Notes under the pieces: generated by a model
What the model saw: only the letters and a program-made list of their open reading frames with translations
Database searches by the model: none
What the model was told of the DNA's origin: nothing
Shown here: positions 1 through 63,962 of the stretch, in pieces
Numbering within the stretch: the first letter of the stretch is position 1
How the letters are laid out: every line of letters begins with the position of its first letter
Made by a program: the position numbers and the translations under genes
NCBI GenBank assembly: GCA_017458675.1
Contig: JAFTAM010000182.1
Location: forward strand, 1-63,962
Length of the DNA: 63,962 nt
Direction: 5' to 3'
DNA from: a bacterium
GTDB lineage: Bacteria > Vulcanimicrobiota > Xenobia > Xenobiales > Xenobiaceae

Positions 1-140
1 CTGCATGTTTTCGCTATGCCGGTTTTCTTTGTCGCTACCGCTTCGCGCTCGCTTACGCTCGAATCTCCGCGTACGCGTCAAAGAAAACCTTTATTAAGAA
101 TGTATGCTAAAAGCTCGTTTTTGCTTAACTTACCGGCAGT
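1..140 (-). repeat. Dispersed intergenic repeat, copy 1 (cut by window start)
   Basis: Reverse-oriented copy of a repeat also found at 2351, 22650, 33220, 35213 and 61459. Arms GGTTTTCTTTG and CAAAGAAAACC flank a GC-rich variable core with CGCTCGCTTACGCTCG-like sequence. The head motif, read on the minus strand as CTGCCGGTAAGTTAAGC, ends the copy near 140. The tail lies outside the window. No gene is seen in 1-268. Confidence 0.8.
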
Positions 141-268
141 AACTCTCGGTCCGTCTTTTTTTACATAATAAAGCCGCATTTCTGAAGGCTTCAGCCCCTT
201 TACAAAAAATACAGTCTTTCGGTTTTATCGCCAATAATTATATTATCTTTCCAAAAGGATAATTTTTA

Positions 269-1681
269 ATGAATAACGCCCAGAACAAATATAATACCGT
301 ATTTTATATACTAGGCTTAATTGTTCTCTTAGCTCTGGTCTGCTGGCTTTTGAGCGCCGTACACATGATAGTCAATATTCTGGTAGCTTCGATTCTGATA
401 GCTTATCTGATAGCTCCGGCGGTCCACTATCTTCAGAAAAAGGGAATCTCGGCATCGGTGGCCATAGGTATCGTTTATCTGCTTTTAATAGCTCTGGCCC
501 TCGTCTTTGTTTCTTATTTATGGCCGGTACTGCAGACCGAATTCAGCCGCTTCGCTCAGAACTTCAGCAACATTTCCGCCAATCTGCACAACATGGTTCA
601 GGCCTGGCTGTTTAAGGTCCAATCCTGGCTTCCTAAATCAATGCAGCACGTCGTCGATCCGGAAAAGGTCAACATGCATAAGATGTTCATCTTTGTGCAG
701 AAAGAGACTCCGGTACTGGTCAACAATTCCATGGTCGGCGTTATCAGAGGCATGCGCAGCGTGGTCATCATCCTGACCGGCGCTATCATCGTTCCCCTGA
801 TGGTCTTCTACATTCTGATGGATACCCAGGTTTATAAAAAAAGCTTCATCAGCTGTTTGCCTAAGGCCTGGCGCAAAAACGGCGTAGACCTGCTCCGCCG
901 CGTCGATTACGTCCTGGGCAACTTCATCCGCGGCCAGCTGATCGTCTGCGTAGTGATAGGCGTCTGCGTTGCTGTAGCTCTTTCCCTTTTAGGCATAGAC
1001 TACGCGATCTTAATCGGTCTGTTCACGGGCGTCATAGACATCATACCCTATGTAGGCGTAGCTATCAGCTACGTGCCCGCCTTCATAATCGCCCTCCTCA
1101 ACAAAGGACTGCTCTTTGCTATCTTCACGGTTCTGGTTTTGTACGTCCTGCACTGGATTGAGAGCCACATTCTCGTACCGGCCATCGTCGGCAAGACCCT
1201 CAACCTGCCGCCTCTGACCGTAATGGCCGCCTTAATCGCCGGCGCCGAGCTGGGAGGCATCATGGGCATGCTTCTGGCTGTTCCCATTACCGCCATTATC
1301 AGAGTCTGCCTGGAATTTTACACCGAAAAGCACCCGGCTTACGGGCCCTTGACCGAAGAAGACATCCAGCCTCCGGATACCCCTTATCCTCCTGCGGAAA
1401 TCAGCAAGGTTTCCCCTAAAGAATCTGTAAAAACTATAGTAGATAAGGTCCAGCAGCTCAAGAATAATCATCTTCTGCGCCGCAAAGTTACAGAAAAGGA
1501 AGGCATAACTATAGTTCAGGAGATTTACGCCAAAGACTCGGCGGAAACGGCCGCTGTTTCCGATGGCGGCGACAAGGATAATGCGCCCGAGGCACCTTCA
1601 AAAGACGCCGAAAATAAATCGGAAAAAACTGCCGGCTCTGAAAAAGAATCCCAAAACGAAAAAGCGAACAAGGACAGCTGA
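269..1681 (+). CDS. AI-2E family transporter (UPF0118-type membrane protein)
   Basis: A 470-residue integral membrane protein of the AI-2E/UPF0118 permease family, whose members export or exchange small solutes (AI-2, or Na+/H+ in some cases); the substrate cannot be told here. Hydrophobic segments lie at about 11-30, 32-52, 61-85, 160-185, 220-275 and 280-345, with the amphipathic stretch 86-155 between the third and fourth segments that is usual for the family. The motif 'IDIIPYVG' and the following 'GKTLNLPPL' are family hallmarks. Residues 375-470 form an extra charged, low-complexity cytoplasmic tail (Lys/Glu/Asp/Ser rich) not needed for the fold. The ATG is preceded by AAAAGGAT. Followed by a hairpin terminator, so probably monocistronic. 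Confidence 0.9.
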   Translation: MNNAQNKYNTVFYILGLIVLLALVCWLLSAVHMIVNILVASILIAYLIAPAVHYLQKKGISASVAIGIVYLLLIALALVFVSYLWPVLQTEFSRFAQNFSNISANLHNMVQAWLFKVQSWLPKSMQHVVDPEKVNMHKMFIFVQKETPVLVNNSMVGVIRGMRSVVIILTGAIIVPLMVFYILMDTQVYKKSFISCLPKAWRKNGVDLLRRVDYVLGNFIRGQLIVCVVIGVCVAVALSLLGIDYAILIGLFTGVIDIIPYVGVAISYVPAFIIALLNKGLLFAIFTVLVLYVLHWIESHILVPAIVGKTLNLPPLTVMAALIAGAELGGIMGMLLAVPITAIIRVCLEFYTEKHPAYGPLTEEDIQPPDTPYPPAEISKVSPKESVKTIVDKVQQLKNNHLLRRKVTEKEGITIVQEIYAKDSAETAAVSDGGDKDNAPEAPSKDAENKSEKTAGSEKESQNEKANKDS

Positions 1682-1710
1682 CAGACAGCTCTCTCAGATA
1701 TTGTCTGTTG

Positions 1711-1747
1711 ATTTTGAGAGCCGGCCTCAAACCGGCTCTCAAAATTT
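1711..1747. terminator. Hairpin terminator after the AI-2E transporter gene
   Basis: Perfect 14-bp stem ATTTTGAGAGCCGG / CCGGCTCTCAAAAT with a 7-nt loop, starting 30 nt after the stop codon. The U-tract is short and partly inside the stem, so it may work in both directions. Confidence 0.75.
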
Positions 1748-1776
1748 GTGCGCTGAAATATTAAGGAGAACAACTT

Positions 1777-2340
1777 ATGCAAAAAGATTTAGGAGAGGTA
1801 ATGGGCCTCTATCCCACCCCCGTAACGGTTGTCGGAACGGTCCTGGAAAACGGCCGGGTAAATTTTCTGACCATAGCCCACGTCGGCGTTACCGAGCACA
1901 AACGCCTTTTAATCAGCGTCGACAAAGGCCACGCCCTTTCTGACGCGGCTATTGCCAAAAACGGCGTAGTGTCCGTAAGCCTGGTTAACAGAGAAATGTT
2001 GGAAGCCGTCGATTACTGCGGCATAGCCAAAGGGGCCAAGGAGGATAAATCTACCGTCTTTGCCCATCGCTTTGACGAGTTGGAAAAAGCCCCGATTATA
2101 GAGAAAGCTCCTCTCTGCATGACCTGCCGCATTATCAAAACCGTCGAGGTCGGCAGCTTCCATAATTACATACTTCAGCCGGTCCATACTTATGTGCAGG
2201 AAGAATATATAAATGAAAAAGGCAAAATAGATTACGCGTCTATGAAGCCCATACTCTTCGAGTTCCAAAATCTCAATTACCTGGAGACCGGAGCCATAGC
2301 CGGCAAGTGCTGGAATATCGGAAAAAACTACAAAAAATAA
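1777..2340 (+). CDS. Flavin reductase-like FMN-binding protein
   Basis: A 187-residue soluble protein of the flavin reductase-like/flavoredoxin family (split-barrel FMN-binding fold). Visible family features are the N-terminal 'YPTPVTVVGT', the 'NFLTIAHVG' segment that packs on the flavin, and 'FLISVDKGH'-like strand (here LLISVDKGH) followed by a helix. Family members move electrons between NAD(P)H, FMN and ferredoxin-type partners or bind FMN as flavoredoxins; the partner is unknown here. It has a good Shine-Dalgarno (TAAGGAGAA) 8 nt before ATG. It is separated from the upstream gene by a terminator and from the next gene by about 420 bp of repeats, so it is likely its own unit. Confidence 0.85.
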   Translation: MQKDLGEVMGLYPTPVTVVGTVLENGRVNFLTIAHVGVTEHKRLLISVDKGHALSDAAIAKNGVVSVSLVNREMLEAVDYCGIAKGAKEDKSTVFAHRFDELEKAPIIEKAPLCMTCRIIKTVEVGSFHNYILQPVHTYVQEEYINEKGKIDYASMKPILFEFQNLNYLETGAIAGKCWNIGKNYKK

Positions 2341-2350
2341 ACCTATGAGA

Positions 2351-2616
2351 CCGTACTGTCGGTAATTAAGCAAAAACAGGCTTTCAGCATACATGTATTA
2401 CACAGGTTTTGTTTTGCGCTGAAGCGAGCGTCCGAGCTCCGGCTGCGGCGAGCGCGGAGCGAAGTGCAAAACAAAACCTACATAGCAAAAACATGCAGAA
2501 CATGCTTAAGAATCTTCGCTGCGTTCTCAATGGCAGAGAAACATTTACAAGCATTGGCAAAACAAGCTAATGTACCTTTTTTAGCAATATTTTGCATTAA
2601 CTTTATGACATTGGCT
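2351..2616 (+). repeat. Dispersed intergenic repeat, copy 2
   Basis: Full-length copy: head ACTGTCGGTAATTAAGC, then inverted arms GGTTTTGTTTTGC (2405-2417) and GCAAAACAAAACC (2466-2478) around a GC-rich core, then 'AAGAATCTTCGCTGCGTTCT' and the tail TTAACTTTATGACATTG. Compared with the other copies both arms carry a matching C/G to G/C change, so pairing is kept. Confidence 0.85.
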
Positions 2617-2632
2617 GAAAATTAGTTTTTTT

Positions 2633-2748
2633 TCCGCGAAGGCGAGCGTCCGAGCTACGGCTGCGGCGAGCGCGGAGCCGAGCGCAAAAGATAAACGGCA
2701 TAACAAAAACAGGCGGAAACAGATACTGTCGGTAAGTTAAGCAAAACA
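2633..2748 (+). repeat. Dispersed intergenic repeat, partial copy 3
   Basis: Begins inside the GC-rich core (GGCGAGCGTCCGAGCTACGG), continues through 'ACGGCATAACAAAAAC' and then shows a fresh head, ACTGTCGGTAAGTTAAGC, just before the nitrilase gene. It looks like a recombinant or truncated copy directly after copy 2. Confidence 0.7.
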
Positions 2749-2763
2749 GCAGGAGTACAGTTT

Positions 2764-3576
2764 ATGAAAGCTGCCGTCATTCAAATCAACACTACTGACA
2801 ACATTGACAGAAATCTGCAGACCTGCCGCGGTCTGCTTGACAAAGCCGTTTCTGCAGGCGTAAGGCTGGCCGTACTCCCTGAAACCTTCGCCTTTTCACA
2901 CGTCAATATTCCTGCCGAAACAGCGGCGGCCAACGCCTCCGCCGCCTTTGAATGGTGCAGAAAGACGGCGCGCGCGCTTAATATTTGGCTCGCCGCCGGA
3001 AGTATTCTCTCCCCCGGACCTGACGGACGCTTTTACAACCGCGCCTTCTTTTTCAGTCCTCAGGGCGAAGTTCAGGCGAAGTATGACAAGATTCACCTCT
3101 TTGACTGCCGCCTTCCTGAAGCGCTTTACCTGGAATCGAAGGATATCATCCCGGGAGAAGAGATTGCTTCCGCCGCCTTAATTGAAAACCGGGAAGAATG
3201 GCGGCTGGGCTGGGGCGTCTGTTACGATTTGCGCTTTCCCGAGCAGTTCAGAACTCTGAGCGAACGCGGCCTCGATATTTTAATTCTCCCCGCCGCTTTT
3301 ACCGCCAAAACCGGCGCGCTGCACTGGGAAGTTCTGCTGCGGGCCCGCGCCATAGAGAATCAGTGCTATATTCTGGCCGCCAATCAAAGCGGAACTATAG
3401 GCAGCGGCTTAAAATGCTGGGGCCATTCCATGATTATTGACCCTATGGGAAATATTTGCTCCCAATTGAATTCGGGAGAAGAAAACCTGGCCGCCGCCGA
3501 TCTCGATTACAGCTCTATGCTTAAAATCAGAAGCGAGCTTCCTGCCCTTCAGCACCGGCGCTCTTTTAAAATCTGA
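2764..3576 (+). CDS. Carbon-nitrogen hydrolase (nitrilase superfamily, Nit1/Nit2-like)
   Basis: A 270-residue cytoplasmic amidohydrolase. The catalytic triad of the nitrilase superfamily is in place: Glu40 in LPETFAF, Lys109 in KYDKIHLFD, Cys154 in GVCYDLRFPE. Length and the 'IHLFD' and 'YDLRFPE' signatures match the Nit1/Nit2/YafV branch, which hydrolyses omega-amides such as deaminated glutathione or alpha-ketoglutaramate; the substrate is an inference. An AGCAGGAGT Shine-Dalgarno precedes the ATG. It stands alone between repeats and the RiPP-like unit; the CDS ends 32 bp before the -10 of that unit. Confidence 0.88.
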   Translation: MKAAVIQINTTDNIDRNLQTCRGLLDKAVSAGVRLAVLPETFAFSHVNIPAETAAANASAAFEWCRKTARALNIWLAAGSILSPGPDGRFYNRAFFFSPQGEVQAKYDKIHLFDCRLPEALYLESKDIIPGEEIASAALIENREEWRLGWGVCYDLRFPEQFRTLSERGLDILILPAAFTAKTGALHWEVLLRARAIENQCYILAANQSGTIGSGLKCWGHSMIIDPMGNICSQLNSGEENLAAADLDYSSMLKIRSELPALQHRRSFKI

Positions 3577-3608
3577 ACGAAAAGCTGTACTTTGCCCCCT
3601 TATTTTTG

Positions 3609-3660
3609 TATAATATAAGGAAGCGCCTCTTGGGTGATATTGCCGCCCCGGAGGACGGCA
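3609..3660 (+). promoter_or_regulatory. Promoter -10 and leader hairpin of the peptide/radical SAM unit
   Basis: A consensus TATAAT lies at 3609-3614 in the short gap after the nitrilase gene; no good -35 is visible. About 30 nt further on, 3641-3660 can fold as TGCCG...CGGCA with a CCGG-rich loop. The peptide gene begins 26 nt beyond the hairpin. This suggests that the peptide and maturase have their own transcript with a structured leader. Confidence 0.5.
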
Positions 3661-3686
3661 CGTGTAAAATAAGGAGTATTTCTGTT

Positions 3687-3779
3687 ATGGCAGATACCAA
3701 AGAAATGAATCCCGTAATCGCCGCCGCTATCGGCGCCGAGCCCGAAGAAAAAGACTGCGTCTGCTGGGTTAAAGCGTGA
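3687..3779 (+). CDS. Candidate RiPP precursor peptide (30 aa, CVCW core)
   Basis: A 30-residue ORF with a strong Shine-Dalgarno (AAGGAG, 10 nt before ATG). The peptide has an acidic, Ala-rich leader-like part (residues 1-22, containing PVIAAAIGAEPEEK) and a short C-terminal part DCVCWVKA with Cys24, Cys26 and Trp27. Its TGA stop overlaps the GTG start of the radical SAM/SPASM gene (GTGA), so the two are translationally coupled. A tiny peptide with Cys/Trp at its C-terminus directly before a SPASM maturase is the usual layout of radical SAM RiPP systems (sactipeptides, ranthipeptides, cyclophanes, mycofactocin, PQQ). I do not recognise the family. The likely modified residues are Cys24, Cys26 and/or Trp27 (inference). 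Confidence 0.75.
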   Translation: MADTKEMNPVIAAAIGAEPEEKDCVCWVKA

Positions 3780-4876
3780 TTTCCGGCAAATTAAGGCCAG
3801 TTTTTAAATTAACCGAGTCCTGCAACCTCGCCTGTAAATACTGTTATCAGGAGGGCAAGCTGGACTCCGGTTATTTTATGAGCGAGGCCACCTTAGAAAA
3901 GGCTCTTTCGGAAGTCGCTGAAAATACTCAGGGAACTATGCACCTGCTTTGGTTCGGAGGCGAGCCTACCTTATACGGTATTAAGCGCTTCGCCAGAGCC
4001 ATGGAGCTGGTTGATAAGCACTTCGCCGGCCGTACCGTCTATCACGGCATGCAGACCAACGGTTCCTTAATTACGGAAGAATGGGCCGCTCTTTTAGCGG
4101 AGCGCAAATTCGCCGTAACCGTCAGCGTTGACGGTCCTCAGGAGCTTCATGACAGACAGCGTCCGCAGCGCACCGCCGACGGCAGGCCCAAGGGCAGTTT
4201 TGAAAAGGTAATGCAGGGCATTAAAAACCTGCATAACGCCGGCATATTTCCCCGGGTTTCAGCGGTAATAACTCCGGAAGCTCTGCTTCAGCCCGTTGAG
4301 CTGGTAACTTGGTACGAGAAACAGGGCTTTCACGAAATGGATTTCGTGCCCTCCACCCGCTACCACAACGGCGGCTTCGAGGTCGAAGTAAACGGAACTC
4401 AGTTTAAGGAATTTATCTTAAAGGTCTGCGAACGCTGGCTGGAGCTTAACAATCCTAAATTTAAAGTTCGCCTGCTTTCGGAAACGGCCCGTAAATTGGC
4501 CGGGCACGCTCCCCACTACTGCAAGCTGGAGGGCCGCTGCTCTCATTTCGTAGGTTTCGGCTGGAACGGCGACGTCTATCCCTGCGACGAGTTTTCCGGA
4601 ATGAAAGAGTTCTGTTTGGGCAACATTCATAAGAACACCTTAAAAGAACTGATGACCTCTGAAAAGGCTATTGAATTTTTCCGCCGCTGGGCGGAAATAC
4701 CGCCGGAATGCGCTTCCTGCAAATGGCTCCATTTCTGCCGCGGCGGCTGTCCTTGGGAGCGTCAGCTCAGCGGAAATCCCGACCGTCCCACGGTAATGTG
4801 CGAAGCTATGAAAGCTGTTTTTGAACGCCTCAGCAGCGAGATCCCCGGCAGCAGGGAACGCTGGAAAGCTGAATAA
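3776..4876 (+). CDS. Radical SAM/SPASM peptide maturase
   Basis: A 366-residue iron-sulfur enzyme. The N-terminal radical SAM core has the CX3CX2C motif at Cys16-Cys20-Cys23 (CNLACKYCY), the 'GGEP' motif (FGGEPTLYG) and 'QTNGSLI'. The C-terminal SPASM region carries nine cysteines at 249, 255, 270, 280, 312, 315, 321, 325 and 342, enough for two auxiliary 4Fe-4S clusters, including the typical CxxCx5CxxxC. The architecture is shared by anaerobic sulfatase maturases and RiPP maturases; no sulfatase gene is nearby, while a 30-residue Cys/Trp peptide is coupled to its start. The GTG start overlaps the peptide stop, and no other start fits as well. No transporter or leader peptidase is adjacent, so processing is either encoded elsewhere or not needed. 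Confidence 0.9.
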   Translation: MISGKLRPVFKLTESCNLACKYCYQEGKLDSGYFMSEATLEKALSEVAENTQGTMHLLWFGGEPTLYGIKRFARAMELVDKHFAGRTVYHGMQTNGSLITEEWAALLAERKFAVTVSVDGPQELHDRQRPQRTADGRPKGSFEKVMQGIKNLHNAGIFPRVSAVITPEALLQPVELVTWYEKQGFHEMDFVPSTRYHNGGFEVEVNGTQFKEFILKVCERWLELNNPKFKVRLLSETARKLAGHAPHYCKLEGRCSHFVGFGWNGDVYPCDEFSGMKEFCLGNIHKNTLKELMTSEKAIEFFRRWAEIPPECASCKWLHFCRGGCPWERQLSGNPDRPTVMCEAMKAVFERLSSEIPGSRERWKAE

Positions 4877-4902
4877 AACGTTTTATCCGCTAATGCAGAA
4901 AA

Positions 4903-4949
4903 TAAAAAATGTCCGGTCTTCATCTATGAAGACAGCGGACATTTTTTAT
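4903..4949. terminator. Bidirectional terminator between the radical SAM gene and a lipoprotein gene
   Basis: Long stem ATGTCCG-GTCTTCAT / ATGAAGAC-A-GCGGACAT with a 2-nt loop, flanked by A-run on the left and T-run on the right. It serves both convergent genes. Confidence 0.85.
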
Positions 4950-4968
4950 GGATAACTATAACCGCGAT

Positions 4969-6291
4969 TTACTCTTCGGCAGCTTCAGTAACCGTAAACT
5001 CCATGCTGTCCGTAAAATTAGAGTTAGCGTCGAGAACAGCCTTCAAAACGGTGCTTCCAGCCCTTAAGCCGGTAATAAAGCCGTCTTCGGCAGAAATTAC
5101 GCCGTCTTCGCTCTCGGAAAGAGTATAAGCATACCTGTCAAGCTCATAATCGGCAGAAGAATAGCCTTTGCGGGTATAGGTACCCAAAACCCTGTAGGCA
5201 ACGCTTTCACCGACGGCGCAGGTATCAGAATCGGCGTCAATACCGATTCCGGTCAAAGTGCCGGTAACGACGGTTACCATACAGGTATCGGCGAAATTTT
5301 CTCCGCCGCAGTTTACAGAAGCGGTAATCGACACCTCGCTAGGCGCAATATCCTCTTCTGAATCGTCTGAAGAAGCCTTTTTGGGCACGATGAAACCGTA
5401 ATATCCGCTGACAATGTCGTTGTCGCCGGAGCTCCAGGTACTGTTGAGGTCGACGCAGCTGGTCTTTCCGTCGCTCCAGGAAGCCGTTACGCTGTTAATG
5501 CAATAATCGAGGCTGACAGGCAAAACCAAAGAGGTTTCATCAAAAGCCAGACCGGTAATCATGGCGTCGGTTACTTCTATATCAGCGGTATCGGAATAAT
5601 TGTAGAATCTAGCGGTAATGACGGCATTGCCTGCGGAATTTCCGTCAAACTCTTTTTTGCCTAACGTCGAGACTTCTTCGTCTCCATTTTCTTCAACATT
5701 GGAAATGACAGCGGAATTTGAGCTTGTCCACTCGCAGTTGTCCGAAAAAATCTGCAGATATTTTTTGCCGGTACCTAAAGCGGTATCAGTAAACTCGGCA
5801 ATAGTCGCCATGCTGATGCTGTCTAAGGTATGAATGCGATAATCCTTCTGCAGAATACGCAGTCTGTTCAAATTAGAAATGGCGTCAATATCTTCCCAGG
5901 CAGGATCGTTAATTTCGTAGACTTCTCCAATCTTAAGCGTCACAGGCTGAGAATAAAAGCCAATGACCTTATTGTCATTGTTGTAATAAGTCATGCTTAT
6001 TGAAACCGACTCGACCGGAACAGCCTGCAGCAGAATCTGCTGAGCCTTAACCAGATTAGCCGGGCCGAAGGTGCGATAGCCCTGCCGGTTGTAGCAGTAA
6101 TAAGACACCTTCTTAACATCGCTGCCCATGGTTCTGGCTTCAACATTATGCGTCACCAGAATAGAAGCGCGGGTTGCATCATTAAAGGCGTCGTCGTCAG
6201 AACAGGCGCTCAGAAAAGAACAGAAAGCCAATAGCAGACAGACGCACAGTACATAACTTATTTTATTAAATAACCGTCTCTTTTCAGACAC
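4969..6291 (-). CDS. Lipoprotein with Ig-like (BIG-type) domains
   Basis: A 440-residue surface or periplasmic lipoprotein. The signal peptide is followed by lipobox LSAC with Cys30. The rest has repeated beta-rich stretches, among them 'ITGLAFDETSLVLPVS', 'LTGIGIDADSDTCAVGES' and the C-terminal 'GFITGLRAGSTVLKAVL', which is the classic ending of bacterial Ig-like (BIG_2) domains. Start is GTG with an excellent AAGGAGGT Shine-Dalgarno. It follows the Asp-Ala-tract lipoprotein gene and shares its plan (lipobox, short Ala/Thr motif 'ATRAS', then Ig-like domains) but lacks a repeat tract. Function unknown; adhesion or cell-envelope scaffolding is the usual role for such proteins. Confidence 0.75.
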   Translation of the reverse strand: MSEKRRLFNKISYVLCVCLLLAFCSFLSACSDDDAFNDATRASILVTHNVEARTMGSDVKKVSYYCYNRQGYRTFGPANLVKAQQILLQAVPVESVSISMTYYNNDNKVIGFYSQPVTLKIGEVYEINDPAWEDIDAISNLNRLRILQKDYRIHTLDSISMATIAEFTDTALGTGKKYLQIFSDNCEWTSSNSAVISNVEENGDEEVSTLGKKEFDGNSAGNAVITARFYNYSDTADIEVTDAMITGLAFDETSLVLPVSLDYCINSVTASWSDGKTSCVDLNSTWSSGDNDIVSGYYGFIVPKKASSDDSEEDIAPSEVSITASVNCGGENFADTCMVTVVTGTLTGIGIDADSDTCAVGESVAYRVLGTYTRKGYSSADYELDRYAYTLSESEDGVISAEDGFITGLRAGSTVLKAVLDANSNFTDSMEFTVTEAAEE

Positions 6292-6330
6292 AAAAACAGA
6301 CCTCCTTATAATTATTGCGCTTTATTTAAA

Positions 6331-6363
6331 ATAAAGGCTCCGAACTATGTATTCGCCGGAGCC
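6331..6363 (-). terminator. Terminator after the Asp-Ala-tract lipoprotein gene
   Basis: Stem GGCTCCG / CCGGAGCC with a 13-nt loop; on the minus strand it is followed by TTTATTTT. It lies between 6397 and the next gene start at 6291. Confidence 0.65.
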
Positions 6364-6396
6364 CTCTAAATTATTCTTTAAATACTTAGCTTAACG

Positions 6397-8337
6397 TTAG
6401 ACATTGGCGTCGGCATCGGCGTCAGCGTCGGCATCGGCGTCAGCGTCGGCATCGGCGTCAGCGTCGGCATCGGCGTCAGCGTCGGCATCAGCGTCAGCGT
6501 CGGCGTCGGCGTCAGCGTCAGCGTCAGCGTCGGCATCAGCGTCAGCGTCGGCATCAGCGTCGGCATCAGCGTCAGCGTCGGCATCAGCGTCAGCGTCGGC
6601 ATCAGCGTCAGCGTCGGCATCAGCATCAGCGTCGGCATCAGCATCAGCGTCGGCATCCGTATCGGTGTCATCGTCGCCCTCTTTGTTGACAAACGCCTGC
6701 ACCTTAGAGCTGGTAAAGGTTCCTGAGTTTCCATTGTAGACATAATACAAGTTGTAGAGATCGTACATCTGACTGTTGGCAGTATCTAATACAAAGATGC
6801 CGTCCTCAAAAGTAAACGAGCAGGTTCCGTAATTAACGCTGCTTACCATCGAATGCTTGGCAGTTACATTGTTGTAAATACCGAATACATCGCTCTTAAC
6901 AGCTTCTGCGCCGTCAGCGAACTTAACCAGGAAATATCCGGAAGCTTCGCCGGTATAACCGGATCTGGGCGCAACATTATAAACGGTTTGATTGGCATTT
7001 TCAGTCGCGTCGTCAATATTCATAGTCACGCTGAGCTTCGCAGAACCGGGGGCGGATTCAACCTCAACGCTGTCGCTGTATTCATTGCCCTTACTGTCTA
7101 TGGCATGAACGGTAACAGTATCGGAAGCGACAGCGGAAGTATCAAAGGCATATAAATTGTAGGCAGAGAGCGTGTTGCTGCCTCTGAAGCTGGAGGTATT
7201 TGAATGCGACCAGGATACATTATCAAAAATTTCAGCTTCAAAGCCGGGATTACCGTTGTCAGAAACATACGTTCCGACAGCTGTTAAAGGAATTTTACCT
7301 ACTAAATAATTAACGCCGGCCACGCTGACATCGTCCTGGCCAAAACTTTCCTCTACAGCGATAACATCGGCGCCTTCAGCAAGATCCTTATCATCGATGC
7401 GGACGGCTCTAAGTTCAGCGTCGGTTACATAAGCGGTAGTTCCAACCGAAGTATTGAAGACATTTACAACATTTACAGAAACGTCCTGAGCCCCGTAATA
7501 AGCGCCGTAATAATAACCTGGGGTAATCTCGTCTTCCGTCTTGTCAAAAATGAATTTAGCTGATCTGAGATAAGCGCTTTCATCGACATTATAATCGGCG
7601 AACCAGCTTAAATCCAATTCGGTAACAGTCCCGTCCGGTTTAGTGTAATCGGCGGCTGTCTTTATCCAGATATATTCGCCCTTATCAATATGGTTGGGGT
7701 ACATGCAGAGCTCGACATCGCCCATACGCGACAGGAAATCAGAATCCATGCCGGGATTGCTTACTTCAGCAACCTTATTCTGACCTTCGCTCGTCCAGTT
7801 TAAATTATCAACACCAACGGCGATAACAGTATCGGCTGCATCAAAATAATAGGCGCATACCCTGGAAGCAGCAACAGGCACTCCGGAAATGGTAACATCA
7901 AACTCGTTATCATTCTTTAAAGAGATTTTAGCTGCGTCGGCATCGGCGTCAGCGTCGGCATCGGCGTCAGCATCGGCATCGGCGTCGGCATCGGCATCGG
8001 CGTCGGCATCGGCGTCAGCATCCGCATCGGCGTCGGTATCGGTATCGGCGTCGGTATCGGCGTCGGCGTCATCGTCGCCTTCCTGAAATTCATGCTGATA
8101 AGAGCCAAATGAGACTCCGTCGCCGCTGAAGGTATATATTGCGTAAACCGCTTCCTCAGGAACAGCGGTGCGGGCAGCTATAGTTTCATAATTAAAGGTC
8201 ACGCTGCCTAAGGATACAGCAGCGGGATCGGGCTTGGTCAAGGAAGTATCGGAGCCGCATCCGGCGGCGGTTATACAAACTGCCAAAGTCAAGGCAGCGG
8301 TAACGCTCGAAAAACCAAATCGAGTTAGATTAGCCAT
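6397..8337 (-). CDS. Lipoprotein with two Asp-Ala repeat tracts
   Basis: A 646-residue lipoprotein. The chosen ATG at 8337 has GAGAGG 9 nt upstream; the longer frame to 8379 lacks a ribosome site and would spoil the signal peptide. The lipobox is ITAAGC. A first domain is followed by an Asp-Ala tract (DNA 7932-8083), then about 400 residues of beta-rich sequence with Ig-like features, then a second long Asp-Ala tract that runs to the C-terminus (DNA 6406-6682, ending DANV). Both tracts start after the same EGDDD motif. The tracts are extremely acidic and probably extended, calcium-binding or spacer-like (inference). It is similar in plan to the neighbouring Asp-Thr lipoprotein. Confidence 0.8.
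6406..6682 (-). repeat. C-terminal Asp-Ala codon repeat tract
   Basis: About 90 residues of alternating Asp-Ala encoded by hexamers of the type GAYGCN. Asp codons (GAT/GAC) and Ala codons vary in an ordered way, so units longer than 6 bp were copied. Long open frames on the other strand here are by-products of the repeat. Confidence 0.9.
7932..8083 (-). repeat. Internal Asp-Ala codon repeat tract
   Basis: About 48 residues, starting EGDDD, with mixed Asp-Thr units at its N-terminal side and then pure Asp-Ala. It sits between two beta-rich domains of the same lipoprotein. Confidence 0.9.
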
Positions 8338-8520
8338 TAGAACAATCCTCTCGGGCAAAAGATTAACGCGCCGACTCAAAAACGCGAAAAAGAAATATAA
8401 CTATGTGGTTTTCCCACTTTCTCTTTAGGTTCCTTCCTGCTTTTGCTATGACTTGCCCAGTTAAGTAAACTAACCATTTCGAACTCAAGCCGGAAGATAT
8501 CTGCATAACGAATATCGCAT

Positions 8521-8563
8521 AAAAAAATTCCGTTCCTCCCATCGGAAGAACGGAACTTTTTTG
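8521..8563 (-). terminator. Terminator after the Asp-Thr-tract lipoprotein gene
   Basis: Stem AAAATTCCGTTC / GAACGGAACTTTT with a 12-nt loop, A-run on one side and T-run on the other, 35 bp past the stop codon of the gene ending at 8598. Confidence 0.85.
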
Positions 8564-8597
8564 TCACAGATTAAACTGTTTGACTGACGTCCAAAGC

Positions 8598-11039
8598 TTA
8601 GATGTCGCTGTCGGTATCCGTATCGGTATCGGTGTCCGTATCGGTATCGGTGTCAGTGTCCGTATCGGAATCGGTGTCGGTGTCCGTATCGGTATCGGTG
8701 TCCGTATCGGTGTCCGTATCGGTATCGGTGTCCGTGTCGGTGTCCGTATCGGTATCGGTGTCCGTGTCGGTATCAGTATCGGTATCGGTGTCCGTATCGG
8801 TATCCGTGTCCGTGTCGGTATCTGTGTCCGTATCGGTATCGGTGTCAGTGTCCGTATCGGTATCCGTATCGGTATCGGTGTCCGTGTCGGTATCGGTATC
8901 CGTGTCGGTATCGGTGTCATCGTCACCCTCGGAAGCTACGAAGGTGGTCGCAGCGGGAGTTCCGAGGCCTTCGATCTCATCGACCACGGCGGTACCAGTA
9001 CCGGTAGCGGTTTCAGCAATTTCAGCGGTGAACAGGACTACGCTGTCAGGAGCGACTTCGACGGTAGCGAAATCAGCGGGATCAACGGCGACTTCAGGAG
9101 CGGCCTCGGGCTGCAGATCCTCGGGAATCTCGAAGTAGCAAACTTTAGTATCAGTAACGAATCTGCCGACTAAGGTCAGCTCGACTTCCTGACCGGGAGT
9201 GACAGCCATCTTATCGGTGTAGCCGGCAAGACTGTCGTCGGTGATGCCCAATACGATTTCGGAACTAGCGGGCATAGCGGCGATCACGGTAGCTTCTTCG
9301 CTGTCGACTTCTTCGTAAGTAGCGGTCAGGGAGATTTCGGTCTCAGCATCGAGTCCAGCGACGGTTACAGCGCCCTTGTCAGCGGTAGCGGCGTCGTTGT
9401 CAGCGGTGATTTCGGCCTTCTCGGTGACATCCTGATCCTCGGGAACGGGGCCCTTGCCCTCTTCCTCGGTGTAGATAGCCATTACCTTATAGTTAATGGT
9501 ATTGACGGCGTAAACCTTATCGCTGTCATCATCGGAATCGGAATCAGTGTCCGTATCGGTATCGGTATCCGTGTCGGTATCGGTATCCGTGTCGGTATCG
9601 GTGTCCGTATCGGTATCGGTATCCGTGTCGGTATCGGTGTCCGTATCGGTATCGGTGTCCGTATCGGAATCGGTGTCCGTATCGGTATCGGTGTCCGTAT
9701 CAGTATCGGTGTCCGTATCAGTATCGGTGTCCGTATCAGTATCGGTGTCCGTATCGGTGTCCGTATCAGTATCGGTGTCCGTGTCGGTGTCCGTATCGGT
9801 GTCGGTGTCCGTATCAGTATCGGTGTCCGTATCGGTATCGGTGTCGCCCTCAATATCGGAATCGGTGTCGGTGTCCGTGTCGGTGTCCGTATCGGAATCG
9901 GTGTCGGTGTCCGTATCGGTGTCCGTATCAGTGTCGGTGTCCGAATCGGTATCGGTGTCCGTATCGGTATCGGTGTCCGTGTCGGTGTCGGTGTCCGTAT
10001 CGGTGTCCGTATCGGTATCGGTATCGGTGTCCGTGTCGGTATCGGTGTCCGTATCGGTGTCCGTATCGGTATCGGTATCCGTGTCGGTGTCCGTATCGGT
10101 ATCGGTGTCCGTATCGGTATCGGTGTCCGTATCAGTATCGGTGTCCGTATCGGTATCCGTGTCCGTGTCGGTATCGTCGTCACCTTCAACGGGGACAAAC
10201 TGAGCGGTCTCCTGACCCATGGCCTCATCGACCACTACCATATTGGCGGTATTCGTTTCGGCATCGAAATACTCAGCTTCCGCATCGGCGGGAGCGATAG
10301 TTACCGCACTAACATCCTGGTCGGTAACATAAACGGTATTCATGTCAGCGCTGAAGTCTTCGAAAGTAGCTTTGATCGCATCTTCAGTACCGTACTCGCC
10401 GCCCATGTAGGAACCGTCTTCCTGAGGAATCAAAACGGTCTCATCCTTGATGCCGGAGAAAGTGGCGAAAGGAGTGACGTCAACCTTGTTGCCGTCTACA
10501 TCCACCAAGAAAGCCTGGAACCTGACATAATCTTCGGGAGCGATAACATAGTTATCAGCCTCAGCCACGAAGGGGGTTTCTTCGTTCAGATCTTTGATGG
10601 AAGGATCGGCTACAACGCCGCCGTATACGCCGTTCATGGCGTACCAGGTAATCTCATCAGCGCCAATGGCAACGACTTCGTTTGCAGCGTCATAATAGAC
10701 AGCGTTGGCAGTTACAGCGGTTTCAGAAACGCCGACGACTTCGAGGTCGTACTCAGTATCCTCAGCTCCGTGCTTGAGGGCGAGAGCGTCAGTCGTAGCA
10801 ACGGAGACGCCGTCTTTGTCGACGAAATTGAATTTTACGCTGGTAATATCGGGGGTCACGTCGGAGCGAGCAGCGAGCTCAGCCAACAGGTTGTACTGGA
10901 AGACAACTTTATTCTGTCCGCCAAACAACGGATTGGGAGTAGTAGAACCGCTGTCACCGCAGCCAGTGGCCATCAAACCTAGACCTAAGCTAGCTACAGC
11001 AGCAAAAGAAGCGAAACCAAAGACATTCTTCTTAGCCAT
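8598..11039 (-). CDS. Lipoprotein with two Asp-Thr repeat tracts
   Basis: An 813-residue lipoprotein from ATG at 11039 (MAKKNVFGF), with lipobox MATGC at Cys27. A GTG five codons upstream sits only one base from AAGGA, whereas the ATG start aligns with the paralogue at 13326. Layout: N-terminal beta-rich domain, a central tract of about 215 residues of Asp-Thr with rare Asp-Ser, a second beta-rich domain (KVYAVNTINYKV to FVASEG), then a C-terminal tract of about 110 residues ending DSDI. Outside the tracts it aligns with the lipoprotein at 11815-13326, which has no tracts at all. The tracts resemble the SD repeats of staphylococcal Sdr proteins in being acidic stalks; role here unknown. Confidence 0.85.
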   Translation of the reverse strand: MAKKNVFGFASFAAVASLGLGLMATGCGDSGSTTPNPLFGGQNKVVFQYNLLAELAARSDVTPDITSVKFNFVDKDGVSVATTDALALKHGAEDTEYDLEVVGVSETAVTANAVYYDAANEVVAIGADEITWYAMNGVYGGVVADPSIKDLNEETPFVAEADNYVIAPEDYVRFQAFLVDVDGNKVDVTPFATFSGIKDETVLIPQEDGSYMGGEYGTEDAIKATFEDFSADMNTVYVTDQDVSAVTIAPADAEAEYFDAETNTANMVVVDEAMGQETAQFVPVEGDDDTDTDTDTDTDTDTDTDTDTDTDTDTDTDTDTDTDTDTDTDTDTDTDTDTDTDTDTDTDTDTDTDTDTDTDTDTDTDSDTDTDTDTDTDTDTDSDTDTDTDTDTDSDIEGDTDTDTDTDTDTDTDTDTDTDTDTDTDTDTDTDTDTDTDTDTDTDTDTDTDTDTDTDTDSDTDTDTDTDTDTDTDTDTDTDTDTDTDTDTDTDTDTDTDTDSDSDDDSDKVYAVNTINYKVMAIYTEEEGKGPVPEDQDVTEKAEITADNDAATADKGAVTVAGLDAETEISLTATYEEVDSEEATVIAAMPASSEIVLGITDDSLAGYTDKMAVTPGQEVELTLVGRFVTDTKVCYFEIPEDLQPEAAPEVAVDPADFATVEVAPDSVVLFTAEIAETATGTGTAVVDEIEGLGTPAATTFVASEGDDDTDTDTDTDTDTDTDTDTDTDTDTDTDTDTDTDTDTDTDTDTDTDTDTDTDTDTDTDTDTDTDTDTDTDTDTDTDTDTDTDTDSDTDTDTDTDTDTDTDTDTDSDI
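8601..8930 (-). repeat. C-terminal Asp-Thr codon repeat tract
   Basis: About 110 residues of Asp-Thr with a few Asp-Ser, from EGDDD to the last codons DSDI. The DNA is a patchwork of GAY-ACN hexamers with higher-order units of 18-24 bp. Confidence 0.92.
9529..10184 (-). repeat. Central Asp-Thr codon repeat tract
   Basis: About 215 residues from EGDDD to DSDSDDDSDK. It is broken once, near 9845, by DSDIEGD, a motif that joins the exact C-terminal ending (DSDI) to the tract-entry motif (EGD), as if two tracts were fused. Confidence 0.92.
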
Positions 11040-11814
11040 AATGTTTATAGACACATCCTTTTATTATTCTCAAGCAGGCTAATCCTCATAATAGGAGCTT
11101 CCTGCCGCATTACATCTTGCGGAAAATTCCCTAAACGCGGGAACATCCCTGCTGAATTTTTTAAAATTTAATTCTCAAAGCCTGCATACCGCGCTAAATA
11201 CAATACACAGACAGCCGACCGTCATTCTCTTTGCCGTAAAAAAAGATCCACAAGTTTCTTTACGGTTTATTTTCCGAGGGTATCCCCGCAGCGTATGCCA
11301 GCGGAAAACCTCTGAGATAGGTTATAAGGTTATAATGACAAGATCGAGGGCCATAATTCTATGGCGCCTCTTCAACACCTTTAATATATATTCTGCCGAT
11401 TTGTTTCCTTCAAAGGCAGGAAACCGTTTATTCGGCCGCCGCCTCTAAATTACGCAAATACTTGTGGAAGCCTATAATATATGCGGCAAATTATACATTT
11501 ATTAAAGCAAATATGCAAGCCTAAAAGCCGAAAATACAGCCAATTTTTAGAAATTTTACGTATATTTGCAATAAAAAAACGCATATAGCCGACGAGTGAG
11601 CCTCTATTTACTATCCGTCTTCCCCGTCTGCCGTTCAGGCGGTCTTATATCATCCTGAGCCGGCTGAAGAGCCCTGCATACATACTATTATATATATTTG
11701 GATTCTCCGCTTCAATCAAGATGGCGAACGATAAGAGCGAGGACGGTCTCCGGCGCTTGCGGCAGCAGCGCCGCGAAGCCAGAATCAGCTTCGCGGCGAA
11801 AGACAAACAGACTT
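11040..11814 (-). other. Long intergenic region between two lipoprotein genes
   Basis: About 775 bp without a credible gene. It should hold the promoter of the Asp-Thr lipoprotein, but no clear -35/-10 pair stands out. It contains AT-rich stretches around 11480-11600 and several small inverted repeats, such as GCGGCAGG...CCTGCCGC-like segments near 11100. At its right end is the hairpin 11769-11798. Confidence 0.5.
11769..11798 (-). terminator. Strong hairpin after the tract-less lipoprotein gene
   Basis: Perfect 11-bp stem CGCCGCGAAGC / GCTTCGCGGCG with an 8-nt loop, 16 bp past the stop codon at 11815. No U-run follows on the minus strand, so it may be a 3'-stabilising hairpin or a weak terminator. 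Confidence 0.5.
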
Positions 11815-13326
11815 CTATTCAGCCGTTTTTACGCTGATATTAGTGGACAAAGCTCCCGGGAGACCGTCAATGGGAGCCAGGTCCGCAGTGCCTTCGGCAT
11901 CGCTGCTTAAACCGGTGGGAACGCTAAGTATATATTCAACCACGCTGTCCTCAGCGGCCTCAAGGCTTACGTCGGCAGAAGACAGGTCGCTGCTGAGCGT
12001 AACCGCAGCGGCAGCGGCGGGCAGCTTATCCTCGGCGATATCGACAAAATCCATAAACGTCTTCTCAGAAGAAACAGGCCAGCTGAAAATGCCCTTCAAA
12101 TAGAGCTCTGCCGTGTCGCCTGCGGCAGCGGTCACATCGAGAGTGGCGCCTTCTTCGCCTTCATAAGCCAAACCGATATTGACGGAAGGGGCGGCTACCT
12201 CAATCGTAATTTCATCCTCAAGAAGCTCAGCCTCGGCGGAGGGAATATAGGAGGCTTTTACCGCGACGTTATGGGCGTCGGCTTCGGCGTCGAAATCGGA
12301 AACCGTAACGACCGCCTTATTTTCCGAAGCGGCGACGCCGCTGGCAGTAAGGGTCAGTATCGAATCGGAGGTTACGTTCTGAGGGGCAGGAACAGGTCCT
12401 TTGCCCTTCGTATCGCTGTAAACCGCTTCGACGACAAACTCCTCTTCGTTCAGCGCATAAACTTTTTTGTCTATGGGAGAAGTTATCTCGGTCAGGCCCA
12501 AATCATTTTCTACATAAGCCAAATAAGTAAATTTGCCGGTACTCTTCTCGTTGAGTTCACCGGATACGGGAGTAATGGCAATGGACTCAATCTGCTGATC
12601 GGTGACATAAATGCCGCCTTCCAGCTCTGCGCTTAGAGCCTTGATCCCGGCAGCCATATTTGCCTTAATGCCGCTGGCGAAACCGTAATCTGCGCCTTCA
12701 TAGGCACCGCCCGCAGCTTCCTTTAAAATTGAAGGATCAATTCCGCTGATCGTGGCGAAAGGCGTCACATTTACGCTCTCCTGAGAATTTTCGGGAACCA
12801 GAAACGCAGCGATATTGACTTTTTCTTTAGGAGCAATAACCGTTCTGTCGGCTTCCACCGTAAAGACACAGTCGCCCAGTTCATTTACTTCGGGGGAAGA
12901 AACGATGCCGACGGAGCTGCCGCTGCTTTCGCTCCAGGTTATCTTATCCACGCCGGCTGCGATAATATTGCCGCTCACATCATAATATACGGCATTGGCT
13001 ACCGCAGCGTCTACGCCTACCCCGGGAACCGTAACGGTAATGTCTTCGGCAGCTTCGCCGTGAGAGATCGAATATTTATCGGAAACCGTCACCTGAGCGC
13101 CGCTGGGATCGGTAAAATTATATCTGACGGCGGCGATTTCAGCCTTCAGATCGGTACGGGCAGCGGAAGAAGCTAAAGAAGTATATTTAAACTGAACATA
13201 GGAGCTGCCGGCGATAGAGCTTGCGCTCGTAGAACCGCTGCTGTTGCCGCATCCGGTTACTAGCAGACTGCAGCCTGCGGCAGCCGCAAAAGCGACAAAA
13301 CCAAAAAGATTCTTTTTGATCATCAT
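11815..13326 (-). CDS. Lipoprotein, tract-less paralogue of the Asp-Thr lipoprotein
   Basis: A 503-residue lipoprotein with signal peptide MMIKKNLFGFVAFAAAAGC-type and lipobox LVTGC. It aligns along its whole length with the protein at 8598-11039: shared stretches are 'VANAVYYD', 'VTPFAT', 'IYVTDQ', 'KVYAL', 'GKGPVPAPQNVT'. Where the paralogue has its 215-residue Asp-Thr tract, this one has only a short linker (ENDLGLTEITSPID). AAGGA lies 11 nt before ATG. It is downstream of gspK in the same direction, 170 bp away, and could be a T2SS substrate or envelope protein; this is inference from position. Confidence 0.8.
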   Translation of the reverse strand: MMIKKNLFGFVAFAAAAGCSLLVTGCGNSSGSTSASSIAGSSYVQFKYTSLASSAARTDLKAEIAAVRYNFTDPSGAQVTVSDKYSISHGEAAEDITVTVPGVGVDAAVANAVYYDVSGNIIAAGVDKITWSESSGSSVGIVSSPEVNELGDCVFTVEADRTVIAPKEKVNIAAFLVPENSQESVNVTPFATISGIDPSILKEAAGGAYEGADYGFASGIKANMAAGIKALSAELEGGIYVTDQQIESIAITPVSGELNEKSTGKFTYLAYVENDLGLTEITSPIDKKVYALNEEEFVVEAVYSDTKGKGPVPAPQNVTSDSILTLTASGVAASENKAVVTVSDFDAEADAHNVAVKASYIPSAEAELLEDEITIEVAAPSVNIGLAYEGEEGATLDVTAAAGDTAELYLKGIFSWPVSSEKTFMDFVDIAEDKLPAAAAAVTLSSDLSSADVSLEAAEDSVVEYILSVPTGLSSDAEGTADLAPIDGLPGALSTNISVKTAE

Positions 13327-13496
13327 ACAAAAATACGTCCTTACATATTTATTGAGCGGTCAATCGGCATTCCGAATAATAAAAGCCTTCCGCTGCTAAA
13401 TTCAAGCTGTTTTCACGTTTTAAAAGGTTCTTCCTTCCGCAGAGCTCATACTTGTATTCAATCCGCTGCAAAGAGAAGAATCAAAACAGAGTATAA

Positions 13497-14600
13497 TTAC
13501 TGAATTTCCCAATATACCGGCTTAACGGTTCCGCCGTCGCGCTTGACCACGGTGTGCAGCTTTACCCGCCCGGGCGCAGCGAGAACCTCGGCGTCAACGC
13601 TGAAATACGTGCTTTTAACGCACAGATAATCCTGAATGCGGAAAAGCAAATCGGCGTCCATTCCGGTAACGTTATTTAATTCGTCAGTTCTGGAAAAAGG
13701 AGAAGAGCGTCTATGAGAGTCGATCTCCTGAACCAGCGTCTGAGTCATATCTGCATCTAAGCAGCGCAGCACTTCCAAAGGAGCGGTATTTATATTGATT
13801 TTGCCGCTCGAGCAGACCGTCACCCAATCCTCCCAGGGGCTTTCCGCACTAAGTCCCTGCGTCTGCGCCTCAGGCACAGAAAGGCTGTAATTAGGCAGCT
13901 CGCTTTCTTCTGATGAAAATTCGCCGCCGCTTTCCGACGAAGCGCCGGCAGAGGCGACCGCCGCGCCTCCGACCGTACTCTGCAGAACCTGCTGCGCTCG
14001 GTGATTTACATAATGAGGACGCTCCTGCCAGCCGGGCAAAGCCAGGAGCTCCTTAATGCAGTCCAGAGGTCCGTCCTTTATAAGCATATTAGCCGCATAG
14101 TCAGGCCCCTCGCCGCCTTGGGCGCGCCTCACGGAATCAGGGTCAGTCCAATCCAGAAAACGGTCGCAGGCTTCCTCTCCGCTCTGCAGGCCTCCGTATT
14201 CAAACAGACGCACCAGAGCCTTCTGCAGATATTCGCAGCTGTCGGGATTCTTCTGCATGGCGCTCAGGGGAAACTTGCTTTCCTCATCGACGACGCTGAC
14301 CGTGACGTGCTTGCCCTCCCATACCAGAGAGACCGATCCGGCCGCCCAGGCTTCATTCAGATTGTCTGAACCGTTAGTATCGGATTTTAAAAGGGCATAC
14401 CCCATCTCCACGGCGGATCGGGCCATCTGATAATTGTTTTCCCGCTCGGAGGTATATTTATAAAGCTCGGTGGCGTCGACGCCGACTTCGGTCATGTGGG
14501 CCGATATAGCAATAGCTATGAGTATCGCTCCCAATACCGCCATTAAAATCATAATCAGCCCTCCCTCACCAGCGCGCCGATTTTGCAGCCGGAGCGGCAA
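13497..14600 (-). CDS. gspK: Type II secretion minor pseudopilin GspK
   Basis: A 367-residue pseudopilin of the T2SS. After a short basic leader (MPLRLQNRRAGEGG) comes the hydrophobic helix LIMILMAVLGAILIAIA; the prepilin peptidase would cut after Gly14, and as usual for GspK the +5 Glu is absent. The large periplasmic domain has the 'FLDWTDPDS' calcium-site-like motif and the helix-hairpin-helix-like 'ININTAPLEVLRCLD' that defines the T2SSK family. The start overlaps the 3' end of gspJ by 35 bp, showing a joint operon. GspK caps the pseudopilus with GspI and GspJ. Confidence 0.92.
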   Translation of the reverse strand: MPLRLQNRRAGEGGLIMILMAVLGAILIAIAISAHMTEVGVDATELYKYTSERENNYQMARSAVEMGYALLKSDTNGSDNLNEAWAAGSVSLVWEGKHVTVSVVDEESKFPLSAMQKNPDSCEYLQKALVRLFEYGGLQSGEEACDRFLDWTDPDSVRRAQGGEGPDYAANMLIKDGPLDCIKELLALPGWQERPHYVNHRAQQVLQSTVGGAAVASAGASSESGGEFSSEESELPNYSLSVPEAQTQGLSAESPWEDWVTVCSSGKININTAPLEVLRCLDADMTQTLVQEIDSHRRSSPFSRTDELNNVTGMDADLLFRIQDYLCVKSTYFSVDAEVLAAPGRVKLHTVVKRDGGTVKPVYWEIQ

Positions 14601-15366
14601 TAAATACCAAAGGTTCTCCCGTCCTCAGTATAAAAGTTATCTTTATCCACTTGGGAACCGTACGCGGAGAGGTCCATTCCTGCTGCCAGATCTCCGCATC
14701 ATCGGAATATTCCGCATTGATGCCTATAACCTCATAACTCAGAACCTGCCAGGGAGCTTCGGATAAATCGGCTTCCTCATGCAGTCCCAGGGGATCGGCC
14801 CAGGGAAACTGGCGGTAGGCCAGATATACGCCTGAATTTTCGCTGTTCTGAACGCCGGCTAAAGTTTTCTCCGGCCTGGACTTGGCTTTGGCGCTGCCGT
14901 CGCCGTTTACCGCTCCCTTTTCAAAGGAACTGTCAATAAATGAGTTCAGTCTGTCTTCGTCGACCCGGCCGGACGAATCTTCCAAAATAGTAAAGCTCAC
15001 CTCCGCCGCACCGGGGTTGGCAAAACCTTTGGGAAAATACGTCGTCTTAAAGGTCAAAAACGCGCGGTCGGTCTGCGTACCCCTTTTACCGTAAAAAAAG
15101 GCGTTCTTCAAAGCGGCGGGATGGATGCGGCTGGCGGGAACGGTTTTGACGTTCGCCCCCTCCGGGACCTCGGCATAAAGACAGCGAAGCTGCCAGCGGA
15201 GCAGCTCTGCGGCCTCTATGGTCTCTTTTTTGCGCTTGTATCCGGCTTCGGTATGGCGCACGGAAACATTCATCTGTACGGTTATATAAGCTATCAAAGA
15301 ATATACCAGGATAGCCAAACCCATAACTATAGTGATTTCCAGAAGTGTAAAGCCGGATCGTCTCAT
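14566..15366 (-). CDS. gspJ: Type II secretion minor pseudopilin GspJ
   Basis: A 266-residue minor pseudopilin. The prepilin cleavage site is MRRSG/FTLLEITIV with Gly-1, Phe+1 and Glu+5 all present, followed by the hydrophobic N-helix. The C-terminal part 'WIKITFILRTGEPLVFIAAP' fits the last strands of GspJ. It sits between gspI and gspK, the canonical I-J-K order, which supports the assignment because sequence likeness beyond the N-helix is weak in this family. A 197-bp gap separates it from gspI. Confidence 0.85.
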   Translation of the reverse strand: MRRSGFTLLEITIVMGLAILVYSLIAYITVQMNVSVRHTEAGYKRKKETIEAAELLRWQLRCLYAEVPEGANVKTVPASRIHPAALKNAFFYGKRGTQTDRAFLTFKTTYFPKGFANPGAAEVSFTILEDSSGRVDEDRLNSFIDSSFEKGAVNGDGSAKAKSRPEKTLAGVQNSENSGVYLAYRQFPWADPLGLHEEADLSEAPWQVLSYEVIGINAEYSDDAEIWQQEWTSPRTVPKWIKITFILRTGEPLVFIAAPAAKSARW

Positions 15367-15563
15367 TTAAAACTTCAGAAAAACAAAACTCTGCTACTAT
15401 ATATTATATGTTAAAAAGGCTTATTTGCCGAATGTTCGGGATGACGCTGCAGGCCGGGCAGCCCGCGGCGGCAGCGAATAATTCTGCACAGAACGCATAA
15501 CGCAAAATGCCGGGAATGACGCAGCCGCACTTTATTCTCAGCGGCGGAGAGCCGCGGAATTCC

Positions 15564-15965
15564 TTAAAGCGAAGAGCTCTTTCCCGAATCCGAGGGGCTT
15601 GCAGACATACCTCTCAGCCGGTAAGCCGAAACTGCCGCGCCCTGTCCGGTTCTGTCGCCCTTCACCGTACTGCAGGCACAGTCAATACGCGGGTCTGAGG
15701 GCATGCTGCGGACTGTTACCGTATAAATTATATTATCCAGCGTATCTGTCGTATCTCCGGAAGCGCTGAAGTCCATAGTCTTTTCCAGAGCCGCCGAGGC
15801 CACGACCAGATTGCGGTAGCGGCGCTCCAAATTGGCCACGCTCTGTACATGACGGCCGAAGCCGCTCAGCAGCGCGCCGAACACCATTGAAGCCAGCGCC
15901 AGCGCCACCAGCACCTCTATAAGAGAAAAGGCTTCAGTTTTTTTTAAGGCGCGGCGCTTCATCAT
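15564..15965 (-). CDS. gspI: Type II secretion minor pseudopilin GspI
   Basis: A 133-residue pseudopilin. The ATG at 15965 has AAGGG 7 nt upstream; a GTG six codons earlier is possible but less likely. The prepilin site is ALKKTEA/FSLIEVLVALAL with Glu+5; Ala instead of Gly at -1 is tolerated by prepilin peptidases but unusual. Small size and position before gspJ fit GspI. It lies 31 bp after the unknown exported protein gene, so the two are probably cotranscribed. Confidence 0.8.
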   Translation of the reverse strand: MMKRRALKKTEAFSLIEVLVALALASMVFGALLSGFGRHVQSVANLERRYRNLVVASAALEKTMDFSASGDTTDTLDNIIYTVTVRSMPSDPRIDCACSTVKGDRTGQGAAVSAYRLRGMSASPSDSGKSSSL

Positions 15966-15996
15966 ACAATGCCCTTCATTCACCTTACAAATTCAG

Positions 15997-17292
15997 TCAG
16001 CTTTTACCGGCGCGCCGAGCAGCCTTTTCACGCTGCCGCATCTGTTCAATAAAAGCCTCGCGTTCTGCCCTGCGTCCCTGATCTCTGCCTAAAGCCGCCT
16101 GCCAAACTACGTCCTGACCGGTCAGATCTATGTTGTAATGAGCAAAAATCTGCGACCACTCCAGATTGCGCGCAGCCATTTTGACAACATCTTCAACATC
16201 GACAAAGGCCATACGCGCCGCTGCCAGAGACAGAGCCTGATCTATAAAGGTCAGCCCCGTTTCATTGAGAAGTTCGCGCTCCATATCGGTTTCTTTATAG
16301 TAAAGGCTCATCAGCCATCCTAAAGCCTGCAGCTCAGCGCCGTCAAGACTGTCAAATTCCCAGCGTCTGTCGAGAGAATCCGGATAGCTCGAGCGCATCA
16401 GGGTAGGAATAGTGGCATAATTTTCGCCCCTTATCATACTGGCATAAATCGGCGCCAAAGGACCGTCCACGAAGATTTGCGGATCAACGCTGAACATGGA
16501 CGCTACATCACTCCACTCCACTACTTCGCCCACGCGCACCTCTAAAAAGGTCGTCACCGAAAAAGGCTTGTACTTCGCTAAGGTTCCGGCAATAATCCAA
16601 TCGGCGACCTTCAGCGTGCGCCCCGCCGGCTTATTCAGCATTTCCACGGTGAGATTATTGGTATTTTCCAAGGCTTCGCGCACATTCCTCACCTCTTCGC
16701 CGGACATGCGGTGACGCACTATGCAGACGGAATCGGGAAGAACCGGTGAAAAAGACGGCAATTTGGCGGCGCTACGCAGTCCCGGACGTACATCGGGCAT
16801 AAAATGGACGTACTCTTTATCGCGGTTTACCCGCTGTCCGCTGAGCAGCTCGCGCACCGGCTTTGGCAGCGTTTCCGGATCGATATTCAGCGCCTTGGCG
16901 ACCTCATCCCAGCGGTGGACGCGCCTGAGTTCCAATGCCTCGTTCAGAGAAGCGCCCTGGTTCATTAAAGAGAGAGCAACCACTGCGTCGGCATAGGTAT
17001 AGCCGGCAATAAACATCTCTTCGGTTACCCGGGGGGGAATGTCATAGGCCTCCGCAAACCAGAGAGAAGCCAGACGGGCGTCGGCAAGAGCCTGAACAGA
17101 TTTGCCCTTTAGATTTTTATCCTTGTCCGAATCTTCATTTTTATTTTCAAAATTGTACGATTTCACCTGACCCTTCGGAGCAGGTCCGTAGGCTTCGGAA
17201 TCATTATGGTTCGGAGCGCTCCAGGCCGAGGCGGAAATAACTATGCCGGCAGCAAGATAAGCTCCCAGGGCCGCTTTGTAAAACTTACTCAT
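15997..17292 (-). CDS. Unknown exported protein embedded in the T2SS cluster
   Basis: A 431-residue protein with an N-terminal signal peptide (cleavage near SASA/WSAP). No family recognised. The mature part starts with a charged, Lys/Asp/Asn-rich linker (residues about 40-65) and then is mostly helical, with repeated short units such as 'ADARLASLWFAEAY', 'YADAVVALSLMNQG' and 'IDQALSLAAARMAF', and ends in a basic tail rich in Arg/Glu. It lies between gspC and gspI with short spacing, so it is a candidate accessory component of the secretion system or a periplasmic chaperone; no sequence motif proves this. Confidence 0.65.
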   Translation of the reverse strand: MSKFYKAALGAYLAAGIVISASAWSAPNHNDSEAYGPAPKGQVKSYNFENKNEDSDKDKNLKGKSVQALADARLASLWFAEAYDIPPRVTEEMFIAGYTYADAVVALSLMNQGASLNEALELRRVHRWDEVAKALNIDPETLPKPVRELLSGQRVNRDKEYVHFMPDVRPGLRSAAKLPSFSPVLPDSVCIVRHRMSGEEVRNVREALENTNNLTVEMLNKPAGRTLKVADWIIAGTLAKYKPFSVTTFLEVRVGEVVEWSDVASMFSVDPQIFVDGPLAPIYASMIRGENYATIPTLMRSSYPDSLDRRWEFDSLDGAELQALGWLMSLYYKETDMERELLNETGLTFIDQALSLAAARMAFVDVEDVVKMAARNLEWSQIFAHYNIDLTGQDVVWQAALGRDQGRRAEREAFIEQMRQREKAARRAGKS

Positions 17293-17417
17293 AACCAGGC
17301 TATTTTTACCTTTCCGATACGTGCTTCCTTCTTGAATTTACGATTTTCTTCCGCCGACCCGGCAGAGAGGCGTCCCGCCGTTCCTGGAGCGGCAGAAAGT
17401 TCCGCTCCCGGCAAACT

Positions 17418-18686
17418 CTACTGCAAATCATACACTAAAGAACCGTCCTGTCCCTTGCGTTTATATTCGATATTCACAAAAGGCATCTCGCTGACCGTAA
17501 GCACGGAATTGAACAGTTCCTCGCTGCTCAGCACGGTCTTGTTGTTGATGCGGGTGACGGTGTCGCCGTCCTGCAGTCCCAGCCGGCTGAAAATATTGTC
17601 GCTTTTTAAAAATTTCAGTTTTACGCCCATATCCTCTTCGTCGGGCGTAGCTCTCACCTCGGAAATAATCGCCGCTCCCCGCTTAAGATATCCGGAAAGT
17701 TCCTCGCGGGAGGGATGCATCGGGGTTGGCGAAACCTCGGGACCGCCGCTCTTAATATCGGCGGAGGTAAGGCCGCTGTCTTCCTGATAATAGCTTTCAA
17801 AGCGCTTGCCGGAATCGGCGAAATTTTTAACCTCAACCCGAGCAGGCTCAGGCATGCCGCCTCCGCTTTCACGGCCGTCGTTATAGTCTTCCGTTTCGGA
17901 AAAAGGAACGGGAGAGGCCAGCGGCTCGACTGAAGCCGCGCCTTTGTCGGCGTGAACAGTCCCCCTGCGCGCAGAAGCGGCTGAAGAGTTCGCTCCGGGC
18001 TTGGCCGGCGGCGGCACATCTTTAGGATTGGGCAAAACCGGATGGCCCTGCGCGTTTTCACCTGCCAATGTCTCCGTTCCCGAAGCGGCGCTGCTGAGGC
18101 TGAGAGTAACCGAGCGGCCGCCCTTGCGCAGAACAACTCTGTCGGACAAAACTTTGTCAACTTTATAGCCTTGAAGGGTCTGTCCCTCGGAGAGAGTATG
18201 AGACGCTCCTCCCAGACTCAGGACGGCAATTCCGGAATCTCCGCCCACCATTACTCCCTGCAGAGTGATGCCTTCGGCCGACTGAGAATAGGTTCCGAAG
18301 TCCTCTGTCCCGCCGCCGGCTTCCGAAACCGGTTTTTCCGCCTTAACCGTTTCTTCCCCGGGTTCCGCCTTTACAGACTCTTCTTCAGCCTCCGCCTCCT
18401 CCTCGATATCAGCTTCAAGTTCCGCGTCAGACTCGGGCTGTCCCTCGCGCCGTCCCAGAAAATAACCGGCCCGGCGCTTAGCCCTGTCCGGACTGTAGGC
18501 AGGCTCGCGGAGGCGCGCGCTGACGCGCACCGGTTCCTCCGGCTCCCGCGTGGTATAATCCACCGTCTTATTGAGCAGATCGGCTCCTATAAATACGCCC
18601 GCCGTTATAAATACTGATATAACAGCGGTAACTAAAGGAGAAAATCTGCTTTCCTCTTCAAAGGCCTTTGCCGCATTCTTTTTCAT
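17418..18686 (-). CDS. gspC: Type II secretion inner-membrane protein GspC (HR plus PDZ)
   Basis: A 422-residue protein from ATG 18686 (a TTG at 18740 is a weaker alternative). A short cytoplasmic N-terminus and one membrane helix (VTAVISVFITAGVFIGADLL) are followed by a long Glu/Pro-rich linker, an HR-like domain (LQGVMVGGDSGIAVLSL to VVLRKGGRSVTLSL) that would contact the secretin GspD, a second Pro/Ser-rich linker, and a C-terminal PDZ domain (FSRLGLQDGDTVTRINNK). That order is diagnostic of GspC. It is longer than the usual 270-300 residues because of the linkers. gspD, E, F, G, H, L and M are not in the window. Confidence 0.85.
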   Translation of the reverse strand: MKKNAAKAFEEESRFSPLVTAVISVFITAGVFIGADLLNKTVDYTTREPEEPVRVSARLREPAYSPDRAKRRAGYFLGRREGQPESDAELEADIEEEAEAEEESVKAEPGEETVKAEKPVSEAGGGTEDFGTYSQSAEGITLQGVMVGGDSGIAVLSLGGASHTLSEGQTLQGYKVDKVLSDRVVLRKGGRSVTLSLSSAASGTETLAGENAQGHPVLPNPKDVPPPAKPGANSSAASARRGTVHADKGAASVEPLASPVPFSETEDYNDGRESGGGMPEPARVEVKNFADSGKRFESYYQEDSGLTSADIKSGGPEVSPTPMHPSREELSGYLKRGAAIISEVRATPDEEDMGVKLKFLKSDNIFSRLGLQDGDTVTRINNKTVLSSEELFNSVLTVSEMPFVNIEYKRKGQDGSLVYDLQ

Positions 18687-18757
18687 AAACCGATTTTTCC
18701 AAAAATAAATCAAATAGAACCGTATATCGGCTTCCGTCAATTTATCTGCCTAAGCGC

Positions 18758-21088
18758 CTATTCCAGTTTTTTTATCAGACACAGGATATTGCAGCCGTCC
18801 TTGTAGCGATAGGTCATCCTGTCGGTGAGGTTCTTGACCAGATGAACTCCCAGGCCTCCGTATCTGCGCTCCTCAAAGCTCAAATTAACATTGGGCGTTT
18901 CGATAGCCGTAGGATCGTAAGGACGGCCTCCGTCTATAAAGTGTACGGTAAGCTGTTTGGGACAGTCCTGAATTTCCGCTCTGATAAGAACTTTGCAATC
19001 TTTCTCAGCGCCGGAATACGAGGTGATGTTGGTGAAAATGTCGTCAATGACCGTACTGACCGTCGTTTTGATTCTGGCCAGAGCCTCCTCCTGCAGATCG
19101 GCCTTGCGATCCAGCAGATCCTCTACAAAATCCAATATTCTGTCCAGTTCGTCCCCGCTGGAATTGACCTCCAGAAACTTGTCGCTGCCCCGGCTTCCGA
19201 AATATTCAAAAGCGAGCATTGTTACATCGTCGCCTATGCCCCTTCTGTCGTCAGCAAATTCATCCAAAGCGGCTTTGACATAATTTATCAGGGAAGCGCA
19301 GTCATAAGAGCGTCCCTTTTCACCGTTCAGGACCTTAAGCAATCCCTCCGCGCCGAAGAATTCTCCGTCCTCGTTCAGAGCTTCGGTGACGCCGTCGGTA
19401 TAAAGAAATACTTTGTCTCCGGGTTCAAGCTGCCAGCTCTGGGAAGCGTAGCTCAAATTGTCAAGTCCTCCCAGCACAAAGCATGAGTTCACTTTAATTT
19501 CCTGCCAGCGGCCGTTTTTATAAAGAATCGGACGGCAGTGACCGGCATTGACAAATTTGAATTCGCCGCTGGCGACGTTCATAATTCCCACAAAAGCCGT
19601 TACAAACATGCCGGTAGCATTATTCTCGCAGAGCGAGATGTTGACGCTCTCAACGCAGCGCTCCAGAGAATCGCCGGAAAGGACCGCGTCATGAATGGCC
19701 GTCTTGGCCGTCATCATCAGCAGAGCCGCGGGGATTCCGTGTTCGGAAACGTCGGCTATCATCACTCCGTACAGGCTGTCGCTTATGCGGAAATAGTCGT
19801 AAAAATCGCCTCCCACCTCCTGAGCGGGTTCCGTAAGAGCACATAAATCCATGCTGCGCAGCTCCGGATAAGTGGGGAAATATTTAGGAAGACAGGAGAG
19901 CTGAATGGTTCGGGCCAGTTCCATCTGCTCGGCGTCGTGCGCCACCTGACGCTCCATTAAGTTTTTAAGAGCGTCGACCGTGGAATTTATGCCCTGACTG
20001 AGCACGCTGAATTCGGGATAGCTGTCCTCTTCGACTCTAACGTTCAGATCGCCGCCTTCTATTTCCGCCAGCGAATCGTTAATGCGATCCAGACCGTCGA
20101 TCATAATCATGCGCACCAGATAGGAAGCGGCAAAAAAGATCGATACGAAGATGATGGCAAAAATGACCAGCATTGCCGAAAAGACGGTGCGACGCGTCGC
20201 ATAGATTTCACGCACCGACATATAGCAGACCAGCTTATAGCGCTCGGTCTGGTATACGCTGTAATAGCAGCTGAGTCCGTCGCGCTTTACCGGCAGCAGA
20301 CTGTGTTCCTTTTCGTTGGCCGCATTAAAGTTGTAGGTATCTTCGGGAAGGATTAAATTATCGTAAACCTCCTCGACTCGGCGTCCGACCAGATGTTCGT
20401 TGGGACTGTTCTTAATAACGCCGTTTTCCACAATATCGACGCCGCCGGTTTCGCCTATGGGCAGACTCCCGTAAATGAACTGGTTTTCCGCAATATTGTA
20501 GGTAGTTTTAAAGCTTTCGGCGCTGATGCCCAAACGCACCAGAAAGCCCGGATGCCTCGAAAGCGGCGCGCTGAAAAGAAGAAGCTCCCGTCCTTTGCTG
20601 TCCAGGACGTACTCAACCTGCCTGTAGGTGCCGATACTGTTGACAAAGGCGCAGAAATCCGAACTGGGATCGTAGGGAGCCGACCTGTCGCTCCGAGCGC
20701 CGCCGCCCACAATTAATATATCAGAACTGACGGCTATGACATTGTGCACCGAATCAATAATATCGATTCGGGAAAGTCCCAGCCCGTTGCAGAGGCGCAC
20801 CAGAACCTTGGAGTCCTTGCCCAGTACGCTGGGAAAGCTGTCAACCACCTCGGCCACCGTTTCCAGCGAAGACAGCACGCTGTGCATCATGTTGGAGCGC
20901 AGTTCATAAGACTGCTTGTCCCCCAGATTAAGCGCCCTTACGGTATCCTTGTAAGTTTCCAGGAACAGCTTGCCCGCGTGGGTGCGGCAGTTGCGGTCCA
21001 CGATATCGAGGGAGAAAAAGGAAGCGACCAGTATCGCTATGGCCACCACAATCAACAGCTTTTTGCGAAACGCCTTGCGCATTGACAA
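18758..21088 (-). CDS. Membrane sensor with SpoIIE-type phosphatase and C-terminal HATPase domain
   Basis: A 776-residue signalling protein. TM helix near 9-27, a large extracytoplasmic sensor region (about 30-295), a second TM (about 302-325), HAMP (about 326-380), then a PP2C/SpoIIE serine phosphatase domain with 'QEVGGDFYDYF', 'VMIADVSEHG' and 'GDDVTML' metal-site motifs, and a C-terminal GHKL ATPase of the RsbW type with 'DDIFTNITSYS' and 'RYGGLGVHLVKNLTD'. Such proteins control a STAS anti-anti-sigma protein by phosphorylation; the STAS gene is 28 bp upstream. The frame starts with TTG 11 nt after GGGAGAG; an ATG at 21082 is an alternative. Cognate sigma or other target not seen. Confidence 0.9.
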   Translation of the reverse strand: MSMRKAFRKKLLIVVAIAILVASFFSLDIVDRNCRTHAGKLFLETYKDTVRALNLGDKQSYELRSNMMHSVLSSLETVAEVVDSFPSVLGKDSKVLVRLCNGLGLSRIDIIDSVHNVIAVSSDILIVGGGARSDRSAPYDPSSDFCAFVNSIGTYRQVEYVLDSKGRELLLFSAPLSRHPGFLVRLGISAESFKTTYNIAENQFIYGSLPIGETGGVDIVENGVIKNSPNEHLVGRRVEEVYDNLILPEDTYNFNAANEKEHSLLPVKRDGLSCYYSVYQTERYKLVCYMSVREIYATRRTVFSAMLVIFAIIFVSIFFAASYLVRMIMIDGLDRINDSLAEIEGGDLNVRVEEDSYPEFSVLSQGINSTVDALKNLMERQVAHDAEQMELARTIQLSCLPKYFPTYPELRSMDLCALTEPAQEVGGDFYDYFRISDSLYGVMIADVSEHGIPAALLMMTAKTAIHDAVLSGDSLERCVESVNISLCENNATGMFVTAFVGIMNVASGEFKFVNAGHCRPILYKNGRWQEIKVNSCFVLGGLDNLSYASQSWQLEPGDKVFLYTDGVTEALNEDGEFFGAEGLLKVLNGEKGRSYDCASLINYVKAALDEFADDRRGIGDDVTMLAFEYFGSRGSDKFLEVNSSGDELDRILDFVEDLLDRKADLQEEALARIKTTVSTVIDDIFTNITSYSGAEKDCKVLIRAEIQDCPKQLTVHFIDGGRPYDPTAIETPNVNLSFEERRYGGLGVHLVKNLTDRMTYRYKDGCNILCLIKKLE

Positions 21089-21116
21089 TGTCTTTTACAC
21101 TCTCCCGAATATCTGC

Positions 21117-21431
21117 TTACTGCACCTGCAGAATCTGCGAAAATCCCGAAATGTCGAAAATTTCCTTGACCACGCTGTTGGCGTTGCATACCGTAACCGG
21201 CGCCGAAGCCCCCAGCTTCTTCTTTGCCATCAGCAGAACTCTCAGACCGGCGCTGGAGATATAATCAACCTTAGAGAAATCAAATACCAGCTTACGGCAA
21301 TGAGGCAGGACCTCATTGACCGCATTTTCCACATCCGAGGCGGTACTGCTGCCGAAGCGGCCGTCCAATAGCAAGGTCACTTCGGAATTTCCTCCGGCGT
21401 CGCTGTTTTCAATCCGTTTTTCAATTTTCAT
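21117..21431 (-). CDS. STAS-domain anti-sigma factor antagonist
   Basis: A 104-residue STAS protein (SpoIIAA/RsbV type). The segment 'VDYISSAGLRVLL' contains the serine pair (Ser59/Ser60) at which such proteins are phosphorylated by an RsbW-type kinase and dephosphorylated by a SpoIIE-type phosphatase. It is the first gene of a two-gene unit with the phosphatase/ATPase fusion, which supplies both candidate activities. No anti-sigma factor or sigma factor is adjacent, so the output could be secretion or cell-surface regulation rather than transcription (inference). Confidence 0.9.
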   Translation of the reverse strand: MKIEKRIENSDAGGNSEVTLLLDGRFGSSTASDVENAVNEVLPHCRKLVFDFSKVDYISSAGLRVLLMAKKKLGASAPVTVCNANSVVKEIFDISGFSQILQVQ

Positions 21432-21587
21432 AAAAGCTCTCTGTCCTCATACATATATTATAGTAGGAAATAAATTTTATTTTGGCGCCGCCTCCGCAAT
21501 CCTCCCTGCTTTGCTCTGCCATAATCATAAGCGGCTTCCGATCTCAGCGAAAATAAAATAATAGAGAGAGCCTGCGTCCGAAATTTA

Positions 21588-21624
21588 TTTTTCCTTATAA
21601 AAAAGTGTTTTTTATAAGGAAAAA
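21588..21624. other. Perfect AT-rich inverted repeat (17-bp arms)
   Basis: Arms TTTTTCCTTATAAAAAA and its exact complement with a GTG loop, in the 394-bp region between the STAS gene (minus) and the 165-aa gene (plus). It could extrude as a cruciform, act as an operator or as an insulator between the divergent units. Confidence 0.7.
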
Positions 21625-21670
21625 AATACTTAATTTATAAATAGATACACATTTATTTAACATAATTGTA

Positions 21671-21699
21671 TTGCTTACCGGATAGAATTCATCTATGAT
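21671..21699 (+). promoter_or_regulatory. Sigma70-like promoter for the 165-aa orphan gene
   Basis: TTGCTT, 17-bp spacer, TATGAT. It would give a leader of about 120 nt, within which CCGTC...TCTGCAGGCAGA-CGG forms a nested hairpin (about 21719-21747). Confidence 0.55.
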
Positions 21700-21825
21700 A
21701 CGCACATAAAAATTGGCCCCGTCCAATAGGTCTGCAGGCAGACGGTCAAAAATTATATTACTAAATAATCAAATACTAATATTCAGAGTGAATATTAACC
21801 CGGCTTTAAGCAAGGAGCACCTACC

Positions 21826-22323
21826 ATGAATGACATAAATTCGGCTAGTTTTTTAAACAGCAGCTTCAACGGCCTCAGGTCCGTAAATACTGTTGCCGAG
21901 TGCCCCCAGGCCGCTTCCGTGTCAAATCATGATACTAATTCGGAACATAATCACAGCGTAGAAGATTCTGTCAATATAGGCGTACGCTATGATAATGAAG
22001 AGAATCTGGAATCGGTTGCTTTCAGCGCCCGCAGCGACAGCGCCAAGGCTGTCAGATCCGAAGTCGCATCAGATAAATTTCAGCGGACCGACAGCAAAAA
22101 CATCAATAACGAATTTGACGGTTTCCTGATTTCCGGGAATTCGTCTTCCATTATGGCAGACAATAAAACTTCAAATTCATTTTCGCTCTCAAGTTTAGGA
22201 ACTATAGCTATTATTGACGATCCGCAGACGCCGGAAGAGCTTTTAAGCAGCGACATGGTCATGAACGGTCCTTCATTTGCCAAATATGGTATATACAACA
22301 TGGATGGCGACCGCATCGCTTAA
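21826..22323 (+). CDS. Orphan 165-residue hydrophilic protein
   Basis: No family recognised. The protein is Ser/Asn/Asp-rich, has no signal peptide or TM helix, and looks largely disordered over residues 1-125 (many Ser, Asn, Glu). The C-terminal 40 residues are more ordered looking: 'GTIAIIDDPQTPEELL' and then 'FAKYGIYNMDGDRIA'. AAGGAG lies 8 nt before ATG, a promoter is 130 bp upstream and a strong terminator 21 bp downstream, so it is a real, monocistronic gene. A precursor-like role for the conserved-looking C-terminus or a secretion substrate is possible but unsupported. Confidence 0.65.
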   Translation: MNDINSASFLNSSFNGLRSVNTVAECPQAASVSNHDTNSEHNHSVEDSVNIGVRYDNEENLESVAFSARSDSAKAVRSEVASDKFQRTDSKNINNEFDGFLISGNSSSIMADNKTSNSFSLSSLGTIAIIDDPQTPEELLSSDMVMNGPSFAKYGIYNMDGDRIA

Positions 22324-22344
22324 GCTGCATCCGCACAAACAGAT

Positions 22345-22379
22345 ACTGCTTTTATCTTCGGATAAAGGCAGTTTTTTTT
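22345..22379 (+). terminator. Terminator with UUCG tetraloop
   Basis: ACTGCTTTTATC-TTCG-GATAAAGGCAGT followed by seven T. Ends the 165-aa gene. Confidence 0.9.
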
Positions 22380-22649
22380 ATGCCCTCTGTCATTGCCGCT
22401 GAAGCCCCTAAGCAGCTAACGTTCCGCCCTAAATAACGCCCTCGCTTTTTAATCTATTTTTGTTATTATTGCATATTTATTGTTAGCATTAGGTTTAAGA
22501 TATTAAATAATACTTATTTAAGGATTTATTTAAATATTTATCCTGCCAATAAAAGCTATACTTATGAAGTCATATGCAAAGTTAAGTAGTTTTCCCTCTT
22601 CGGCGCAGCCCCGTTCTGTACGCAGTAAAAAATGGATACAAGGGCCGGC

Positions 22650-22910
22650 GCAGTCGGCAAGTTAAGCGAAAACGCGCTTTCAGCATACATGCTCCGCACA
22701 GGCTAAATTTTGCACAGGAGCGAGCGCCGTGAGCGAAGCGCAGCCGCGGAGCGAAGCGCTAAACATAACCGACATAGCGAAAACATACATAACATATTTG
22801 AAAGATTCTTCGCTGCGCTCTCAATGACAGGGCAAACGTTTACAAGCATAATGCAGAAATGCTGTTGTGCCATTTTTAGCGAAATCCAGTATTAACTTAA
22901 TGACATTGCA
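22650..22910 (+). repeat. Dispersed intergenic repeat, copy 4
   Basis: Head CAGTCGGCAAGTTAAGC, 'TTTCAGCATACATG', GC-rich core (GCGAGCGCCGTGAGCGAAGC), 'GATTCTTCGCTGCGCTCTCA' and tail TTAACTTAATGACATTG. The outer arms are more diverged here than in copies 1, 2, 5, 6 and 7. It fills most of the 648-bp gap before ispF; nothing gene-like is seen in 22380-22650. Confidence 0.8.
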
Positions 22911-22971
22911 AGAGCCAAAAAAAAGTTTTTCCACAGCAAAAACAGAATACTAAATAAAAAAGGACGCTCTT

Positions 22972-23493
22972 ATGCAGGAACAGGATATAATTTCTCTGAT
23001 TAAAGCTCATACAGCCTTCCGCGTCGGCTCCGGCTTCGACGTACACCGACTGGTAAAAGACAGACCTCTGATCATCGGCGGAGTGAACATTCCCTATGAA
23101 TTTGGATTATTAGGTCATTCCGACGCCGACGTTCTGGTGCATGCCGTAATGGACGCGCTCTTAGGCGCAGCTAAACTGGCCGATATAGGCGTTCATTTTC
23201 CTGACAGCGATCCTCGCTGGAAGGGTGCGGATTCCTTGAAGCTGGCTCGGGCCGTAGCGGATTTAGTCAGAGAAAAGGGCTTTGAAATTGTAAATGCCGA
23301 CAGCATCGTTATTGCCCAAAAACCGAAGATGTCTCCTTACTTCAGCCAAATGGCCGCCAATATAGCCAAAGCTCTGGGGATAGAGGCGGAAGCTGTCAGC
23401 GTCAAGGCCACGACCACAGAAAAGCTGGGCTTCTGCGGCGCAGGAGAGGGCATCGCCGCTTCAGCTTCGGTTCTATTGAGAAAAAAGCCCTGA
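22972..23493 (+). CDS. ispF: 2-C-methyl-D-erythritol 2,4-cyclodiphosphate synthase
   Basis: A 173-residue enzyme of the MEP isoprenoid pathway that cyclises CDP-ME 2-phosphate to ME-cPP with release of CMP. The metal ligands Asp23, His25 (GFDVHRL) and His57 ([12 protein letters not shown]) are present, as are 'GHSDADV', '[10 protein letters not shown]' and '[16 protein letters not shown]'. The N-terminus is 12-15 residues longer than the usual family start, but the ATG has AAAAAAGGA upstream. First gene of a run of six same-strand genes; ispD is not next to it. Confidence 0.97.
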
Positions 23494-23545
23494 GGTACTT
23501 TATTAAGGCAGACTAAGCTGCCAAACTCTTTTCAGGAGGGAAAAC

Positions 23546-23950
23546 ATGGCCGTTGATAAGCAGAAGCTGCTCGAAGCTTTAAATGAAACCGATCCCGGTA
23601 CTCAGTGGTTTGTAGACAAAAAACTGCAGACCGTCCGCAAAGTTTCACTTCAAGACCCCCAAAGCATAGAATCCTTCAAGCGTGATTTAGCTAAAGATCC
23701 GTCCCGATTTATTAAAGTTGACAAGAGAAGCGGCCTCGAAAGGCGCAGCGAGCTGGAGGGATTTATAAAAATCATAGCCGATCCCAAACTCCAGCAAGTA
23801 CTTAGAGAGGCTCTGCACAGTCCCGCCCCCCACCGAGCCTTCCGTATGGCTCTGGAGCGCAAAAACAAAGAGCAGCGCCAATTTGCCGATTATCAGGATA
23901 AATGCGCTCAGAAGCGCCTGCAGGATTTTCTCAAATTGAATAACATTTAA
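23546..23950 (+). CDS. UPF0158-like protein
   Basis: A 134-residue soluble protein. 'TQWFVDKKLQTVRKV' at the start, a central acidic helical part and the C-terminal 'REALHSPAPHRAFRMALERK' fit the UPF0158 family, which has no assigned function. AGGAGGG precedes the ATG. It lies 52 bp after ispF and 42 bp before the next gene, so it is probably cotranscribed. The family match rests on these short motifs only. Confidence 0.65.
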   Translation: MAVDKQKLLEALNETDPGTQWFVDKKLQTVRKVSLQDPQSIESFKRDLAKDPSRFIKVDKRSGLERRSELEGFIKIIADPKLQQVLREALHSPAPHRAFRMALERKNKEQRQFADYQDKCAQKRLQDFLKLNNI

Positions 23951-23992
23951 GCTCCCCCGCGAGCCGCAGATAAATAACACCGGAGGTCCGCC

Positions 23993-25180
23993 ATGTCAGC
24001 AGCTTTCACATTCAAAACCGCTTTAACAGCTTTTTCAGGCTGCCTTATAGCCGGAGCCTGCATTCTTCCCGTATCTGCTCAGCCGCTCGGCTCCGTTCCT
24101 CCGCCCGGTTCAGAGCCGGCCTGCCGCTCCGAAGCTTCTGCGGACCCAGCTCTCCCTGCGCTGACAAACAGCGCTTTGCTGCTGGCGGCTCAAAACAGCC
24201 GTTTTGTCATGCATGATCCTCAGTCCGGCTACAATGTCGAAAGCTACGCGCTTCCTCCCGGCTGGCAGGGTTTCGGCAAAGTCACCCTCAATATGGACCC
24301 CACCGGCGACAATATGCTGCAGTGGTTCAGCGGCTTTTACAATCCCCAGGATTCCAAGGTCTATGTGGAAAGCTCGGCGGTGCTGAAATATACAGTTCCT
24401 ATAAATAAGGTTCCCTTTATGGCCAATCCCCGGCTGCTGGCCGACGTCATGAAAAAATCAATCGCCGAAAGAGCCCACTATCAGGACATAAAATTTGAGT
24501 CCATCAACATAATTAACAGCAAAGACGCCGAGCTGGTCAAAATAGCCGCCGGCTTTGCCAAAATGGGAAAAAGCCTCAACCCTAACAGCAGAGCTCTGCC
24601 TCTGGAGGCCCAGGGACGTTTTTCCTTTTTTAAGAACGGCGAGAAATGGCTGGGCGAATCCGATATCGGCATCGCCGCCTGGGAAACTCCTATGCTGGGC
24701 GGCGTCTACTCCACCATGATGTTCTTCAATTCCGCCGTTTACAGGATCTATCCGGAGAAATCGGCGGCGGCTGTCCTTAAAGACGCCAAAACCATCGTAG
24801 CTTCCCGCAAAATCGATCCCGAATGGGAAAGACTGATAAACCAGATCAGAACCGACGTCGGCAGCGGCAACATAGAGGCCGCCCGCAAACGCGCTCAGAT
24901 TTGGCAGAAGACCGGAGAAGACATAGGCAAAATGAGACAGGACAGCTGGAACAAGCAGCAGCAGTCCCAGGACCGCATCTCCAAAAAACGCAGCGACCAG
25001 ATCAGAGGAGTTACCAGCGCTCCCGATCCCTTTGGCTCCGGCAGAACCGTTCAAACCAACGCCAACGCCAAGCACGTCTGGATCGACAGCAGCGGCAGGC
25101 AGCTCAACACCGAGGACGGATCTTACAATCCCAATTCCGACAAGACCAAAAATAACCGCGAGTGGCGGCAAATCAGATAA
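23993..25180 (+). CDS. Unknown secreted protein
   Basis: A 395-residue protein with signal peptide (cleavage near PVSA/QPLG). Mature part: a Pro/Ser/Ala linker, an alpha/beta domain at about 65-265 (including 'GWQGFGKVTLNMDPTGDNMLQWFSG'-like beginning, split here as GWQGFGKVTLN and MLQWFSGF), a helical part (270-335) rich in Gln/Lys, and a C-terminal tail with 'AKHVWIDSSGRQLNTEDG', a motif of many secreted proteins that end in a small WVD-S-type sheet. No family named. It sits in the ispF run before the UPF0173 hydrolase, suggesting an envelope role. Confidence 0.7.
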   Translation: MSAAFTFKTALTAFSGCLIAGACILPVSAQPLGSVPPPGSEPACRSEASADPALPALTNSALLLAAQNSRFVMHDPQSGYNVESYALPPGWQGFGKVTLNMDPTGDNMLQWFSGFYNPQDSKVYVESSAVLKYTVPINKVPFMANPRLLADVMKKSIAERAHYQDIKFESINIINSKDAELVKIAAGFAKMGKSLNPNSRALPLEAQGRFSFFKNGEKWLGESDIGIAAWETPMLGGVYSTMMFFNSAVYRIYPEKSAAAVLKDAKTIVASRKIDPEWERLINQIRTDVGSGNIEAARKRAQIWQKTGEDIGKMRQDSWNKQQQSQDRISKKRSDQIRGVTSAPDPFGSGRTVQTNANAKHVWIDSSGRQLNTEDGSYNPNSDKTKNNREWRQIR

Positions 25181-25201
25181 CAAGAACGGAGTATCAACGC
25201 T

Positions 25202-25882
25202 ATGCAGATTCAGTATTTCGGCCATTCGGCCTTCGCTTTTATCTCTCCCAAGGGCAGCGTGCTCGTCGATCCCTATATTTCCGGCAGCCCGCACATGAAG
25301 GGCAAAGCCTTCCCCAAGGCTCTTAACGTCACCCATATTATTCTGACTCACGGTCACGGCGACCATGTGGGCGACGCCGTCCAGATCGCCCAGAAGCACA
25401 ATGCCGTAATTGTGGCTATACCCGAGCTGGCCGCCCTCATGAAGCAGAAGGGCGCCAATACTCTGGCCTGCGCCTTGGGCGGCGCCGTTAAATTTCCCTG
25501 GGGCGAAATGCGCTTCGTCCAGGCGATCCATTCCTCAGCTTACGAAAATAAATATGCGGGCGTAGCCGCCGGCGTAATTCTGCAGATGGAAGGACATACC
25601 GTTTACCACGCGGGCGACACCGCGCTCTTCGGCGATATGGCCTTAATAGGACGCCTTTACAAGCCGGAGATCGCCCTCCTGCCCATCGGCGGACACTTCA
25701 CTATGGATATAACGGAAGCGCTGGAAGCGGCCAAAATGCTGCAGCCCCGCACCGTTATTCCCATGCACTACAATACCTTCCCGGTCATACAGACCGACCC
25801 GGCAGAATACAAGGAAACCGCAGAAAGAGAGACCGCTTCCAAGGTCAAAATTATGCAGCCTCTGGAAATTTTTGAAATTTAA
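25202..25882 (+). CDS. UPF0173-family metal-dependent hydrolase (MBL fold)
   Basis: A 226-residue metallo-beta-lactamase-fold hydrolase. The HxHxDH motif is His50-Gly-His52-Gly-Asp54-His55 (LTHGHGDHVGD); 'VYHAGDTALFGDM' gives the further Asp ligand and 'VIPMHYNTFPVI' the last His. These are the signatures of the UPF0173/YtkL group. Substrate unknown. Spacing of 21 bp to the gene before and 15 bp to the next supports a shared operon. Confidence 0.92.
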   Translation: MQIQYFGHSAFAFISPKGSVLVDPYISGSPHMKGKAFPKALNVTHIILTHGHGDHVGDAVQIAQKHNAVIVAIPELAALMKQKGANTLACALGGAVKFPWGEMRFVQAIHSSAYENKYAGVAAGVILQMEGHTVYHAGDTALFGDMALIGRLYKPEIALLPIGGHFTMDITEALEAAKMLQPRTVIPMHYNTFPVIQTDPAEYKETAERETASKVKIMQPLEIFEI

Positions 25883-25897
25883 CCGATATACAGAAAC

Positions 25898-28126
25898 ATG
25901 TTTAAGTACTCTCCGTTTTTTTTCGCCTTAGCCGCTTTAGGCCTGAGCGCATGGAGCGCAGTTGAAGCTGAAGAGGCAGAAAAGCTGCCCGACGGTCTTT
26001 ACGACGCGCCGGCAGCCTATTATGCGGCGGCCGACGGAATGGGTCTTGTCAACAGGAATCTGCCCTTTTATTGCGCCTATCCTTTAAACGTCGCAGACAA
26101 TTTGCGCGCCTCAATGCAGGATGACAGGTTCCGTCTGGTCATAGAGACTAAGTACGCGCCCAACTACCAAATCAGCCTGGGTAATTCAGGACAAAGCGTT
26201 ATTATCGAGCTTCTGGACGTACACAACCGAAGCCTGAAGCTGCCGGCTTTTCCCAAAGCGGCGGATCTGAAGGGCTGGTCTCTGAAGCAGAAGGGCTTAG
26301 ACACCTATGCCTTTACCGTGGACCTGAATCACCCCGTTGATCGGGACAGCGTAAAAGCCTTCACTCTCAATAATCCTCACCGTCTGGTTATTGATATCAA
26401 TACGGCCTATAACGCCGACGAGAAATATCAGATTAGTCCCGGCGTCACCTGGGTGCGCCAATCGATAAAGGACGGCGCCTTCGGAACCCTAATCTGGAAT
26501 CAGCTCTGTTTTGACCGCAGCGATCCCAATGTCACTATCGACGTAGCCCTGGCCCGCAGCGATCCCAACAAACTGGCCAAGCTCAGCAGCATAGTCGCTG
26601 AAAGCAAAGCCTTGGCCGGCGTAAACGGCGGATTTTTCAACATGCCGTCCGGCGGCATCCTGGGAGTAACCGTAAAAGACGGAAAGGTCATAGCCCCTCA
26701 TGTTGGCAGGCGGCCGGCCAGAAGCGTCTTCGCCGTCACTCAAAGCAACGATCTCTTCATTGAAAGAATCAAGGTCTTAAACGGCAAGCCGGTCAAACTC
26801 AACGGAAACGCCTGCCCTCCTCTGCGTCTGGCTCTGGGGGCGGGCCCGACGCTGCTGAAAAACGGACAGATAAATATAACCGTCAAGGAAGAGCAGCTGG
26901 GGCCGGGCGGCAACGACATCACCCGCGCCTGCGGGCGAACTGCGGTGGCATACAATAAGAATACCGTCATGCTGGCCACTCTCTCCGGTCCCCGCGACAG
27001 TCACAGCCAAGGCTGGAAACTGCCTACTATGGCCGGATATCTGCTCAAAAAGGGCATGACCGAGGCCTTAAACCTGGACGGCGGCGGCTCTGTGGATATG
27101 TCCATAGCCGACCGCATCGTAGCCAACGGCCCCCAAGCCGGCAGCTATGAGCGGCCTATCGCCACCGCTCTGGTGCTCAGAGACAGCCGCGGTCCCTCCT
27201 ACCCGGGAAGCATAAAACTCACGCTGCCTAAAAGCCTCAGCGGCGATTCCTCTCTCACTCAAAAAGCAGTTTTGCAGGCCTTCACTCCAGACGGCAAGCC
27301 GGCCGCCGACGGCTCGCGCATTAAGCTGCAGGGACAGGGAGTAAACTGCCCGGGCTCGGTCGTCATAAAAAACGGCAGAGCCGAGTTTCCGATATCCGCT
27401 ATGCGCGGCGTCGGCGCAGGCAGCCTGACCGCCTACAATCCCTTTGCCAAGACCAGCGCCGGCGTCAAGCTGGAAAACGGCAGGGCGGTCGGCTGGCAGG
27501 CGCGTCTGAACAGCCTGAGAACCGAATATGAGGCGGCTAAGCCCGGTGATCTGGCCGAGGAGCAAAGCTCCGATAAAACCGAGCTTTTGGACCGGCTTAT
27601 TAAATCGAAGGCTAAAAAGAATAAGAGCGCCTCTCTGATAAGCGCCTTCTACAAAAGCGCCCCTGCCGCGGCCAACAGCTTTTTGACAGAAAGCGGCTTC
27701 GACGGCGGCGTTCTGCCCTCTCCGGTCAGCCTGCCCGGGATCACAGCTCCCGAAAGCGAAGAGATGCGGCCCGAGCTTACAGAAGAGAACGGGCCGAGCC
27801 TGCAGGCAGGAGGCCTTAAAACCACGCTCAGGCCGCCCTCTCTCAAGCCCGTCCGTAAAATAAATCTGGACGTGGTCTTGAAGGATGAATGGAAAAACAA
27901 TATACCCTCCCGAACCGTACAGGTCTATGACAGTCTAGGCAGCCTTATCGGCGAAGGGAAGACTGACGCCGACGGCGTGCTGAACTTAAATCTGACAGTT
28001 CCCGGCAGCTGCACGGAGCTCCATTTTAAAAGCGAAGAAGCGCCGGAGCTGCTCCTGGACCTGACAGAAGCGCCGCAGTTTAAAAGCGGCTCCGGCGCAT
28101 ATGCGCAGGCAGATTTTATAAATTAA
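25898..28126 (+). CDS. AMIN-domain phosphodiester glycosidase (NAGPA-like), exported
   Basis: A 742-residue exported protein with signal peptide (cleavage near AVEA/EEAE). Domain order: an AMIN-like region (about 65-170, with 'HRLVIDINTAYN'), which in other proteins binds peptidoglycan or targets to the septum; a phosphodiester glycosidase/NAGPA domain (about 185-430) with 'LAGVNGGFFN', 'GRTAVAYN' and 'EALNLDGGGSVDMS'; then two Ig-like regions with a linker. The catalytic family removes GlcNAc or other sugars from phosphodiester links; a cell-wall or glycan target is inferred. It precedes UDP-glucose dehydrogenase by 20 bp. Confidence 0.87.
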   Translation: MFKYSPFFFALAALGLSAWSAVEAEEAEKLPDGLYDAPAAYYAAADGMGLVNRNLPFYCAYPLNVADNLRASMQDDRFRLVIETKYAPNYQISLGNSGQSVIIELLDVHNRSLKLPAFPKAADLKGWSLKQKGLDTYAFTVDLNHPVDRDSVKAFTLNNPHRLVIDINTAYNADEKYQISPGVTWVRQSIKDGAFGTLIWNQLCFDRSDPNVTIDVALARSDPNKLAKLSSIVAESKALAGVNGGFFNMPSGGILGVTVKDGKVIAPHVGRRPARSVFAVTQSNDLFIERIKVLNGKPVKLNGNACPPLRLALGAGPTLLKNGQINITVKEEQLGPGGNDITRACGRTAVAYNKNTVMLATLSGPRDSHSQGWKLPTMAGYLLKKGMTEALNLDGGGSVDMSIADRIVANGPQAGSYERPIATALVLRDSRGPSYPGSIKLTLPKSLSGDSSLTQKAVLQAFTPDGKPAADGSRIKLQGQGVNCPGSVVIKNGRAEFPISAMRGVGAGSLTAYNPFAKTSAGVKLENGRAVGWQARLNSLRTEYEAAKPGDLAEEQSSDKTELLDRLIKSKAKKNKSASLISAFYKSAPAAANSFLTESGFDGGVLPSPVSLPGITAPESEEMRPELTEENGPSLQAGGLKTTLRPPSLKPVRKINLDVVLKDEWKNNIPSRTVQVYDSLGSLIGEGKTDADGVLNLNLTVPGSCTELHFKSEEAPELLLDLTEAPQFKSGSGAYAQADFIN

Positions 28127-28146
28127 CTTAAAGGCGAGGAAAGAAC

Positions 28147-29439
28147 ATGAATATAGGCATTATCGGCTGCGGCTATGTAGGCATGGTAACGGGGGTATGT
28201 CTGGCCGAATTGGGCCATACCGTAACAGCCGTCGATAATGACCCTGAGAAGCTGGCAATGCTGCAGAACCTGCAGTGTCCTATTTACGAACCGGGTCTGG
28301 AACAGCTATTTAATACATACGTTCGGGAAAAGAGGCTGACTTTCAGCGGCAGCATCGCCCAGGCCGTTCGAGACAGCCAGATAATTTTCATCTGCGTCAA
28401 TACTCCCTCCAATCCCGACGGCAGCGCCGATCTCTCCTTCGTGGAATCGGTCGCTAAGGAAATCGCCGTCAATTTAAGAGAGTACCGTCTGATAGTGGAA
28501 AAGAGCACAGTACCGGTGCAGACAGGCGAATGGGTGCGCCGAACGATAAGCCGAAACGCTCCGCCGAACGTCGAATTCGACGTGGCCTCTAACCCCGAAT
28601 TTTTGCGCGAAGGCACCGCGATAGATGATTTTCTCCACCCGGATCGGGTGGTTATCGGAGCTGATTCCCGCCGCGCTTCCTCGCTTCTCACCGAGCTTTA
28701 CGCCCCTTTAAACGCTCCCATACTGCTGACCGACATCAATTCTGCCGAGCTCATCAAACACTCGGCCAACGCCTTTCTGGCTTTGAAAATTTCTTTTATC
28801 AATTCGGTAGCTCAAATTTGCTCTCGGTCCGGCGCCGATATTAAAAAGGTGGCCAAAGGGATAGGCCTGGACCGACGCATTGGCTCCAATGCCATGGAAG
28901 CGGGAATCGGCTACGGAGGCATGTGCCTGCCCAAAGACGTGGCCGCTTACATTCGTATAGCCAAAGAGCTTGGCTACGATTTTGAAATACTGAAGGCTGT
29001 ACAGAATGTCAACAATAAGCAGAGGCTCTGGCCTCTGGAAATTTTAAAGCATAGGTTCAGCAGTCTGCAGGGCCTGACCATAGCAATTTGGGGTCTCTCC
29101 TTCAAGCCGAATACCGACGATCTGCGCTATGCGCCCTCACTGGAAATTACCGCCGCCCTGCTGAAGGAAAAGGTCAAAGTGCGCTGCTTCGATCCTGTAG
29201 CCATGAAAAAAGCAGCTCTGCAGATACCCGAAGCAAAAATGTGTCCCAACGCCTATGAGGCCTGTTATAAGGCCGACGCCTTGATTATCTGCACGGAATG
29301 GCCCGAGTTCAAAACTCTGGATTTGCATAAAGTTGCCGAAAATATGAAGCTCCCCGTTATAATTGACGGACGCAACATCCTTGAGCCCTCCCGGATGGCC
29401 GCCCACGGCTTTGAATACTTCAGCGTGGGCAGGCAATAA
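28147..29439 (+). CDS. ugd: UDP-glucose 6-dehydrogenase
   Basis: A 430-residue enzyme that oxidises UDP-glucose to UDP-glucuronate using two NAD+. N-terminal Rossmann motif 'GCGYVGMVTG', 'VEKSTVPVQTG', 'SNPEFLREGTAI', and the catalytic Cys260 in 'GIGYGGMCLPKD' are all present; the C-terminal UDP-binding domain shows 'WGLSFKPNTDDLR'. AAGGCGAGGAAAG precedes the ATG. Last gene of the six-gene run. UDP-glucuronate feeds capsule or surface polysaccharide, which fits the glycosidase before it. Confidence 0.97.
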   Translation: MNIGIIGCGYVGMVTGVCLAELGHTVTAVDNDPEKLAMLQNLQCPIYEPGLEQLFNTYVREKRLTFSGSIAQAVRDSQIIFICVNTPSNPDGSADLSFVESVAKEIAVNLREYRLIVEKSTVPVQTGEWVRRTISRNAPPNVEFDVASNPEFLREGTAIDDFLHPDRVVIGADSRRASSLLTELYAPLNAPILLTDINSAELIKHSANAFLALKISFINSVAQICSRSGADIKKVAKGIGLDRRIGSNAMEAGIGYGGMCLPKDVAAYIRIAKELGYDFEILKAVQNVNNKQRLWPLEILKHRFSSLQGLTIAIWGLSFKPNTDDLRYAPSLEITAALLKEKVKVRCFDPVAMKKAALQIPEAKMCPNAYEACYKADALIICTEWPEFKTLDLHKVAENMKLPVIIDGRNILEPSRMAAHGFEYFSVGRQ

Positions 29440-29505
29440 GCCTGAACTTCCTTAAAAATATCCTTTTCTGCAGTATTAAAAGCTCTAAGCAGGCAATTTT
29501 TATGT

Positions 29506-29549
29506 TATAATTCAACTGATAAGAGATACTGCAGATCATTGAAAAGGAG
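29506..29549 (+). promoter_or_regulatory. Promoter -10 and ribosome site of the 51-aa small gene
   Basis: Consensus extended -10 (TGTTATAAT, TATAAT at 29506-29511) followed by AAGGAG at 29544-29549, 11 nt before the ATG. No clear -35, as expected for extended -10 promoters. Confidence 0.6.
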
Positions 29550-29560
29550 CTCTTTTCTCA

Positions 29561-29716
29561 ATGTGTATAGGTGAAAGCAGCGATCGGTATTTCAGATATA
29601 TATACTACCAAGGCACTAACCTGGAACATGTTTTTAAGGATTTATGGATAAAGGGAATTAAAGCCGCCGGTATTTTTTGCCAAAACAATAATTTTAAAGT
29701 GTGCGTCGCTCTTTAA
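29561..29716 (+). CDS. Small 51-residue protein of unknown function
   Basis: ATG at 29561 to TAA at 29714-29716, too short for most gene finders. Translation signals are good (AAGGAG, 11-nt spacing), there is a private extended -10 promoter and a strong terminator 40 bp after the stop. The product is aromatic-rich (RYFRYIYYQGTN), has three Cys and no clear membrane helix, and resembles no family I know. It stands alone between ugd and a convergent gene. Confidence 0.5.
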   Translation: MCIGESSDRYFRYIYYQGTNLEHVFKDLWIKGIKAAGIFCQNNNFKVCVAL

Positions 29717-29754
29717 ACTGAATACATTTTTTAAGACCGACAAAACAAGCTGAT

Positions 29755-29797
29755 AAAAAAAACTGCCGCAGGGTCCTGACTGCGGCAGTTTTTTTTA
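29755..29797. terminator. Bidirectional terminator
   Basis: AAAACTGCCGCAG / CTGCGGCAGTTTT stem with an 8-nt loop, A-run left and T-run right. It overlaps the stop codon of the minus-strand gene and ends both convergent units. Confidence 0.9.
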
Positions 29798-30805
29798 TTG
29801 AATATCTTCGCTCTCAATACCGAGATCGCTGAGACAGTTGACTAAATGGGCCGGCAGAATTTCTGTAAGATCAAACCTGAGATTTTCGCGGGCCTGCAGA
29901 CCGGAACGCGGATCTAAAAAATCGGAATCCAGATAACGGTTCCGGCGCAGTTCATAACGACACTGAGCGATATAAGAAGTCAGCTCTCTTTCAAAATTGA
30001 GCATAATCTGCATGGCTTCCGAGTTGTCCTCAGCCTCGCGCTCTCTCTCATTCATCTCTCTTATGGCGGCCAGCCCTTCATTGGCGGCCCGCTGCAGTTC
30101 CTCGTCCTCGGGAATCTCAAGCAGCCAGAGTTCTTCCTCCTGCTGCTCAACCAGCAGGGCCGCTTCCTTAAAAGCCTTGGCTACAAGCTCAGTAAGCCGT
30201 TCGCTGACCTTCTTCACTCCCAAATTAACCTTATTGAGAGACATAAATTTAATCAATTTTGCGCGCAGCTTGGCGGTAAAGGCGTCTCTTACCTCATCGT
30301 GCTTTTTCACCAGTTCTTTATGCTGCACCGTTTCTAATTTCATGCGCAGCACCTTCTGCTCCGGGGTTTCATCGCCGTCAATCAAATGAGGCTTGCCGTT
30401 TTCATCCAAAACCAGTTCAGAGGCGCCGTTGGGCAGAATACGGCTCTCCAGGCAATGGCGGCTGTAAAAATCATCCTTGAGATCGGCTAAATGGCGGCGC
30501 AGATTATCGCGCACCATACTGCGGCGGCTGTAAAAATCGCTCTGCATCTGCATCACCGCTTCATAGCTGTCCTCCGGGAAATAAAAGTTATCCAAGGCGT
30601 TCGCCAATTCGCCGCTTTCGCTGTCGTTTTCAAAATCAGAGTCTCCTCTGTTTTTATAGACATAGCCGCGCTTTGAAAGCATCCTCTGCAGAGCCTCTCG
30701 CAGCGAAACTAAGCTTTCCTGCTGTATAAGACAGACGTCGCGCCGTCTGTTGACATCCGAAGCCAGATTGATTAAAGAGCCTACGCCCAAAGATCTCCAA
30801 AACAT
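29795..30805 (-). CDS. Unknown cytoplasmic helical protein
   Basis: A 336-residue soluble protein with no signal peptide, strongly charged and predicted helical through most of its length: heptad-like stretches at about 150-260 ('EQKVLRMKLETVQHKELVKKHDEV' region and 'LVEQQEEELWLLEIPEDEEL' region) point to coiled coil. No family recognised. It ends in a short acidic tail (GIESEDIQ). It is transcribed away from the neighbouring secreted-protein gene, separated by a 391-bp AT-rich region, and ends in a shared terminator. Confidence 0.65.
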   Translation of the reverse strand: MFWRSLGVGSLINLASDVNRRRDVCLIQQESLVSLREALQRMLSKRGYVYKNRGDSDFENDSESGELANALDNFYFPEDSYEAVMQMQSDFYSRRSMVRDNLRRHLADLKDDFYSRHCLESRILPNGASELVLDENGKPHLIDGDETPEQKVLRMKLETVQHKELVKKHDEVRDAFTAKLRAKLIKFMSLNKVNLGVKKVSERLTELVAKAFKEAALLVEQQEEELWLLEIPEDEELQRAANEGLAAIREMNEREREAEDNSEAMQIMLNFERELTSYIAQCRYELRRNRYLDSDFLDPRSGLQARENLRFDLTEILPAHLVNCLSDLGIESEDIQ

Positions 30806-31196
30806 AACTTACATCCCGCCGGTCCTGCAAAACCGCTGTTTCAAACAAAGATTTACAATATATACATTATACAGAAATCAAGCCTCAAAACCCATATATA
30901 CCGATAAAAAGTCTCATGAATTTTTTTTGAAAAAAAATCCAATAAAAAAGGAAATAAATGCAAATTACCGTATTACTCCCGCCTATAAGGAACGCCTGCC
31001 CTTAACGGTAAGGTTTTCGCCTGCTTCTATATGATAATCAAAGCAAAAATTCCTGATTTTCGGGCAGGTTTCAATAGGATATTAGGCGAAAAATGCTTAA
31101 AAATCTATGGTCTGTATTAGAGCAAGGACCAAAACCCCGCCGCAGTTGGCTGCAGCCGTTGCGGTTGAGTACCTAAATAAGAGGTGAATAACAAAA
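30806..31196. other. Divergent intergenic region upstream of the 140-aa secreted protein
   Basis: 391 bp, AT-rich between 30850 and 31090, no gene seen. Near 31139-31166 a hairpin CCGCA...TTGCGG containing the palindrome GGCTGCAGCC lies in the likely 5' leader of the plus-strand gene, 30 bp before its start. No convincing -35/-10 pair chosen. Confidence 0.5.
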
Positions 31197-31619
31197 ATGA
31201 AGGCTCTCCGTAATTTAGCTTGTGCCGCAGTCATGGCGGCCGCCGTTTGTGCTTCTACCAGCATTGCCAATGCTGACGAAATTCACATAAATCACTCCAT
31301 GGCCCCTGGAATCTGGTATTCCAATTGGATGGGTCCCGATAACGAGTTTGGCAGGCCTGACACCGGCTTCAACTATCAGAAGGATTTCACCGGCGAAGTC
31401 GTTTATGTCGATGGCAGCTATATGAGCGTCGATATCGATGGCGCCGAGGATGATGTCGCCAACTTCTATATGTACGAGAATTTGACTCAGTACACTCCTT
31501 CCGCCGAAGCTGTCCGCGTCGGTTCCAAGGTAGAAATCCGCGCTGACAACCGCAATCGCGCCCGTTCAGTCCGCACCATTCCTTTCTACCAGTGGCTGAA
31601 GAACCAGTCTGAGGACTAA
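31197..31619 (+). CDS. Small secreted protein, OB-like (DUF5666-like)
   Basis: A 140-residue exported protein. Clear Sec signal peptide with Ala-rich core and cleavage near SIANA/DEIH. The mature region has 'GEVVYVDGSYMSVDIDG' and 'AVRVGSKVEIRADNRNRARSVRTI', the strand pattern of small beta-barrel periplasmic proteins such as DUF5666; the family is a guess. AAGAGGTGA precedes ATG. It is followed by two hairpins, so it is monocistronic and may be strongly expressed. Confidence 0.7.
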   Translation: MKALRNLACAAVMAAAVCASTSIANADEIHINHSMAPGIWYSNWMGPDNEFGRPDTGFNYQKDFTGEVVYVDGSYMSVDIDGAEDDVANFYMYENLTQYTPSAEAVRVGSKVEIRADNRNRARSVRTIPFYQWLKNQSED

Positions 31620-31629
31620 TTCTTATAAT

Positions 31630-31700
31630 CTCTGCTGCGAAGCAGAGATGTTTTGACCACAAGGCGGCCTCAAGGAACATTCCTCTGAGGCTGTTTTTTT
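31630..31700 (+). terminator. Double hairpin terminator
   Basis: First CTCTGCT-GCGA-AGCAGAG with a GNRA loop, then GCCTCAAGGA...TCCTCTGAGGC followed by seven T. Confidence 0.85.
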
Positions 31701-31774
31701 GTATTTTTCTTCAGGCGGCAGAGCGCAGCTATGCAAAGCAACGAAGCCCCGAATATTATTAAAGGTGAACAAAA

Positions 31775-33094
31775 ATGATAAAACCTACGCCTTTAAGCGG
31801 TTTTCCCGAATGGCTGCCGGCCCAGCAGCTGGCCGAGCAGAAGTTTATAGATACCATCCGCGGCGTTTATGAGTTATACGGCTTCTCGCGCTTAGAAACC
31901 AGCGCAGTCGAGCGGGTCAGCATTTTGGAAGCCAAGGGAGAGATCAACAAAGAAATATACGGCATAGGCCGTCTGCAGGGGCCTCCCGGTCAATGGGAAA
32001 TGGCTCTGCACTTTGATCTTACCGTACCTCTGGCCCGTTATGTAGCCTTAAACAGCGGCGCTTTGAACTTTCCCTTCAAAAGATGGCAGATTCAAAAAGT
32101 CTGGCGAGGCGAAAGGCCCCAGGAAGGCAGGTTCCGCGAGTTCTACCAGGCTGATATCGACGTAATCGGCGACGGCGAACTTCCTCTGAGCTTTGACGCC
32201 GAAATGCCGGCGGTGATCCATGAGGCGTTTAAAAAACTGGGCATTAAAGCTCAGATTAACATCAATAACCGCAAAGTGCTGCTTGGCTATTACCAAAGCT
32301 TGGGCTTATCAGAAGAGCAGAGCGTCAATATTCTGCGCGAGGTTGATAAGCTGGATAAAATCGGCGCCGACAAGGTTAAGGAGACCCTGCTCAAATTGAA
32401 TCTCAGCGAAGAGACCGCCGAGTGCTGTCTGGCTCTGTGCCGCCTGAAAGGAGCGCCTCAAGCGGTCTTAGCGCAGGCCGAAGAGCTGAATGTCGATAAC
32501 GAACTTTTCCGACAGGGTCTCGAGGAGCTCAGATTTGTAGCCGAGGAACTCTCGTACATCGGCGCAGAATCCTTAATCTTCAACCTGGGTATAGTGCGCG
32601 GTCTCGATTATTATACAGGCACTATCTATGAAACGACTCTTCCGGACTATCCCAGTCTGGGCAGCATCTGCTCCGGCGGCCGCTACGAAAATTTAGCCTC
32701 GCAGTTCATAAACCGCAAACTGCCCGGAGTAGGCATAAGCATAGGCCTGAGCCGCCTGATCTCTCATTTGTTCAGCGTCAACGCCATCGAGTGTCGCACT
32801 CAGACTCCCACTAAGGTCCTGATTTCCTGGCCTGAGGAAAATCTGCGTCCGGCCTGCCGCGCTATCGCGGCAAAGCTGCGCGGCGCCGGCATTCCTGCCG
32901 AAATCTATCATGAAACTGCGCCGCTTAAAAAGCAGCTGCGCTACGCCAGCCGCAAAGGCATAGACTACATGCTCTTTCCCCACCTCTACGAAGAAAAGGA
33001 AGAACAAATAGAAATTAAGGATCTGCAGACCTCTCAGCAGGAGCAGATATCCTTAAACGAGTGGATTGAAAATTATAAAAAGAGCCGGGAATAA
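31775..33094 (+). CDS. hisS: Histidine--tRNA ligase
   Basis: A 439-residue class II aminoacyl-tRNA synthetase that charges tRNA-His. It has motif 2 with 'KVWRGERPQEGRFREFYQADIDVIG', the His-specific 'GLDYYTGTIYE' and motif 3-like 'GVGISIGLSRL', plus a C-terminal anticodon-binding domain (KVLISWPEENLRP to MLFPHL). The N-terminus 'TPLSGFPEWLPAQQ' belongs to the subgroup also found in some Actinobacteria rather than the E. coli type. AAAGGTGAA precedes ATG. Own transcription unit with terminator. Confidence 0.96.
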   Translation: MIKPTPLSGFPEWLPAQQLAEQKFIDTIRGVYELYGFSRLETSAVERVSILEAKGEINKEIYGIGRLQGPPGQWEMALHFDLTVPLARYVALNSGALNFPFKRWQIQKVWRGERPQEGRFREFYQADIDVIGDGELPLSFDAEMPAVIHEAFKKLGIKAQININNRKVLLGYYQSLGLSEEQSVNILREVDKLDKIGADKVKETLLKLNLSEETAECCLALCRLKGAPQAVLAQAEELNVDNELFRQGLEELRFVAEELSYIGAESLIFNLGIVRGLDYYTGTIYETTLPDYPSLGSICSGGRYENLASQFINRKLPGVGISIGLSRLISHLFSVNAIECRTQTPTKVLISWPEENLRPACRAIAAKLRGAGIPAEIYHETAPLKKQLRYASRKGIDYMLFPHLYEEKEEQIEIKDLQTSQQEQISLNEWIENYKKSRE

Positions 33095-33121
33095 AGCGTT
33101 ATTCATCAACGCTCCTGACTT

Positions 33122-33166
33122 AAGCCCTTGCCTCAAGCCCCACGGCCTGCGGCAGGGCTTTTTTTA
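33122..33166 (+). terminator. Terminator after hisS
   Basis: AAGCCCTTGCC / GGCAGGGCTT stem (one bulge) followed by seven T. Confidence 0.8.
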
Positions 33167-33219
33167 TACATCCGTCCCCGATTATGCCTGCTCCCGTCTT
33201 GCCGTCAGCGCCGCATTTT

Positions 33220-33455
33220 CAATACCATTAACTTAAATCTAAGTTTTGCCGACAGCGGCGCATAGCTTGTCTGCGCAGCGCTGGAGGTTGTTTGGCCTGT
33301 CATTGAGAGCGCCGCGAAGAATCTGTCAAGCATGTTTAACTTGTTTTCGTTATGCCGGTTTTCTTTGTCGCTGCCGCTCCGCGCGAAGCTGTGCTCGAAT
33401 CTCCGCGTACGCGTCAAAGAAAACCTTTATAAGCGTGTCTGCAAAAAGAATCTCT
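33220..33455 (-). repeat. Dispersed intergenic repeat, copy 5
   Basis: Reverse orientation. Tail CAATACCATTAACTTAA, then 'TGTCATTGAGAGCGCCGCGA', arms GGTTTTCTTTG and CAAAGAAAACC with a core almost the same as copy 1 (CTCGAATCTCCGCGTACGCG). Together with two terminators it fills the 444-bp gap. Confidence 0.8.
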
Positions 33456-33474
33456 GAGCAGAAGCTGAAACGGC

Positions 33475-33512
33475 AAAAAAAACTGCCGCATCCTTATAGA
33501 TGCAGCAGTCTC
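33475..33512 (-). terminator. Terminator of the 503-aa exported protein gene
   Basis: On the plus strand AAAACTGCCGCATC...GATGCAGCAGT, with the A-run that becomes the U-tract on the minus strand. Confidence 0.85.
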
Positions 33513-33538
33513 GCCTTAAATTTGAAACTTAATTCAAA

Positions 33539-35050
33539 CTATTTAGCCATAGCGGAGAGGTCCACCTTACGGGTGTCGCGGTAAGTAGGCCACCAGTCAA
33601 AGCTGCTGTAGGTCTTGCCGTTGCGGACGAAGGTGCTCTTGTAATTGTTGTGGTTTACGCTCAAAGAGGTAATGCCCAACTCGTCCAAGGTCTTCAGCTC
33701 GCCGGCCTGAGCGATGGCGTCGCCGTTGACGTCGGTCCATACTCTGAGATCCTTCAGCTCTTCGCCGCTCAGAACGCCGTCTTCGTTGGCGTCATAAGCA
33801 GACATCTGCTCGAAGCCGTCTTCGAAGCCGCAGAGGTTGCCGAAGAGGTTGGATCCGTTTACGGTTCCGTCAGCGGCGGGCTTGCAGAGGAGACCGTCGT
33901 TGGCGCCGACCCACTCGGTCAGAACGGGATAGTTGTTGCCGAAGAGGTCGAACATAACCAGCTTGCCGTTCATATCGTCGGTGTGAGCCAGATACTGACC
34001 GTTGGAAGCCTCAATCTTGCCGTCGCCGTCCAGGTCCAGAACGATAGGACTGTAGGTAATGGTGACGTTGACTTCATGAACCGTGGTCTTATATTTAGTG
34101 GTGGTGTTGACCACATTTGTAGTAGTGGTAGTGGTCTTATCGGTTTTATTGTAAGTGGTTGTGGTGGCGTAAGTGGTCTCTACGAAATAGTGATCACGCT
34201 CGTAGTAGTCGTCCTGACGGTAATTATAGGTTGCGTGACCGGAAGCGATATGGCCGGTGCCTACCAAATCGTCGGGATCGCCTACCGCTACATAGCCGCT
34301 GCCGCCATCGGTGGTGGTGACGCCGGTGAAAGTGGTGTGGCTGCTGGCTAAAGTATAAGGAGTGTAGTGCTCGGTGGTAACGGTTTCATAAGTAGTCTCA
34401 GACAAAGTGTCGGTAGAGGAAGTAGTGCTCTTGGATTTGCTCTTATCAGTAGTGGTTACCTTATCGGTAGTAGTTTTCTTATCGGCGTTCTTGTAAAGAT
34501 TCTTAGCGGCGTTGCTGGTATTGGGAGTGCCGTTGCCGCCCCAGGCGACGACGTCGCTGTTGCCGATGCCGTAATTGCTGAGACCCTGCTTGCTGCCCAA
34601 ATTGTAGGAGCCGTCAATGACGCACACGCTGCGGTTGTCGCCGGCGCCGTCCTTGGTGTAGTCCTTGCTCAGCTTTTTCGACAAGTCGCTGGCGTTGTTT
34701 ACCGTACCGTCAAAAGTATCGACCTTCTTCCAGCCGACTGAGCCGCCTACCCACTCGTAAGCGGTAATATGAGCGGTAGTACCGCCGTCAACTTTTACGG
34801 TTCCGCCATCTACGTTGGTAACATTGGTGCCGCCGTCGACCTTGGTGTTGGTTCCCTTAACGGTCTGGGTGCCGCCGTCAACCTGTACGGTGGTGTAGCT
34901 GGTTCCGCCCTCGTTGGTCTTATAGTGATTGACCACTGTGGTATGTGAGCTGGTAGAGCCGCCCTCGTCGATGTCGGTTACGCCGGCAAAAGCGGGCAGA
35001 GATAGCAGACCGCATAGAGCGGCAGTTAGAAGACTGTAATTGTATTTCAT
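33539..35050 (-). CDS. Exported protein with VDGGT repeats and RTX-type calcium-binding C-terminus (copy 1)
   Basis: A 503-residue exported protein: signal peptide (cleavage near PAFA/GVTD), N-terminal region with repeated 'VDGGT' units, a Thr/Lys/Ser-rich low-complexity middle (about 195-325), then a C-terminal module with three EF-hand-like loops: 'LDLDGDGKIEAS' (about 337), 'YDANEDGVLSGEEL' (about 418) and 'WTDVNGDAIAQAGEL'. This module (PIVLDLDGDG, then WVGANDGLL, LFG, DLRVW) is the one found in FrpC-like and other RTX proteins. The glycine-rich nonapeptide repeats of classical RTX toxins are absent. Divergent from the 371-aa gene; paralogue at 37006-38349. Confidence 0.8.
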   Translation of the reverse strand: MKYNYSLLTAALCGLLSLPAFAGVTDIDEGGSTSSHTTVVNHYKTNEGGTSYTTVQVDGGTQTVKGTNTKVDGGTNVTNVDGGTVKVDGGTTAHITAYEWVGGSVGWKKVDTFDGTVNNASDLSKKLSKDYTKDGAGDNRSVCVIDGSYNLGSKQGLSNYGIGNSDVVAWGGNGTPNTSNAAKNLYKNADKKTTTDKVTTTDKSKSKSTTSSTDTLSETTYETVTTEHYTPYTLASSHTTFTGVTTTDGGSGYVAVGDPDDLVGTGHIASGHATYNYRQDDYYERDHYFVETTYATTTTYNKTDKTTTTTTNVVNTTTKYKTTVHEVNVTITYSPIVLDLDGDGKIEASNGQYLAHTDDMNGKLVMFDLFGNNYPVLTEWVGANDGLLCKPAADGTVNGSNLFGNLCGFEDGFEQMSAYDANEDGVLSGEELKDLRVWTDVNGDAIAQAGELKTLDELGITSLSVNHNNYKSTFVRNGKTYSSFDWWPTYRDTRKVDLSAMAK

Positions 35051-35212
35051 ATGTAAACCGCCTCCACTTGAAGTGAAAAATAACTAAACTTCCAGTAAGC
35101 GCGCCGAACTTAATTCAGCATGCTACTTTTACTCTTAATAATATTACCACAAAAGCGGCAAAAGAAAACACGCAAATATTGCGGAACGGCAAAAAAAAAT
35201 GTTAAATTTTAA

Positions 35213-35464
35213 GGCTGCCGGCAAATTAAGCAAAAACAAGCTTTCAGCAGACATGCTTCGCACAGGTTTTCTTTTGCTCTGAAGCGAGCGTCCGAGCGGA
35301 GCGCAGCCGCGGAGCGGCAGCGACAAAGAAAACCGACATAGCGAAAACAGGCGGAACATGATTAAAAAATTCTTCGCTGCGCTCTCAATAGATTTGCAAG
35401 CGTTGTGCAGTCAAGCTATCGTGTCATTTTCAGGAAAATATTTCCTTAATTTAATTACATTGGC
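35213..35464 (+). repeat. Dispersed intergenic repeat, copy 6
   Basis: Head CTGCCGGCAAATTAAGC, 'TTTCAGCAGACATG', arms GGTTTTCTTTTG and CAAAGAAAACC, 'ATTCTTCGCTGCGCTCTCAA', tail TTAATTTAATTACATTG. It sits in the 536-bp divergent region between the paired genes; the remaining sequence is AT-rich with no gene. Confidence 0.85.
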
Positions 35465-35586
35465 CGTACTTGACTCTATTTTTCTGAAACGGAAAAGGCT
35501 CTAAAACCGCTTATGCAGAATTTTTATATATTATGCAGCCATAAGAGCGTTCACCGTAATACTTGAAAACCGGGAGAATATTTAAT

Positions 35587-36702
35587 ATGAAAAAACAGTT
35601 CGTAACCGCGGCCCTTCTGCTGTCCTGCACGCTGCTTACCGCCCAGGCGGTTCAGGCCGAAGAAAATTTTGTCAACCCCACTAAGCTGAAAAGCTATGGC
35701 ATCGACGCCGAAAAGTATTTCCTGACCGGCTTCAGCCATGACGGCAGTTTTATTATGCTTTACCAGCCCAACACCCCCAAGAAAAAGTTAGAGGGTTTAG
35801 GCTTCAAGCTGTTTATCGTCAACTTAAGTCCCGGCAATAATATAGAATCCGTTAAAGAATATGAAGTCCCCGTTACCAAATGGGAGTATTCCATGCTCAC
35901 TCCCGATCAGAAGGACATTATTATTGTCACCAAAGCCGGAGCCACCTTTGTAAAATTCAACCTTGAGACCGGCAAATCGACCATTCTCCATGAAAATATT
36001 CTCGGTCAGCCCGGCTTCAGAGCCTATCCTCAGGTACTCCATTATGACAACGGAGAGATCTTCTGCACCGGCTATTTCCACAATGAAGAGGGACTCTGCG
36101 ACGTAGACTGCAACGCCACCTTGGATCCTACGAAAGAAGGCGTCGCCGCCTTCCATCGGGTCTATGACGTGCAGGGCATGATGGTCAAGATGTCTCCCAA
36201 GGCCTGGACCTTCACTAAAAAGGATATGGGCTTCTTCTGCAGCGAGCCGGAGAATTATAAAGACACTTCCCTCATGTTAGAGTGGAATCCCCCGGAAATG
36301 AGCAAGCCCAAGATCTTCGACGTGGGCAAAACCTTATATGCCATGTGGGGCGCCCAGGACCGCCTCCTCTACACTATGCAGCGCGAGGACAACACCTTCG
36401 ATCTGGTCCTTTACGACGGCAAGACTCTCAAAAAGACCTTCCTCGACAAGGGCAATAAGGACATGTACTTTAACCTGTTTATGTCCGCCGACGGCAAAAC
36501 CGCCCTCTTTACCGACACCAAGAACCGCGTCAAGCGCGCCGGCTATTTCTACGCCGACGAAGCTAACGGCTGGAAAATCACTCCCGTTGCCGATTTCCAC
36601 GGTCAGGCCAAACCTTTCGGCGAGATCCGCATTTCCGACGACGGCCGCAAAATGGTTATTAAGAGCAAGCAGGGCTTAACCGTAGCCAACGTTAAGGAAT
36701 AA
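35587..36702 (+). CDS. Periplasmic propeller-like protein (copy 1)
   Basis: A 371-residue exported protein from ATG 35587 (GGGAGA 9 nt upstream; an earlier TTG has no ribosome site). Signal peptide cleaved near AVQA/EENF. The mature chain is beta-rich with recurring blades of the TolB/WD40 kind: 'FSHDGSFIMLYQ', 'LTPDQKDIIIVTKAG', 'SADGKTALFTDTKN' and 'ISDDGRKMVIKSKQG'. About half the residues are shared with the copy at 38554-39666, including 'GYFHNEEGLCDVDCNATLDPTK'-type stretch (GYFHNEE, DVDC, ATLDPTK). Possible partner of the divergently encoded calcium-module protein. Function unknown. Confidence 0.8.
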   Translation: MKKQFVTAALLLSCTLLTAQAVQAEENFVNPTKLKSYGIDAEKYFLTGFSHDGSFIMLYQPNTPKKKLEGLGFKLFIVNLSPGNNIESVKEYEVPVTKWEYSMLTPDQKDIIIVTKAGATFVKFNLETGKSTILHENILGQPGFRAYPQVLHYDNGEIFCTGYFHNEEGLCDVDCNATLDPTKEGVAAFHRVYDVQGMMVKMSPKAWTFTKKDMGFFCSEPENYKDTSLMLEWNPPEMSKPKIFDVGKTLYAMWGAQDRLLYTMQREDNTFDLVLYDGKTLKKTFLDKGNKDMYFNLFMSADGKTALFTDTKNRVKRAGYFYADEANGWKITPVADFHGQAKPFGEIRISDDGRKMVIKSKQGLTVANVKE

Positions 36703-36730
36703 GTCCCCTTTCTCCCCCCCCAAAATAATT

Positions 36731-36767
36731 AAGACCGCTGCACACGGCTGCGCAGCGGTCTTTTTTG
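36731..36767 (+). terminator. Terminator of propeller-like gene copy 1
   Basis: AAGACCGCTGC...GCGCAGCGGTCTT followed by T-run. Confidence 0.88.
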
Positions 36768-36933
36768 ATTAACAGCAGAAACCGAAATCCGCTGAATCAG
36801 ACTCAGAGACAGATTCTTCGCTTACCTCAGAATGTCATGCAAACTGCCTCTGAGCAATATAATAAGTATATCACAAGGACAGCGCCGGCTCTCATTTAAG
36901 GCGGGCAAGCCGCTCTTAGCCGGACGAAGGCAC

Positions 36934-36972
36934 AAAAAAACTGCCGCATACGTTAATATACGGCAGTCTCGC
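36934..36972 (-). terminator. Terminator of exported calcium-module gene copy 2
   Basis: Plus strand AAAACTGCCG...CGGCAGT with A-run; same ACTGCCG core as the terminators at 29755, 33475 and 39687. A short 'GATTCTTCGCTTACCTCAGA' fragment of the dispersed repeat lies at about 36812 in the same gap. Confidence 0.85.
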
Positions 36973-37005
36973 TTTCATTCTGATACTTACAGGTTAAGCA
37001 AAAAA

Positions 37006-38349
37006 CTATTTGGTAACAATAGCGGTTAAGTCAACCTTGCGGGTATCGCTGAAGTTAGGCCACCAGTCAAAGCTACTGAAGGTCTGACCGTTGCGGACGA
37101 AAGAGCTCTTGTAGTTGTCGTGGCTGACCTTGATGGAGGTGATGCCCAACTCGGCAAGAGTCTTCAGTTCGGAAGGCTGAGCTATGGCGTCGCTGTTGAC
37201 ATCGGTCCAGACTCTCAGATCGTTGAGTTCTTCACCGCTGAGCTCGCCGTCTTTATTGGCGTCATAAGCAGCCATTTCCTCATAGCCGTTGTCAAAGCCG
37301 TTGGCGGTTCCGAAGAGGTTGGTACCGTTTACGGTTCCGTCGGCGGAAGGACGGCAGAGCAGACCGTCATGAGCTCCGACCCACTCGGTAACGACCGGAT
37401 AGCCGTTGCCGTAGTAGTCAAACATAGCCACATGGTTGCTGATGTCGTTGTGCATGAGATACTGACCGTTGGAGGCCTCGATCTTGCCGTCGCCGTCTAA
37501 GTCCAGAACGATGGGGCTGTAGGTGCGGGAGCCGGTAATCTCATAAGTTACGACTCTCTGACCGGTTTTTACCTCATAATCACGCTGGTGCTCGATAGTA
37601 ACCTTAGTGTGGGTTCTCTCGAAATAGTGGTGACGAGTATAATAATCATCCTGACGGTAATTATAAGTAGCATGACCGGAGGCGATATAACCGGTGCCGA
37701 CTAAATCATCGGGATCGCCGACGGCTACAAAGCCCTGGCCGCCGCCGGTAGTGGTTACGCCGGTGAAGTAAGTGTGACTTCCGGTTTTCACATCCTTGTG
37801 ACTTACTTCGCTGTACTCGGTATAATCGTCACGGTTGGTCTTCTTATAGGTCTCTACGCCTTTGCTGGTGCTTCTGTTATCAGAGACATTGGTCTGATTC
37901 CAGCCGCCCTGGCTGTAAGAGGTGTCGCGGCCGGAAGGCTGAGCCTGATAGACATAGCCTCTCATGCTGTTTTCAATCTGGCTCTGCAGACTGGAAAGGT
38001 TGCTGCCGGTTAAAGTATAGGTCTGAGTGTTGTCCTCAGCGGTATAATAGTGAGTTCCATTTGCTCTCGTATGCTGGTGAGCGCCGATTTCGTGATAATT
38101 CAAGGTTCCCTTAACAGTATAGCTGTCGGGAGAAGAACTGTCAGAATATCTCTTGTCGCCGTCTTTTACATACTCGGTCTTGGTGGCCTCGTTGGTCTTA
38201 TAGTGATTCTCGTGCTCGGTGATAATATTGTTGATGACAGTTTTGCTTTCGGTGGAGCCGCCCTCGTCAATGTCCGTAACAGCAGCCAAAGCAGGAAGAG
38301 TCAGAATTCCGCATAGCGCGGCAGTAATAATACCGTAACGATAATTCAT
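37006..38349 (-). CDS. Exported protein with RTX-type calcium-binding C-terminus (copy 2)
   Basis: A 447-residue paralogue of the protein at 33539-35050. Same signal peptide style and mature start ('AAVTDIDEGGST'), same central 'VAVGDPDDLVGTGYIASGHA', and same C-terminal module with 'LDLDGDGKIEAS' (about 283), 'YDANKDGELSGEEL' (about 359) and 'WTDVNSDAIAQPSEL'. It lacks the VDGGT repeats; the N-terminal half instead has Tyr/Asn/Thr-rich sequence, so the two copies differ mainly in their putative exposed region. Divergent from the propeller-like gene copy 2. Confidence 0.8.
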   Translation of the reverse strand: MNYRYGIITAALCGILTLPALAAVTDIDEGGSTESKTVINNIITEHENHYKTNEATKTEYVKDGDKRYSDSSSPDSYTVKGTLNYHEIGAHQHTRANGTHYYTAEDNTQTYTLTGSNLSSLQSQIENSMRGYVYQAQPSGRDTSYSQGGWNQTNVSDNRSTSKGVETYKKTNRDDYTEYSEVSHKDVKTGSHTYFTGVTTTGGGQGFVAVGDPDDLVGTGYIASGHATYNYRQDDYYTRHHYFERTHTKVTIEHQRDYEVKTGQRVVTYEITGSRTYSPIVLDLDGDGKIEASNGQYLMHNDISNHVAMFDYYGNGYPVVTEWVGAHDGLLCRPSADGTVNGTNLFGTANGFDNGYEEMAAYDANKDGELSGEELNDLRVWTDVNSDAIAQPSELKTLAELGITSIKVSHDNYKSSFVRNGQTFSSFDWWPNFSDTRKVDLTAIVTK

Positions 38350-38432
38350 ACCTATATACCCTCACTTTTGTTTAATTTCATAGTACCGAGAGATAGATAC
38401 CGTATAATACTATTATTTATATTGTATCACTT

Positions 38433-38472
38433 TTTTTTGAATTATCCAGATATTTTTTGAATTATCTACATA
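38433..38472. promoter_or_regulatory. Tandem 20-bp direct repeat in divergent region
   Basis: Two adjacent units, TTTTTTGAATTATCCAGATA and TTTTTTGAATTATCTACATA, 18 of 20 bases alike, between the divergent genes 38349 (minus) and 38554 (plus). Possible binding site of a regulator acting on one or both promoters. Confidence 0.5.
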
Positions 38473-38553
38473 TTTTACAAAATAAATATAGGATAATTTT
38501 ATTTTTCCAGAAATTAACGATACGTAAGCAATTTATTTGGAGAAGCAATATTG

Positions 38554-39666
38554 ATGAATAAAAAATTTTTCGCCTCGGCCTTAATCTTGGCAGGCCTGCT
38601 CTGCGCCGCCGACCAGGCCCAGGCCAACGAAGTTAATCTCGGTCCGCAGAAGCTGAAAGCTTACGGCATCGACGTAAAAAAGGCCCATATTGACAGAATC
38701 AGTCATGACGGCAGCTTTATCATCATGCACCAGAAAAATACTCCCGAAAAGCTTAAAGATGGTCTGGGGCATGTATGCTTTGCCATTCATATCAACCCCT
38801 ACAACAATGAGGTGCAGTCGGTCCGCTCCTATGAGGTTCCCGCTTCCAGCTGGGAATACGTCATCGACACTAAGGACGAGAAGGATTTAATCATCGTCAC
38901 TAAGGGCGGCGCCACCTTTTTAAAGCTCAATTTTGAGAGCGGCGAAGTCAGCACTCTGCACGAGCATGTCGCCGGCGAATCCGGCTTCAGGGGCTTCCCC
39001 CCCATCATGCGCATGGTCGACGGAGAAATTTTTATCGGCGGCTACTTCCACAATGAAGAGGACCTCTCCGACGTTGACTGCACAGCCACTTTAGATCCCA
39101 CCAAGACGGGCGTCGACGCTTTCGACAGAGTCTGGGACTATCAGGGCATGGTCGTCAAATTAGACCCTCAGGCTTTAGCCTTCACAAAAACCGATATGGC
39201 TTTCTTTGCCAAAGATAATCTGGCCGGCGACGCCAAAATGTATTTATGGAATCCGCCGGAGATAGAGAAACCCATGGAGTTTGACAGCGGCAAGTCCGTA
39301 ATCTGCATGTGGGGCGCCAAAGATCGCGTTATTTACTCGATTCAGCGCAAAGACGGAACCTATGATCTTATGGTCTATGACGGAAAGGCCAAAGAGAAAT
39401 TCTTTGTAGACAAGGGCAGCAAAGATATGTACGCCAACGTCTTTATGTCTGCCGACGGCAATACCGTTCTCTTTACCGATACCGGCAACCGCATCAAGAG
39501 AGCCAGTTACTTCTACGCCGACGCCGACCACGGCTGGAAGCTCACTCCCGTCTACGATTTCCACGGCAAGACCCGCTTATTCGGCGAGATCCGTATTTCC
39601 GACGACGGAAGCAAGTTCATCATTAAAAATCCTCAGGGCTTAACCATAGCCGACGTAAAGGAATAG
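38554..39666 (+). CDS. Periplasmic propeller-like protein (copy 2)
   Basis: A 370-residue paralogue of the protein at 35587-36702 with near-identical length. ATG at 38554 follows GGAGAAG by 8-11 nt; a TTG just before it is less likely. Signal peptide cleaved near AQA/NEVN. The blade motifs recur ('ISHDGSFIIMHQ', 'MSADGNTVLFTDTGN', 'ISDDGSKFIIKNPQG') and the 'GYFHNEEDLSDVDC' stretch is kept. Ends with terminator at 39687. Confidence 0.8.
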   Translation: MNKKFFASALILAGLLCAADQAQANEVNLGPQKLKAYGIDVKKAHIDRISHDGSFIIMHQKNTPEKLKDGLGHVCFAIHINPYNNEVQSVRSYEVPASSWEYVIDTKDEKDLIIVTKGGATFLKLNFESGEVSTLHEHVAGESGFRGFPPIMRMVDGEIFIGGYFHNEEDLSDVDCTATLDPTKTGVDAFDRVWDYQGMVVKLDPQALAFTKTDMAFFAKDNLAGDAKMYLWNPPEIEKPMEFDSGKSVICMWGAKDRVIYSIQRKDGTYDLMVYDGKAKEKFFVDKGSKDMYANVFMSADGNTVLFTDTGNRIKRASYFYADADHGWKLTPVYDFHGKTRLFGEIRISDDGSKFIIKNPQGLTIADVKE

Positions 39667-39686
39667 CCCCGCTTATTCCCTGAAAG

Positions 39687-39726
39687 CAAAACTGCCGCCT
39701 GCGAAAACAGACGGCAGTTTTTTTAT
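39687..39726. terminator. Bidirectional terminator
   Basis: AAAACTGCCGCCTG...CAGACGGCAGTTTTTTT. Separates the propeller-like gene from the convergent transporter operon. Confidence 0.88.
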
Positions 39727-39783
39727 ATTCCCCAACAGCGGCGGATTTAAGATTTTCAGATCAGTTCAGGATTAGAGAAAATG

Positions 39784-40950
39784 CTATTTCTTTTCCTTCA
39801 GCGCCGGACAGAAGAAACTCACCAGACGGTCCCAAACGCTGACCAAAAGCGCAGTCAGAGCCAGGATATCCAAAACCGCCGCAGCATAGACCCTGTAGGT
39901 GCAGATCATAATTTCCGAATATATAAAGACTATACCGAAACAGATTAAGGCCACGCCGTACCAGCGCATGAACGTGACGTCCTCCTTGAAGCCGAACTTG
40001 CCTATCAGCAGCACCAGCACATAGCCGAAACTCAGAAGGGGATACAAAAACGAGAGCGGCATCTTGGTCAGCAGCACCAGCCACAAAACCGTCGAGAGCA
40101 GATAGACGGCAAACCCCGCCAGAATTAAGGGACTGAAGCAGAGAGCCGCCGATTTGCAGAAGATAGCCTTGAAGGCCTTGGCAAATTCCTGTTTCAAATT
40201 CTTAACGCCCTCGGCAATAACCGACACCCGCTCCTTGTTGAAGTCTTTGTTCATGCCCGCCTTAAAGAGGATTTGCCCCACAATGCCCATGGGGATCGTC
40301 ACCACCAGCAGCAGCACGGGGATCGGCGTATCCGACTGCCAGGCCAGATCGGCCTTGGCCCAGGTGATGACGCACAGAGCGGCGGCGAAGAGCAAAAGAG
40401 CCATCAGCGAGCCCCAACGCACAAAAAACTTTTCCGCATAGACCGCCACAATGCCCATACTTATTAAAATAACGCCGAACCAGCGCAGCCAGGTGACCTC
40501 CTCCCCGAAGCAAAGCCAGCCCATGAGCAGTATGACCACATAGCCCAAACTTATCAGAGGATAGGCGAAACTCAAATCGACCTTGCTCAAAACCGAAAGC
40601 CAGCATATCGCCGAAAGCGCGTAAGCGACCAGTCCCGCAAAGACAATGGGGCGGAACATCAGGGCCAGACCGTAACCGCACATATAGAGAGCCGACATAA
40701 AAGAGCCGTGCAGCAGATCGCTGAAATTCTGCGCCATACTGCCGACATACCCGCTTGAAACCGGATCGTCCATGCCCAGTTTAAAAAGGTACTGACCGGC
40801 CAGACTCAATATCAGAAACAGCACAATCTGACCGGTGGGCTTTTTAGCCTCAGCCGATTTATTTTCTGCGCCGTTCTGTGCAGGATTTTCAATTTCATCC
40901 GGCTTTGATTTTAGTTTTTGTAAACTGTTTTCAGGTTCTGAAGTCTCCAT
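39784..40950 (-). CDS. Internally duplicated SMR/EamA-like membrane transporter
   Basis: A 388-residue membrane protein. After a 38-residue hydrophilic N-terminus there are two homologous halves, each of about four TM helices: 'GQYLFKLGM...SFAYPLISLGYVVILLMGWLCFGEEVTWLRW' and 'GQILFKAGM...SFLYPLLSFGYVLVLLIGKFGFKEDVTFMRW' (each shown in part). The half-unit resembles EmrE/ArnE-type four-helix transporters, where two copies normally pair as separate subunits; here they are fused, with an extra C-terminal helix. Lipid-linked sugar, polyamine or drug transport is typical; the substrate is not known. Last gene of the operon starting at gdh, 28 bp after the PEP-binding protein gene. Confidence 0.8.
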   Translation of the reverse strand: METSEPENSLQKLKSKPDEIENPAQNGAENKSAEAKKPTGQIVLFLILSLAGQYLFKLGMDDPVSSGYVGSMAQNFSDLLHGSFMSALYMCGYGLALMFRPIVFAGLVAYALSAICWLSVLSKVDLSFAYPLISLGYVVILLMGWLCFGEEVTWLRWFGVILISMGIVAVYAEKFFVRWGSLMALLLFAAALCVITWAKADLAWQSDTPIPVLLLVVTIPMGIVGQILFKAGMNKDFNKERVSVIAEGVKNLKQEFAKAFKAIFCKSAALCFSPLILAGFAVYLLSTVLWLVLLTKMPLSFLYPLLSFGYVLVLLIGKFGFKEDVTFMRWYGVALICFGIVFIYSEIMICTYRVYAAAVLDILALTALLVSVWDRLVSFFCPALKEKK

Positions 40951-40978
40951 AAAGACGCTCTCTTTCTGCAGAACAAGA

Positions 40979-43900
40979 TTACCGATTGTCTGCAGCTTTT
41001 TTCAAAATAGTTCCCCGACAGCAGCGTCCGTTCAAGCGCATGTGCAGAGGCGAAGACAGGCGCAGATGCAGCACCCCCTCTTCACGGCTGAGGCACTCCT
41101 GCTCCTGCAGCCAGAGCAAATCTATAAAATCTCTGTTGATATGCTCTATGCAGCGCAGGCTCTGCTCCTCCCGGCAAACCGTATTGAGACGGCTTTGAGT
41201 GATATTGTCGCAAAGCTCGTCGTTCAGGAAGGAGACGGTCATATAGCCTATGCGCATAGAGGCCAGCTCATGGAAAAAGTGCGAACCCATCGAAGGCTCG
41301 ACAAAACGGCTGCCGTAAGGGAGTTCAATAATGACCTTGGCCCCCAAAATCTGCCCAGTCTGCACGGGAATGCCCAGAGAGGGATCGGAAGAGCCCCAGC
41401 GTCCAGGGCCGATCAGCACATATGGGCGATTCTCCTTCAGCAGCGCCTCGTTGAGACGGCCTATGCGGGCGGCGGTCAGACGTCCCTTTTTAGGATCAGG
41501 GTCCCGATCCGCCACATAAATTATATCATACAGGTCATCGGCGCAGCCGTGTCCCAAAGAGTTGCAGGTACAAAAAATATCTTCCTCGGCATAACCGCAG
41601 GTCTGGACGCTTTCCCCTAAGGAGATATCCAGAAGAGGACGGATTTGCAGAAGATACAGAACCGCTTCGCCCCCGGGCGGATTTTCCACGGCAAACTCCA
41701 GCTCCACCGGACAGCCTATAGCCAGCTTAAAGCGTTCCAGAAGCTTGTCCAGAACCTTAGCCAGCGGCAGAGCCTCCCAGGCCAGAATATTGCTGAAGGT
41801 GACGGCCCGAGGTCCTTCATACATCAGAGAATCGCGCCAGGCGCCGCTTTTGGTGCAGAACACGGAAGCCGCCTGGGCCAGAGTTCCGTCTTCCTCGGCC
41901 TGAGACAGAGGCAGCGAGACAATGGCGTCGGGGCTGTCCGCGCCTTTGCTTTCCAAATCCAGCGCATAAAACTTTTTCTGAGAATACTTTAAATATTTTC
42001 CCTGATAGTATTCATGAGGCAGAAGCTTAGGCCATTTCGGGCTGAAGCGGACGCAGTTTTCGCCGCCGGCGACCGTCTTTCCGAACCCCAGCGCCATTGC
42101 GGCCACTCCGTCTTCGGGCTTCTGCGGCGCCATCGGATAGTAGTTGGACGACATGGCCACTCCCGCAAAATCGGGATAGAAATACCGGCCATGCTGACGG
42201 CCGACCAATTCCTGAACGATCACGGCCATTTTTTCTTCCTCGCCGGGATAGCGGGCATTTTCCAGATAAGCCCTGGCCTTGGAAGCGACCGCCGACATAT
42301 ATACGCGCTTGACGGCGCTGCAGATTAGCTTAAAGCGCTCTTCGCTTTCGCTGCTGCTGTCGGGAACCATACAGGTTGCGTAAATGCCGGCGCAGGACTG
42401 ATTCTGAGAATCTTCCAGAAGGCTGGAGGAGCGCACCGCCAAAGGCCCGTGCAGCAGCTTCAGAGCCGCCTTAAGCTCGGCGCTCACCGCATCGGGAAGC
42501 CGGGCCGACGCATAGAGTTTCTGCAGCTCCTCGTCGGAAAGATTTTTCTGCAGGCCTTTGACAAAGCCGTTAAACTCCATGAAGCTGTCATAAATATCCG
42601 TGCCCAAAACCACGGTTTTGGGGATATCGACCTTCAGGCCAGCAAACTGTCCGATAAATTTATCGTTGGCCAGCCGGGAATTGATAAAAGCTATGCCGCG
42701 TCCCTTGCCGCCTACCGAACCTCCGCCGATCTTGAAGAAATTATGCAGAGAATGACTGTCCGCCTTAGGAGTAAAATCGGCGATCCTGCCGTTCTGCTCC
42801 AGCAAGGCGTGTTTGTTTAAAACCTCAATTATATAATCGCGGAGCTTCTCGGGAGAGGGAAAGTCCTCAGCCCTGATCTGTTCAACCTCATCGGCCAGAT
42901 CAAAATAATTGCGGGCCCTGAGCCAGACGTTAAAATGGTTGTTGGAGGCATGATAATAAACCGATTGGAGGTCGACGGTGCGCAGTAAATTTTCCAAATC
43001 GTAGGTATCGTGGGCGCGAGCCACTTCCCGACGATCCGGCATACGGAAGACGAAATCGCCGAAGCCCAGGCTCTCCTCCAGAAAAAGATGCAGCGCCTGT
43101 CTGAGCTTGTCGGGATGCTTAAATGCAAAGTGCCAGCCCTTAGCCTCGCTGCGCTGACGGTTGGCCGCATCCGAAGACTGCAGCAGAACCGGCAGACGCT
43201 GCTTGCGGGCCGAGCAGTATTCGGCCAGCTTAAAGCCGGCCTCTTCATCCTTTTGTCCCTCTCTGACAAAGCTTACGTCGCTTATTAAAGCTAAAACGTA
43301 GCGGGAATGCCGGTCGAACAGTCTTTGAGCTTCTTCATAGTTCTCGGCCAGAAGAATTTTGGGACGGGCCAGCATTCTCAGCATGCGCTGAGCAAAGTTA
43401 ACGCCCTCGCCGGAAAGCAGGCGGCTCTGCTCCATAAGCTCATCGTAAAGGTGGGTCAGCAGTATGGAATAGTCGCCTATTCTATCCTCTACTGCGATGA
43501 TAACCTGAACGCCGGTATGGGCGGTATCGCTGTCTACGTTTAAGATATCTTCAACATAATTGAAAATTGCCGTAGTCAGCCGAAAATCACCGGTCCACAG
43601 AAAGACGCCCGCAACCTTGTTTAAGCCTTCGGAGATATTGCTGCGGCGCAGCAGCATTTCATCCAAAATCAGCAGAACGATAGGCAGAGAAGGAAAGGCC
43701 CTGCGCACTTTGTCGACAGAGCCGATAATATTGTTTTCACCCTCGCGCAGCACCTCGACCACAAGATCGACGCGCCTGCTCTGCATAAATTCTATGGCCT
43801 GCTCCGCCGAGGTCACATGAGAGATGCGCGGCGCTCCCACCATATAAAATTCCGTATATTTAAAAAAGAGCAGTTCAGCCAGCTGCCCCTCGGCCTCCAG

Positions 43901-43987
43901 CACAAAAAAATCGTATTCGGAGGCCAGAAGCAGAACCTCGCGCACCCGATAGGGCGCCAGCTCATGAAACTTGCGGATCGAACGCAT
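40979..43987 (-). CDS. PEP/pyruvate-binding-domain protein with N-terminal receiver-like domains
   Basis: A 1002-residue cytoplasmic protein. Residues about 15-330 hold two receiver-like alpha/beta units ('RVDLVVEVLREGENN', 'YVLALISDVSFVREG'). Residues about 425-830 resemble the ATP-grasp nucleotide-binding domain of pyruvate phosphate dikinase/PEP synthase: 'GGGSVGGKGRGIAFINS', 'LAVRSSSLLEDSQNQSCAGIY', 'LGFGKTVAGGENCVRFSPKWP', 'LLQIRPLLD'. The phosphohistidine swivel domain and the PEP-binding TIM barrel are absent, so it cannot carry out the full PPDK reaction. The C-terminal 150 residues contain 'LIGPGRWGSSDPSLGIPV'. Family role unknown; cotranscribed with the glutamate dehydrogenase-like gene 42 bp upstream. 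Confidence 0.85.
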   Translation of the reverse strand: MRSIRKFHELAPYRVREVLLLASEYDFFVLEAEGQLAELLFFKYTEFYMVGAPRISHVTSAEQAIEFMQSRRVDLVVEVLREGENNIIGSVDKVRRAFPSLPIVLLILDEMLLRRSNISEGLNKVAGVFLWTGDFRLTTAIFNYVEDILNVDSDTAHTGVQVIIAVEDRIGDYSILLTHLYDELMEQSRLLSGEGVNFAQRMLRMLARPKILLAENYEEAQRLFDRHSRYVLALISDVSFVREGQKDEEAGFKLAEYCSARKQRLPVLLQSSDAANRQRSEAKGWHFAFKHPDKLRQALHLFLEESLGFGDFVFRMPDRREVARAHDTYDLENLLRTVDLQSVYYHASNNHFNVWLRARNYFDLADEVEQIRAEDFPSPEKLRDYIIEVLNKHALLEQNGRIADFTPKADSHSLHNFFKIGGGSVGGKGRGIAFINSRLANDKFIGQFAGLKVDIPKTVVLGTDIYDSFMEFNGFVKGLQKNLSDEELQKLYASARLPDAVSAELKAALKLLHGPLAVRSSSLLEDSQNQSCAGIYATCMVPDSSSESEERFKLICSAVKRVYMSAVASKARAYLENARYPGEEEKMAVIVQELVGRQHGRYFYPDFAGVAMSSNYYPMAPQKPEDGVAAMALGFGKTVAGGENCVRFSPKWPKLLPHEYYQGKYLKYSQKKFYALDLESKGADSPDAIVSLPLSQAEEDGTLAQAASVFCTKSGAWRDSLMYEGPRAVTFSNILAWEALPLAKVLDKLLERFKLAIGCPVELEFAVENPPGGEAVLYLLQIRPLLDISLGESVQTCGYAEEDIFCTCNSLGHGCADDLYDIIYVADRDPDPKKGRLTAARIGRLNEALLKENRPYVLIGPGRWGSSDPSLGIPVQTGQILGAKVIIELPYGSRFVEPSMGSHFFHELASMRIGYMTVSFLNDELCDNITQSRLNTVCREEQSLRCIEHINRDFIDLLWLQEQECLSREEGVLHLRLSSPLHMRLNGRCCRGTILKKAADNR

Positions 43988-44029
43988 ATTTATTTTCTTT
44001 CTGAATTCGTTTAAAGACGCGGCGGCCGC

Positions 44030-45382
44030 TTAAACAATGCCCTGGTCGACCATGGCGTCGGCTACTCTGACAAAGCCGGCTACGTTGGCCCCGCGCACAT
44101 AGTTGACAAACCCCTCGTCGCTGCGTCCGTAGCGCACGCAGGCCCCGTGAATCGAACGCATAACCTGACTGAGGCGCTCGTCTATTTCATCCAGCGACCA
44201 ATTCTCGTGGGAAGCGTTCTGAGCCATTTCCAAACCGGAAGCAACCACGCCGCCGGCGTTGACGGCCTTGCTGGGGCCGAAGAGAACTTTGCTGCGCAGA
44301 AACTCGCTTACGGCGTCGGGCATGCAAGACATATCGGAAGCCTCGGCCACAGCGGTTACGCCGTTTTTGATCAGCTCTTTGGCGTCCTCCAGGAAGATCT
44401 CATTCTGAGTGGCCGCCGGAACGGCTACGTCGCAGGGTATACTCCAGGGATTGGCCCCGTCTAAATACTCCGCCCCGTCAAATTCGTCTATATATTCGTA
44501 AATGCGGCCCCGGCGCAGATTCTTAAGCTCCATAATCCAGTCCAGCTTATCCTCGTCTATGCCGTCGGGATCGTAAATCGTGCCGTCGGAATCCGACATG
44601 GTCAGCACCTTAGCCCCCATGGCGATAGCCTTTTTGGCCGTAAACTGCGCCATATTGCCGGAGCCGGAAATAACGACCCTTTTGCCTTCCAGGCTCTCAT
44701 GGCGGCGGCTCAGCATATTCTCAATAAAGTAAACTACTCCGAATCCGGCCGCTTCGGGACGGAGCATCGAACCGCCCCACTCCATGCCTTTATTGGTGAC
44801 CGCTCCGGAGAACTGCCCGGTCAGCTTTTTGTACATGCCGAACAGATAGCCGACCTCTCTGCCCCCTACTCCCAGACCGCTGGAAATTACGTCGTGAGTC
44901 GGTCCGATATGTCGGTAAAGCTCCGTCATAAAGGACTGGCAGAAACGCATGACCTCCATATCGGATTTGCCCTTGGGATCGAAATCGGAGCCGCCCTTGG
45001 CCCCGCCCAGAGGCAGGCTGGTCAGCGAATTGCGGAAGACCTGCTCAAAAGCCAGAAACTTAATTATGCTCAGATTGACGCTGGGATGAAACCTGATGCC
45101 TCCCTGCAGAGGCCCTATGGCGCTGCTCATCTGCACGCGATAGCCCCTGTTGACCTGCACGTTGCCCAAATCGTCAACCCAGGGGACCCTGAAAATGATC
45201 GAACGCTCCGGCTCCACCAGACGCTCCAGAACTTTCATGCGCCTATAAACAGGATTAGCCTCTACCACCGGGATGACCGAAGAAAAAACCTCGCGCACAG
45301 CCTGTAAGAATTCGGGCTCGCCGGGGTTCCTCACCGTTACCTGACTCATAATAAAATCCAGAGCATTGGCTTTGATACTCAT
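44030..45382 (-). CDS. Glutamate dehydrogenase-like protein with altered active site
   Basis: A 450-residue homologue of the hexameric NADP-type GDH along its full length (VNRGYRVQMSSAIGP, GGAKGGSDFDPKGKS, EVMRFCQSFMTELYRHIGP, GSGNMAQFTAKKAIAMGA, NAGGVVASGLEMAQNA). But residues that are nearly invariant in the family differ: the lysine of 'YKGGLRF' is Gln93, the second substrate lysine is Arg117, the catalytic Asp of 'PAGDLGVG' is Gly169 (ISSGLGVG), 'PEATG' reads PEAAG, and 'EGANMP' reads EASDMS. The catalytic Lys129 (GGAK) is kept. Start ATG 45382 preferred over TTG 45409. So it is either a GDH with changed specificity or a non-catalytic homologue. I therefore give no gene symbol. Confidence 0.85.
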   Translation of the reverse strand: MSIKANALDFIMSQVTVRNPGEPEFLQAVREVFSSVIPVVEANPVYRRMKVLERLVEPERSIIFRVPWVDDLGNVQVNRGYRVQMSSAIGPLQGGIRFHPSVNLSIIKFLAFEQVFRNSLTSLPLGGAKGGSDFDPKGKSDMEVMRFCQSFMTELYRHIGPTHDVISSGLGVGGREVGYLFGMYKKLTGQFSGAVTNKGMEWGGSMLRPEAAGFGVVYFIENMLSRRHESLEGKRVVISGSGNMAQFTAKKAIAMGAKVLTMSDSDGTIYDPDGIDEDKLDWIMELKNLRRGRIYEYIDEFDGAEYLDGANPWSIPCDVAVPAATQNEIFLEDAKELIKNGVTAVAEASDMSCMPDAVSEFLRSKVLFGPSKAVNAGGVVASGLEMAQNASHENWSLDEIDERLSQVMRSIHGACVRYGRSDEGFVNYVRGANVAGFVRVADAMVDQGIV

Positions 45383-45485
45383 AAATACTGCAGGGCCCTC
45401 GCAAGTCAAAAAGATTCGTAATTTTCAAACTTCTTCGCAATATATGAGCGTTCCTATACAATTACTGCCGCTGCGCCGCAAGCAT

Positions 45486-45520
45486 AAAAAAAGTCCGCCT
45501 TTGAGCAAAGCGGACTTTTT
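45486..45520. terminator. Terminator between giant lipoprotein cluster and gdh-like operon
   Basis: AAAAAAAGTCCGCCTTTG...CAAAGCGGACTTTTT, ending the lipoprotein gene that stops at 45565; the GDH-like start is 100 bp further on. Confidence 0.85.
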
Positions 45521-45564
45521 GGCATTTTGCCGGTCTTATCGGCGGGAAGCCGACCGTATCAGAA

Positions 45565-48500
45565 TTAGTCGACGGCCTTTAAAACATTGCGCGTACCTTT
45601 GCCGGAGCAGGTCTGGCATTTTTTAGTCGCCGCGCAGGTCGGACAGTTCATCTTGCCGGTGTCGCTGCAGGAGAAGCACTTGGAGGCTCCGGCCATTTTA
45701 AACGCCGAGCAGGCGACTTTGCCGCTGCCCTTGCAGGTTTTGCATTTGCCGCCGCCCTTTACATAGCAGGCCGAACAGGTCTGAGAGACCCACTTATTGC
45801 CCTTCTTGCCCATCTGGCTGCTGCAGCTGAGGCTGTAGGAGCGCTTCTTGGGAGTGAGAGCGAAAGACTTAATGCTCTTTTTGCTTCCGGCGGTTATCGT
45901 ACCGACTGTCAGCGTATCGGCGGAGGTCTTCGGAGTGAAGACGATCTTGCCGTCGGCATATTTGCTCTTGGACGTATAGGAACCGGAGGCTGTGCTCCAT
46001 TTCATGGAGGCGGCGGATACGGAAGAGGGAACGTTGGTCAGAGTTACGGTGTAGGCGACGCTGCAGGCCTTGAAGCCGGAGCCCATGCCCAGAGTTCGGG
46101 TATTGCGGCCCTCGTTGGGATTGGAGGCGTTCTTGTTCTGCCCGTACTTCATCGTGAAAGAGCTTGCATAGTACCTGTTGCCGACGGTAATCTTATTCAC
46201 CTTTATCGAAGCGGCCGTAGTTTTGACGGTATCAAAGTGCATGACGTAGCGCTTGGCGACGGGGTCGTATCTGACCGAGCCGTTGGCCGTATAGCTCTTG
46301 CCGCTGGGCAGAGTGTAGGTCATCGTGCCCTTGCGTCCGACGATGTTGGCGGTCCCGTTGGTTACATTGACCGCATAGCGCGTGTTCTGAGCCGACAAGC
46401 CGCTGTAAAGCAGGCCGTAAGTCTTGCCCATGGCGATAGAGCGATCCTTGACGCTGACAGAGTTATCCAGAGTTACGGACTTTATGACGGCGGTATCGTA
46501 ATCTATGCCGTTGAGCGCAGAGGGCGTAAAGGAGAAAGTATAGGTCTTATCGGCGGAGCTGTAGGTTCCGGCGGTCTTTTTGTAAGTTGATGAAGAATAA
46601 GCGCCGGTTTTGCTGTTGTAAAGCTTGTAAGTGACAACAATATAATTGGCCGCCGACTTGACGTTCTTTACCACCAGCTTGGCGTAAGGCATATTGGCGT
46701 ATTTAATTGTATTGGAGGATTTTACGCAGTTAAGGGCTATGCTGTTCGAATAAACTCTGCTGTTTACAATAATTTTTGTTACGGTTACATCGTCATTGGC
46801 ATTAAATTTAAAATTAACAGTCTGTGAAGAACTGTTATATGTGCCGCTTGCAGTATACTCAGTGGTATTGCCATACTTTTTATAATAAAGTCTGCACGAA
46901 GCGGGCTTAGAAGAAACGCCGCTGACGCTTTGACAGTAACTTATAGACTCGCGATCCATATTGCTGTAGCCGCTGAACAAATCCATACGGGAATTCATCT
47001 CCGGATTAAAATTGGTCAGCTTCTCGGAGCAGCTCATATAGCGGTTGTTGACCTGAACCTCTCTCAACACAATAATATCGGCGGCAGAGCTAATTCTTGC
47101 CTCCGCGTTTTCCGAAGACAAAATATTGTAATCTGAAGCGCTGCCGGCGAATAAAGCCTCGCGAATCTCCGAGGAATTGCCGGCGGTGTATCTGAGCTTC
47201 AGAGACGAACCGGCAGGCTTGGTAAATTTAAAAATATAGTCAATGGGTTCGCCGAGTACAAAATCATAGTAAGACAGCACCTCGATATGAGCGCTGCCGT
47301 TAAGCTCGATTCTCTTGGCGGTCTCATAGGAAGCGGCGCCGACCTCAATTTTGTTGAGAGTTATATAAGAAGCGTTCGTTAAAATTTTTCCGAAGGTCAG
47401 CATATTGTCATCATAAGAAGCAATACTGACGGTTTTAACCTCAGAGGCGCCGTCCTCGGTGTAGGAGAGGCTGAACTCAGTCGGCTCGCAGGCCAGATCG
47501 GTTATGCGGAAATAGACGTATTTGCCGTATAAGGTTTCAGCCCCGGCCTCGCCGTCGTAGATTAGCCTGAAGCTTTTCAAGCTTTCAGCCTCGCCGCCTA
47601 CCGGCTCGGCCCCGCTCTCCTGCCTCTGGGCGATTTCAACGGTACAGCCGCCTTTTTCCGCGTCAATCTGCAGCGGGAAGAAAAGGAAGGCCCCGTCCTC
47701 GCTTCCGGAGTTCTCGCTAAGGCTGAGACTTTCAAGCTTTATAGGGAAAAGCTCGCTGTCGATATCGAAATATATGCGCAGAGCGTTGTTTTCATCCAGG
47801 ACAGCCTCGCTGCTGCGGACGCTGCCGTGCGCTCTTCCGTCATAGCTGAGCGGAACAGCCACGCCTGCCTCGGAAGAAGGAGCGGAAGCGGCGCTTTCGC
47901 CCTGAGCGGCCAAAGTCTGCGCCTCGGCTTCCTCTTCGGGAACGGCCTCGGCCTCCAAAGCGGCGGCTTCTGCAGCCTCGCCGTCCTCGGCTCCGCCTTC
48001 TTCAGTCTCTAAAGCGGCTTCCGGTTCGGCCTCAGCCGTCTCATCCTCCAACTCGGCAGCTTCCGAATCAAGCTCCGCATCATCCGTGCAGGGCTCGGAG
48101 ACATGCTCATGATCGCAGTCCCCGCAGTCTTCGCCGATTTCCTCAGCTCCGCCGGCAGCTGCGCTGTCTTCGCCGCCTTCAGAGTCGTCTTCACCGTCAA
48201 GAGGCTCCTCCTCATAATCAAAAGCAGCTTTGTCCGCGGCTTCCTGCTGCAGAAGCTCCGCTTTTTCCTCATCGGTATACAGAGGGATGGGAACCTCGGC
48301 CGAAACTTTGCCGTTTGCCGAAGCATCGACGCTCAGTTCGCAGATATTTAAAACCGCCTGCAGATTCTCGGGAGCGATTTCCCCTCCGTAATCGGGCAAT
48401 AATAAACATAGGCGCTGAGCGCTTGCCAAATCGGCCTTTACCGCGGCGGCCTCGCCCTTGCCTAAATCATATCTGCTGTCGGAGCAGGCCGAAAGCAAAG

Positions 48501-48579
48501 AAGCCAGCAGCAGCAAAAGGCCCAAAAATAAGCTGAGCTTTAAAGCCGACGTCCGTCTGAGTCCGAAGGACCTATCCAT
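45565..48579 (-). CDS. Giant lipoprotein with beta-repeats and DnaJ-like Cys-rich tail (A)
   Basis: A 1004-residue lipoprotein: lipobox LLSAC near residue 32, an acidic Glu/Ala-rich linker (about 100-215), then repeated beta-sandwich units of about 100 residues ('VKVNKITVGNRYYASSF', 'VTKIIVNSRVYSN', 'REVQVNNRYMS' mark the same strand in successive repeats). The last 70 residues (about 933-998) hold CxxC pairs with CKGSGK, CSDTGK and CSGKGTR, like the CxxCxGxG zinc module of DnaJ, which is normally cytoplasmic. Strong GGGAGG ribosome site. It is 45 bp downstream of metallopeptidase-like gene B1. Decayed homologues lie at 58123-61363 and 61820-62768. Confidence 0.8.
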   Translation of the reverse strand: MDRSFGLRRTSALKLSLFLGLLLLLASLLSACSDSRYDLGKGEAAAVKADLASAQRLCLLLPDYGGEIAPENLQAVLNICELSVDASANGKVSAEVPIPLYTDEEKAELLQQEAADKAAFDYEEEPLDGEDDSEGGEDSAAAGGAEEIGEDCGDCDHEHVSEPCTDDAELDSEAAELEDETAEAEPEAALETEEGGAEDGEAAEAAALEAEAVPEEEAEAQTLAAQGESAASAPSSEAGVAVPLSYDGRAHGSVRSSEAVLDENNALRIYFDIDSELFPIKLESLSLSENSGSEDGAFLFFPLQIDAEKGGCTVEIAQRQESGAEPVGGEAESLKSFRLIYDGEAGAETLYGKYVYFRITDLACEPTEFSLSYTEDGASEVKTVSIASYDDNMLTFGKILTNASYITLNKIEVGAASYETAKRIELNGSAHIEVLSYYDFVLGEPIDYIFKFTKPAGSSLKLRYTAGNSSEIREALFAGSASDYNILSSENAEARISSAADIIVLREVQVNNRYMSCSEKLTNFNPEMNSRMDLFSGYSNMDRESISYCQSVSGVSSKPASCRLYYKKYGNTTEYTASGTYNSSSQTVNFKFNANDDVTVTKIIVNSRVYSNSIALNCVKSSNTIKYANMPYAKLVVKNVKSAANYIVVTYKLYNSKTGAYSSSTYKKTAGTYSSADKTYTFSFTPSALNGIDYDTAVIKSVTLDNSVSVKDRSIAMGKTYGLLYSGLSAQNTRYAVNVTNGTANIVGRKGTMTYTLPSGKSYTANGSVRYDPVAKRYVMHFDTVKTTAASIKVNKITVGNRYYASSFTMKYGQNKNASNPNEGRNTRTLGMGSGFKACSVAYTVTLTNVPSSVSAASMKWSTASGSYTSKSKYADGKIVFTPKTSADTLTVGTITAGSKKSIKSFALTPKKRSYSLSCSSQMGKKGNKWVSQTCSACYVKGGGKCKTCKGSGKVACSAFKMAGASKCFSCSDTGKMNCPTCAATKKCQTCSGKGTRNVLKAVD

Positions 48580-48624
48580 TCAATACCTCCCTTAAAGAGC
48601 TTGCAAAATCAGGGATAATAAGGC

Positions 48625-51600
48625 TTAATCTATGTCCTGACCGTAAATTAAACTGTTATTGAAGAGCATCATCTTAAAGAAGCTGTTCATACCGCCCCAC
48701 ATGCCGAATACGCTGGAAGAAGCTCCGACGGAATAGGTCATATTGGGAGTGATATAATAGTTCAATGACCAGGGCACGATATCGGAAACCGATAAATTTG
48801 TCCCCATGCCGACTGGCGTAATCGGCGGGAGAGCTCCGTAATACTGATAAGCGGCTGCGGTCAGACTGGAATCGTAGGTCTTGCCGGGAATTAAAGTGGA
48901 CAGCCGATAGGCGGAAGGGATACTGTCGGCGGCGCCGGAGCTGTTTAACAGCAGAGCCTTGCCGTAATCGGCATAAATATCCGCAAAGCTGACTTCCTTC
49001 CCGGTATCCTCGCCGACAACGGCGGCCAGCAGATCAAAATCCTTATGAGCAGCTCCGTACGGTAAATTAGCATAGTCGCTGTCATTGGGAGAACTGTTGT
49101 AAAATTTGTTAACCGTATTTAAACCGTAGTGATCGTAAAGATAGGTCAGGAAGAAGCAGCCCTGGCCGTAATTGGCAATCGTAGAGCTTCCCGAAGCGGC
49201 ATAATAGCCGGCGTCTTTAATGCTGTAGCTGCCGAGGCCGTTCAGATAAGAATACGACTTAACTCGGCGGTCCAAAGCCTTGGATGCATAACTGACTGCC
49301 CAGGAGGGCAGAGACGTCAGACCGACAAGGTTTTGGAATTCCGAAAAATCCCCGGTTCTGTCGTCGCAGCCGAAACCGCACAGGAAGCTGCACAGATCGG
49401 CATGGCCCTCTTCCAGAATGCTCATTCTGTCTACATAGCGATTGGCAGCCGCAATGTAACCGTCGGGCATATCGCGGAAGGCTCGGGTATTGAACGACAC
49501 CATATGGGCAAATTCATGGGCGAAATTTGAACACATGCTGGCCGGATCGAACTGCTGATATTTCGAGTAATTAAATGTGATCATCTCACATTCGTTGCTG
49601 GTATTTATCAGTTTCCTGGGGAAGCAGTTGGTGGCTATAGTATAAGCGATAGTGCCGCTTTCTCCGATATCGGCAATTGATATTACAACCTTTTCGAGTT
49701 CGCTTACGCCGCCTCCGCAGCCGTATCCGCATTCATGGCCGACGTCGGAGCGGATGCGCTCAAGCACAGGCTTGCCCTCTGAATCGAAGGGATTCTTGAC
49801 GCCCAGCATATAATCTATCATCAGAACTTGGAGAAGATCTACAGAGTTTGTCAGATCCAGAAGCGGCGTACCGTCCTTAATCTCCGCTAAAATAATGACC
49901 TTCCCCGAAGTCCTGTAGCCATTGCTTAAAGTCAAGCCGTCGCCGCCCAAAATTACCTTGGCGTCATAAGAGGCTTTGCGTACGGAGTCGTATACGCCGC
50001 TGACGGTGTCTCCGCTTTTGGCGTTGACATAATCGAGAGTCTTCGGATAAGCGTCGTCCATACTGAAATTGAGCCGGGAACCGCCCGAATTCTTTTTGAA
50101 CTTCTCAAAAGCTTCGGCTTCCTGTCTGCGGATCTCCGACTCGCCCTGCCCGCCGCCGTCAAGAGTTTTTGTCAATCTTCCGTCCGCCTCCGCCGCCGAC
50201 TGATTGACGGCCGAGGGCGTTCCTCCGGCGATACCGCCGCTGAAGCCGCCCTTGGTAGAGGTTCCGTCCGGCGCATAAATCGCCAGCGTCACCGCCCGAT
50301 TATTTGACAAATCGGCCTGTCCGTACTGATACAAACTGTCGCTGCAGACGCCTGAAGCATAAGCTTTCAGGTCGGCGTACCGGCTGCCCAGAGCCGCTCT
50401 GAACGTAGATTCGCCGGCCCGGCCTATTCTCCAGGAGTTATTGGCCGCGCCCTTGGTCATATCCGAACTGGACCACACCGCCTCGGTCGAGACGTCGCGG
50501 GTCTGGATAATTTTGCCGGAATTGAAGGTCAGCTCAGCCTGGGCGCTCCCGACGACGTATTCGCCAGGTCTCTTCAAGCTATGACCGGGAGAAGCCGCAA
50601 AGGACTTAATGTAAGCGTCCATGGCGCTGCCGGAAGCGACGCTGACGCCGTTTAAAACCGCCTTATTGTCCTCGCCGAAATTCAGGGCCTGATAATGCAG
50701 ACCGGCCAGCTGGCCGGAAGTATTTTTCACCTTTATGACAATGCCGTCGGCTTCGGACGAAACCTCGTCAAAACTCAGGGATGAGGAACTGTTTCTGCTG
50801 AACTCTTCGCTGACCGCAGTCCCTTCCTTAAAAAGCTGACAGTAAATCAGCGAAGAATTCGCCGGCAGGCCGTCGGCGGCGAAATTGATTTCGACGCTGT
50901 ATGCCGGCGGAATATCGGCGACAAAAATCTGCGCCGATGAAGAGGTTAAACCTCTGTAGGAGGCGCTGATGATATATTGGCCCGCTTCATAGACCTTGAG
51001 CCGGTACTTTGCTTCAGAAGAATAATACTCCAAATAAGGGGCGCTGTTTAAAGCGAAATCCTCCCAGCCGCAGATATCGCTTCGGCTGAAGGTCTCCGAC
51101 CAGCCGTCTGCGTAGCCGTAAGTCAGGGCGGGCTCAGTACTGACGGTTAAATAGCCGTCGGCGTTCTTATTTATGAGCTGATATTCTGCAGGCGAAATGC
51201 TTAAGCTCAGCTCGGCTTTTTCCTGAGCAAACTGCTCCCCGGTCAGCAAATCGGGCTGGTTAATCCTGCAGATCTGCCCTTCCTTCAGGCTGATATTCTG
51301 TTCAAACATGCCCCAGGGCTCGCCGTCGGAGGTCTTTATGACGCCGATAACCTTGACGGTATTTTTGTTTATATCCGCAAAGGTCGAATTCAAATCGGAA
51401 ACGCCCTGCTCGCTGAAAAGCAGCGTGCCCCGGCTGCTGTAGCCGCGCGCCTCATAAACGGCGCCCGAAGGCAGTCCGGAAGAGCTGAGATCGATATTGA
51501 GCTGATAATCTCCGCTTACAGGACTGGAAGAGTCGATAACTTCTACAGAGAATACGCCCGTAATGCCCCGATAGCTCACCGAAACCGTATACTCGCCGGC

Positions 51601-52992
51601 CTCAAAGAAGCGAAATACTCCGTACTCCTCCGAATCCGAATCTTCCGCCTTGAAACTGCAGAGCCGCTCCAGGAAATCGCCGGCCGAGCTGTAAGCCCAG
51701 ACCCCGGGAATAATGCTGTAGCGAACCTCGGCGCTGCAGTGCACATAGACGCTGCGGCTGTCCGATTCGGTCTTTTCGTAAACCAGTTCCTCATCGGCGA
51801 GATCGTAAACCGCTTTATCGCCGCTTATGACCATCTCGCCGCAGGCAGCCAGTTCTTCGCCGCAGATAATCCGGGGATTGCTCAGCGTGCAGCTCTTTTG
51901 TCCCTTCAAATTTACATCTGCACAGAAGATACCGTAAACCTGACCGTCGCTCTCCAGCAGAATGCCGGCCACCTTGGCGACGCTCTGATCGGCCTCAAGG
52001 CAATCCTTTAAACCGGCGCAGTTTTTGCGGAAGCGAAGCTGATTGTCAGCGTCATAGCCGCGCGCCTCCAAACTGAGATCGGAAGGCAGGCAGCAGCGGC
52101 TTAAATCCAGCTTCAGAGCGCAGGGCTTTTCTGCGGGAACAGGCTCGGGATCGGCGACGGTAATCGGATCAATACTGTTTCCGGCGTTATCCGCCGCGGC
52201 GTCTCCGCCGGCAGGCTCGGAGGGGCTAGCCTTTTCAGGGGCTGAGGCCGCTCTGACAATAATATCGGCGGCGATCTGTTTTTGGCCGAGAGAAGCGTAA
52301 ACCTTTACGCCGCCGCCGGAAAGAGCTTTAAAGCTTCCTCCGCCTAAGTGCCTGAGCACGGAATTATTGGAGCTTTCCCAAACCAGGCGGCTGCAGGAGG
52401 TAAGATCGCAGAGCAGTTCCGCTCCGTTTCGGCAGCTGAACGCGCCCTCGGCCTTGAGCTGAACCTTCTCCCCCGTCCTGAGCTTAACGGGAGCGGCCGA
52501 TGAAAAGCGCAGAAGGCTCAGACGCTCGCCCAGTTCGGCGGCGGTGGAAGCAAAATCGGGATTATTCAGCGTAACTTCAGCGCCGGAAGTTAAATCCAAA
52601 GCTATGCTTTCGGTCAAGCCTATGGGGTTTTGATATTTATCTCTTAACAGGCAGACCAGAGACTGAGCCGAGACGGGCACGCCGTGCAGAGTGACGCAGC
52701 CCAGCTTAAAATCGCCGCGCTGAACCGTTTTTGTATAACAGACGTTCAAATTCTCATCATAAAGAGTGAATTCAAAGCTCCTGACGGTAAGCTCGACGGT
52801 CTTGTATTCCGGGAAATCGAACTTTATTTTAATATCGGCGGTCCTTTGTCCGGCGCTTATCGCCGAAATTCCGCTGGCGTCGGCGCTTACCCGCGAATCG
52901 CCGCAGCCTGCCGCCGAAAAGGCCGAAGCCGCCAGCATAAAAGCGATAGAGGCAAAGGCAATTTTCGCATTGTTCCTGTTGAAAAGATCCAT
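48625..52992 (-). CDS. Giant lipoprotein with HEFAH metallopeptidase-like domain (B1)
   Basis: A 1455-residue lipoprotein from ATG 52992 (a TTG six codons earlier is unlikely, since the paralogue B2 starts at the same place); lipobox SAAGC at Cys30. The N-terminal 1000 residues contain three copies of a beta-domain marked by 'LSLEARGYDADNQLRF', 'AVYEARGYSSRGTLLF' and 'SLIYCQLFKEGTAVSE', interleaved with Ig-like parts. The C-terminal part has the zinc motif HEFAH at 1159-1163 and a Glu at 1194 in 'LEEGHADLC', 31 residues after the second His, as in gluzincin peptidases; the 'AHEFAHMVSFN' context recalls peptidase family M30 (hyicolysin). Substrate unknown; likely outer-surface. Confidence 0.8.
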   Translation of the reverse strand: MDLFNRNNAKIAFASIAFMLAASAFSAAGCGDSRVSADASGISAISAGQRTADIKIKFDFPEYKTVELTVRSFEFTLYDENLNVCYTKTVQRGDFKLGCVTLHGVPVSAQSLVCLLRDKYQNPIGLTESIALDLTSGAEVTLNNPDFASTAAELGERLSLLRFSSAAPVKLRTGEKVQLKAEGAFSCRNGAELLCDLTSCSRLVWESSNNSVLRHLGGGSFKALSGGGVKVYASLGQKQIAADIIVRAASAPEKASPSEPAGGDAAADNAGNSIDPITVADPEPVPAEKPCALKLDLSRCCLPSDLSLEARGYDADNQLRFRKNCAGLKDCLEADQSVAKVAGILLESDGQVYGIFCADVNLKGQKSCTLSNPRIICGEELAACGEMVISGDKAVYDLADEELVYEKTESDSRSVYVHCSAEVRYSIIPGVWAYSSAGDFLERLCSFKAEDSDSEEYGVFRFFEAGEYTVSVSYRGITGVFSVEVIDSSSPVSGDYQLNIDLSSSGLPSGAVYEARGYSSRGTLLFSEQGVSDLNSTFADINKNTVKVIGVIKTSDGEPWGMFEQNISLKEGQICRINQPDLLTGEQFAQEKAELSLSISPAEYQLINKNADGYLTVSTEPALTYGYADGWSETFSRSDICGWEDFALNSAPYLEYYSSEAKYRLKVYEAGQYIISASYRGLTSSSAQIFVADIPPAYSVEINFAADGLPANSSLIYCQLFKEGTAVSEEFSRNSSSSLSFDEVSSEADGIVIKVKNTSGQLAGLHYQALNFGEDNKAVLNGVSVASGSAMDAYIKSFAASPGHSLKRPGEYVVGSAQAELTFNSGKIIQTRDVSTEAVWSSSDMTKGAANNSWRIGRAGESTFRAALGSRYADLKAYASGVCSDSLYQYGQADLSNNRAVTLAIYAPDGTSTKGGFSGGIAGGTPSAVNQSAAEADGRLTKTLDGGGQGESEIRRQEAEAFEKFKKNSGGSRLNFSMDDAYPKTLDYVNAKSGDTVSGVYDSVRKASYDAKVILGGDGLTLSNGYRTSGKVIILAEIKDGTPLLDLTNSVDLLQVLMIDYMLGVKNPFDSEGKPVLERIRSDVGHECGYGCGGGVSELEKVVISIADIGESGTIAYTIATNCFPRKLINTSNECEMITFNYSKYQQFDPASMCSNFAHEFAHMVSFNTRAFRDMPDGYIAAANRYVDRMSILEEGHADLCSFLCGFGCDDRTGDFSEFQNLVGLTSLPSWAVSYASKALDRRVKSYSYLNGLGSYSIKDAGYYAASGSSTIANYGQGCFFLTYLYDHYGLNTVNKFYNSSPNDSDYANLPYGAAHKDFDLLAAVVGEDTGKEVSFADIYADYGKALLLNSSGAADSIPSAYRLSTLIPGKTYDSSLTAAAYQYYGALPPITPVGMGTNLSVSDIVPWSLNYYITPNMTYSVGASSSVFGMWGGMNSFFKMMLFNNSLIYGQDID

Positions 52993-53151
52993 ACCGCCGC
53001 CTTTCGTCAATAAAATAATTTCTGTTGACGCAGAGTATTTCCGCAGTTAAATGCCGCTTAAACGCAGACTGCACGCTTTAATTATAACAAAACCACGCTG
53101 TTTTCAATTTATTATCGGTTAATTTTTTGTAAATATAGATCGAACCGAGCT

Positions 53152-56100
53152 TTAGTTCAGATCGCGCTCGTATGTGCAGCCGCCGAACATCAGCATTTTA
53201 AAGCGGCTCGTCAGGCTGCCCCACATGCCGAAAATGCCGGTGGAGGGACCGAGCGAATAAGACATATCAGGGGTGATATAGTAATTTAAAGACCAGGGGA
53301 CAACGCCGCTTTCCGTGAAAGCGGTTCCCTTATTTACAGGCGTAATTTTCGGCAGATCACCGTACCAGCGGTATTCTTCGGGAGTAAAGCCGGAATCGTA
53401 GGACCTGCCGGGAACTAAAGTAAAAAGCCGGTAATCGGAGGGGATACCGTCCGCCTCACAGATGCTGTTGAAAAGCAGAGTCTTGCCGTATTCTTCGTAA
53501 AGCTCCTCAAAGCTGACCGTTCTTCCCTCAGCTTCGCCGACGATGCGGGCCAGCATATCGTAGTCCTTATGAGAAGCCCCTGCGGGTATATCCTGATACT
53601 CGCTGTCATAGGGAGAGCTTTCGGTAAATTTCTTTACGGCGCTCAGACCGTAACGGTCGTAAAGATAGGCTAAAAAGAAACAGCCCTGTCCGTAGTTGGC
53701 TATGGTTGAATTGCCCGCGCTTCCGCAGTAGCCGGAATCTTTAATGCTGTAGCTGCTTATCTGCTTCAGATAGAGATGAGCTTTAGCCCGGCGATCCAAA
53801 GCCTTGGAACAATACACGCCGGCCCGGTCAGGCAGCGAATCCGCGCCCGTAAGCTCCTTAAACTCCGCAAAGCTCTCAGTCCTGTCGTCAATGCCGAAGC
53901 CGCACAGGAAACAGCAAAGATCGGCGCGTCCCTTCTCCAGATCGGAGGCCCGGCGGAAATACGCCTTTATGGCCTGGTTATAGCCGTCGGGCATATCCCG
54001 GAAGCTTCTGGCGTTATAAGAAACCAGATGTGAAAATTCATGGGCAAAGTTAGAGCAGATGCTGGGCGTATCAAACTGCAGATATTTAAAGTAATTGAAC
54101 GTGATCATTTCACATTCGTTGCTGTTGCTGTATATGCTTTTGGGGAAGCAATTGGTGGCGGTCGTATAGGCGATAGCTGCGCCTTCGCCCATATCGGCTA
54201 CGGATATGACGACCTTTTCAAGTCCGCTGACGCCGCCTCCGCTTCCGTAGCCGCATTCATGGCCCAAATCCTGACGGATGCGATCGAGAACGGGCAGGCC
54301 GTCCTTGTCGAAGGGGTTCTTTACGCCCATCATATAATCGATCAGAAGAACCTTCCGCAGTTCCTCGGGATCACTCAAATCCAACAGCGGCGCGCCGTCC
54401 TTTATTTCCGCCAGAATAATAATCTTGCCCGAAGTGCGGTAGCCGTTGGGCAGAGTTATGCCTTCATTGCCCAAAATCACCTGAGCGTCGTAATAGGCGC
54501 CGCGGCTGTAATCGTATATGCCGCTGATTGTATCGCCATCTTTGGCGTTGATATAATCGAGCTTTCTTACGGCTTCATCCTTATTGAGGACGAACATGCC
54601 CGAATCGGACAAGCTGTTATTTTTCGCGGAAAAAAGCTTCTCCTCCAAATCTTCAATTTCCGATTCCGCTCTGCCCTCAATTTCAATTTGTCTCAAAAGC
54701 TCTCTGTCGGCCACAGGCTCTTCTTTGTCATAATCTGCGCCATGCTCGCCGGCGGCGGAACCGGCGGCGACTTTGCCGCCGAAGCCGCCTCTGTCGGACG
54801 TGCCGTCGGGAGTATATACAGCTATGCCGACCGCGCGGCCGCCGCTTAAATCGGCTTCGGCATACTGATAATTCTTATCGTCGCCGGCTCCGGAAGCGTA
54901 AACCTTTACGTCGGCGTACTTGCTTCCCAGGGAAGCTCTGAGCGAAAGCTCGCCGGCGCGGCTCACCCTCCAGGAATTGCCAACCGCGCCCTCGGCCATA
55001 TCGGAGCTCGACCAGATCGCTTCTGCCGAAACATCGCAATTCTGCAGGATTGTGCCGGAATTGAAGCTCAATTCGGCCTGCGCTCTCCCAATCAGAACTT
55101 CGCCCACGTTTCTCAGGGTATAGGCGGGAGAGACTGAAAAAGACTTGATATAAGCGTCCAGGCCCGCGCCCGAAGCGACGCTGACATTGTTCAGAACAGC
55201 CTCATTGCCGCTGAAGCTGAAGGCTTTGTATAAAAGACCGATCAGCTGCCCGGAAGCATTTTTAACCTTGATAACGACGCCGTCGGCTCCGCCGGAGACG
55301 CCCTCCATATTAAGAGAGGAAGCGCTGCTGCGGATGAATTCCTCGCTGACCGCGGTTCCGCCCTTAAAAAGCTGACAGCAAATCAGAGCGGAATCCTCCG
55401 GCAGGCCGGCAGCGGCAAAATTGACGGCGACGCTGTAATTTGGCGCCGGAGTATCGAAAACACTAATCTGCACCGAAGCGGAAGTCAGGCCGCGGTATGA
55501 GGCGCCGATCGCATACTGCCCGGGCTCATCAGCCTTGAGCCGGCATTTGTCGGCGGAATCATAATACTCCAAATGAGGAGAGCTGCCGAGGGCAAAGGCG
55601 TCCCAGCCCTTCAGATCCTCCCGGCCGAAAGACTCAGACCAGTTGCCGGCATAATTGTAGGTAATAACCGGCGAAGCAGAGATCGCCGCATAACCGTCGG
55701 CGTCTTTATCTTCGAGATAATAGCAGAGCTTAGGAATACTGAAGCTCAGAGAGCCCTTCTGAGCGGCAAGCTGTTCGCCGATCAGCATTGCGGGCTGACT
55801 TATCCGACAGATCTCCCCGTCTTCGAGGCTGACGTTCTGCTCAAATACGCCCCAGGGCTCTCCGCCGGACGTCTTAACTACGCCGACCACTCTGACGACA
55901 TTTTTATTTACATCTTCAAAAGTCGGATTCAGATCGGAAACATTCCCCTCGCTGAAAAGAAGCGTGTTGCGCCGGCTGTAGCCGCGCAGCTCACAGACCG
56001 CTCCAGAGGGCAGATTGGAGGCGCTGAGATCGACATTGAGCCGATAATCGCCGCTCGAGGGAGAGGCTGAATCAATAACCTCTACGGAAAAGACTCCGGT

Positions 56101-57561
56101 TACGCCGCGATAGCTGACCGAGACCGTATATTCGCCGGCTTCAAAGAAGCGGAAAACTCCGTATTCATCCGATTCCGAGTCTTCCGTCTTAAAGCGGCAG
56201 AGCTTCTCCAGGAATCTGCCGGCCGAGCTGTAGGCCCAGACCCCGGGGATTATGCTGTAGCGGACCTCGGCGCTGCAATGCACATAAACGCAGCGGCTGT
56301 CTGACTCGTTTTTTTCGTAAACTAACTCCTCGCCGCCCAGATCGTAAACCGCTTTATCGCTTGCCAGAACCATCTCGCCGCAGGCGGCCAGTTCCGAGCC
56401 GCTGAGAACCCGAGGATTGCTGAGCGTACAGCTGTCCTTCCCCTGCAAATCAACATCGGCGGCAAATACGCCGTAAACCTGGCCGTCGCCCTCCAGCAGG
56501 ACGCCGGCCACTTTGGCGACGCTCCGGTCGGCGGCAAGGCTTTCCTTTAAACCGACATTCGTACTGCGAAAGCGAAGCCGATTGTTAATATCGTAGCCGC
56601 GCACTTCAATACTGAGCCCGGCGGGCAGGCAGCAGCGGCTCAGATCCAGATTCAGCGCGCAGGGACTTTCCACCGGAACAGGTTCGGGATCGGCTGCAGT
56701 AATCGGATCGGTATCGCTTCCGGCGCTTTCGCCGCTGACCGTTCCGGCGTCGGAGCGCTCTGCATCGCTGTCCGCCGGCTTATCTTCCTGCTGAAGCTGC
56801 CCGGGAGAGGCGGCCGCCCTGACAATTATATCGACTGCGGCCTGCTTTTGGCCGATAGAGGCATAAGCCCTGACGCTGCCGCCGGAAAGAGCCTTAAAAG
56901 CGCCCCCGCCCAGGTGTCTGAGCAGAGAATTGTTCGAGCTCTCCCAGACCAGACGGCTGCAGGAAGTCAGGTCGCAGGAAAGTTCCGCGCCGCTGCGGCA
57001 GCTGAATACGCCCTCTGCCTTGAGCTGAACTTTCTCCCCCGTTCTGAGCTTAACCGGCGCGGAAGGCGACAGACGCAGCGCGCACAGGCGCTCCCCCAGT
57101 TCGGCGGCGGTAGAAGCGTAATCGGGATTGTTTACCGTAACCTCGGCGCCGGGAGCTAACTCCAAAGCGGCGCTTTCGCTCAGGCCGATGGGATTGCCGC
57201 AGGCGTCCCGGAAAAGGCAGACCAGGGACTTGGCGGAGACGGGCGCGCCCTGCAGAGTTATGCAGCCTTGCTTAAAGTCGCTGCGCGAAGCCGTTTTAGT
57301 ATAACATACGGCCAAAGCGTCATTGTAAAGCGTAAATTCAAAGCTCTTAACTTCGGAAGCGACGGCCTGATAGACAGGAAAATCAAATTTAACTTTAATA
57401 TCGGCGTTTCTTTGCGCGGCGGTTACCGCGGCCGCGCTCCCCCCGCCCTGAGCGCAGACCCGGGGTTCTCCGCAGCCGGTCAGGGAAAAGGCCGAAGCCG
57501 CCAGCAGAAAAGCGATAGAGGCAAAAGCTATTTTTGCGTTATTTTTGTTGAAAATGTCCAT
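53152..57561 (-). CDS. Giant lipoprotein with HEFSH metallopeptidase-like domain (B2)
   Basis: A 1469-residue paralogue of B1 with the same layout and similar length; lipobox SLTGC at Cys30. The zinc motif HEFSH is at 1174-1178 and the third ligand candidate Glu1209 is in 'DLEKGRADLC', again 31 residues after the second His. Conserved blocks with B1 include 'RNADIKVKFDFP'-like beginning, 'SCDLTSCSRLVWESSNNS', 'RFFEAGEYTVSVSYRG' and 'GYGSGGGVSGLEKVVIS'. The neighbours are tandem copies 159 bp apart. AAAGGCG precedes ATG. Confidence 0.82.
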   Translation of the reverse strand: MDIFNKNNAKIAFASIAFLLAASAFSLTGCGEPRVCAQGGGSAAAVTAAQRNADIKVKFDFPVYQAVASEVKSFEFTLYNDALAVCYTKTASRSDFKQGCITLQGAPVSAKSLVCLFRDACGNPIGLSESAALELAPGAEVTVNNPDYASTAAELGERLCALRLSPSAPVKLRTGEKVQLKAEGVFSCRSGAELSCDLTSCSRLVWESSNNSLLRHLGGGAFKALSGGSVRAYASIGQKQAAVDIIVRAAASPGQLQQEDKPADSDAERSDAGTVSGESAGSDTDPITAADPEPVPVESPCALNLDLSRCCLPAGLSIEVRGYDINNRLRFRSTNVGLKESLAADRSVAKVAGVLLEGDGQVYGVFAADVDLQGKDSCTLSNPRVLSGSELAACGEMVLASDKAVYDLGGEELVYEKNESDSRCVYVHCSAEVRYSIIPGVWAYSSAGRFLEKLCRFKTEDSESDEYGVFRFFEAGEYTVSVSYRGVTGVFSVEVIDSASPSSGDYRLNVDLSASNLPSGAVCELRGYSRRNTLLFSEGNVSDLNPTFEDVNKNVVRVVGVVKTSGGEPWGVFEQNVSLEDGEICRISQPAMLIGEQLAAQKGSLSFSIPKLCYYLEDKDADGYAAISASPVITYNYAGNWSESFGREDLKGWDAFALGSSPHLEYYDSADKCRLKADEPGQYAIGASYRGLTSASVQISVFDTPAPNYSVAVNFAAAGLPEDSALICCQLFKGGTAVSEEFIRSSASSLNMEGVSGGADGVVIKVKNASGQLIGLLYKAFSFSGNEAVLNNVSVASGAGLDAYIKSFSVSPAYTLRNVGEVLIGRAQAELSFNSGTILQNCDVSAEAIWSSSDMAEGAVGNSWRVSRAGELSLRASLGSKYADVKVYASGAGDDKNYQYAEADLSGGRAVGIAVYTPDGTSDRGGFGGKVAAGSAAGEHGADYDKEEPVADRELLRQIEIEGRAESEIEDLEEKLFSAKNNSLSDSGMFVLNKDEAVRKLDYINAKDGDTISGIYDYSRGAYYDAQVILGNEGITLPNGYRTSGKIIILAEIKDGAPLLDLSDPEELRKVLLIDYMMGVKNPFDKDGLPVLDRIRQDLGHECGYGSGGGVSGLEKVVISVADMGEGAAIAYTTATNCFPKSIYSNSNECEMITFNYFKYLQFDTPSICSNFAHEFSHLVSYNARSFRDMPDGYNQAIKAYFRRASDLEKGRADLCCFLCGFGIDDRTESFAEFKELTGADSLPDRAGVYCSKALDRRAKAHLYLKQISSYSIKDSGYCGSAGNSTIANYGQGCFFLAYLYDRYGLSAVKKFTESSPYDSEYQDIPAGASHKDYDMLARIVGEAEGRTVSFEELYEEYGKTLLFNSICEADGIPSDYRLFTLVPGRSYDSGFTPEEYRWYGDLPKITPVNKGTAFTESGVVPWSLNYYITPDMSYSLGPSTGIFGMWGSLTSRFKMLMFGGCTYERDLN

Positions 57562-57860
57562 TCTGACGCCTTTGTCTCCAATACCGCGAAATTTAAAGCC
57601 CGCCGAAAGGCAGCGCCTTCATTATAGCAGAAAAACGGCGTTTGCGAGTTTTCGCCGGTGAAAATTTTGTAAATTGAGACGGACACAACGCGCAGGGACA
57701 GACTTTTTTCCGCACTCTGCAGCCGACGGCAATGCAGAGGACCGGGATTCCGGCGGATAAAAAGCGGTCGCGCCATTAATAGAGCTCGTCCTTTGGAAAG
57801 AGCGAGCTCTGCGGAGAATATTCAGTCCTTTTACAGCTGAAAATCTATAGCTTTATACAA

Positions 57861-58120
57861 GACAGACCCTTCGACAAGCTCAGGATGACATTACAGGCAT
57901 TGTTTAAGAGTAAATCCCTTTTGAGCGCAGCGCTCACACTTGTCATTCTGAGCGGCAGCGAAGAATCTATAACTTTCAGACAGATCCTTCGCCGGAGGCT
58001 CAGGATGACAAATTTTGGATTCAGAATGACAAACTTTGGCCTCAGGTTGACAAATACTCTGTCATTCTGAGTGCAGCGAACACACTTGTCATTCTGAGCG
58101 ACAGCGAAGAATCTATACTG
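57861..58120. repeat. Cluster of short 'TCATTCTGAGC' repeats
   Basis: Several copies in both orientations of CTTGTCATTCTGAGC, GCAGCGAAGAATCT and CTCAGGATGACA. The same words are the right half of the long dispersed repeat. They abut the truncated 3' end of the lipoprotein pseudogene. The rest of 57562-57860 shows no gene. Confidence 0.8.
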
Positions 58121-58122
58121 CT

Positions 58123-61100
58123 TCAGCTCTTGAAGCCGGAAGCCATGTTCAGGGTTCTGGTGTTGATAGTCTCGAGACCTTCGATAGCGGCGGAATTGGC
58201 TTTGTTCTGGCCGTATTTCAGAGTGAAGGAACTGCCGTAATACTTATTGCCGACGGTAACCTTGTTTATCTTAACGGACGCGGCCGTAGTTTTGAGGGTC
58301 TCAAAGTGCATCACATAGCGGCCCTTATCCGAATCGTATTTTACCGTTCCCTTAGCGGAGTAAGCGGCGCCGTTGAGAGTATATTTCATCGTTCCCGTCT
58401 TCCCGCACACTCCGGAGGTTCCGCTGTACACGTTCACCGAATAGCGCGTGTTCTGAGCCTTCAGGCCGCTGTAAAGCAAATTGTAGGTTTTGCCCAGACT
58501 GATAATACGCTCGGCTGTGCTGACCGAATTGTTCAGAGCGACCGATTTGACGGCGACCGTGTCGTAAGCCGAGCCGTTCAGCGCCGAGAGCGTGAAGGGG
58601 AAGGTATAGGTCTGATTGACGGAACTGTAGGTTCCGGCGGTCTTGCTGTAGGTAGAGGAAGAAGCGACGGTCTTGCTGTTGTAGAGCTTATATTTTACCA
58701 TTATGTAATTGGCCGCCTGCGGCACGTTTTTGACGATCAACCGGGTCGAGAACATATTGGCGTATTTAATCGTACTGTTCGGGTTGGGATAGGTCAGGCT
58801 GACGCCTTTGCTGTAAAGCTTGCCGTTGACGACGATGGAAGCGACTTTGACGTCCTCCTTGGCCTTGAAACGGAAGTTTACCGTCTGGGCGGAGGCGTCG
58901 TAGGTTCCGCTTACGGTATACGTCCTGGAACTGTCGTTATACAAAACGTACGACAGTCTGGCGGAATTGGGCTTGGCGCTGACTCCGCTCACGCTCTGGC
59001 AGCAGCTTACGGATTCGGCGGACATATCGCCGTAAGCTATGGAAAAGTTATCTTTGATTTTGGAATCGACGTATTTATAATGGTTATTAACCACTATTTT
59101 GTCTAAAGAAATAAAGCTTCTGAATTCCGGAATAATGAAGGTTACTTTCTTATCGGCGGGGCTGTAGGATCCTTCGGCGCAGACCGCTCCGACATAAGAA
59201 TCGCCTCGGCAGTATTTTGCCTTTCCGCTTCCGTAAGAAGGCACGCCGCTGACAGTAACCTCATAGTTCTTCAGCATCGCCCCGTCCTGACGAAACCGCC
59301 GAAGAGCAGCGCTTCCCTGCAGACGCCGCCGCTGAGATCTATCCGCCTGTCGGCGTTAAAAACATATGCGGCGACTTCAATCCGCTTAAGAGTTATATAA
59401 GAAGCGTCGGTAATAATGCCTCCGAAGGTGAGCGCGCCGTCCTTATAGGAGGCGATATTGACGGTTTTTTCTTCCGAACCGCCGCCGACCGTATAGACGG
59501 CCCTGAAGGTGTCGGGATTGAAAGGCAGATCGACGATTCGCACATACGCCCGCTTCAGGCCGTCGGCCCCGCCGGAAGCGCCGTTTTTGGCGAACTGCGA
59601 GAAACTGACGCTTTGAATTCTGGCGGCAGGACAAAGGGTGATATATCCGCTGCAAACATAATCATCCAGCGTTATTTCCTTTACGACTATATCGTCCGCC
59701 TCGCCCGAGGCAGAGGCTAAATCGACAAAGGCGGCAAGCGTTTTGGCCTCTTTATCAAAGACCGCGCCTTTTAAAACCTCGGCCGTCGTCTCCGGACCGT
59801 CGGCGCCGCGGCAGTACTTTATTCTGCCCAGCGACGGCTGAGCGTCAATATTATTTATAATTATTTTGCCTATAATTCCGATATCGCTTTCGGCGGCGGC
59901 CCTGTCGGCGGCAAAACCGTTATAATCCAGAGAGAGCAGATTGCCGCAGCCGTACCAGCATCTTGAGAAACCCTGCCAACGGCTCTCCGAACCTTCAAGC
60001 CCGGTCAGAACTATATCGTCATACTTGTCGGCGCAGACAAAATTCAAACGCCAATACACCGTGTATCCGGTCCCGTCATTTATGACGCCGTCCGCTTCAA
60101 ATACGCCGGAGCGCCTATTGTAGGCCGCGCCCGAATTCAAGCTTTCCGCATGCGAGCTTATATACGAATTTCTGAATTTATCGGCTTCATTCGCAGTCGG
60201 GATATTGACGACGCATACCGTGGGGCTTTGAGTGAAACCTAAATCAAAGGACGAATAGCTGATTTCTATGGCGTCGCCCATTACATCCCCATCGTCGCCG
60301 CCGTCAAATCCGCTGAAATCCATCGCTTCGTTATAAGTTAAGTTATTGGTCAGGTCGTTGACGGATAAGACATGTATTTCCGGAGAAGGGGCCGTTTCCG
60401 TCAGACAGATCTGCACGGCGTTGTTTTCCGGATCGTAGAAATAATCGTTATCGGCTAATTTAAGCGTCTTAACCCGAACGAACGGATCGCTCCCCGTATA
60501 GTAGCTTACGACGAATTGCTGAGGGATGTCAGAGGGGACCTCCTGCAGGTCGAGCACCGCCTCCAAGGTTACCGCCGCGCTCTTCAAACCGGCGGCTTTG
60601 GCGCAGAACCCGACATTTTTATTCTCCGCTTCGCGTCCGGTCTGAGCGGCCCGCATTTCCCGCTTCCAGCTGAGCCAGAAGGGAGCGCCGCTGTTCCGGG
60701 CGGCTGTATCCAGAGGAATTTCAAAGAGAAAAGCCCCGTCTCCGCTCTCAGAAGTATTGTACAGGCAAAGCGAATCGACGCTGATCGGATAAAGGCTCGG
60801 ATCGATCTCAAAGTAAAAGCGCAGGGTACCTTCCCCGTCCAAGGCAGCTTCGGAGCTGGACACGCTGCCGTGCATCAGAGCCTCTTCGCCGCCGGCCCTC
60901 CAACTCTCCCGAGCTTCATCTTCAGCAGCCTTGGCCTCAGGCTCGGCGTCGGTATTATCGCCTGAAGTCTGCATTTCGGCCTGCTCTTCGAGGATGGCGC
61001 CGCCGTCTTCGTCGTCCGCGGCTCCGTCAGCCACAGCGGGGTTCGCCTCGACTTCGGCGGCCTCTTCAGCCTGCAAGCTCTCAGGCTCCCGAAAGCCTCC

Positions 61101-61363
61101 TTTCCGTTCAGCGCAGCCGCCGCATCCTGCTGACGGAGGCTCAGAACCGCCTTCAGATTTTCAACGGGTACAGAACCGTCGTAATCGGCAAAGGATATGC
61201 ACAGACGCTCAAACTGAACGCCTGCCCCAGCCTCCCGCCCGCAGCCTCCGTCCGTTCTGCCGTCGGCGCAGGCCGAAAGCGCGGCGGCAAGCATGAACAA
61301 AAGCGCAAAGCATAGGCTGAGCTTCAGGTTTTTAGGCTCGGTTTTCACGACGGCAGCTTCCAT
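58123..61363 (-). pseudogene. Frameshifted, truncated copy of lipoprotein A (A')
   Basis: Three consecutive frames together align with protein A. Piece 1 (61363 to about 61100) has a strong GGGAGG ribosome site and lipobox LSAC; the frame is then lost near 61100 and continues in another frame (acidic Glu/Ala linker, 'HGSVSSSEAALDGEGTLRFYFEID', which matches 'HGSVRSSEAVLDENNALRIYFDID', each quoted in part). A second shift lies at 59271-59277 next to a GGGG run. The last piece ends at 'NMASGFKS', where A continues 'GMGSGFKACS', so the last beta-unit and the Cys-rich tail are missing. Sequencing error could explain one shift, not the truncation. Confidence 0.78.
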
Positions 61364-61458
61364 GCGGACCTCCCTTTCGATTTGTTATAAATACATTCGC
61401 AAAGACCGTTCCGCTTAACGCGAGCGGAACGCTTCTATTATAACAGAATACCGGCAGC

Positions 61459-61670
61459 ACTGTCGGTATTTAAGCAAAAACAAGTTTTTCGGCAGACATG
61501 TTTAATAAAGGTTTTCTTTGACGCATACGCGGAGATTCGAGCATTGCTCGCGCAGAGCGGCGCCGCAAAGAAAACCGACATAGCGAAAACATACAGAACA
61601 TTCTTTAAAGATTCTTCGCTACGCTCAGAATGACAAGGGAAACATTTTGCCTTAACTTTATGACATTGCC
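61459..61670 (+). repeat. Dispersed intergenic repeat, copy 7
   Basis: Head ACTGTCGGTATTTAAGC, arms GGTTTTCTTTG and GCAAAGAAAACC, core CGCATACGCGGAGATTCGAG, 'GATTCTTCGCTACGCTCAGA' and tail TTAACTTTATGACATTG. Most of the 456-bp gap between A' and the fragment at 61820. Confidence 0.85.
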
Positions 61671-61727
61671 GGCAAGTCCGTTTTTTTTATCGGTATTTTT
61701 TTTGTAAATCAGGCTGAGGCGCTTAAA

Positions 61728-61768
61728 AAAGAAAGGACCGCCGCTTTATCTGCCAAGCGGCGATCCTC
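61728..61768 (-). terminator. Terminator of the Cys-rich lipoprotein fragment
   Basis: Stem AGGACCGCCGCTT / AAGCGGCGATCCT; on the minus strand followed by TTTCTTTTTT. Confidence 0.8.
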
Positions 61769-61819
61769 ATATAAGACAAAGGGGTTCAGCCTTTGTTAAA
61801 AGGCATCCAGTCCGTAAAC

Positions 61820-62768
61820 TCAGTTGATGCCAACGAAACCGATACATATGCCTATGTGATCTTTATCCTTGCAGCAGGATCGGCATTTACCGTCATGGTG
61901 GCAGTTGGTACAATTATTTATGTTGGGATATAAACCGCGACAGACTCTGCAGACGCCGTTGCCGGCTTTAAGATCACCGGTTAGATCTGAACCGGAACCC
62001 GGCACATAACAATTCGGACAACCAAAATTTACTTTTTTATTGCCCTTTGTGCCCATATTCCCTTCGTAACTGAAATATGCTTCCCCAACCATATAATCAG
62101 TCAATGTGGGAGATAAGGCATTGAGTCTTTCCGTGCTTTTCTGATCGCCTATCCTTATATAAGTGACATAAATGTTATCAGCGGGACTCTTAAAGCGATA
62201 GTTCATCGTTCTGCTGTCGCTGTCATATACGCCTTTCACAGAATACTTTTCATTATCGTCGGTTTCAAAAATTAACGTATTGCTTAAATTTGAAGGGACG
62301 TCAATAACTCTGAATCTGTAAGGTACTGCGCATTGTTCAAAATCCGAAGATACATCTAAATAAACATAATTGGTAGTGCCATTAGTTTGGCCGTTGGTGA
62401 CATTGAAACCATAATTGAACAGCATATTGCCTACTCTTATTTTTTCAATCTGAACACTATCAGCCGCTGTGGTTATTTTAAATTCAAATCTGTCATTGCC
62501 CCAAGAGCTTATCTCAGCAGTACGACGTTCGCCGTCAGCAACATATATCAACTCTTTATCCGCAGATTTAAAATCAAACGGTAATTTTGATTTACTGTCG
62601 CCGATTATGATGTCATATGTATTGATATTGGCAATCTCAGGGTAATCTATTTCTAAAGGAACGCCAGCAGACAGTTCTCTGCCTCCTATCGCAGTTATAA
62701 GATTTACTTTGTTTAAAAATAATTTAACCTCGTGAATATATATGCTGCAGAGGGTAGTTTGAGACTAA
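61820..62768 (-). pseudogene. 5'-truncated fragment of a third A-type lipoprotein (A'')
   Basis: The frame stays open from a TAG at about 62766-62768 to the stop at 61820, but has no plausible start or signal peptide; the first codons read TTLCSIYIHEVKLFLNKV. The sequence aligns with the end of protein A: 'DFEQCAVPYRFRVIDVPS' with 'GFKACSVAYTVTLTNVPS', 'MGTKGNKKVNFGCPNCYV' with 'MGKKGNKWVSQTCSACYV', then CxxC pairs (CRVC, CTNC, CRSC). It is more AT-rich than A. The missing 5' part ends where the mobile element begins, so insertion is a likely cause. A start at TTG 62551 would give a 243-aa product without signal peptide. Confidence 0.7.
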
Positions 62769-63019
62769 GGGGGTGTGGAGATGGCGGCGGAAATGCCGAT
62801 AGAATCGGCGATCCGTAGATCGGCCATCGTAAAGTAGTTTGCGACAATATGCCCGCTGAAGCCCTTTAAAAGTCCGTTTAAATCTAATAAAAAAGCATTT
62901 AAAAAGCCGTTGAACGCCTGCAAAATGGCGGTTTTACGGCTTTTTTTTATTGTGAATTAAAGCGGTAAAAAATGGAATTTGAGAAATCGCGGTTTCATCG
63001 AGTTTTTATTAAGTTATCA
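62769..63019. other. Left-end region of Mu-like element, with terminator
   Basis: No gene. GC-rich first 100 bp with small palindromes GCCGAT-AGA-ATCGGC and CGATC-CGTA-GATCG, possible transposase end sites. At 62899-62949 a long hairpin AAAAAGCCGT...ACGGCTTTTTTTT flanked by A- and T-runs, which can end the repressor transcript from the right. The exact element end (expected 5'-TG) is not determined. Confidence 0.5.
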
Positions 63020-63376
63020 CTATGAAACAGTATGATCGATGTGAACACTTAACTCCGGCACTTGTACATAATATGATGATATTTGTATTAGTTCACTTTT
63101 ACCGCGATTATTTAATTTATTGAAATTTAATAATAGTTTTGATTCATCGCTGTTAACCTCTTCTTGACACCTAAAGCAAGAATCTATACGAAGCCCTACA
63201 AATTCGGCGATTTGATCAAATTGCAATAGAGTTAAATTCTTTCCGCCTCCGTTTTCCCATCTATTTACAGTCACTCTGGTTACGCCCATAAGGTTAGCTA
63301 ATTCTTCTTGAGAGATTCCTTTAGCTTTTCTGGCTATTTTAATTTGATTCATTAAATATTTAGAAAATGTATCCAT
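63020..63376 (-). CDS. XRE-family repressor of the Mu-like element
   Basis: A 118-residue DNA-binding protein from ATG 63376 (AGGAA about 10 nt upstream; the TTG at 63421 is weaker). Helix-turn-helix at about residues 10-65: 'ISQEELANLMGVTRVTVNRWE'-type sequence (quoted in part: SQEELANLMGVTRVTVNRW). The C-terminal half (LLLNFNKLNNRGKSELIQIS) would mediate oligomerisation. Position and direction match the Mu c repressor, though Mu c itself is not XRE-type. Its start codon overlaps operator O1, so it is probably autoregulated. Confidence 0.82.
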   Translation of the reverse strand: MDTFSKYLMNQIKIARKAKGISQEELANLMGVTRVTVNRWENGGGKNLTLLQFDQIAEFVGLRIDSCFRCQEEVNSDESKLLLNFNKLNNRGKSELIQISSYYVQVPELSVHIDHTVS

Positions 63377-63387
63377 ATATGATACAT
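63367..63387. promoter_or_regulatory. Operator O1
   Basis: Perfect 7-bp inverted repeat ATGTATC-(7)-GATACAT covering the repressor start codon. Confidence 0.75.
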
Positions 63388-63414
63388 TTCCTAAGTAATA
63401 ACTATGTTCCCTAG

Positions 63415-63442
63415 TTGACAATGTAAAATATAATGATACAAT
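63415..63442 (+). promoter_or_regulatory. Rightward early promoter
   Basis: TTGACA (63415-63420), 16-bp spacer, TACAAT (63437-63442). The -10 overlaps operator O2; would drive the Cro/Ner-like gene and transposase. Confidence 0.65.
63421..63441. promoter_or_regulatory. Operator O2 (imperfect)
   Basis: ATGTAAA-(7)-GATACAA: same 21-bp layout as O1 and O3 with one degenerate half, placed on the promoter spacer and -10. Confidence 0.55.
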
Positions 63443-63453
63443 ACACTTGATTT

Positions 63454-63474
63454 AAGTATCATTAGGGGATACAT
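63454..63474. promoter_or_regulatory. Operator O3
   Basis: AAGTATC-(7)-GATACAT, just before the GTG of the Cro/Ner-like gene. Includes the inner perfect GTATC/GATAC pair at 63456-63472. Confidence 0.7.
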
Positions 63475-63477
63475 AAA

Positions 63478-63666
63478 GTGAATTGGCTAAAAAAAGCGAG
63501 GAAAAGATTAGGGTTAACTCAGCAACAGCTTGCAGATAAACTGGGTGTAACACGTATTACAGTTGCACGGTGGGAAACAAAGAGACAGCCGAGTTTAAAT
63601 AGACTTTTTGAAATTTCAGCGCTTTTAAATTTAGAGCCTTATGTCGTTCTCAGTTGTGATTATTAA
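63478..63666 (+). CDS. Small Cro/Ner-like HTH regulator
   Basis: A 62-residue protein that is essentially one XRE-type helix-turn-helix (LTQQQLADKLGVTRITVARW). GTG start with GGGGA 8-9 nt upstream. By position it is the Ner/Cro counterpart that would shut off the repressor and early transcription. Its recognition helix 'VTRITVARWE' is almost the same as that of the repressor ('VTRVTVNRWE'), so both probably bind the same operators. The stop overlaps the transposase start (TAATG). Confidence 0.85.
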   Translation: MNWLKKARKRLGLTQQQLADKLGVTRITVARWETKRQPSLNRLFEISALLNLEPYVVLSCDY

Positions 63667-63962
63667 TGATGTATGTATCTATTGAAGAAGCGTCAACTTT
63701 ATTAAGTGTTTCGCGAAGAACAATTCATACTTATATATCTAATCAAAAAGTAACCTCTCATGTTATACCTTGTTTAACAGGTGGTTTTAAACGGGAGATC
63801 GCCCTCGAGTCCCTGCCCCAGGATGCACAGCAGCGCTATTGGCAGCAGGTGCGCATCGAACAGGAAGCGGCCGCCTCTAAGCAGTCCAAGCGCGGCAGGC
63901 CGTCAAAAGCCGAAAAGCAAGCTCAAGAGGCCGCTAAAGCCGCCAAACAAGCAGAAATTCAA
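63666..63962 (+). CDS. Mu-type transposase A, N-terminal part (runs off window)
   Basis: The first 99 residues of a frame with no stop before the window end. N-terminal winged-helix/HTH part 'YVSIEEASTLLSVSRRTIHTYI', then 'REIALESLPQDAQQRY', the motif that links the DNA-binding part to the catalytic core in Mu A-like transposases, then a Lys/Ala/Gln-rich linker with an AT-hook-like KRGRPSK. ATG at 63666 overlaps the TAA of the upstream gene. The first 45 codons are AT-rich, the rest GC-rich. The DDE core is not in the window. Confidence 0.75.
   Translation, partial: MMYVSIEEASTLLSVSRRTIHTYISNQKVTSHVIPCLTGGFKREIALESLPQDAQQRYWQQVRIEQEAAASKQSKRGRPSKAEKQAQEAAKAAKQAEIQ

Follow-up and report, generated by a model that had tools for sequence, protein, structure and literature searches.

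A small open reading frame and its adjoining radical SAM/SPASM gene as a candidate Trp-Lys RiPP pair in class UBP9

Does a 30-codon open reading frame that overlaps the start of a radical SAM/SPASM gene encode the substrate of that enzyme, and if so, which residues of the peptide would be modified? The two genes lie in a window of 63,962 nucleotides, which is the whole stretch of bacterial DNA analyzed here. An earlier note on the window had described them as an RiPP-like pair, in which the CVCW end of the peptide would be cross-linked through its cysteines. The locus contains the following features.

3609..3614, plus strand: TATAAT, a candidate −10 element, read from the sequence
3671..3676, plus strand: Shine-Dalgarno sequence AAGGAG of the precursor gene, read from the sequence, 10 nt before the ATG at 3687
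3687..3779, plus strand: putative precursor peptide gene, 30 aa, MADTKEMNPVIAAAIGAEPEEKDCVCWVKA, indicated by the reading frame, homologues in 10 other genomes and purifying selection
3708..3722, plus strand: conserved leader stretch NPVIA, from the precursor alignment
3753..3776, plus strand: C-terminal core DCVCWVKA, from the precursor alignment and a pattern search
3765-3767 and 3771-3773, plus strand: codons of Trp27 and Lys29, which, like Met1, are invariant in the precursor alignment
3776..4876, plus strand: predicted maturase of the radical SAM/SPASM type, 366 aa, beginning with GTG, from Pfam, NCBIfam, an AlphaFold2 model and Foldseek
3821..3844, plus strand: radical SAM motif CNLACKYC (C16, C20 and C23), whose cysteines are invariant in the maturase alignment
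4520..4801, plus strand: SPASM region, C249 to C342, from the maturase alignment and alignment to 4k36/4k37
4902..4949, no strand assigned: terminator hairpin including A- and T-tracts, in the gap where the maturase gene and a lipoprotein-like gene converge

Reading of the sequence bore out the arrangement of the two genes as first described, with AAGGAG before the 30-codon frame and the TGA of that frame (3777-3779) overlapping the GTG of the SPASM gene (3776-3778). Comparable GGAG or GGAGG sites precede the homologous frames of loci L043, L039, L040, L041 and L044. The locus had also been credited with a private promoter, a leader hairpin and a private terminator. TATAAT is present as reported, but no sigma-70-like −35/−10 pair passed a consensus scan, and the private promoter is unproven. 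The leader hairpin did not hold up, as it was not above shuffled sequence (z = −0.12), and the window gave no match to Rfam. The terminator hairpin is strong (RNA fold −24.8 kcal/mol, z = −7.7), but because it is sited between convergent genes, it may serve both.

To relate the small frame to the enzyme, a precursor profile was searched against 149 genomes of the phylum and gave 11 matches, one in each genome that carries a close maturase. Since linked ORFs had served to build the profile, those matches were expected, and the informative results are that the precursor is absent from the remaining 138 genomes and that there are no unlinked copies. On intact contigs in 10 of the 11 genomes, the maturase gene is directly preceded by a small ORF whose product ends in W-x-K-[G/A], such that the frame and its C-terminal motif recur beside homologous maturases in nine species other than that of the window. 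For G005, the precursor (L109) ends at a contig edge, and the final 41 nt of that contig match those with which the maturase contig begins; as the 41-nt stretch looks repetitive, we infer rather than observe adjacency across the break. The maturase frame of G015 is broken in the assembly. The search for a small ORF upstream of SPASM genes in relatives, which the earlier note had advised, thus found the ORF kept in all genomes of the maturase subfamily (11/11), and a conserved precursor adjoining a tailoring enzyme is what is generally expected of RiPP systems. We conclude that genome comparison confirms the pair as a real, conserved two-gene system. In four loci of one genus (L039, L040, L041 and L042), roughly 100 nt or more is inserted between precursor and maturase; the insert carries a repeated CTGAATCCGCCGCC-like segment and coincides with the contig break in G005.

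A second maturase copy in G009 (L046:1-420 and L073) is nested in the clade, and the 417 nt of contig that precede its match contained no recognizable WxK precursor. Likewise, no WxK peptide was found upstream of more distant homologues in the phylum (approximately 30% identity), and virus contigs and plasmids yielded distant relatives alone. Relatives of the maturase in named records (39 to 76% identity) come from metagenome-assembled genomes (MAGs) labeled UBP9, RUG807, CPR1, SZAS-1, Armatimonadetes bacterium and others. A scan of GTDB species contigs, which used two short sequence patterns and was not exhaustive, returned close relatives solely from those lineages, plus three further matches at 24 to 29% identity. 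The class genomes are MAGs that are 61 to 100% complete, and absences are therefore soft. We conclude that, among the sequences searched so far, the pair appears only in UBP9, which we take to be a class within Eremiobacterota in GTDB. The maturase family forms one clade (100/99) that includes the G009 paralogue, and its tree tracks the family membership of the genomes, with some absences, which suggests that the system is old and mainly vertically inherited within the class.

Nine precursors were aligned to determine which parts of the peptide are conserved. The peptides begin with a variable N terminus, followed by a stretch resembling [N/H]-[P/A]-x-[L/I]-A and then by a conserved tail with the consensus D-[T/S/C]-[V/I/F/L]-[S/T/C]-W-[V/F/A]-K-[G/A]-stop; the L048 peptide departs from this pattern with G for D and E for T/S/C in the tail, and its leader stretch has I-L. 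Met1, Trp and Lys alone are invariant across the nine. The residue between Trp and Lys is V, F or A and never Gly, and the residue directly before Trp is Ser, Thr or Cys in every precursor (9/9). An alignment had been proposed as a check on the conservation of Cys and Trp, and it upheld the Trp but not the Cys: the cysteines of CVCW are common only to the window species and G004, its nearest maturase relative, and their positions hold Ser or Thr, and once Glu, elsewhere. The expectation that modified residues lie near the C terminus was supported. Upstream of the main precursor in L048 (7521-7625), a second frame ending in DCLTWVKDPLKLQ has the same motif without the leader stretch or an ATG, and by its sequence is a decayed or divergent duplicate.

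Substitution patterns indicated that the peptide itself is under selection. The dN/dS values were 0.17/0.77 for the window versus L043 and 0.014/0.39 for L039 versus L109; pairwise ratios ranged from 0.04 to 0.58, with most below 0.35 and all tested pairs below 1. These values show purifying selection; translation of the ORF is thus very probable, as is a requirement for the sequence of its protein product. Compared with NCBIfam and Pfam, the precursor matched no family, the best score being a marginal one to a YxD cyclophane RiPP (E = 0.07, one member).

The predicted enzyme matches the radical SAM and SPASM families of Pfam (PF04055, E = 3.9e-21; PF13186, E = 2e-10), and the CX3CX2C motif first read in it was confirmed as C16-x3-C20-x2-C23. 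Nine auxiliary-cluster cysteines had also been counted. Cysteines of that type are present, but the C-terminal half contains 10, of which eight are invariant (C249, C255, C270, C312, C315, C321, C325 and C342) and fit both auxiliary-cluster sets of anSMEcpe. In particular, C255, C261, C276 and D277 of anSMEcpe align with C249, C255, C270 and D271 of the window enzyme, and the anSME-like Asp (D271) is invariant in the maturase family. An AlphaFold2 model of the maturase (pLDDT 86.5, built from eight sequences) was closest in Foldseek to anSMEcpe (TM 0.83), followed by ChlB (TM 0.82), which is named a multiple cyclophane synthase in the references of PMC12636437; SuiB scored approximately 0.6.

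Curated models placed the enzyme near known families and in none of them. The top NCBIfam model was TIGR03942 (243 bits versus a cut-off of 349), and the next, DynA of dynobactin maturation (209 versus 450), was the best RiPP-maturase model; no cut-off was reached among the best 25 models. Models of cyclophane maturases were not passed either (AmcB, 145 bits versus 425; GrrM, 119 versus 310; YhhB, 136 versus 445; FxsB, 106 versus 370; XyeB, 87 versus 450), nor were those of DarE (113 versus 650) and WgkB (NF050035, 32.6 versus 650). The earlier reading of the genes as an undescribed precursor and maturase pair was supported, in that no curated family covers them. In the tree, a sulfatase-maturase-like clade of the same phylum is separate from the maturase family (100/100). 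We conclude that the maturase resembles anaerobic sulfatase maturases and ChlB in predicted fold yet forms a clade of its own.

The peptide tail had been thought to match no known precursor class, a claim that did not survive comparison with tryglysins, which have a [S/C]-W-x-K motif and a one-residue tail, and darobactin, in which W-x-K is cross-linked. The seven-residue cores of tryglysins, VNSWGKH and VNCWGKH, contain a ring system formed from Trp and Lys, with a mass change of −4 Da for tryglysin A (PMC8092268). Like the window pair, the tryglysin system of Streptococcus (WgkA/WgkB) has a very short precursor (21 aa) with the maturase gene directly after it, a C-terminal [S/C]-W-x-K plus a single residue, and a Ser/Cys exchange directly before Trp (PMC8092268). 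It differs in that x is Gly there and Val, Phe or Ala here, such that W-G-K is not found; in that WgkB belongs to a different SPASM branch, as its model score indicates; and in that the window pair has next to it neither the RRE protein nor the transporter nor the Rgg/SHP control of wgk. Membership in the WgkB family is rejected, and tryglysin stands as a working analogy.

Other SPASM systems offer partial parallels. Triceptides join residue i to i+2 (PMC11002830), and as in triceptide and three-residue cyclophane systems (XncB, OscB/GrrM, YxdB, YhhB and ChlB) and DynA, a SPASM enzyme here is paired with a peptide that has an aromatic residue i and a partner at i+2 near the C terminus (Trp27/Lys29). 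Unlike those systems, the window enzyme is far below their model cut-offs and the precursors match no known family; moreover, the partner is Lys, not the Asn, Asp, Arg or Ser of XncB, OscB and MscB (PMC11002830). The bond that characterizes triceptides is a C(sp2)-C(sp3) cross-link. Darobactin contains a Trp-x-Lys carbon-carbon cross-link within its core, at W-S-K (PMC9055067). The W-x-K is shared, but the darobactin precursor is 58 aa, the window peptide has a single Trp and no W-x-W for an ether link, no DarBCD transporter is present, and the enzyme scores far below DarE, so neither the W-x-W-x-K core nor the DarE-family enzyme of daropeptides was found. In streptide, a SPASM enzyme joins Lys to Trp through a carbon-carbon bond (PMC11002830), but the order and spacing differ (K-x-x-x-W), and that enzyme (StrB/SuiB) is less similar in fold. 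Anaerobic sulfatase-maturating enzymes are nearest by sequence and fold, with the same auxiliary Cys pattern and an Asp after the third Cys, but they form a separate clade with a cut-off above the window enzyme's score, and no sulfatase substrate was found.

One way to account for that likeness is that the genome uses this enzyme as its anaerobic sulfatase maturase, the small ORF being incidental, as TIGR03942 is its best curated model, anSMEcpe is its nearest solved structure and L047 has an adjacent PF00884 gene. However, the score falls below the TIGR03942 cut-off, and the distinct anSME-like clade has its own members beside PF00884 genes in G008, G011, G012, G013 and G017, with CAPSR present in the one G012 sulfatase read. 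The L047 gene lacks the formylglycine motif C/S-x-P/A-x-R and was dropped as support because its motif region is without Cys or Ser. That motif is also missing from the window genome's only strong PF00884 match (E ≤ 1e-12), and G004 gave no match at that threshold, the genomes being incomplete. We rejected a sulfatase maturase identity by score, by clade, by the separate anSME-like genes beside sulfatases and by the missing formylglycine motif, and we consider it extremely unlikely. Alternatively, the small ORF could be a mere translational-coupling or attenuation leader rather than a substrate, as the stop and start codons overlap in the window and in several relatives. Such a role is highly improbable, as both leader and core are conserved as protein with dN/dS below 1, the peptide stays intact in the genus with an insert between the ORFs, the overlap leaves an attenuator no room, and substrates are commonly encoded beside SPASM maturases. 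We conclude with high confidence that the small ORF and the SPASM enzyme are a precursor and its maturase.

If the pair makes an RiPP, the modification could still differ from a Trp-Lys bond. Oxidation of Ser, Thr or Cys, epimerization, conversion of Val to cyclopropylglycine or a mycofactocin-type C-terminal decarboxylation would each be a chemistry of the core, and the enzymes that the maturase most resembles, anaerobic sulfatase maturases, oxidize Ser or Cys. The Ser, Thr or Cys directly before Trp in all nine precursors could be such a target, and the SPASM enzyme TvgB turns Val into cyclopropylglycine (PMC9062424). Nevertheless, the −1 position is Thr in two species, the −3 position is Glu in one, Val is replaced by Phe, Ile, Leu or Ala elsewhere, and it is Trp and Lys, rather than these residues, that are invariant; we regard other core chemistry as unlikely. 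The proposal that the two cysteines form a thioether or a Cys/Trp cross-link draws on the peptides of the window species and G004, which have Cys in both places. Cysteine as the basis of a general mechanism was rejected because it is not conserved: both positions hold other residues in all other maturase-keeping species, the peptides lack the conserved Cys donors of sactipeptides and ranthipeptides, and a Ser/Cys exchange before Trp leaves tryglysin A/B chemistry unaltered (PMC8092268). A Cys-based cross-link in the window peptide is quite improbable. It could also be that Trp and Lys are conserved for recognition rather than reaction. The second G009 maturase copy, with no such precursor in the upstream sequence, and the lack of a linked exporter or peptidase likewise weigh against a Trp-Lys cross-link.

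We consider it somewhat probable that the precursor tail carries a Trp-Lys cross-link, because the invariant i,i+2 Trp-Lys resembles the tryglysin core, darobactin W-S-K and triceptides, and a carbon-carbon bond would fit the invariance of Trp and Lys in a peptide acted on by a SPASM enzyme that has two auxiliary clusters. The precursor would consist of a short leader, recognized in the region of [N/H]P-x-[L/I]-A, followed by a core ending in D-x-x-x-W-x-K-[G/A]. The co-translated enzyme would cleave SAM and abstract hydrogen from the side chain of Lys, with C-beta the most likely site, or from two positions if the reaction is tryglysin-like. The resulting Lys carbon radical would join the indole of the Trp two residues earlier, with electrons leaving through the two auxiliary clusters. 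The product would be a Trp-Lys carbon-carbon cross-linked tail, with a mass shift of −2 Da for a three-residue cyclophane or −4 Da for a fused ring like the tetrahydrobenzindole of tryglysin, and a housekeeping peptidase would release the short tail. We infer the cross-link, its atoms, the processing and the role from these comparisons.

The neighborhood provides few clues to the role of the product. As the earlier note had stated, no exporter or peptidase adjoins the window pair, nor does an RRE or a transporter, and no accessory gene recurs across loci, as no neighbor is common beyond close relatives. A nitrilase-family gene lies upstream, and a convergent lipoprotein-like gene lies downstream. 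An AI-2E family transporter gene is located 2 kb upstream of the window precursor and approximately 8 kb from the maturase in L043, a proximity that may be plain synteny. An antibiotic, a signal and a cofactor are all candidate roles. The convergent neighbor (4969-6291) has a lipoprotein-like start and no Asp-Ala/Asp-Thr tandem repeat. Farther along, the minus strand of 6397-11054 carries two genes of the lipoprotein-like kind in which Asp-Ala and Asp-Thr repeats form very long tandem arrays (period 18 and related periods, approximately 35 copies at most).

Other SPASM loci were observed in the phylum. In the window's own genome, contig C185 (22046-24621) encodes tandem SPASM proteins of approximately 520 aa (L003 and L004), neither of which meets an NCBIfam cut-off among the models listed; similar pairs are present in many genomes of the phylum. 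Contig C64 of the same genome (L005:895-2547) encodes a SPASM protein that resembles nif11-class maturase 3 models; its gene is immediately preceded by that of a Gly/Pro-rich protein of 187 aa in which MYGVF segments recur, and the locus is a possible second peptide-modification system. In G138, a protein ending in Trp-Asn repeats (WYNWGNWNNWNNWRNWMNWGNWGNW) is encoded upstream of a SPASM enzyme (L072); its ORF ends approximately 150 nt before the radical SAM motif, a layout like that of GrrA/OscA-type cyclophane precursors.

Taken at the level of sequence, the pair would be a Trp-Lys RiPP, a kind already known, with its own maturase clade. A bolder reading, which we regard as possible but doubtful, is that it represents a new RiPP class ancestral to UBP9, in which an RRE-less enzyme of the sulfatase-maturase branch evolved Trp-Lys bonding independently of WgkB and DarE and makes a small product that may be retained inside the cell as a signal or cofactor, given that no exporter or protease gene is linked. 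Comprising two small genes without an accessory protein, the pair is an easy target for co-expression and a compact scaffold for cross-linked peptides. As a similar Trp-x-Lys tail would be paired with three maturase branches (WgkB, DarE and the window enzyme), convergent evolution of one cross-link would become testable. The pair would add a precursor and maturase family in an uncultured class whose RiPPs are little studied.

Follow-up and report, generated by a model that had tools for sequence, protein, structure and literature searches.

A predicted lipoprotein with an Ig-like stalk and a CxxCxGxG-type head, probably stapled by zinc, encoded behind M30-like metallopeptidases

The Cys-rich domain of DnaJ (PF00684; structure 1exk) is built of repeated CxxC pairs with Gly turns, arranged in four motifs. 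In plants, proteins of the BSD2 type (6ekb) carry CxxCxGxG modules and lack a J domain. For extracytoplasmic proteins, disulfides are the commonly assumed means of stabilisation. Several of the plant CxxCxGxG proteins have been characterised: LQY1 and CYO1, located in thylakoid membranes, are described as binding Zn and having PDI-like activity (PMC3800646), the chloroplast protein ZnJ2 is described as binding Zn and preventing aggregation (PMC5818400), and PSA2 is placed in the thylakoid lumen (PMC7662858). Among the best-ranked matches in the open-licence literature, no account of exported bacterial CxxCxGxG modules was found. The gene described here encodes a lipoprotein with such a module at its C-terminus, which on balance we take to be a binding head held together by zinc and carried on an Ig stalk with a lipid anchor; the gene follows those of M30-like metallopeptidases.

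The window (the whole stretch of DNA that was analysed, 63,962 nucleotides) contains an open reading frame at 45565-48579 on the minus strand, intact throughout, which encodes a protein of 1004 aa and has an ATG start preceded by the Shine-Dalgarno-like GGGAGG. The lipoprotein signal reported in the preliminary description is borne out by eye: the signal sequence (MDRSFGLRRTSALKLSLFLGLLLLLASLLSAC) has an n-region, an h-region and a lipobox Cys, Cys32 of LLSAC (RRTSALK-LSLFLGLLLLLASLLSA-C), and the LSAC lipobox recurs in the homologue from a sister species (L011, genome G001) and in a broken copy, A' (Table 1). Judged from this signal, the protein is in all likelihood exported and lipid-anchored. 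Queries with the whole lipoprotein matched nothing in Pfam at E 1 or below, J domain included, nothing in NCBIfam and nothing in the genome collection. The CGDCDHEH of the acidic spacer was considered as a second conserved site and rejected, being absent from L011 and A'. The hairpin 3' of the gene is weak by itself, as the window has 20 terminator-like sites and 17.1 are expected. The host is an uncultured bacterium and probably anaerobic; genomes of its family are matched by records labelled UBP9, a group described as ancestrally anaerobic and apparently consisting of obligate anaerobes (PMC6664022).

Table 1. Features of the lipoprotein gene and of its surroundings, in positions of the window
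Feature	Position	Strand	Basis
Signal peptide and lipobox, residues 1-32, LLSA-C, cleavage before Cys32	48484..48579	-	by eye
Acidic low-complexity spacer, about residues 100-250, with CGDCDHEH at 152-159	47830..48282	-	sequence
Tandem Ig-like beta domains, residues 546-920	45820..46944	-	AlphaFold2 and Foldseek
Cys-rich C-terminal module (tail), residues 921-1004	45568..45819	-	Cys pattern, profiles, alignments
Terminator-like hairpin, 14 pairs, directly 3' of the lipoprotein gene	45488..45520	-	computed
Upstream neighbour, 1461-aa lipoprotein with gluzincin-type motif HEFAH...LEEG	48625..53010	-	sequence
Second paralogous lipoprotein, 66% identical to its sister; HEFSH kept, LEKG instead of the sister's LEEG	53152..57561	-	sequence
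A': paralogue of the tail lipoprotein, broken (frame changes, TGA before last domain); no tail	58126..61363	-	sequence
A'': C-terminal remnant of another paralogue, four core CxxC pairs	61820..62551	-	sequence, alignment

The last 84 residues of the lipoprotein, i.e., the tail, contain 11 Cys: five CxxC pairs, which begin at residues 935, 946, 968, 979 and 988, and one single (Cys957). Four of the pairs form a core (935/938, 946/949, 979/982 and 988/991), and the remaining Cys (957, 968 and 971) form a 3-Cys insert. Five or more CxxC pairs arose in 0.22% of 100,000 shuffles with the composition of the tail, and 11 Cys per 70 residues arose in none of 5,000 shuffles of the whole protein (maximum 10, with every second position scanned). 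The CxxC pairs with GxG-type turns that had been pointed out at the outset (CKGSGK, CSDTGK and CSGKGTR) are all present. Strict CxxCxGxG motifs are limited to CKTCKGSG (946) and CQTCSGKG (988). Heme binding was dropped from consideration, as no CxxCH was seen apart from CTNCH in the relic A''.

The tail had been called DnaJ-like; that resemblance is supported, though below the threshold of the DnaJ family. Against PF00684 (DnaJ_CXXCXGXG), the tail alone reaches 15.3 bits (E 0.025), which misses the cut-off of 32.7 bits, and the whole lipoprotein gives no hit; where PF00684 has four CxxCxGxG motifs, the tail has two strict ones among its five pairs. In hhalign, the tail profile matches A5, a five-motif CxxCxGxG module from rhomboid proteins of the same phylum, at 95.5-95.6% with a score of 43.4, a score that was matched by none of 100 column permutations and none of 100 permutations with Cys fixed. 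The reversed tail still reaches 32.5 (87%), and therefore the match is partly compositional. The match to true DnaJ is weak (23%), and one of 100 Cys-fixed permutations scored as high. Thus, the profiles support a tail that is nearer to the rhomboid module than to true DnaJ. A5 itself has matches to 1exk, the structure of the Cys-rich region of DnaJ (E 5.1e-5), and to BSD2 (6ekb; E 0.002), and among PDB sequences there was no match to the tail or to its profile up to E 1.

For the Ig-like region, AlphaFold2 gave block means of pLDDT mostly of 62-89, with dips to 34-52, and Foldseek found bacterial multi-Ig proteins (TIE protein 6fwv at E=1e-8, pilins, putative adhesins) as well as animal ones, with TM-scores that are all low over the whole chain. 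In the first prediction the tail was left unmodelled (pLDDT 25-35); a second prediction of the tail reached a middling mean pLDDT of 65.5, its other four models averaging 40-49. The best Foldseek match of this second model is 1exk, at a weak E of 0.1, and by VIA the tail model aligns weakly with 6ekb (Z 3.1, rmsd 3.6, 55 aligned). The VIA-align matches listed at Z 2 or more include BSD2, UvrA and Q-lambda at Z 2.2-3.1, values that are too low to rely on; DnaJ is absent among the eight listed, although 1exk led Foldseek.

It had been suggested that zinc knuckles of this kind are unusual outside the cytoplasm. The survey of 149 genomes of the phylum argues otherwise, since 25 of its 30 module matches are preceded by a signal peptide (called by a hydrophobicity rule), and similar exported modules are also found in records labelled Prevotella, Clostridia and Synergistaceae. 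These counts are lower bounds: only 32 first-look candidates were scored in many genomes, and the set includes several incomplete ones. Of the 25 exported matches, five (L101, L102, L103, L105 and L113) retain only two CxxC pairs. L095, L096, L100, L104 and L112 were rejected as exported, having no signal sequence by the rule, and L088 was rejected as a relative, its stretch being out of frame with another gene and no module protein (by eye). The target lipoprotein has both of the features that define the exported group, core pairs in register and a signal sequence (by eye). Scans of two small members, L003 and L078, found no curated family that names either as an exported module, and L003 passes DUF5351.

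A match to DsbB or VKOR was found in none of the 14 genomes with an exported module and in 84 of the 135 others (Fisher P 3.8e-6), an association confounded by clade because the window's class, with 18 genomes, gave no VKOR match at all. In that class DsbB is found in two of the 18, with no exported module found in those two; outside it, DsbB or VKOR is found in none of three genomes with an exported module and in 82 of 128 without (P 0.05). DsbA-family proteins do occur alongside exported modules: they were matched in five of 11 genomes searched, including three with exported modules (G000, G009 and G012). Those of G000 and G009 have no signal sequence (by eye); G012 has two DsbA-family proteins. 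The window's own genome has no match to DsbB or VKOR (it is 90% complete, so the absence is not firm), and its one DsbA-family match is without a signal sequence.

The order of the protein would be a lipid anchor, an acidic spacer, an Ig-like stalk and, distally, a small head stapled by metal, of the CxxCxGxG type known from DnaJ and BSD2. This head would most likely contain two Zn(Cys)4 sites made from the four core CxxC pairs, plus the lineage-specific 3-Cys insert, and the metal would substitute for disulfides, because the periplasmic disulfide-forming pathway is apparently missing in these bacteria. Counting against this explanation, the 3-Cys insert so far has no place in the two-site scheme. 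The conserved Cys number of 11 is odd and misfits Zn(Cys)4 sites alone, a point in favour of a metal-free, disulfide-bonded Cys knot, its CxxC pairs oxidised outside the cell. The tail is exported, and exported Cys-rich domains of aerobes are commonly oxidised; however, the CxxC pairs and Gly turns resemble the profile of a metal module, and the own genome, 90% complete, has no DsbB or VKOR match and a DsbA-family match that lacks a signal sequence, so that we consider a knot unlikely.

By analogy with BSD2 and the Cys-rich region of DnaJ, which bind client proteins, the zinc-stapled head would most likely be a rigid protein-binding knob. It may present or hold partners, e.g. the co-encoded M30-like peptidase lipoproteins or substrates at the surface. 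The plant thylakoid proteins offer another analogy, in that the head might be a thiol-disulfide or holdase chaperone for exported proteins, as the reported activities of LQY1, CYO1 (PMC3800646) and ZnJ2 (PMC5818400) could suggest. This is rather doubtful: no redox partner was recognised by eye beside the lipoprotein gene, and it is binding proteins that more typically have a large Ig stalk.

The Cys pattern of the tail is supported as being under constraint, as had been proposed from the sequence, albeit on other evidence. The earlier argument was that A'' keeps the CxxC pairs with other spacing, and this much is correct: aligned with eight exported modules, A'' has the four core pairs and not the 3-Cys insert. 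However, no signal sequence could be recognised in A'', which sits amid pieces of broken paralogues, so it is weak evidence, and as a relic it was dropped as proof of constraint. Better evidence comes from L010, a homologue from the same genus that retains 11/11 tail Cys (59% tail identity) but just 1/7 Cys in residues 343-920, and from the paralogue L002, which also retains 11/11 and against which the tail has a dN/dS of 0.105, the lowest among four regions. In alignment A8, the four core pairs are invariant in 10/10 rows. The full tail is known from two genomes only. Broken or partial copies (A', A'', a C73 fragment and a 5'-truncated copy on C57) and an IS-like element that interrupts the G001 copy raise the prospect of a decaying paralogue family in which the lipoprotein is now functionless; against the intact 1004 codons of the window copy and a dN/dS of 0.10-0.30 versus C57, lowest in the tail, decay is quite improbable.

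The gene lies 45 nt from that of the 1461-aa lipoprotein, and in the sister species G001 (L011) a peptidase homologue is directly upstream too, in the same order. The link of these peptidases to Peptidase_M30 is transitive, through the relative L031, which reaches 22.9 bits against PF10460 (E 3.7e-5; cut-off 25.8); the peptidase of the window, searched with its last 441 aa, gives no hit up to E 1. Given this gene order in both species, and M30 peptidases being zinc enzymes, the head might store zinc for them or hand it over, but Zn(Cys)4 sites of such a type are tight and usually structural, and of the two peptidases in the window one has apparently lost a ligand, so that this is highly improbable.

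More broadly, metal may play outside these cells the role that disulfide bonds play elsewhere, because similar modules are on other exported proteins of related bacteria, where the usual enzymes of disulfide formation did not turn up. It is possible, and we suggest it tentatively, that in anaerobes without a periplasmic disulfide pathway exported zinc modules of the DnaJ/BSD2 type staple small extracytoplasmic domains, the target being one of a broad unnamed class (free modules, and tails on Ig stalks or other ectodomains) whose presence would tend to go with a lack of DsbB and VKOR. Should zinc be bound by exported CxxCxGxG modules, there is another answer to the problem of stabilisation in a set of anaerobes, one that could be tested with the short proteins and that predicts lineages relying on zinc modules. 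Recognising such modules would also help to avoid mislabelling them as DnaJ fragments.

Compared with the Cys-rich domain of DnaJ, the tail is similar in its repeated CxxC pairs with Gly turns, but has five pairs and a single Cys in place of four motifs and falls below the family cut-off, on an exported lipoprotein in which no J domain was found. BSD2, PSA2, LQY1, CYO1 and ZnJ2 likewise have CxxCxGxG modules; unlike the target, they are plant or algal chloroplast proteins with neither lipid anchor nor Ig stalk. The thylakoid lumen, where PSA2 is placed, is an exported compartment. The small exported proteins of the phylum (L003, L078-L082) have four to six CxxC pairs behind a signal peptide, and in L078 and L080-L082 the four core pairs align with those of the target tail, but these proteins are short (about 60-120 aa), without a stalk or a 3-Cys insert. 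The Prevotella-labelled lipoprotein L084 (152 aa) shares with the target both a lipobox (LTSC) and a C-terminal CxxCxGxG module, and has a glycine/serine-rich spacer where the target has Ig domains.

The tail lipoprotein begins with a lipoprotein signal that, read by eye, ends in LLSAC with Cys32 and is followed by an acidic spacer. Residues 546–920 are predicted by AlphaFold to form consecutive β-domains (pLDDT block means mostly 62–89, dips 34–52), which Foldseek pairs with multi-Ig proteins, bacterial and animal, with low whole-chain TM-scores; the bacterial partners are TIE (6fwv, E 1e-8), pilins, and putative adhesins. The Cys-rich tail is the last part of the protein, and 11 of the 25 cysteines lie within its 84 residues. 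The Cys strings and coordinates of the preliminary description proved correct. Two of the five CxxC pairs are strict CxxCxGxG. At least five pairs occur in 0.22% of 100,000 tail shuffles, and 11 cysteines per 70 residues were reached in none of 5,000 shuffles of the whole protein (every second position scanned).

Locations and particulars of features in the window, the tail, and loci on other contigs
Feature	Location	Strand	Particulars
Tail lipoprotein gene	45565–48579	−	1004 codons; GGGAGG precedes start
Tail CxxC pairs	residues 935/938, 946/949, 968/971, 979/982, 988/991		plus single Cys957
Second peptidase-like lipoprotein	53152–57561	−	HEFSH kept; LEKG vs LEEG (sister) vs NEGG (G001)
Spaced-repeat arrays (12/18 nt), long	6341–9757		in/near minus-strand ORFs 6397–8379 and 8598–11054
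Dispersed repeats, 74–97 nt	2364–2437, 22660–22841, 35224–35405, 61469–61647		direct and inverted copies
Small divergent HTH_3 regulator ORFs	63020–63421 / 63478–63666	− / +	E 2.4e-13 / 5.7e-16; adjoin relic A''
Transposase-like element in G001 copy	L011 2300–2545 and L010 1–129		cuts the copy; contig breaks fall inside element
Frame-shifted tail-like stretch, G004	L022 1440–1650		behind AcrB-family efflux pump gene (E 5.8e-108)
Small exported module protein, own genome	L003 1420–1725		also DUF5351 (PF17302), 29.2 vs cut-off 27 bits; ~2.5 kb from fragment of tail-lipoprotein family
Membrane protein with module ahead of membrane domain	L008 766–1857	−	

Whole-protein searches of 58 genomes found matches in the own genome and in G001, of the same genus. 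The own-genome kin are a 5'-truncated copy on contig C57 (L002), a fragment on contig C73, and, within the window, the broken pieces A' and A''; the G001 copy is split across two contigs (L011 and L010). L010 opens with a sequence that reads as the terminal part of a DDE_3 transposase (below cut-off, E 2.1e-5); the last stretch of L011, without any Pfam match, by eye resembles a transposase start. All 11 tail cysteines are retained in both L002 and L010, compared with one of seven in residues 343–920 in L010, and dN/dS against L002 is 0.105 for the tail and 0.131–0.299 for the remaining three regions. The Cys pattern is thus under constraint, as had been proposed; the observation on the tail is real. 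The tail profile matched 10 of the 149 phylum genomes at E 0.01, with full tails only in the own genome (two) and G001; in G004, of another genus of the family, a frame-shifted tail-like stretch reads GASRCFYCDGAHGVPCPDQERCYKI.

Upstream of the gene lie two paralogous lipoproteins with HEFxH (1461 and 1469 aa), the nearer separated from it by 45 nt and the paralogues from each other by 141 nt. Homologues occur in 10 of 19 genomes searched, counting the own genome; for one of them, L031, the Peptidase_M30 profile gives a sub-threshold match (E 3.7e-5). Judging from its sequence, the second paralogue may have lost the third metal ligand. In G001 a peptidase homologue is also directly upstream of the tail lipoprotein homologue, so the two species have this gene pair in common; that its members act together is a guess.

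The tail scores 15.3 bits against PF00684 (cut-off 32.7), a cut-off also missed by all ten exported modules scanned, so that missing it says little about function. In seven phylum proteins (L008, L053, L054, L055, L057, L058, and L077) a CxxCxGxG module precedes a membrane domain, identified as Rhomboid in all four scanned (L008, L053, L057, L077; E 1e-20 to 8.5e-37). The profile of these modules (A5) matched the tail profile at 95.6%; the score was 43.4, against 21.1 for the best of 100 column permutations and 34.9 for the best of 100 with Cys columns kept, and the reversed tail profile scored 32.5 (87%). Against true DnaJ regions the match was weak (23%), one of 100 Cys-fixed permutations being equally good. 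A5 itself matches DnaJ (1exk, E 5.1e-5) and BSD2 (E 0.002). In the ten-row module alignment (A8: the tail, eight exported modules, and A'') the four core pairs are invariant, including in A'', which had been said to keep its pairs; a three-Cys insert is peculiar to the tail. The tail model built from this alignment in a second AlphaFold job has a mean pLDDT of 65.5 (other models 40–49). For it Foldseek listed 22 hits with E no higher than 10, all weaker than E 0.001; they are led by 1exk (E 0.1), followed by BSD2, Ydj1, one Q-lambda chain, and UvrA chains. VIA-align Z was at most 3.1. Profiles and model together point to, without proving, a tail of the DnaJ/BSD2 kind, and the protein is a new variant of an already known kind of module.

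Such modules had been called unusual outside the cytoplasm, a view not supported for this phylum. A profile of small exported CxxCxGxG proteins (A3) gave 30 matches in at least 17 of 149 genomes; 25, from 14 genomes, have a signal peptide ahead of the module by a hydrophobicity rule, and five of these 25 have two CxxC pairs only. One of 102 aa, L003, is encoded in the own genome; it carries six CxxC pairs and a signal peptide. The 14 genomes with exported modules comprise 11 of the 18 in the window's class and three of the 131 others (Fisher P 7e-10, uncorrected for kinship). Six exported proteins (L109, L110, L111, L114, L115, and L117) share a domain of ~90 residues (FNGxPSKxQV...VPVSFPV and similar) ahead of a C-terminal module; it had no Pfam match in the two scanned, L110 and L114. 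In a named collection the pattern was found in 46 stretches, of which tblastn confirmed 11; one of these, L088, holds no module protein. Under labels from other phyla, a Synergistaceae-labelled protein has an Ig domain (He_PIG, E 1.9e-10) besides its signal and module, and a Prevotella-labelled lipoprotein and a Clostridia-labelled protein have exported modules. One near-identical module protein appears under both a Muribaculaceae and a Blautia label, which makes these two labels unsafe.

The records UBP9_UBA6111 and UBP9_UBA1432 share proteins with G002 and G006, both of the window's family, and the organism probably belongs to UBP9. According to passages of PMC6664022, this class of Ca. Eremiobacterota appears ancestrally anaerobic, and its genomes available at that time were without respiration genes. 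The tail lipoprotein belongs to a wider set of exported CxxCxGxG modules, found at least in part in anaerobes, and their pattern across genomes is of greater interest than the single protein. At E 0.001, DsbB was found in 2 and VKOR in 82 of 149 phylum genomes; either occurs in none of the 14 exported-module genomes versus 84 of the remaining 135 (Fisher P 3.8e-6), and, outside the window's class, in none of 3 versus 82 of 128 (P 0.05). VKOR had no match in any genome of that class, so most of this exclusion comes down to a single difference between clades. DsbA-family matches occur in 5 of 11 genomes searched, including G000 (the own genome), G009, and G012 (two matches); a by-eye reading of the G000 and G009 proteins showed no signal sequence.

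Most likely, the tail lipoprotein would be an Ig stalk carrying a metal-stapled head that binds proteins; we infer zinc as the metal, and a client and a partner for the head. For plant and algal relatives of the module, passages of PMC5818400 and PMC3800646 report that ZnJ2, LQY1, and CYO1 bind zinc, the former also reporting chaperone activity of ZnJ2, and a passage of PMC7662858 places PSA2 in the thylakoid lumen.
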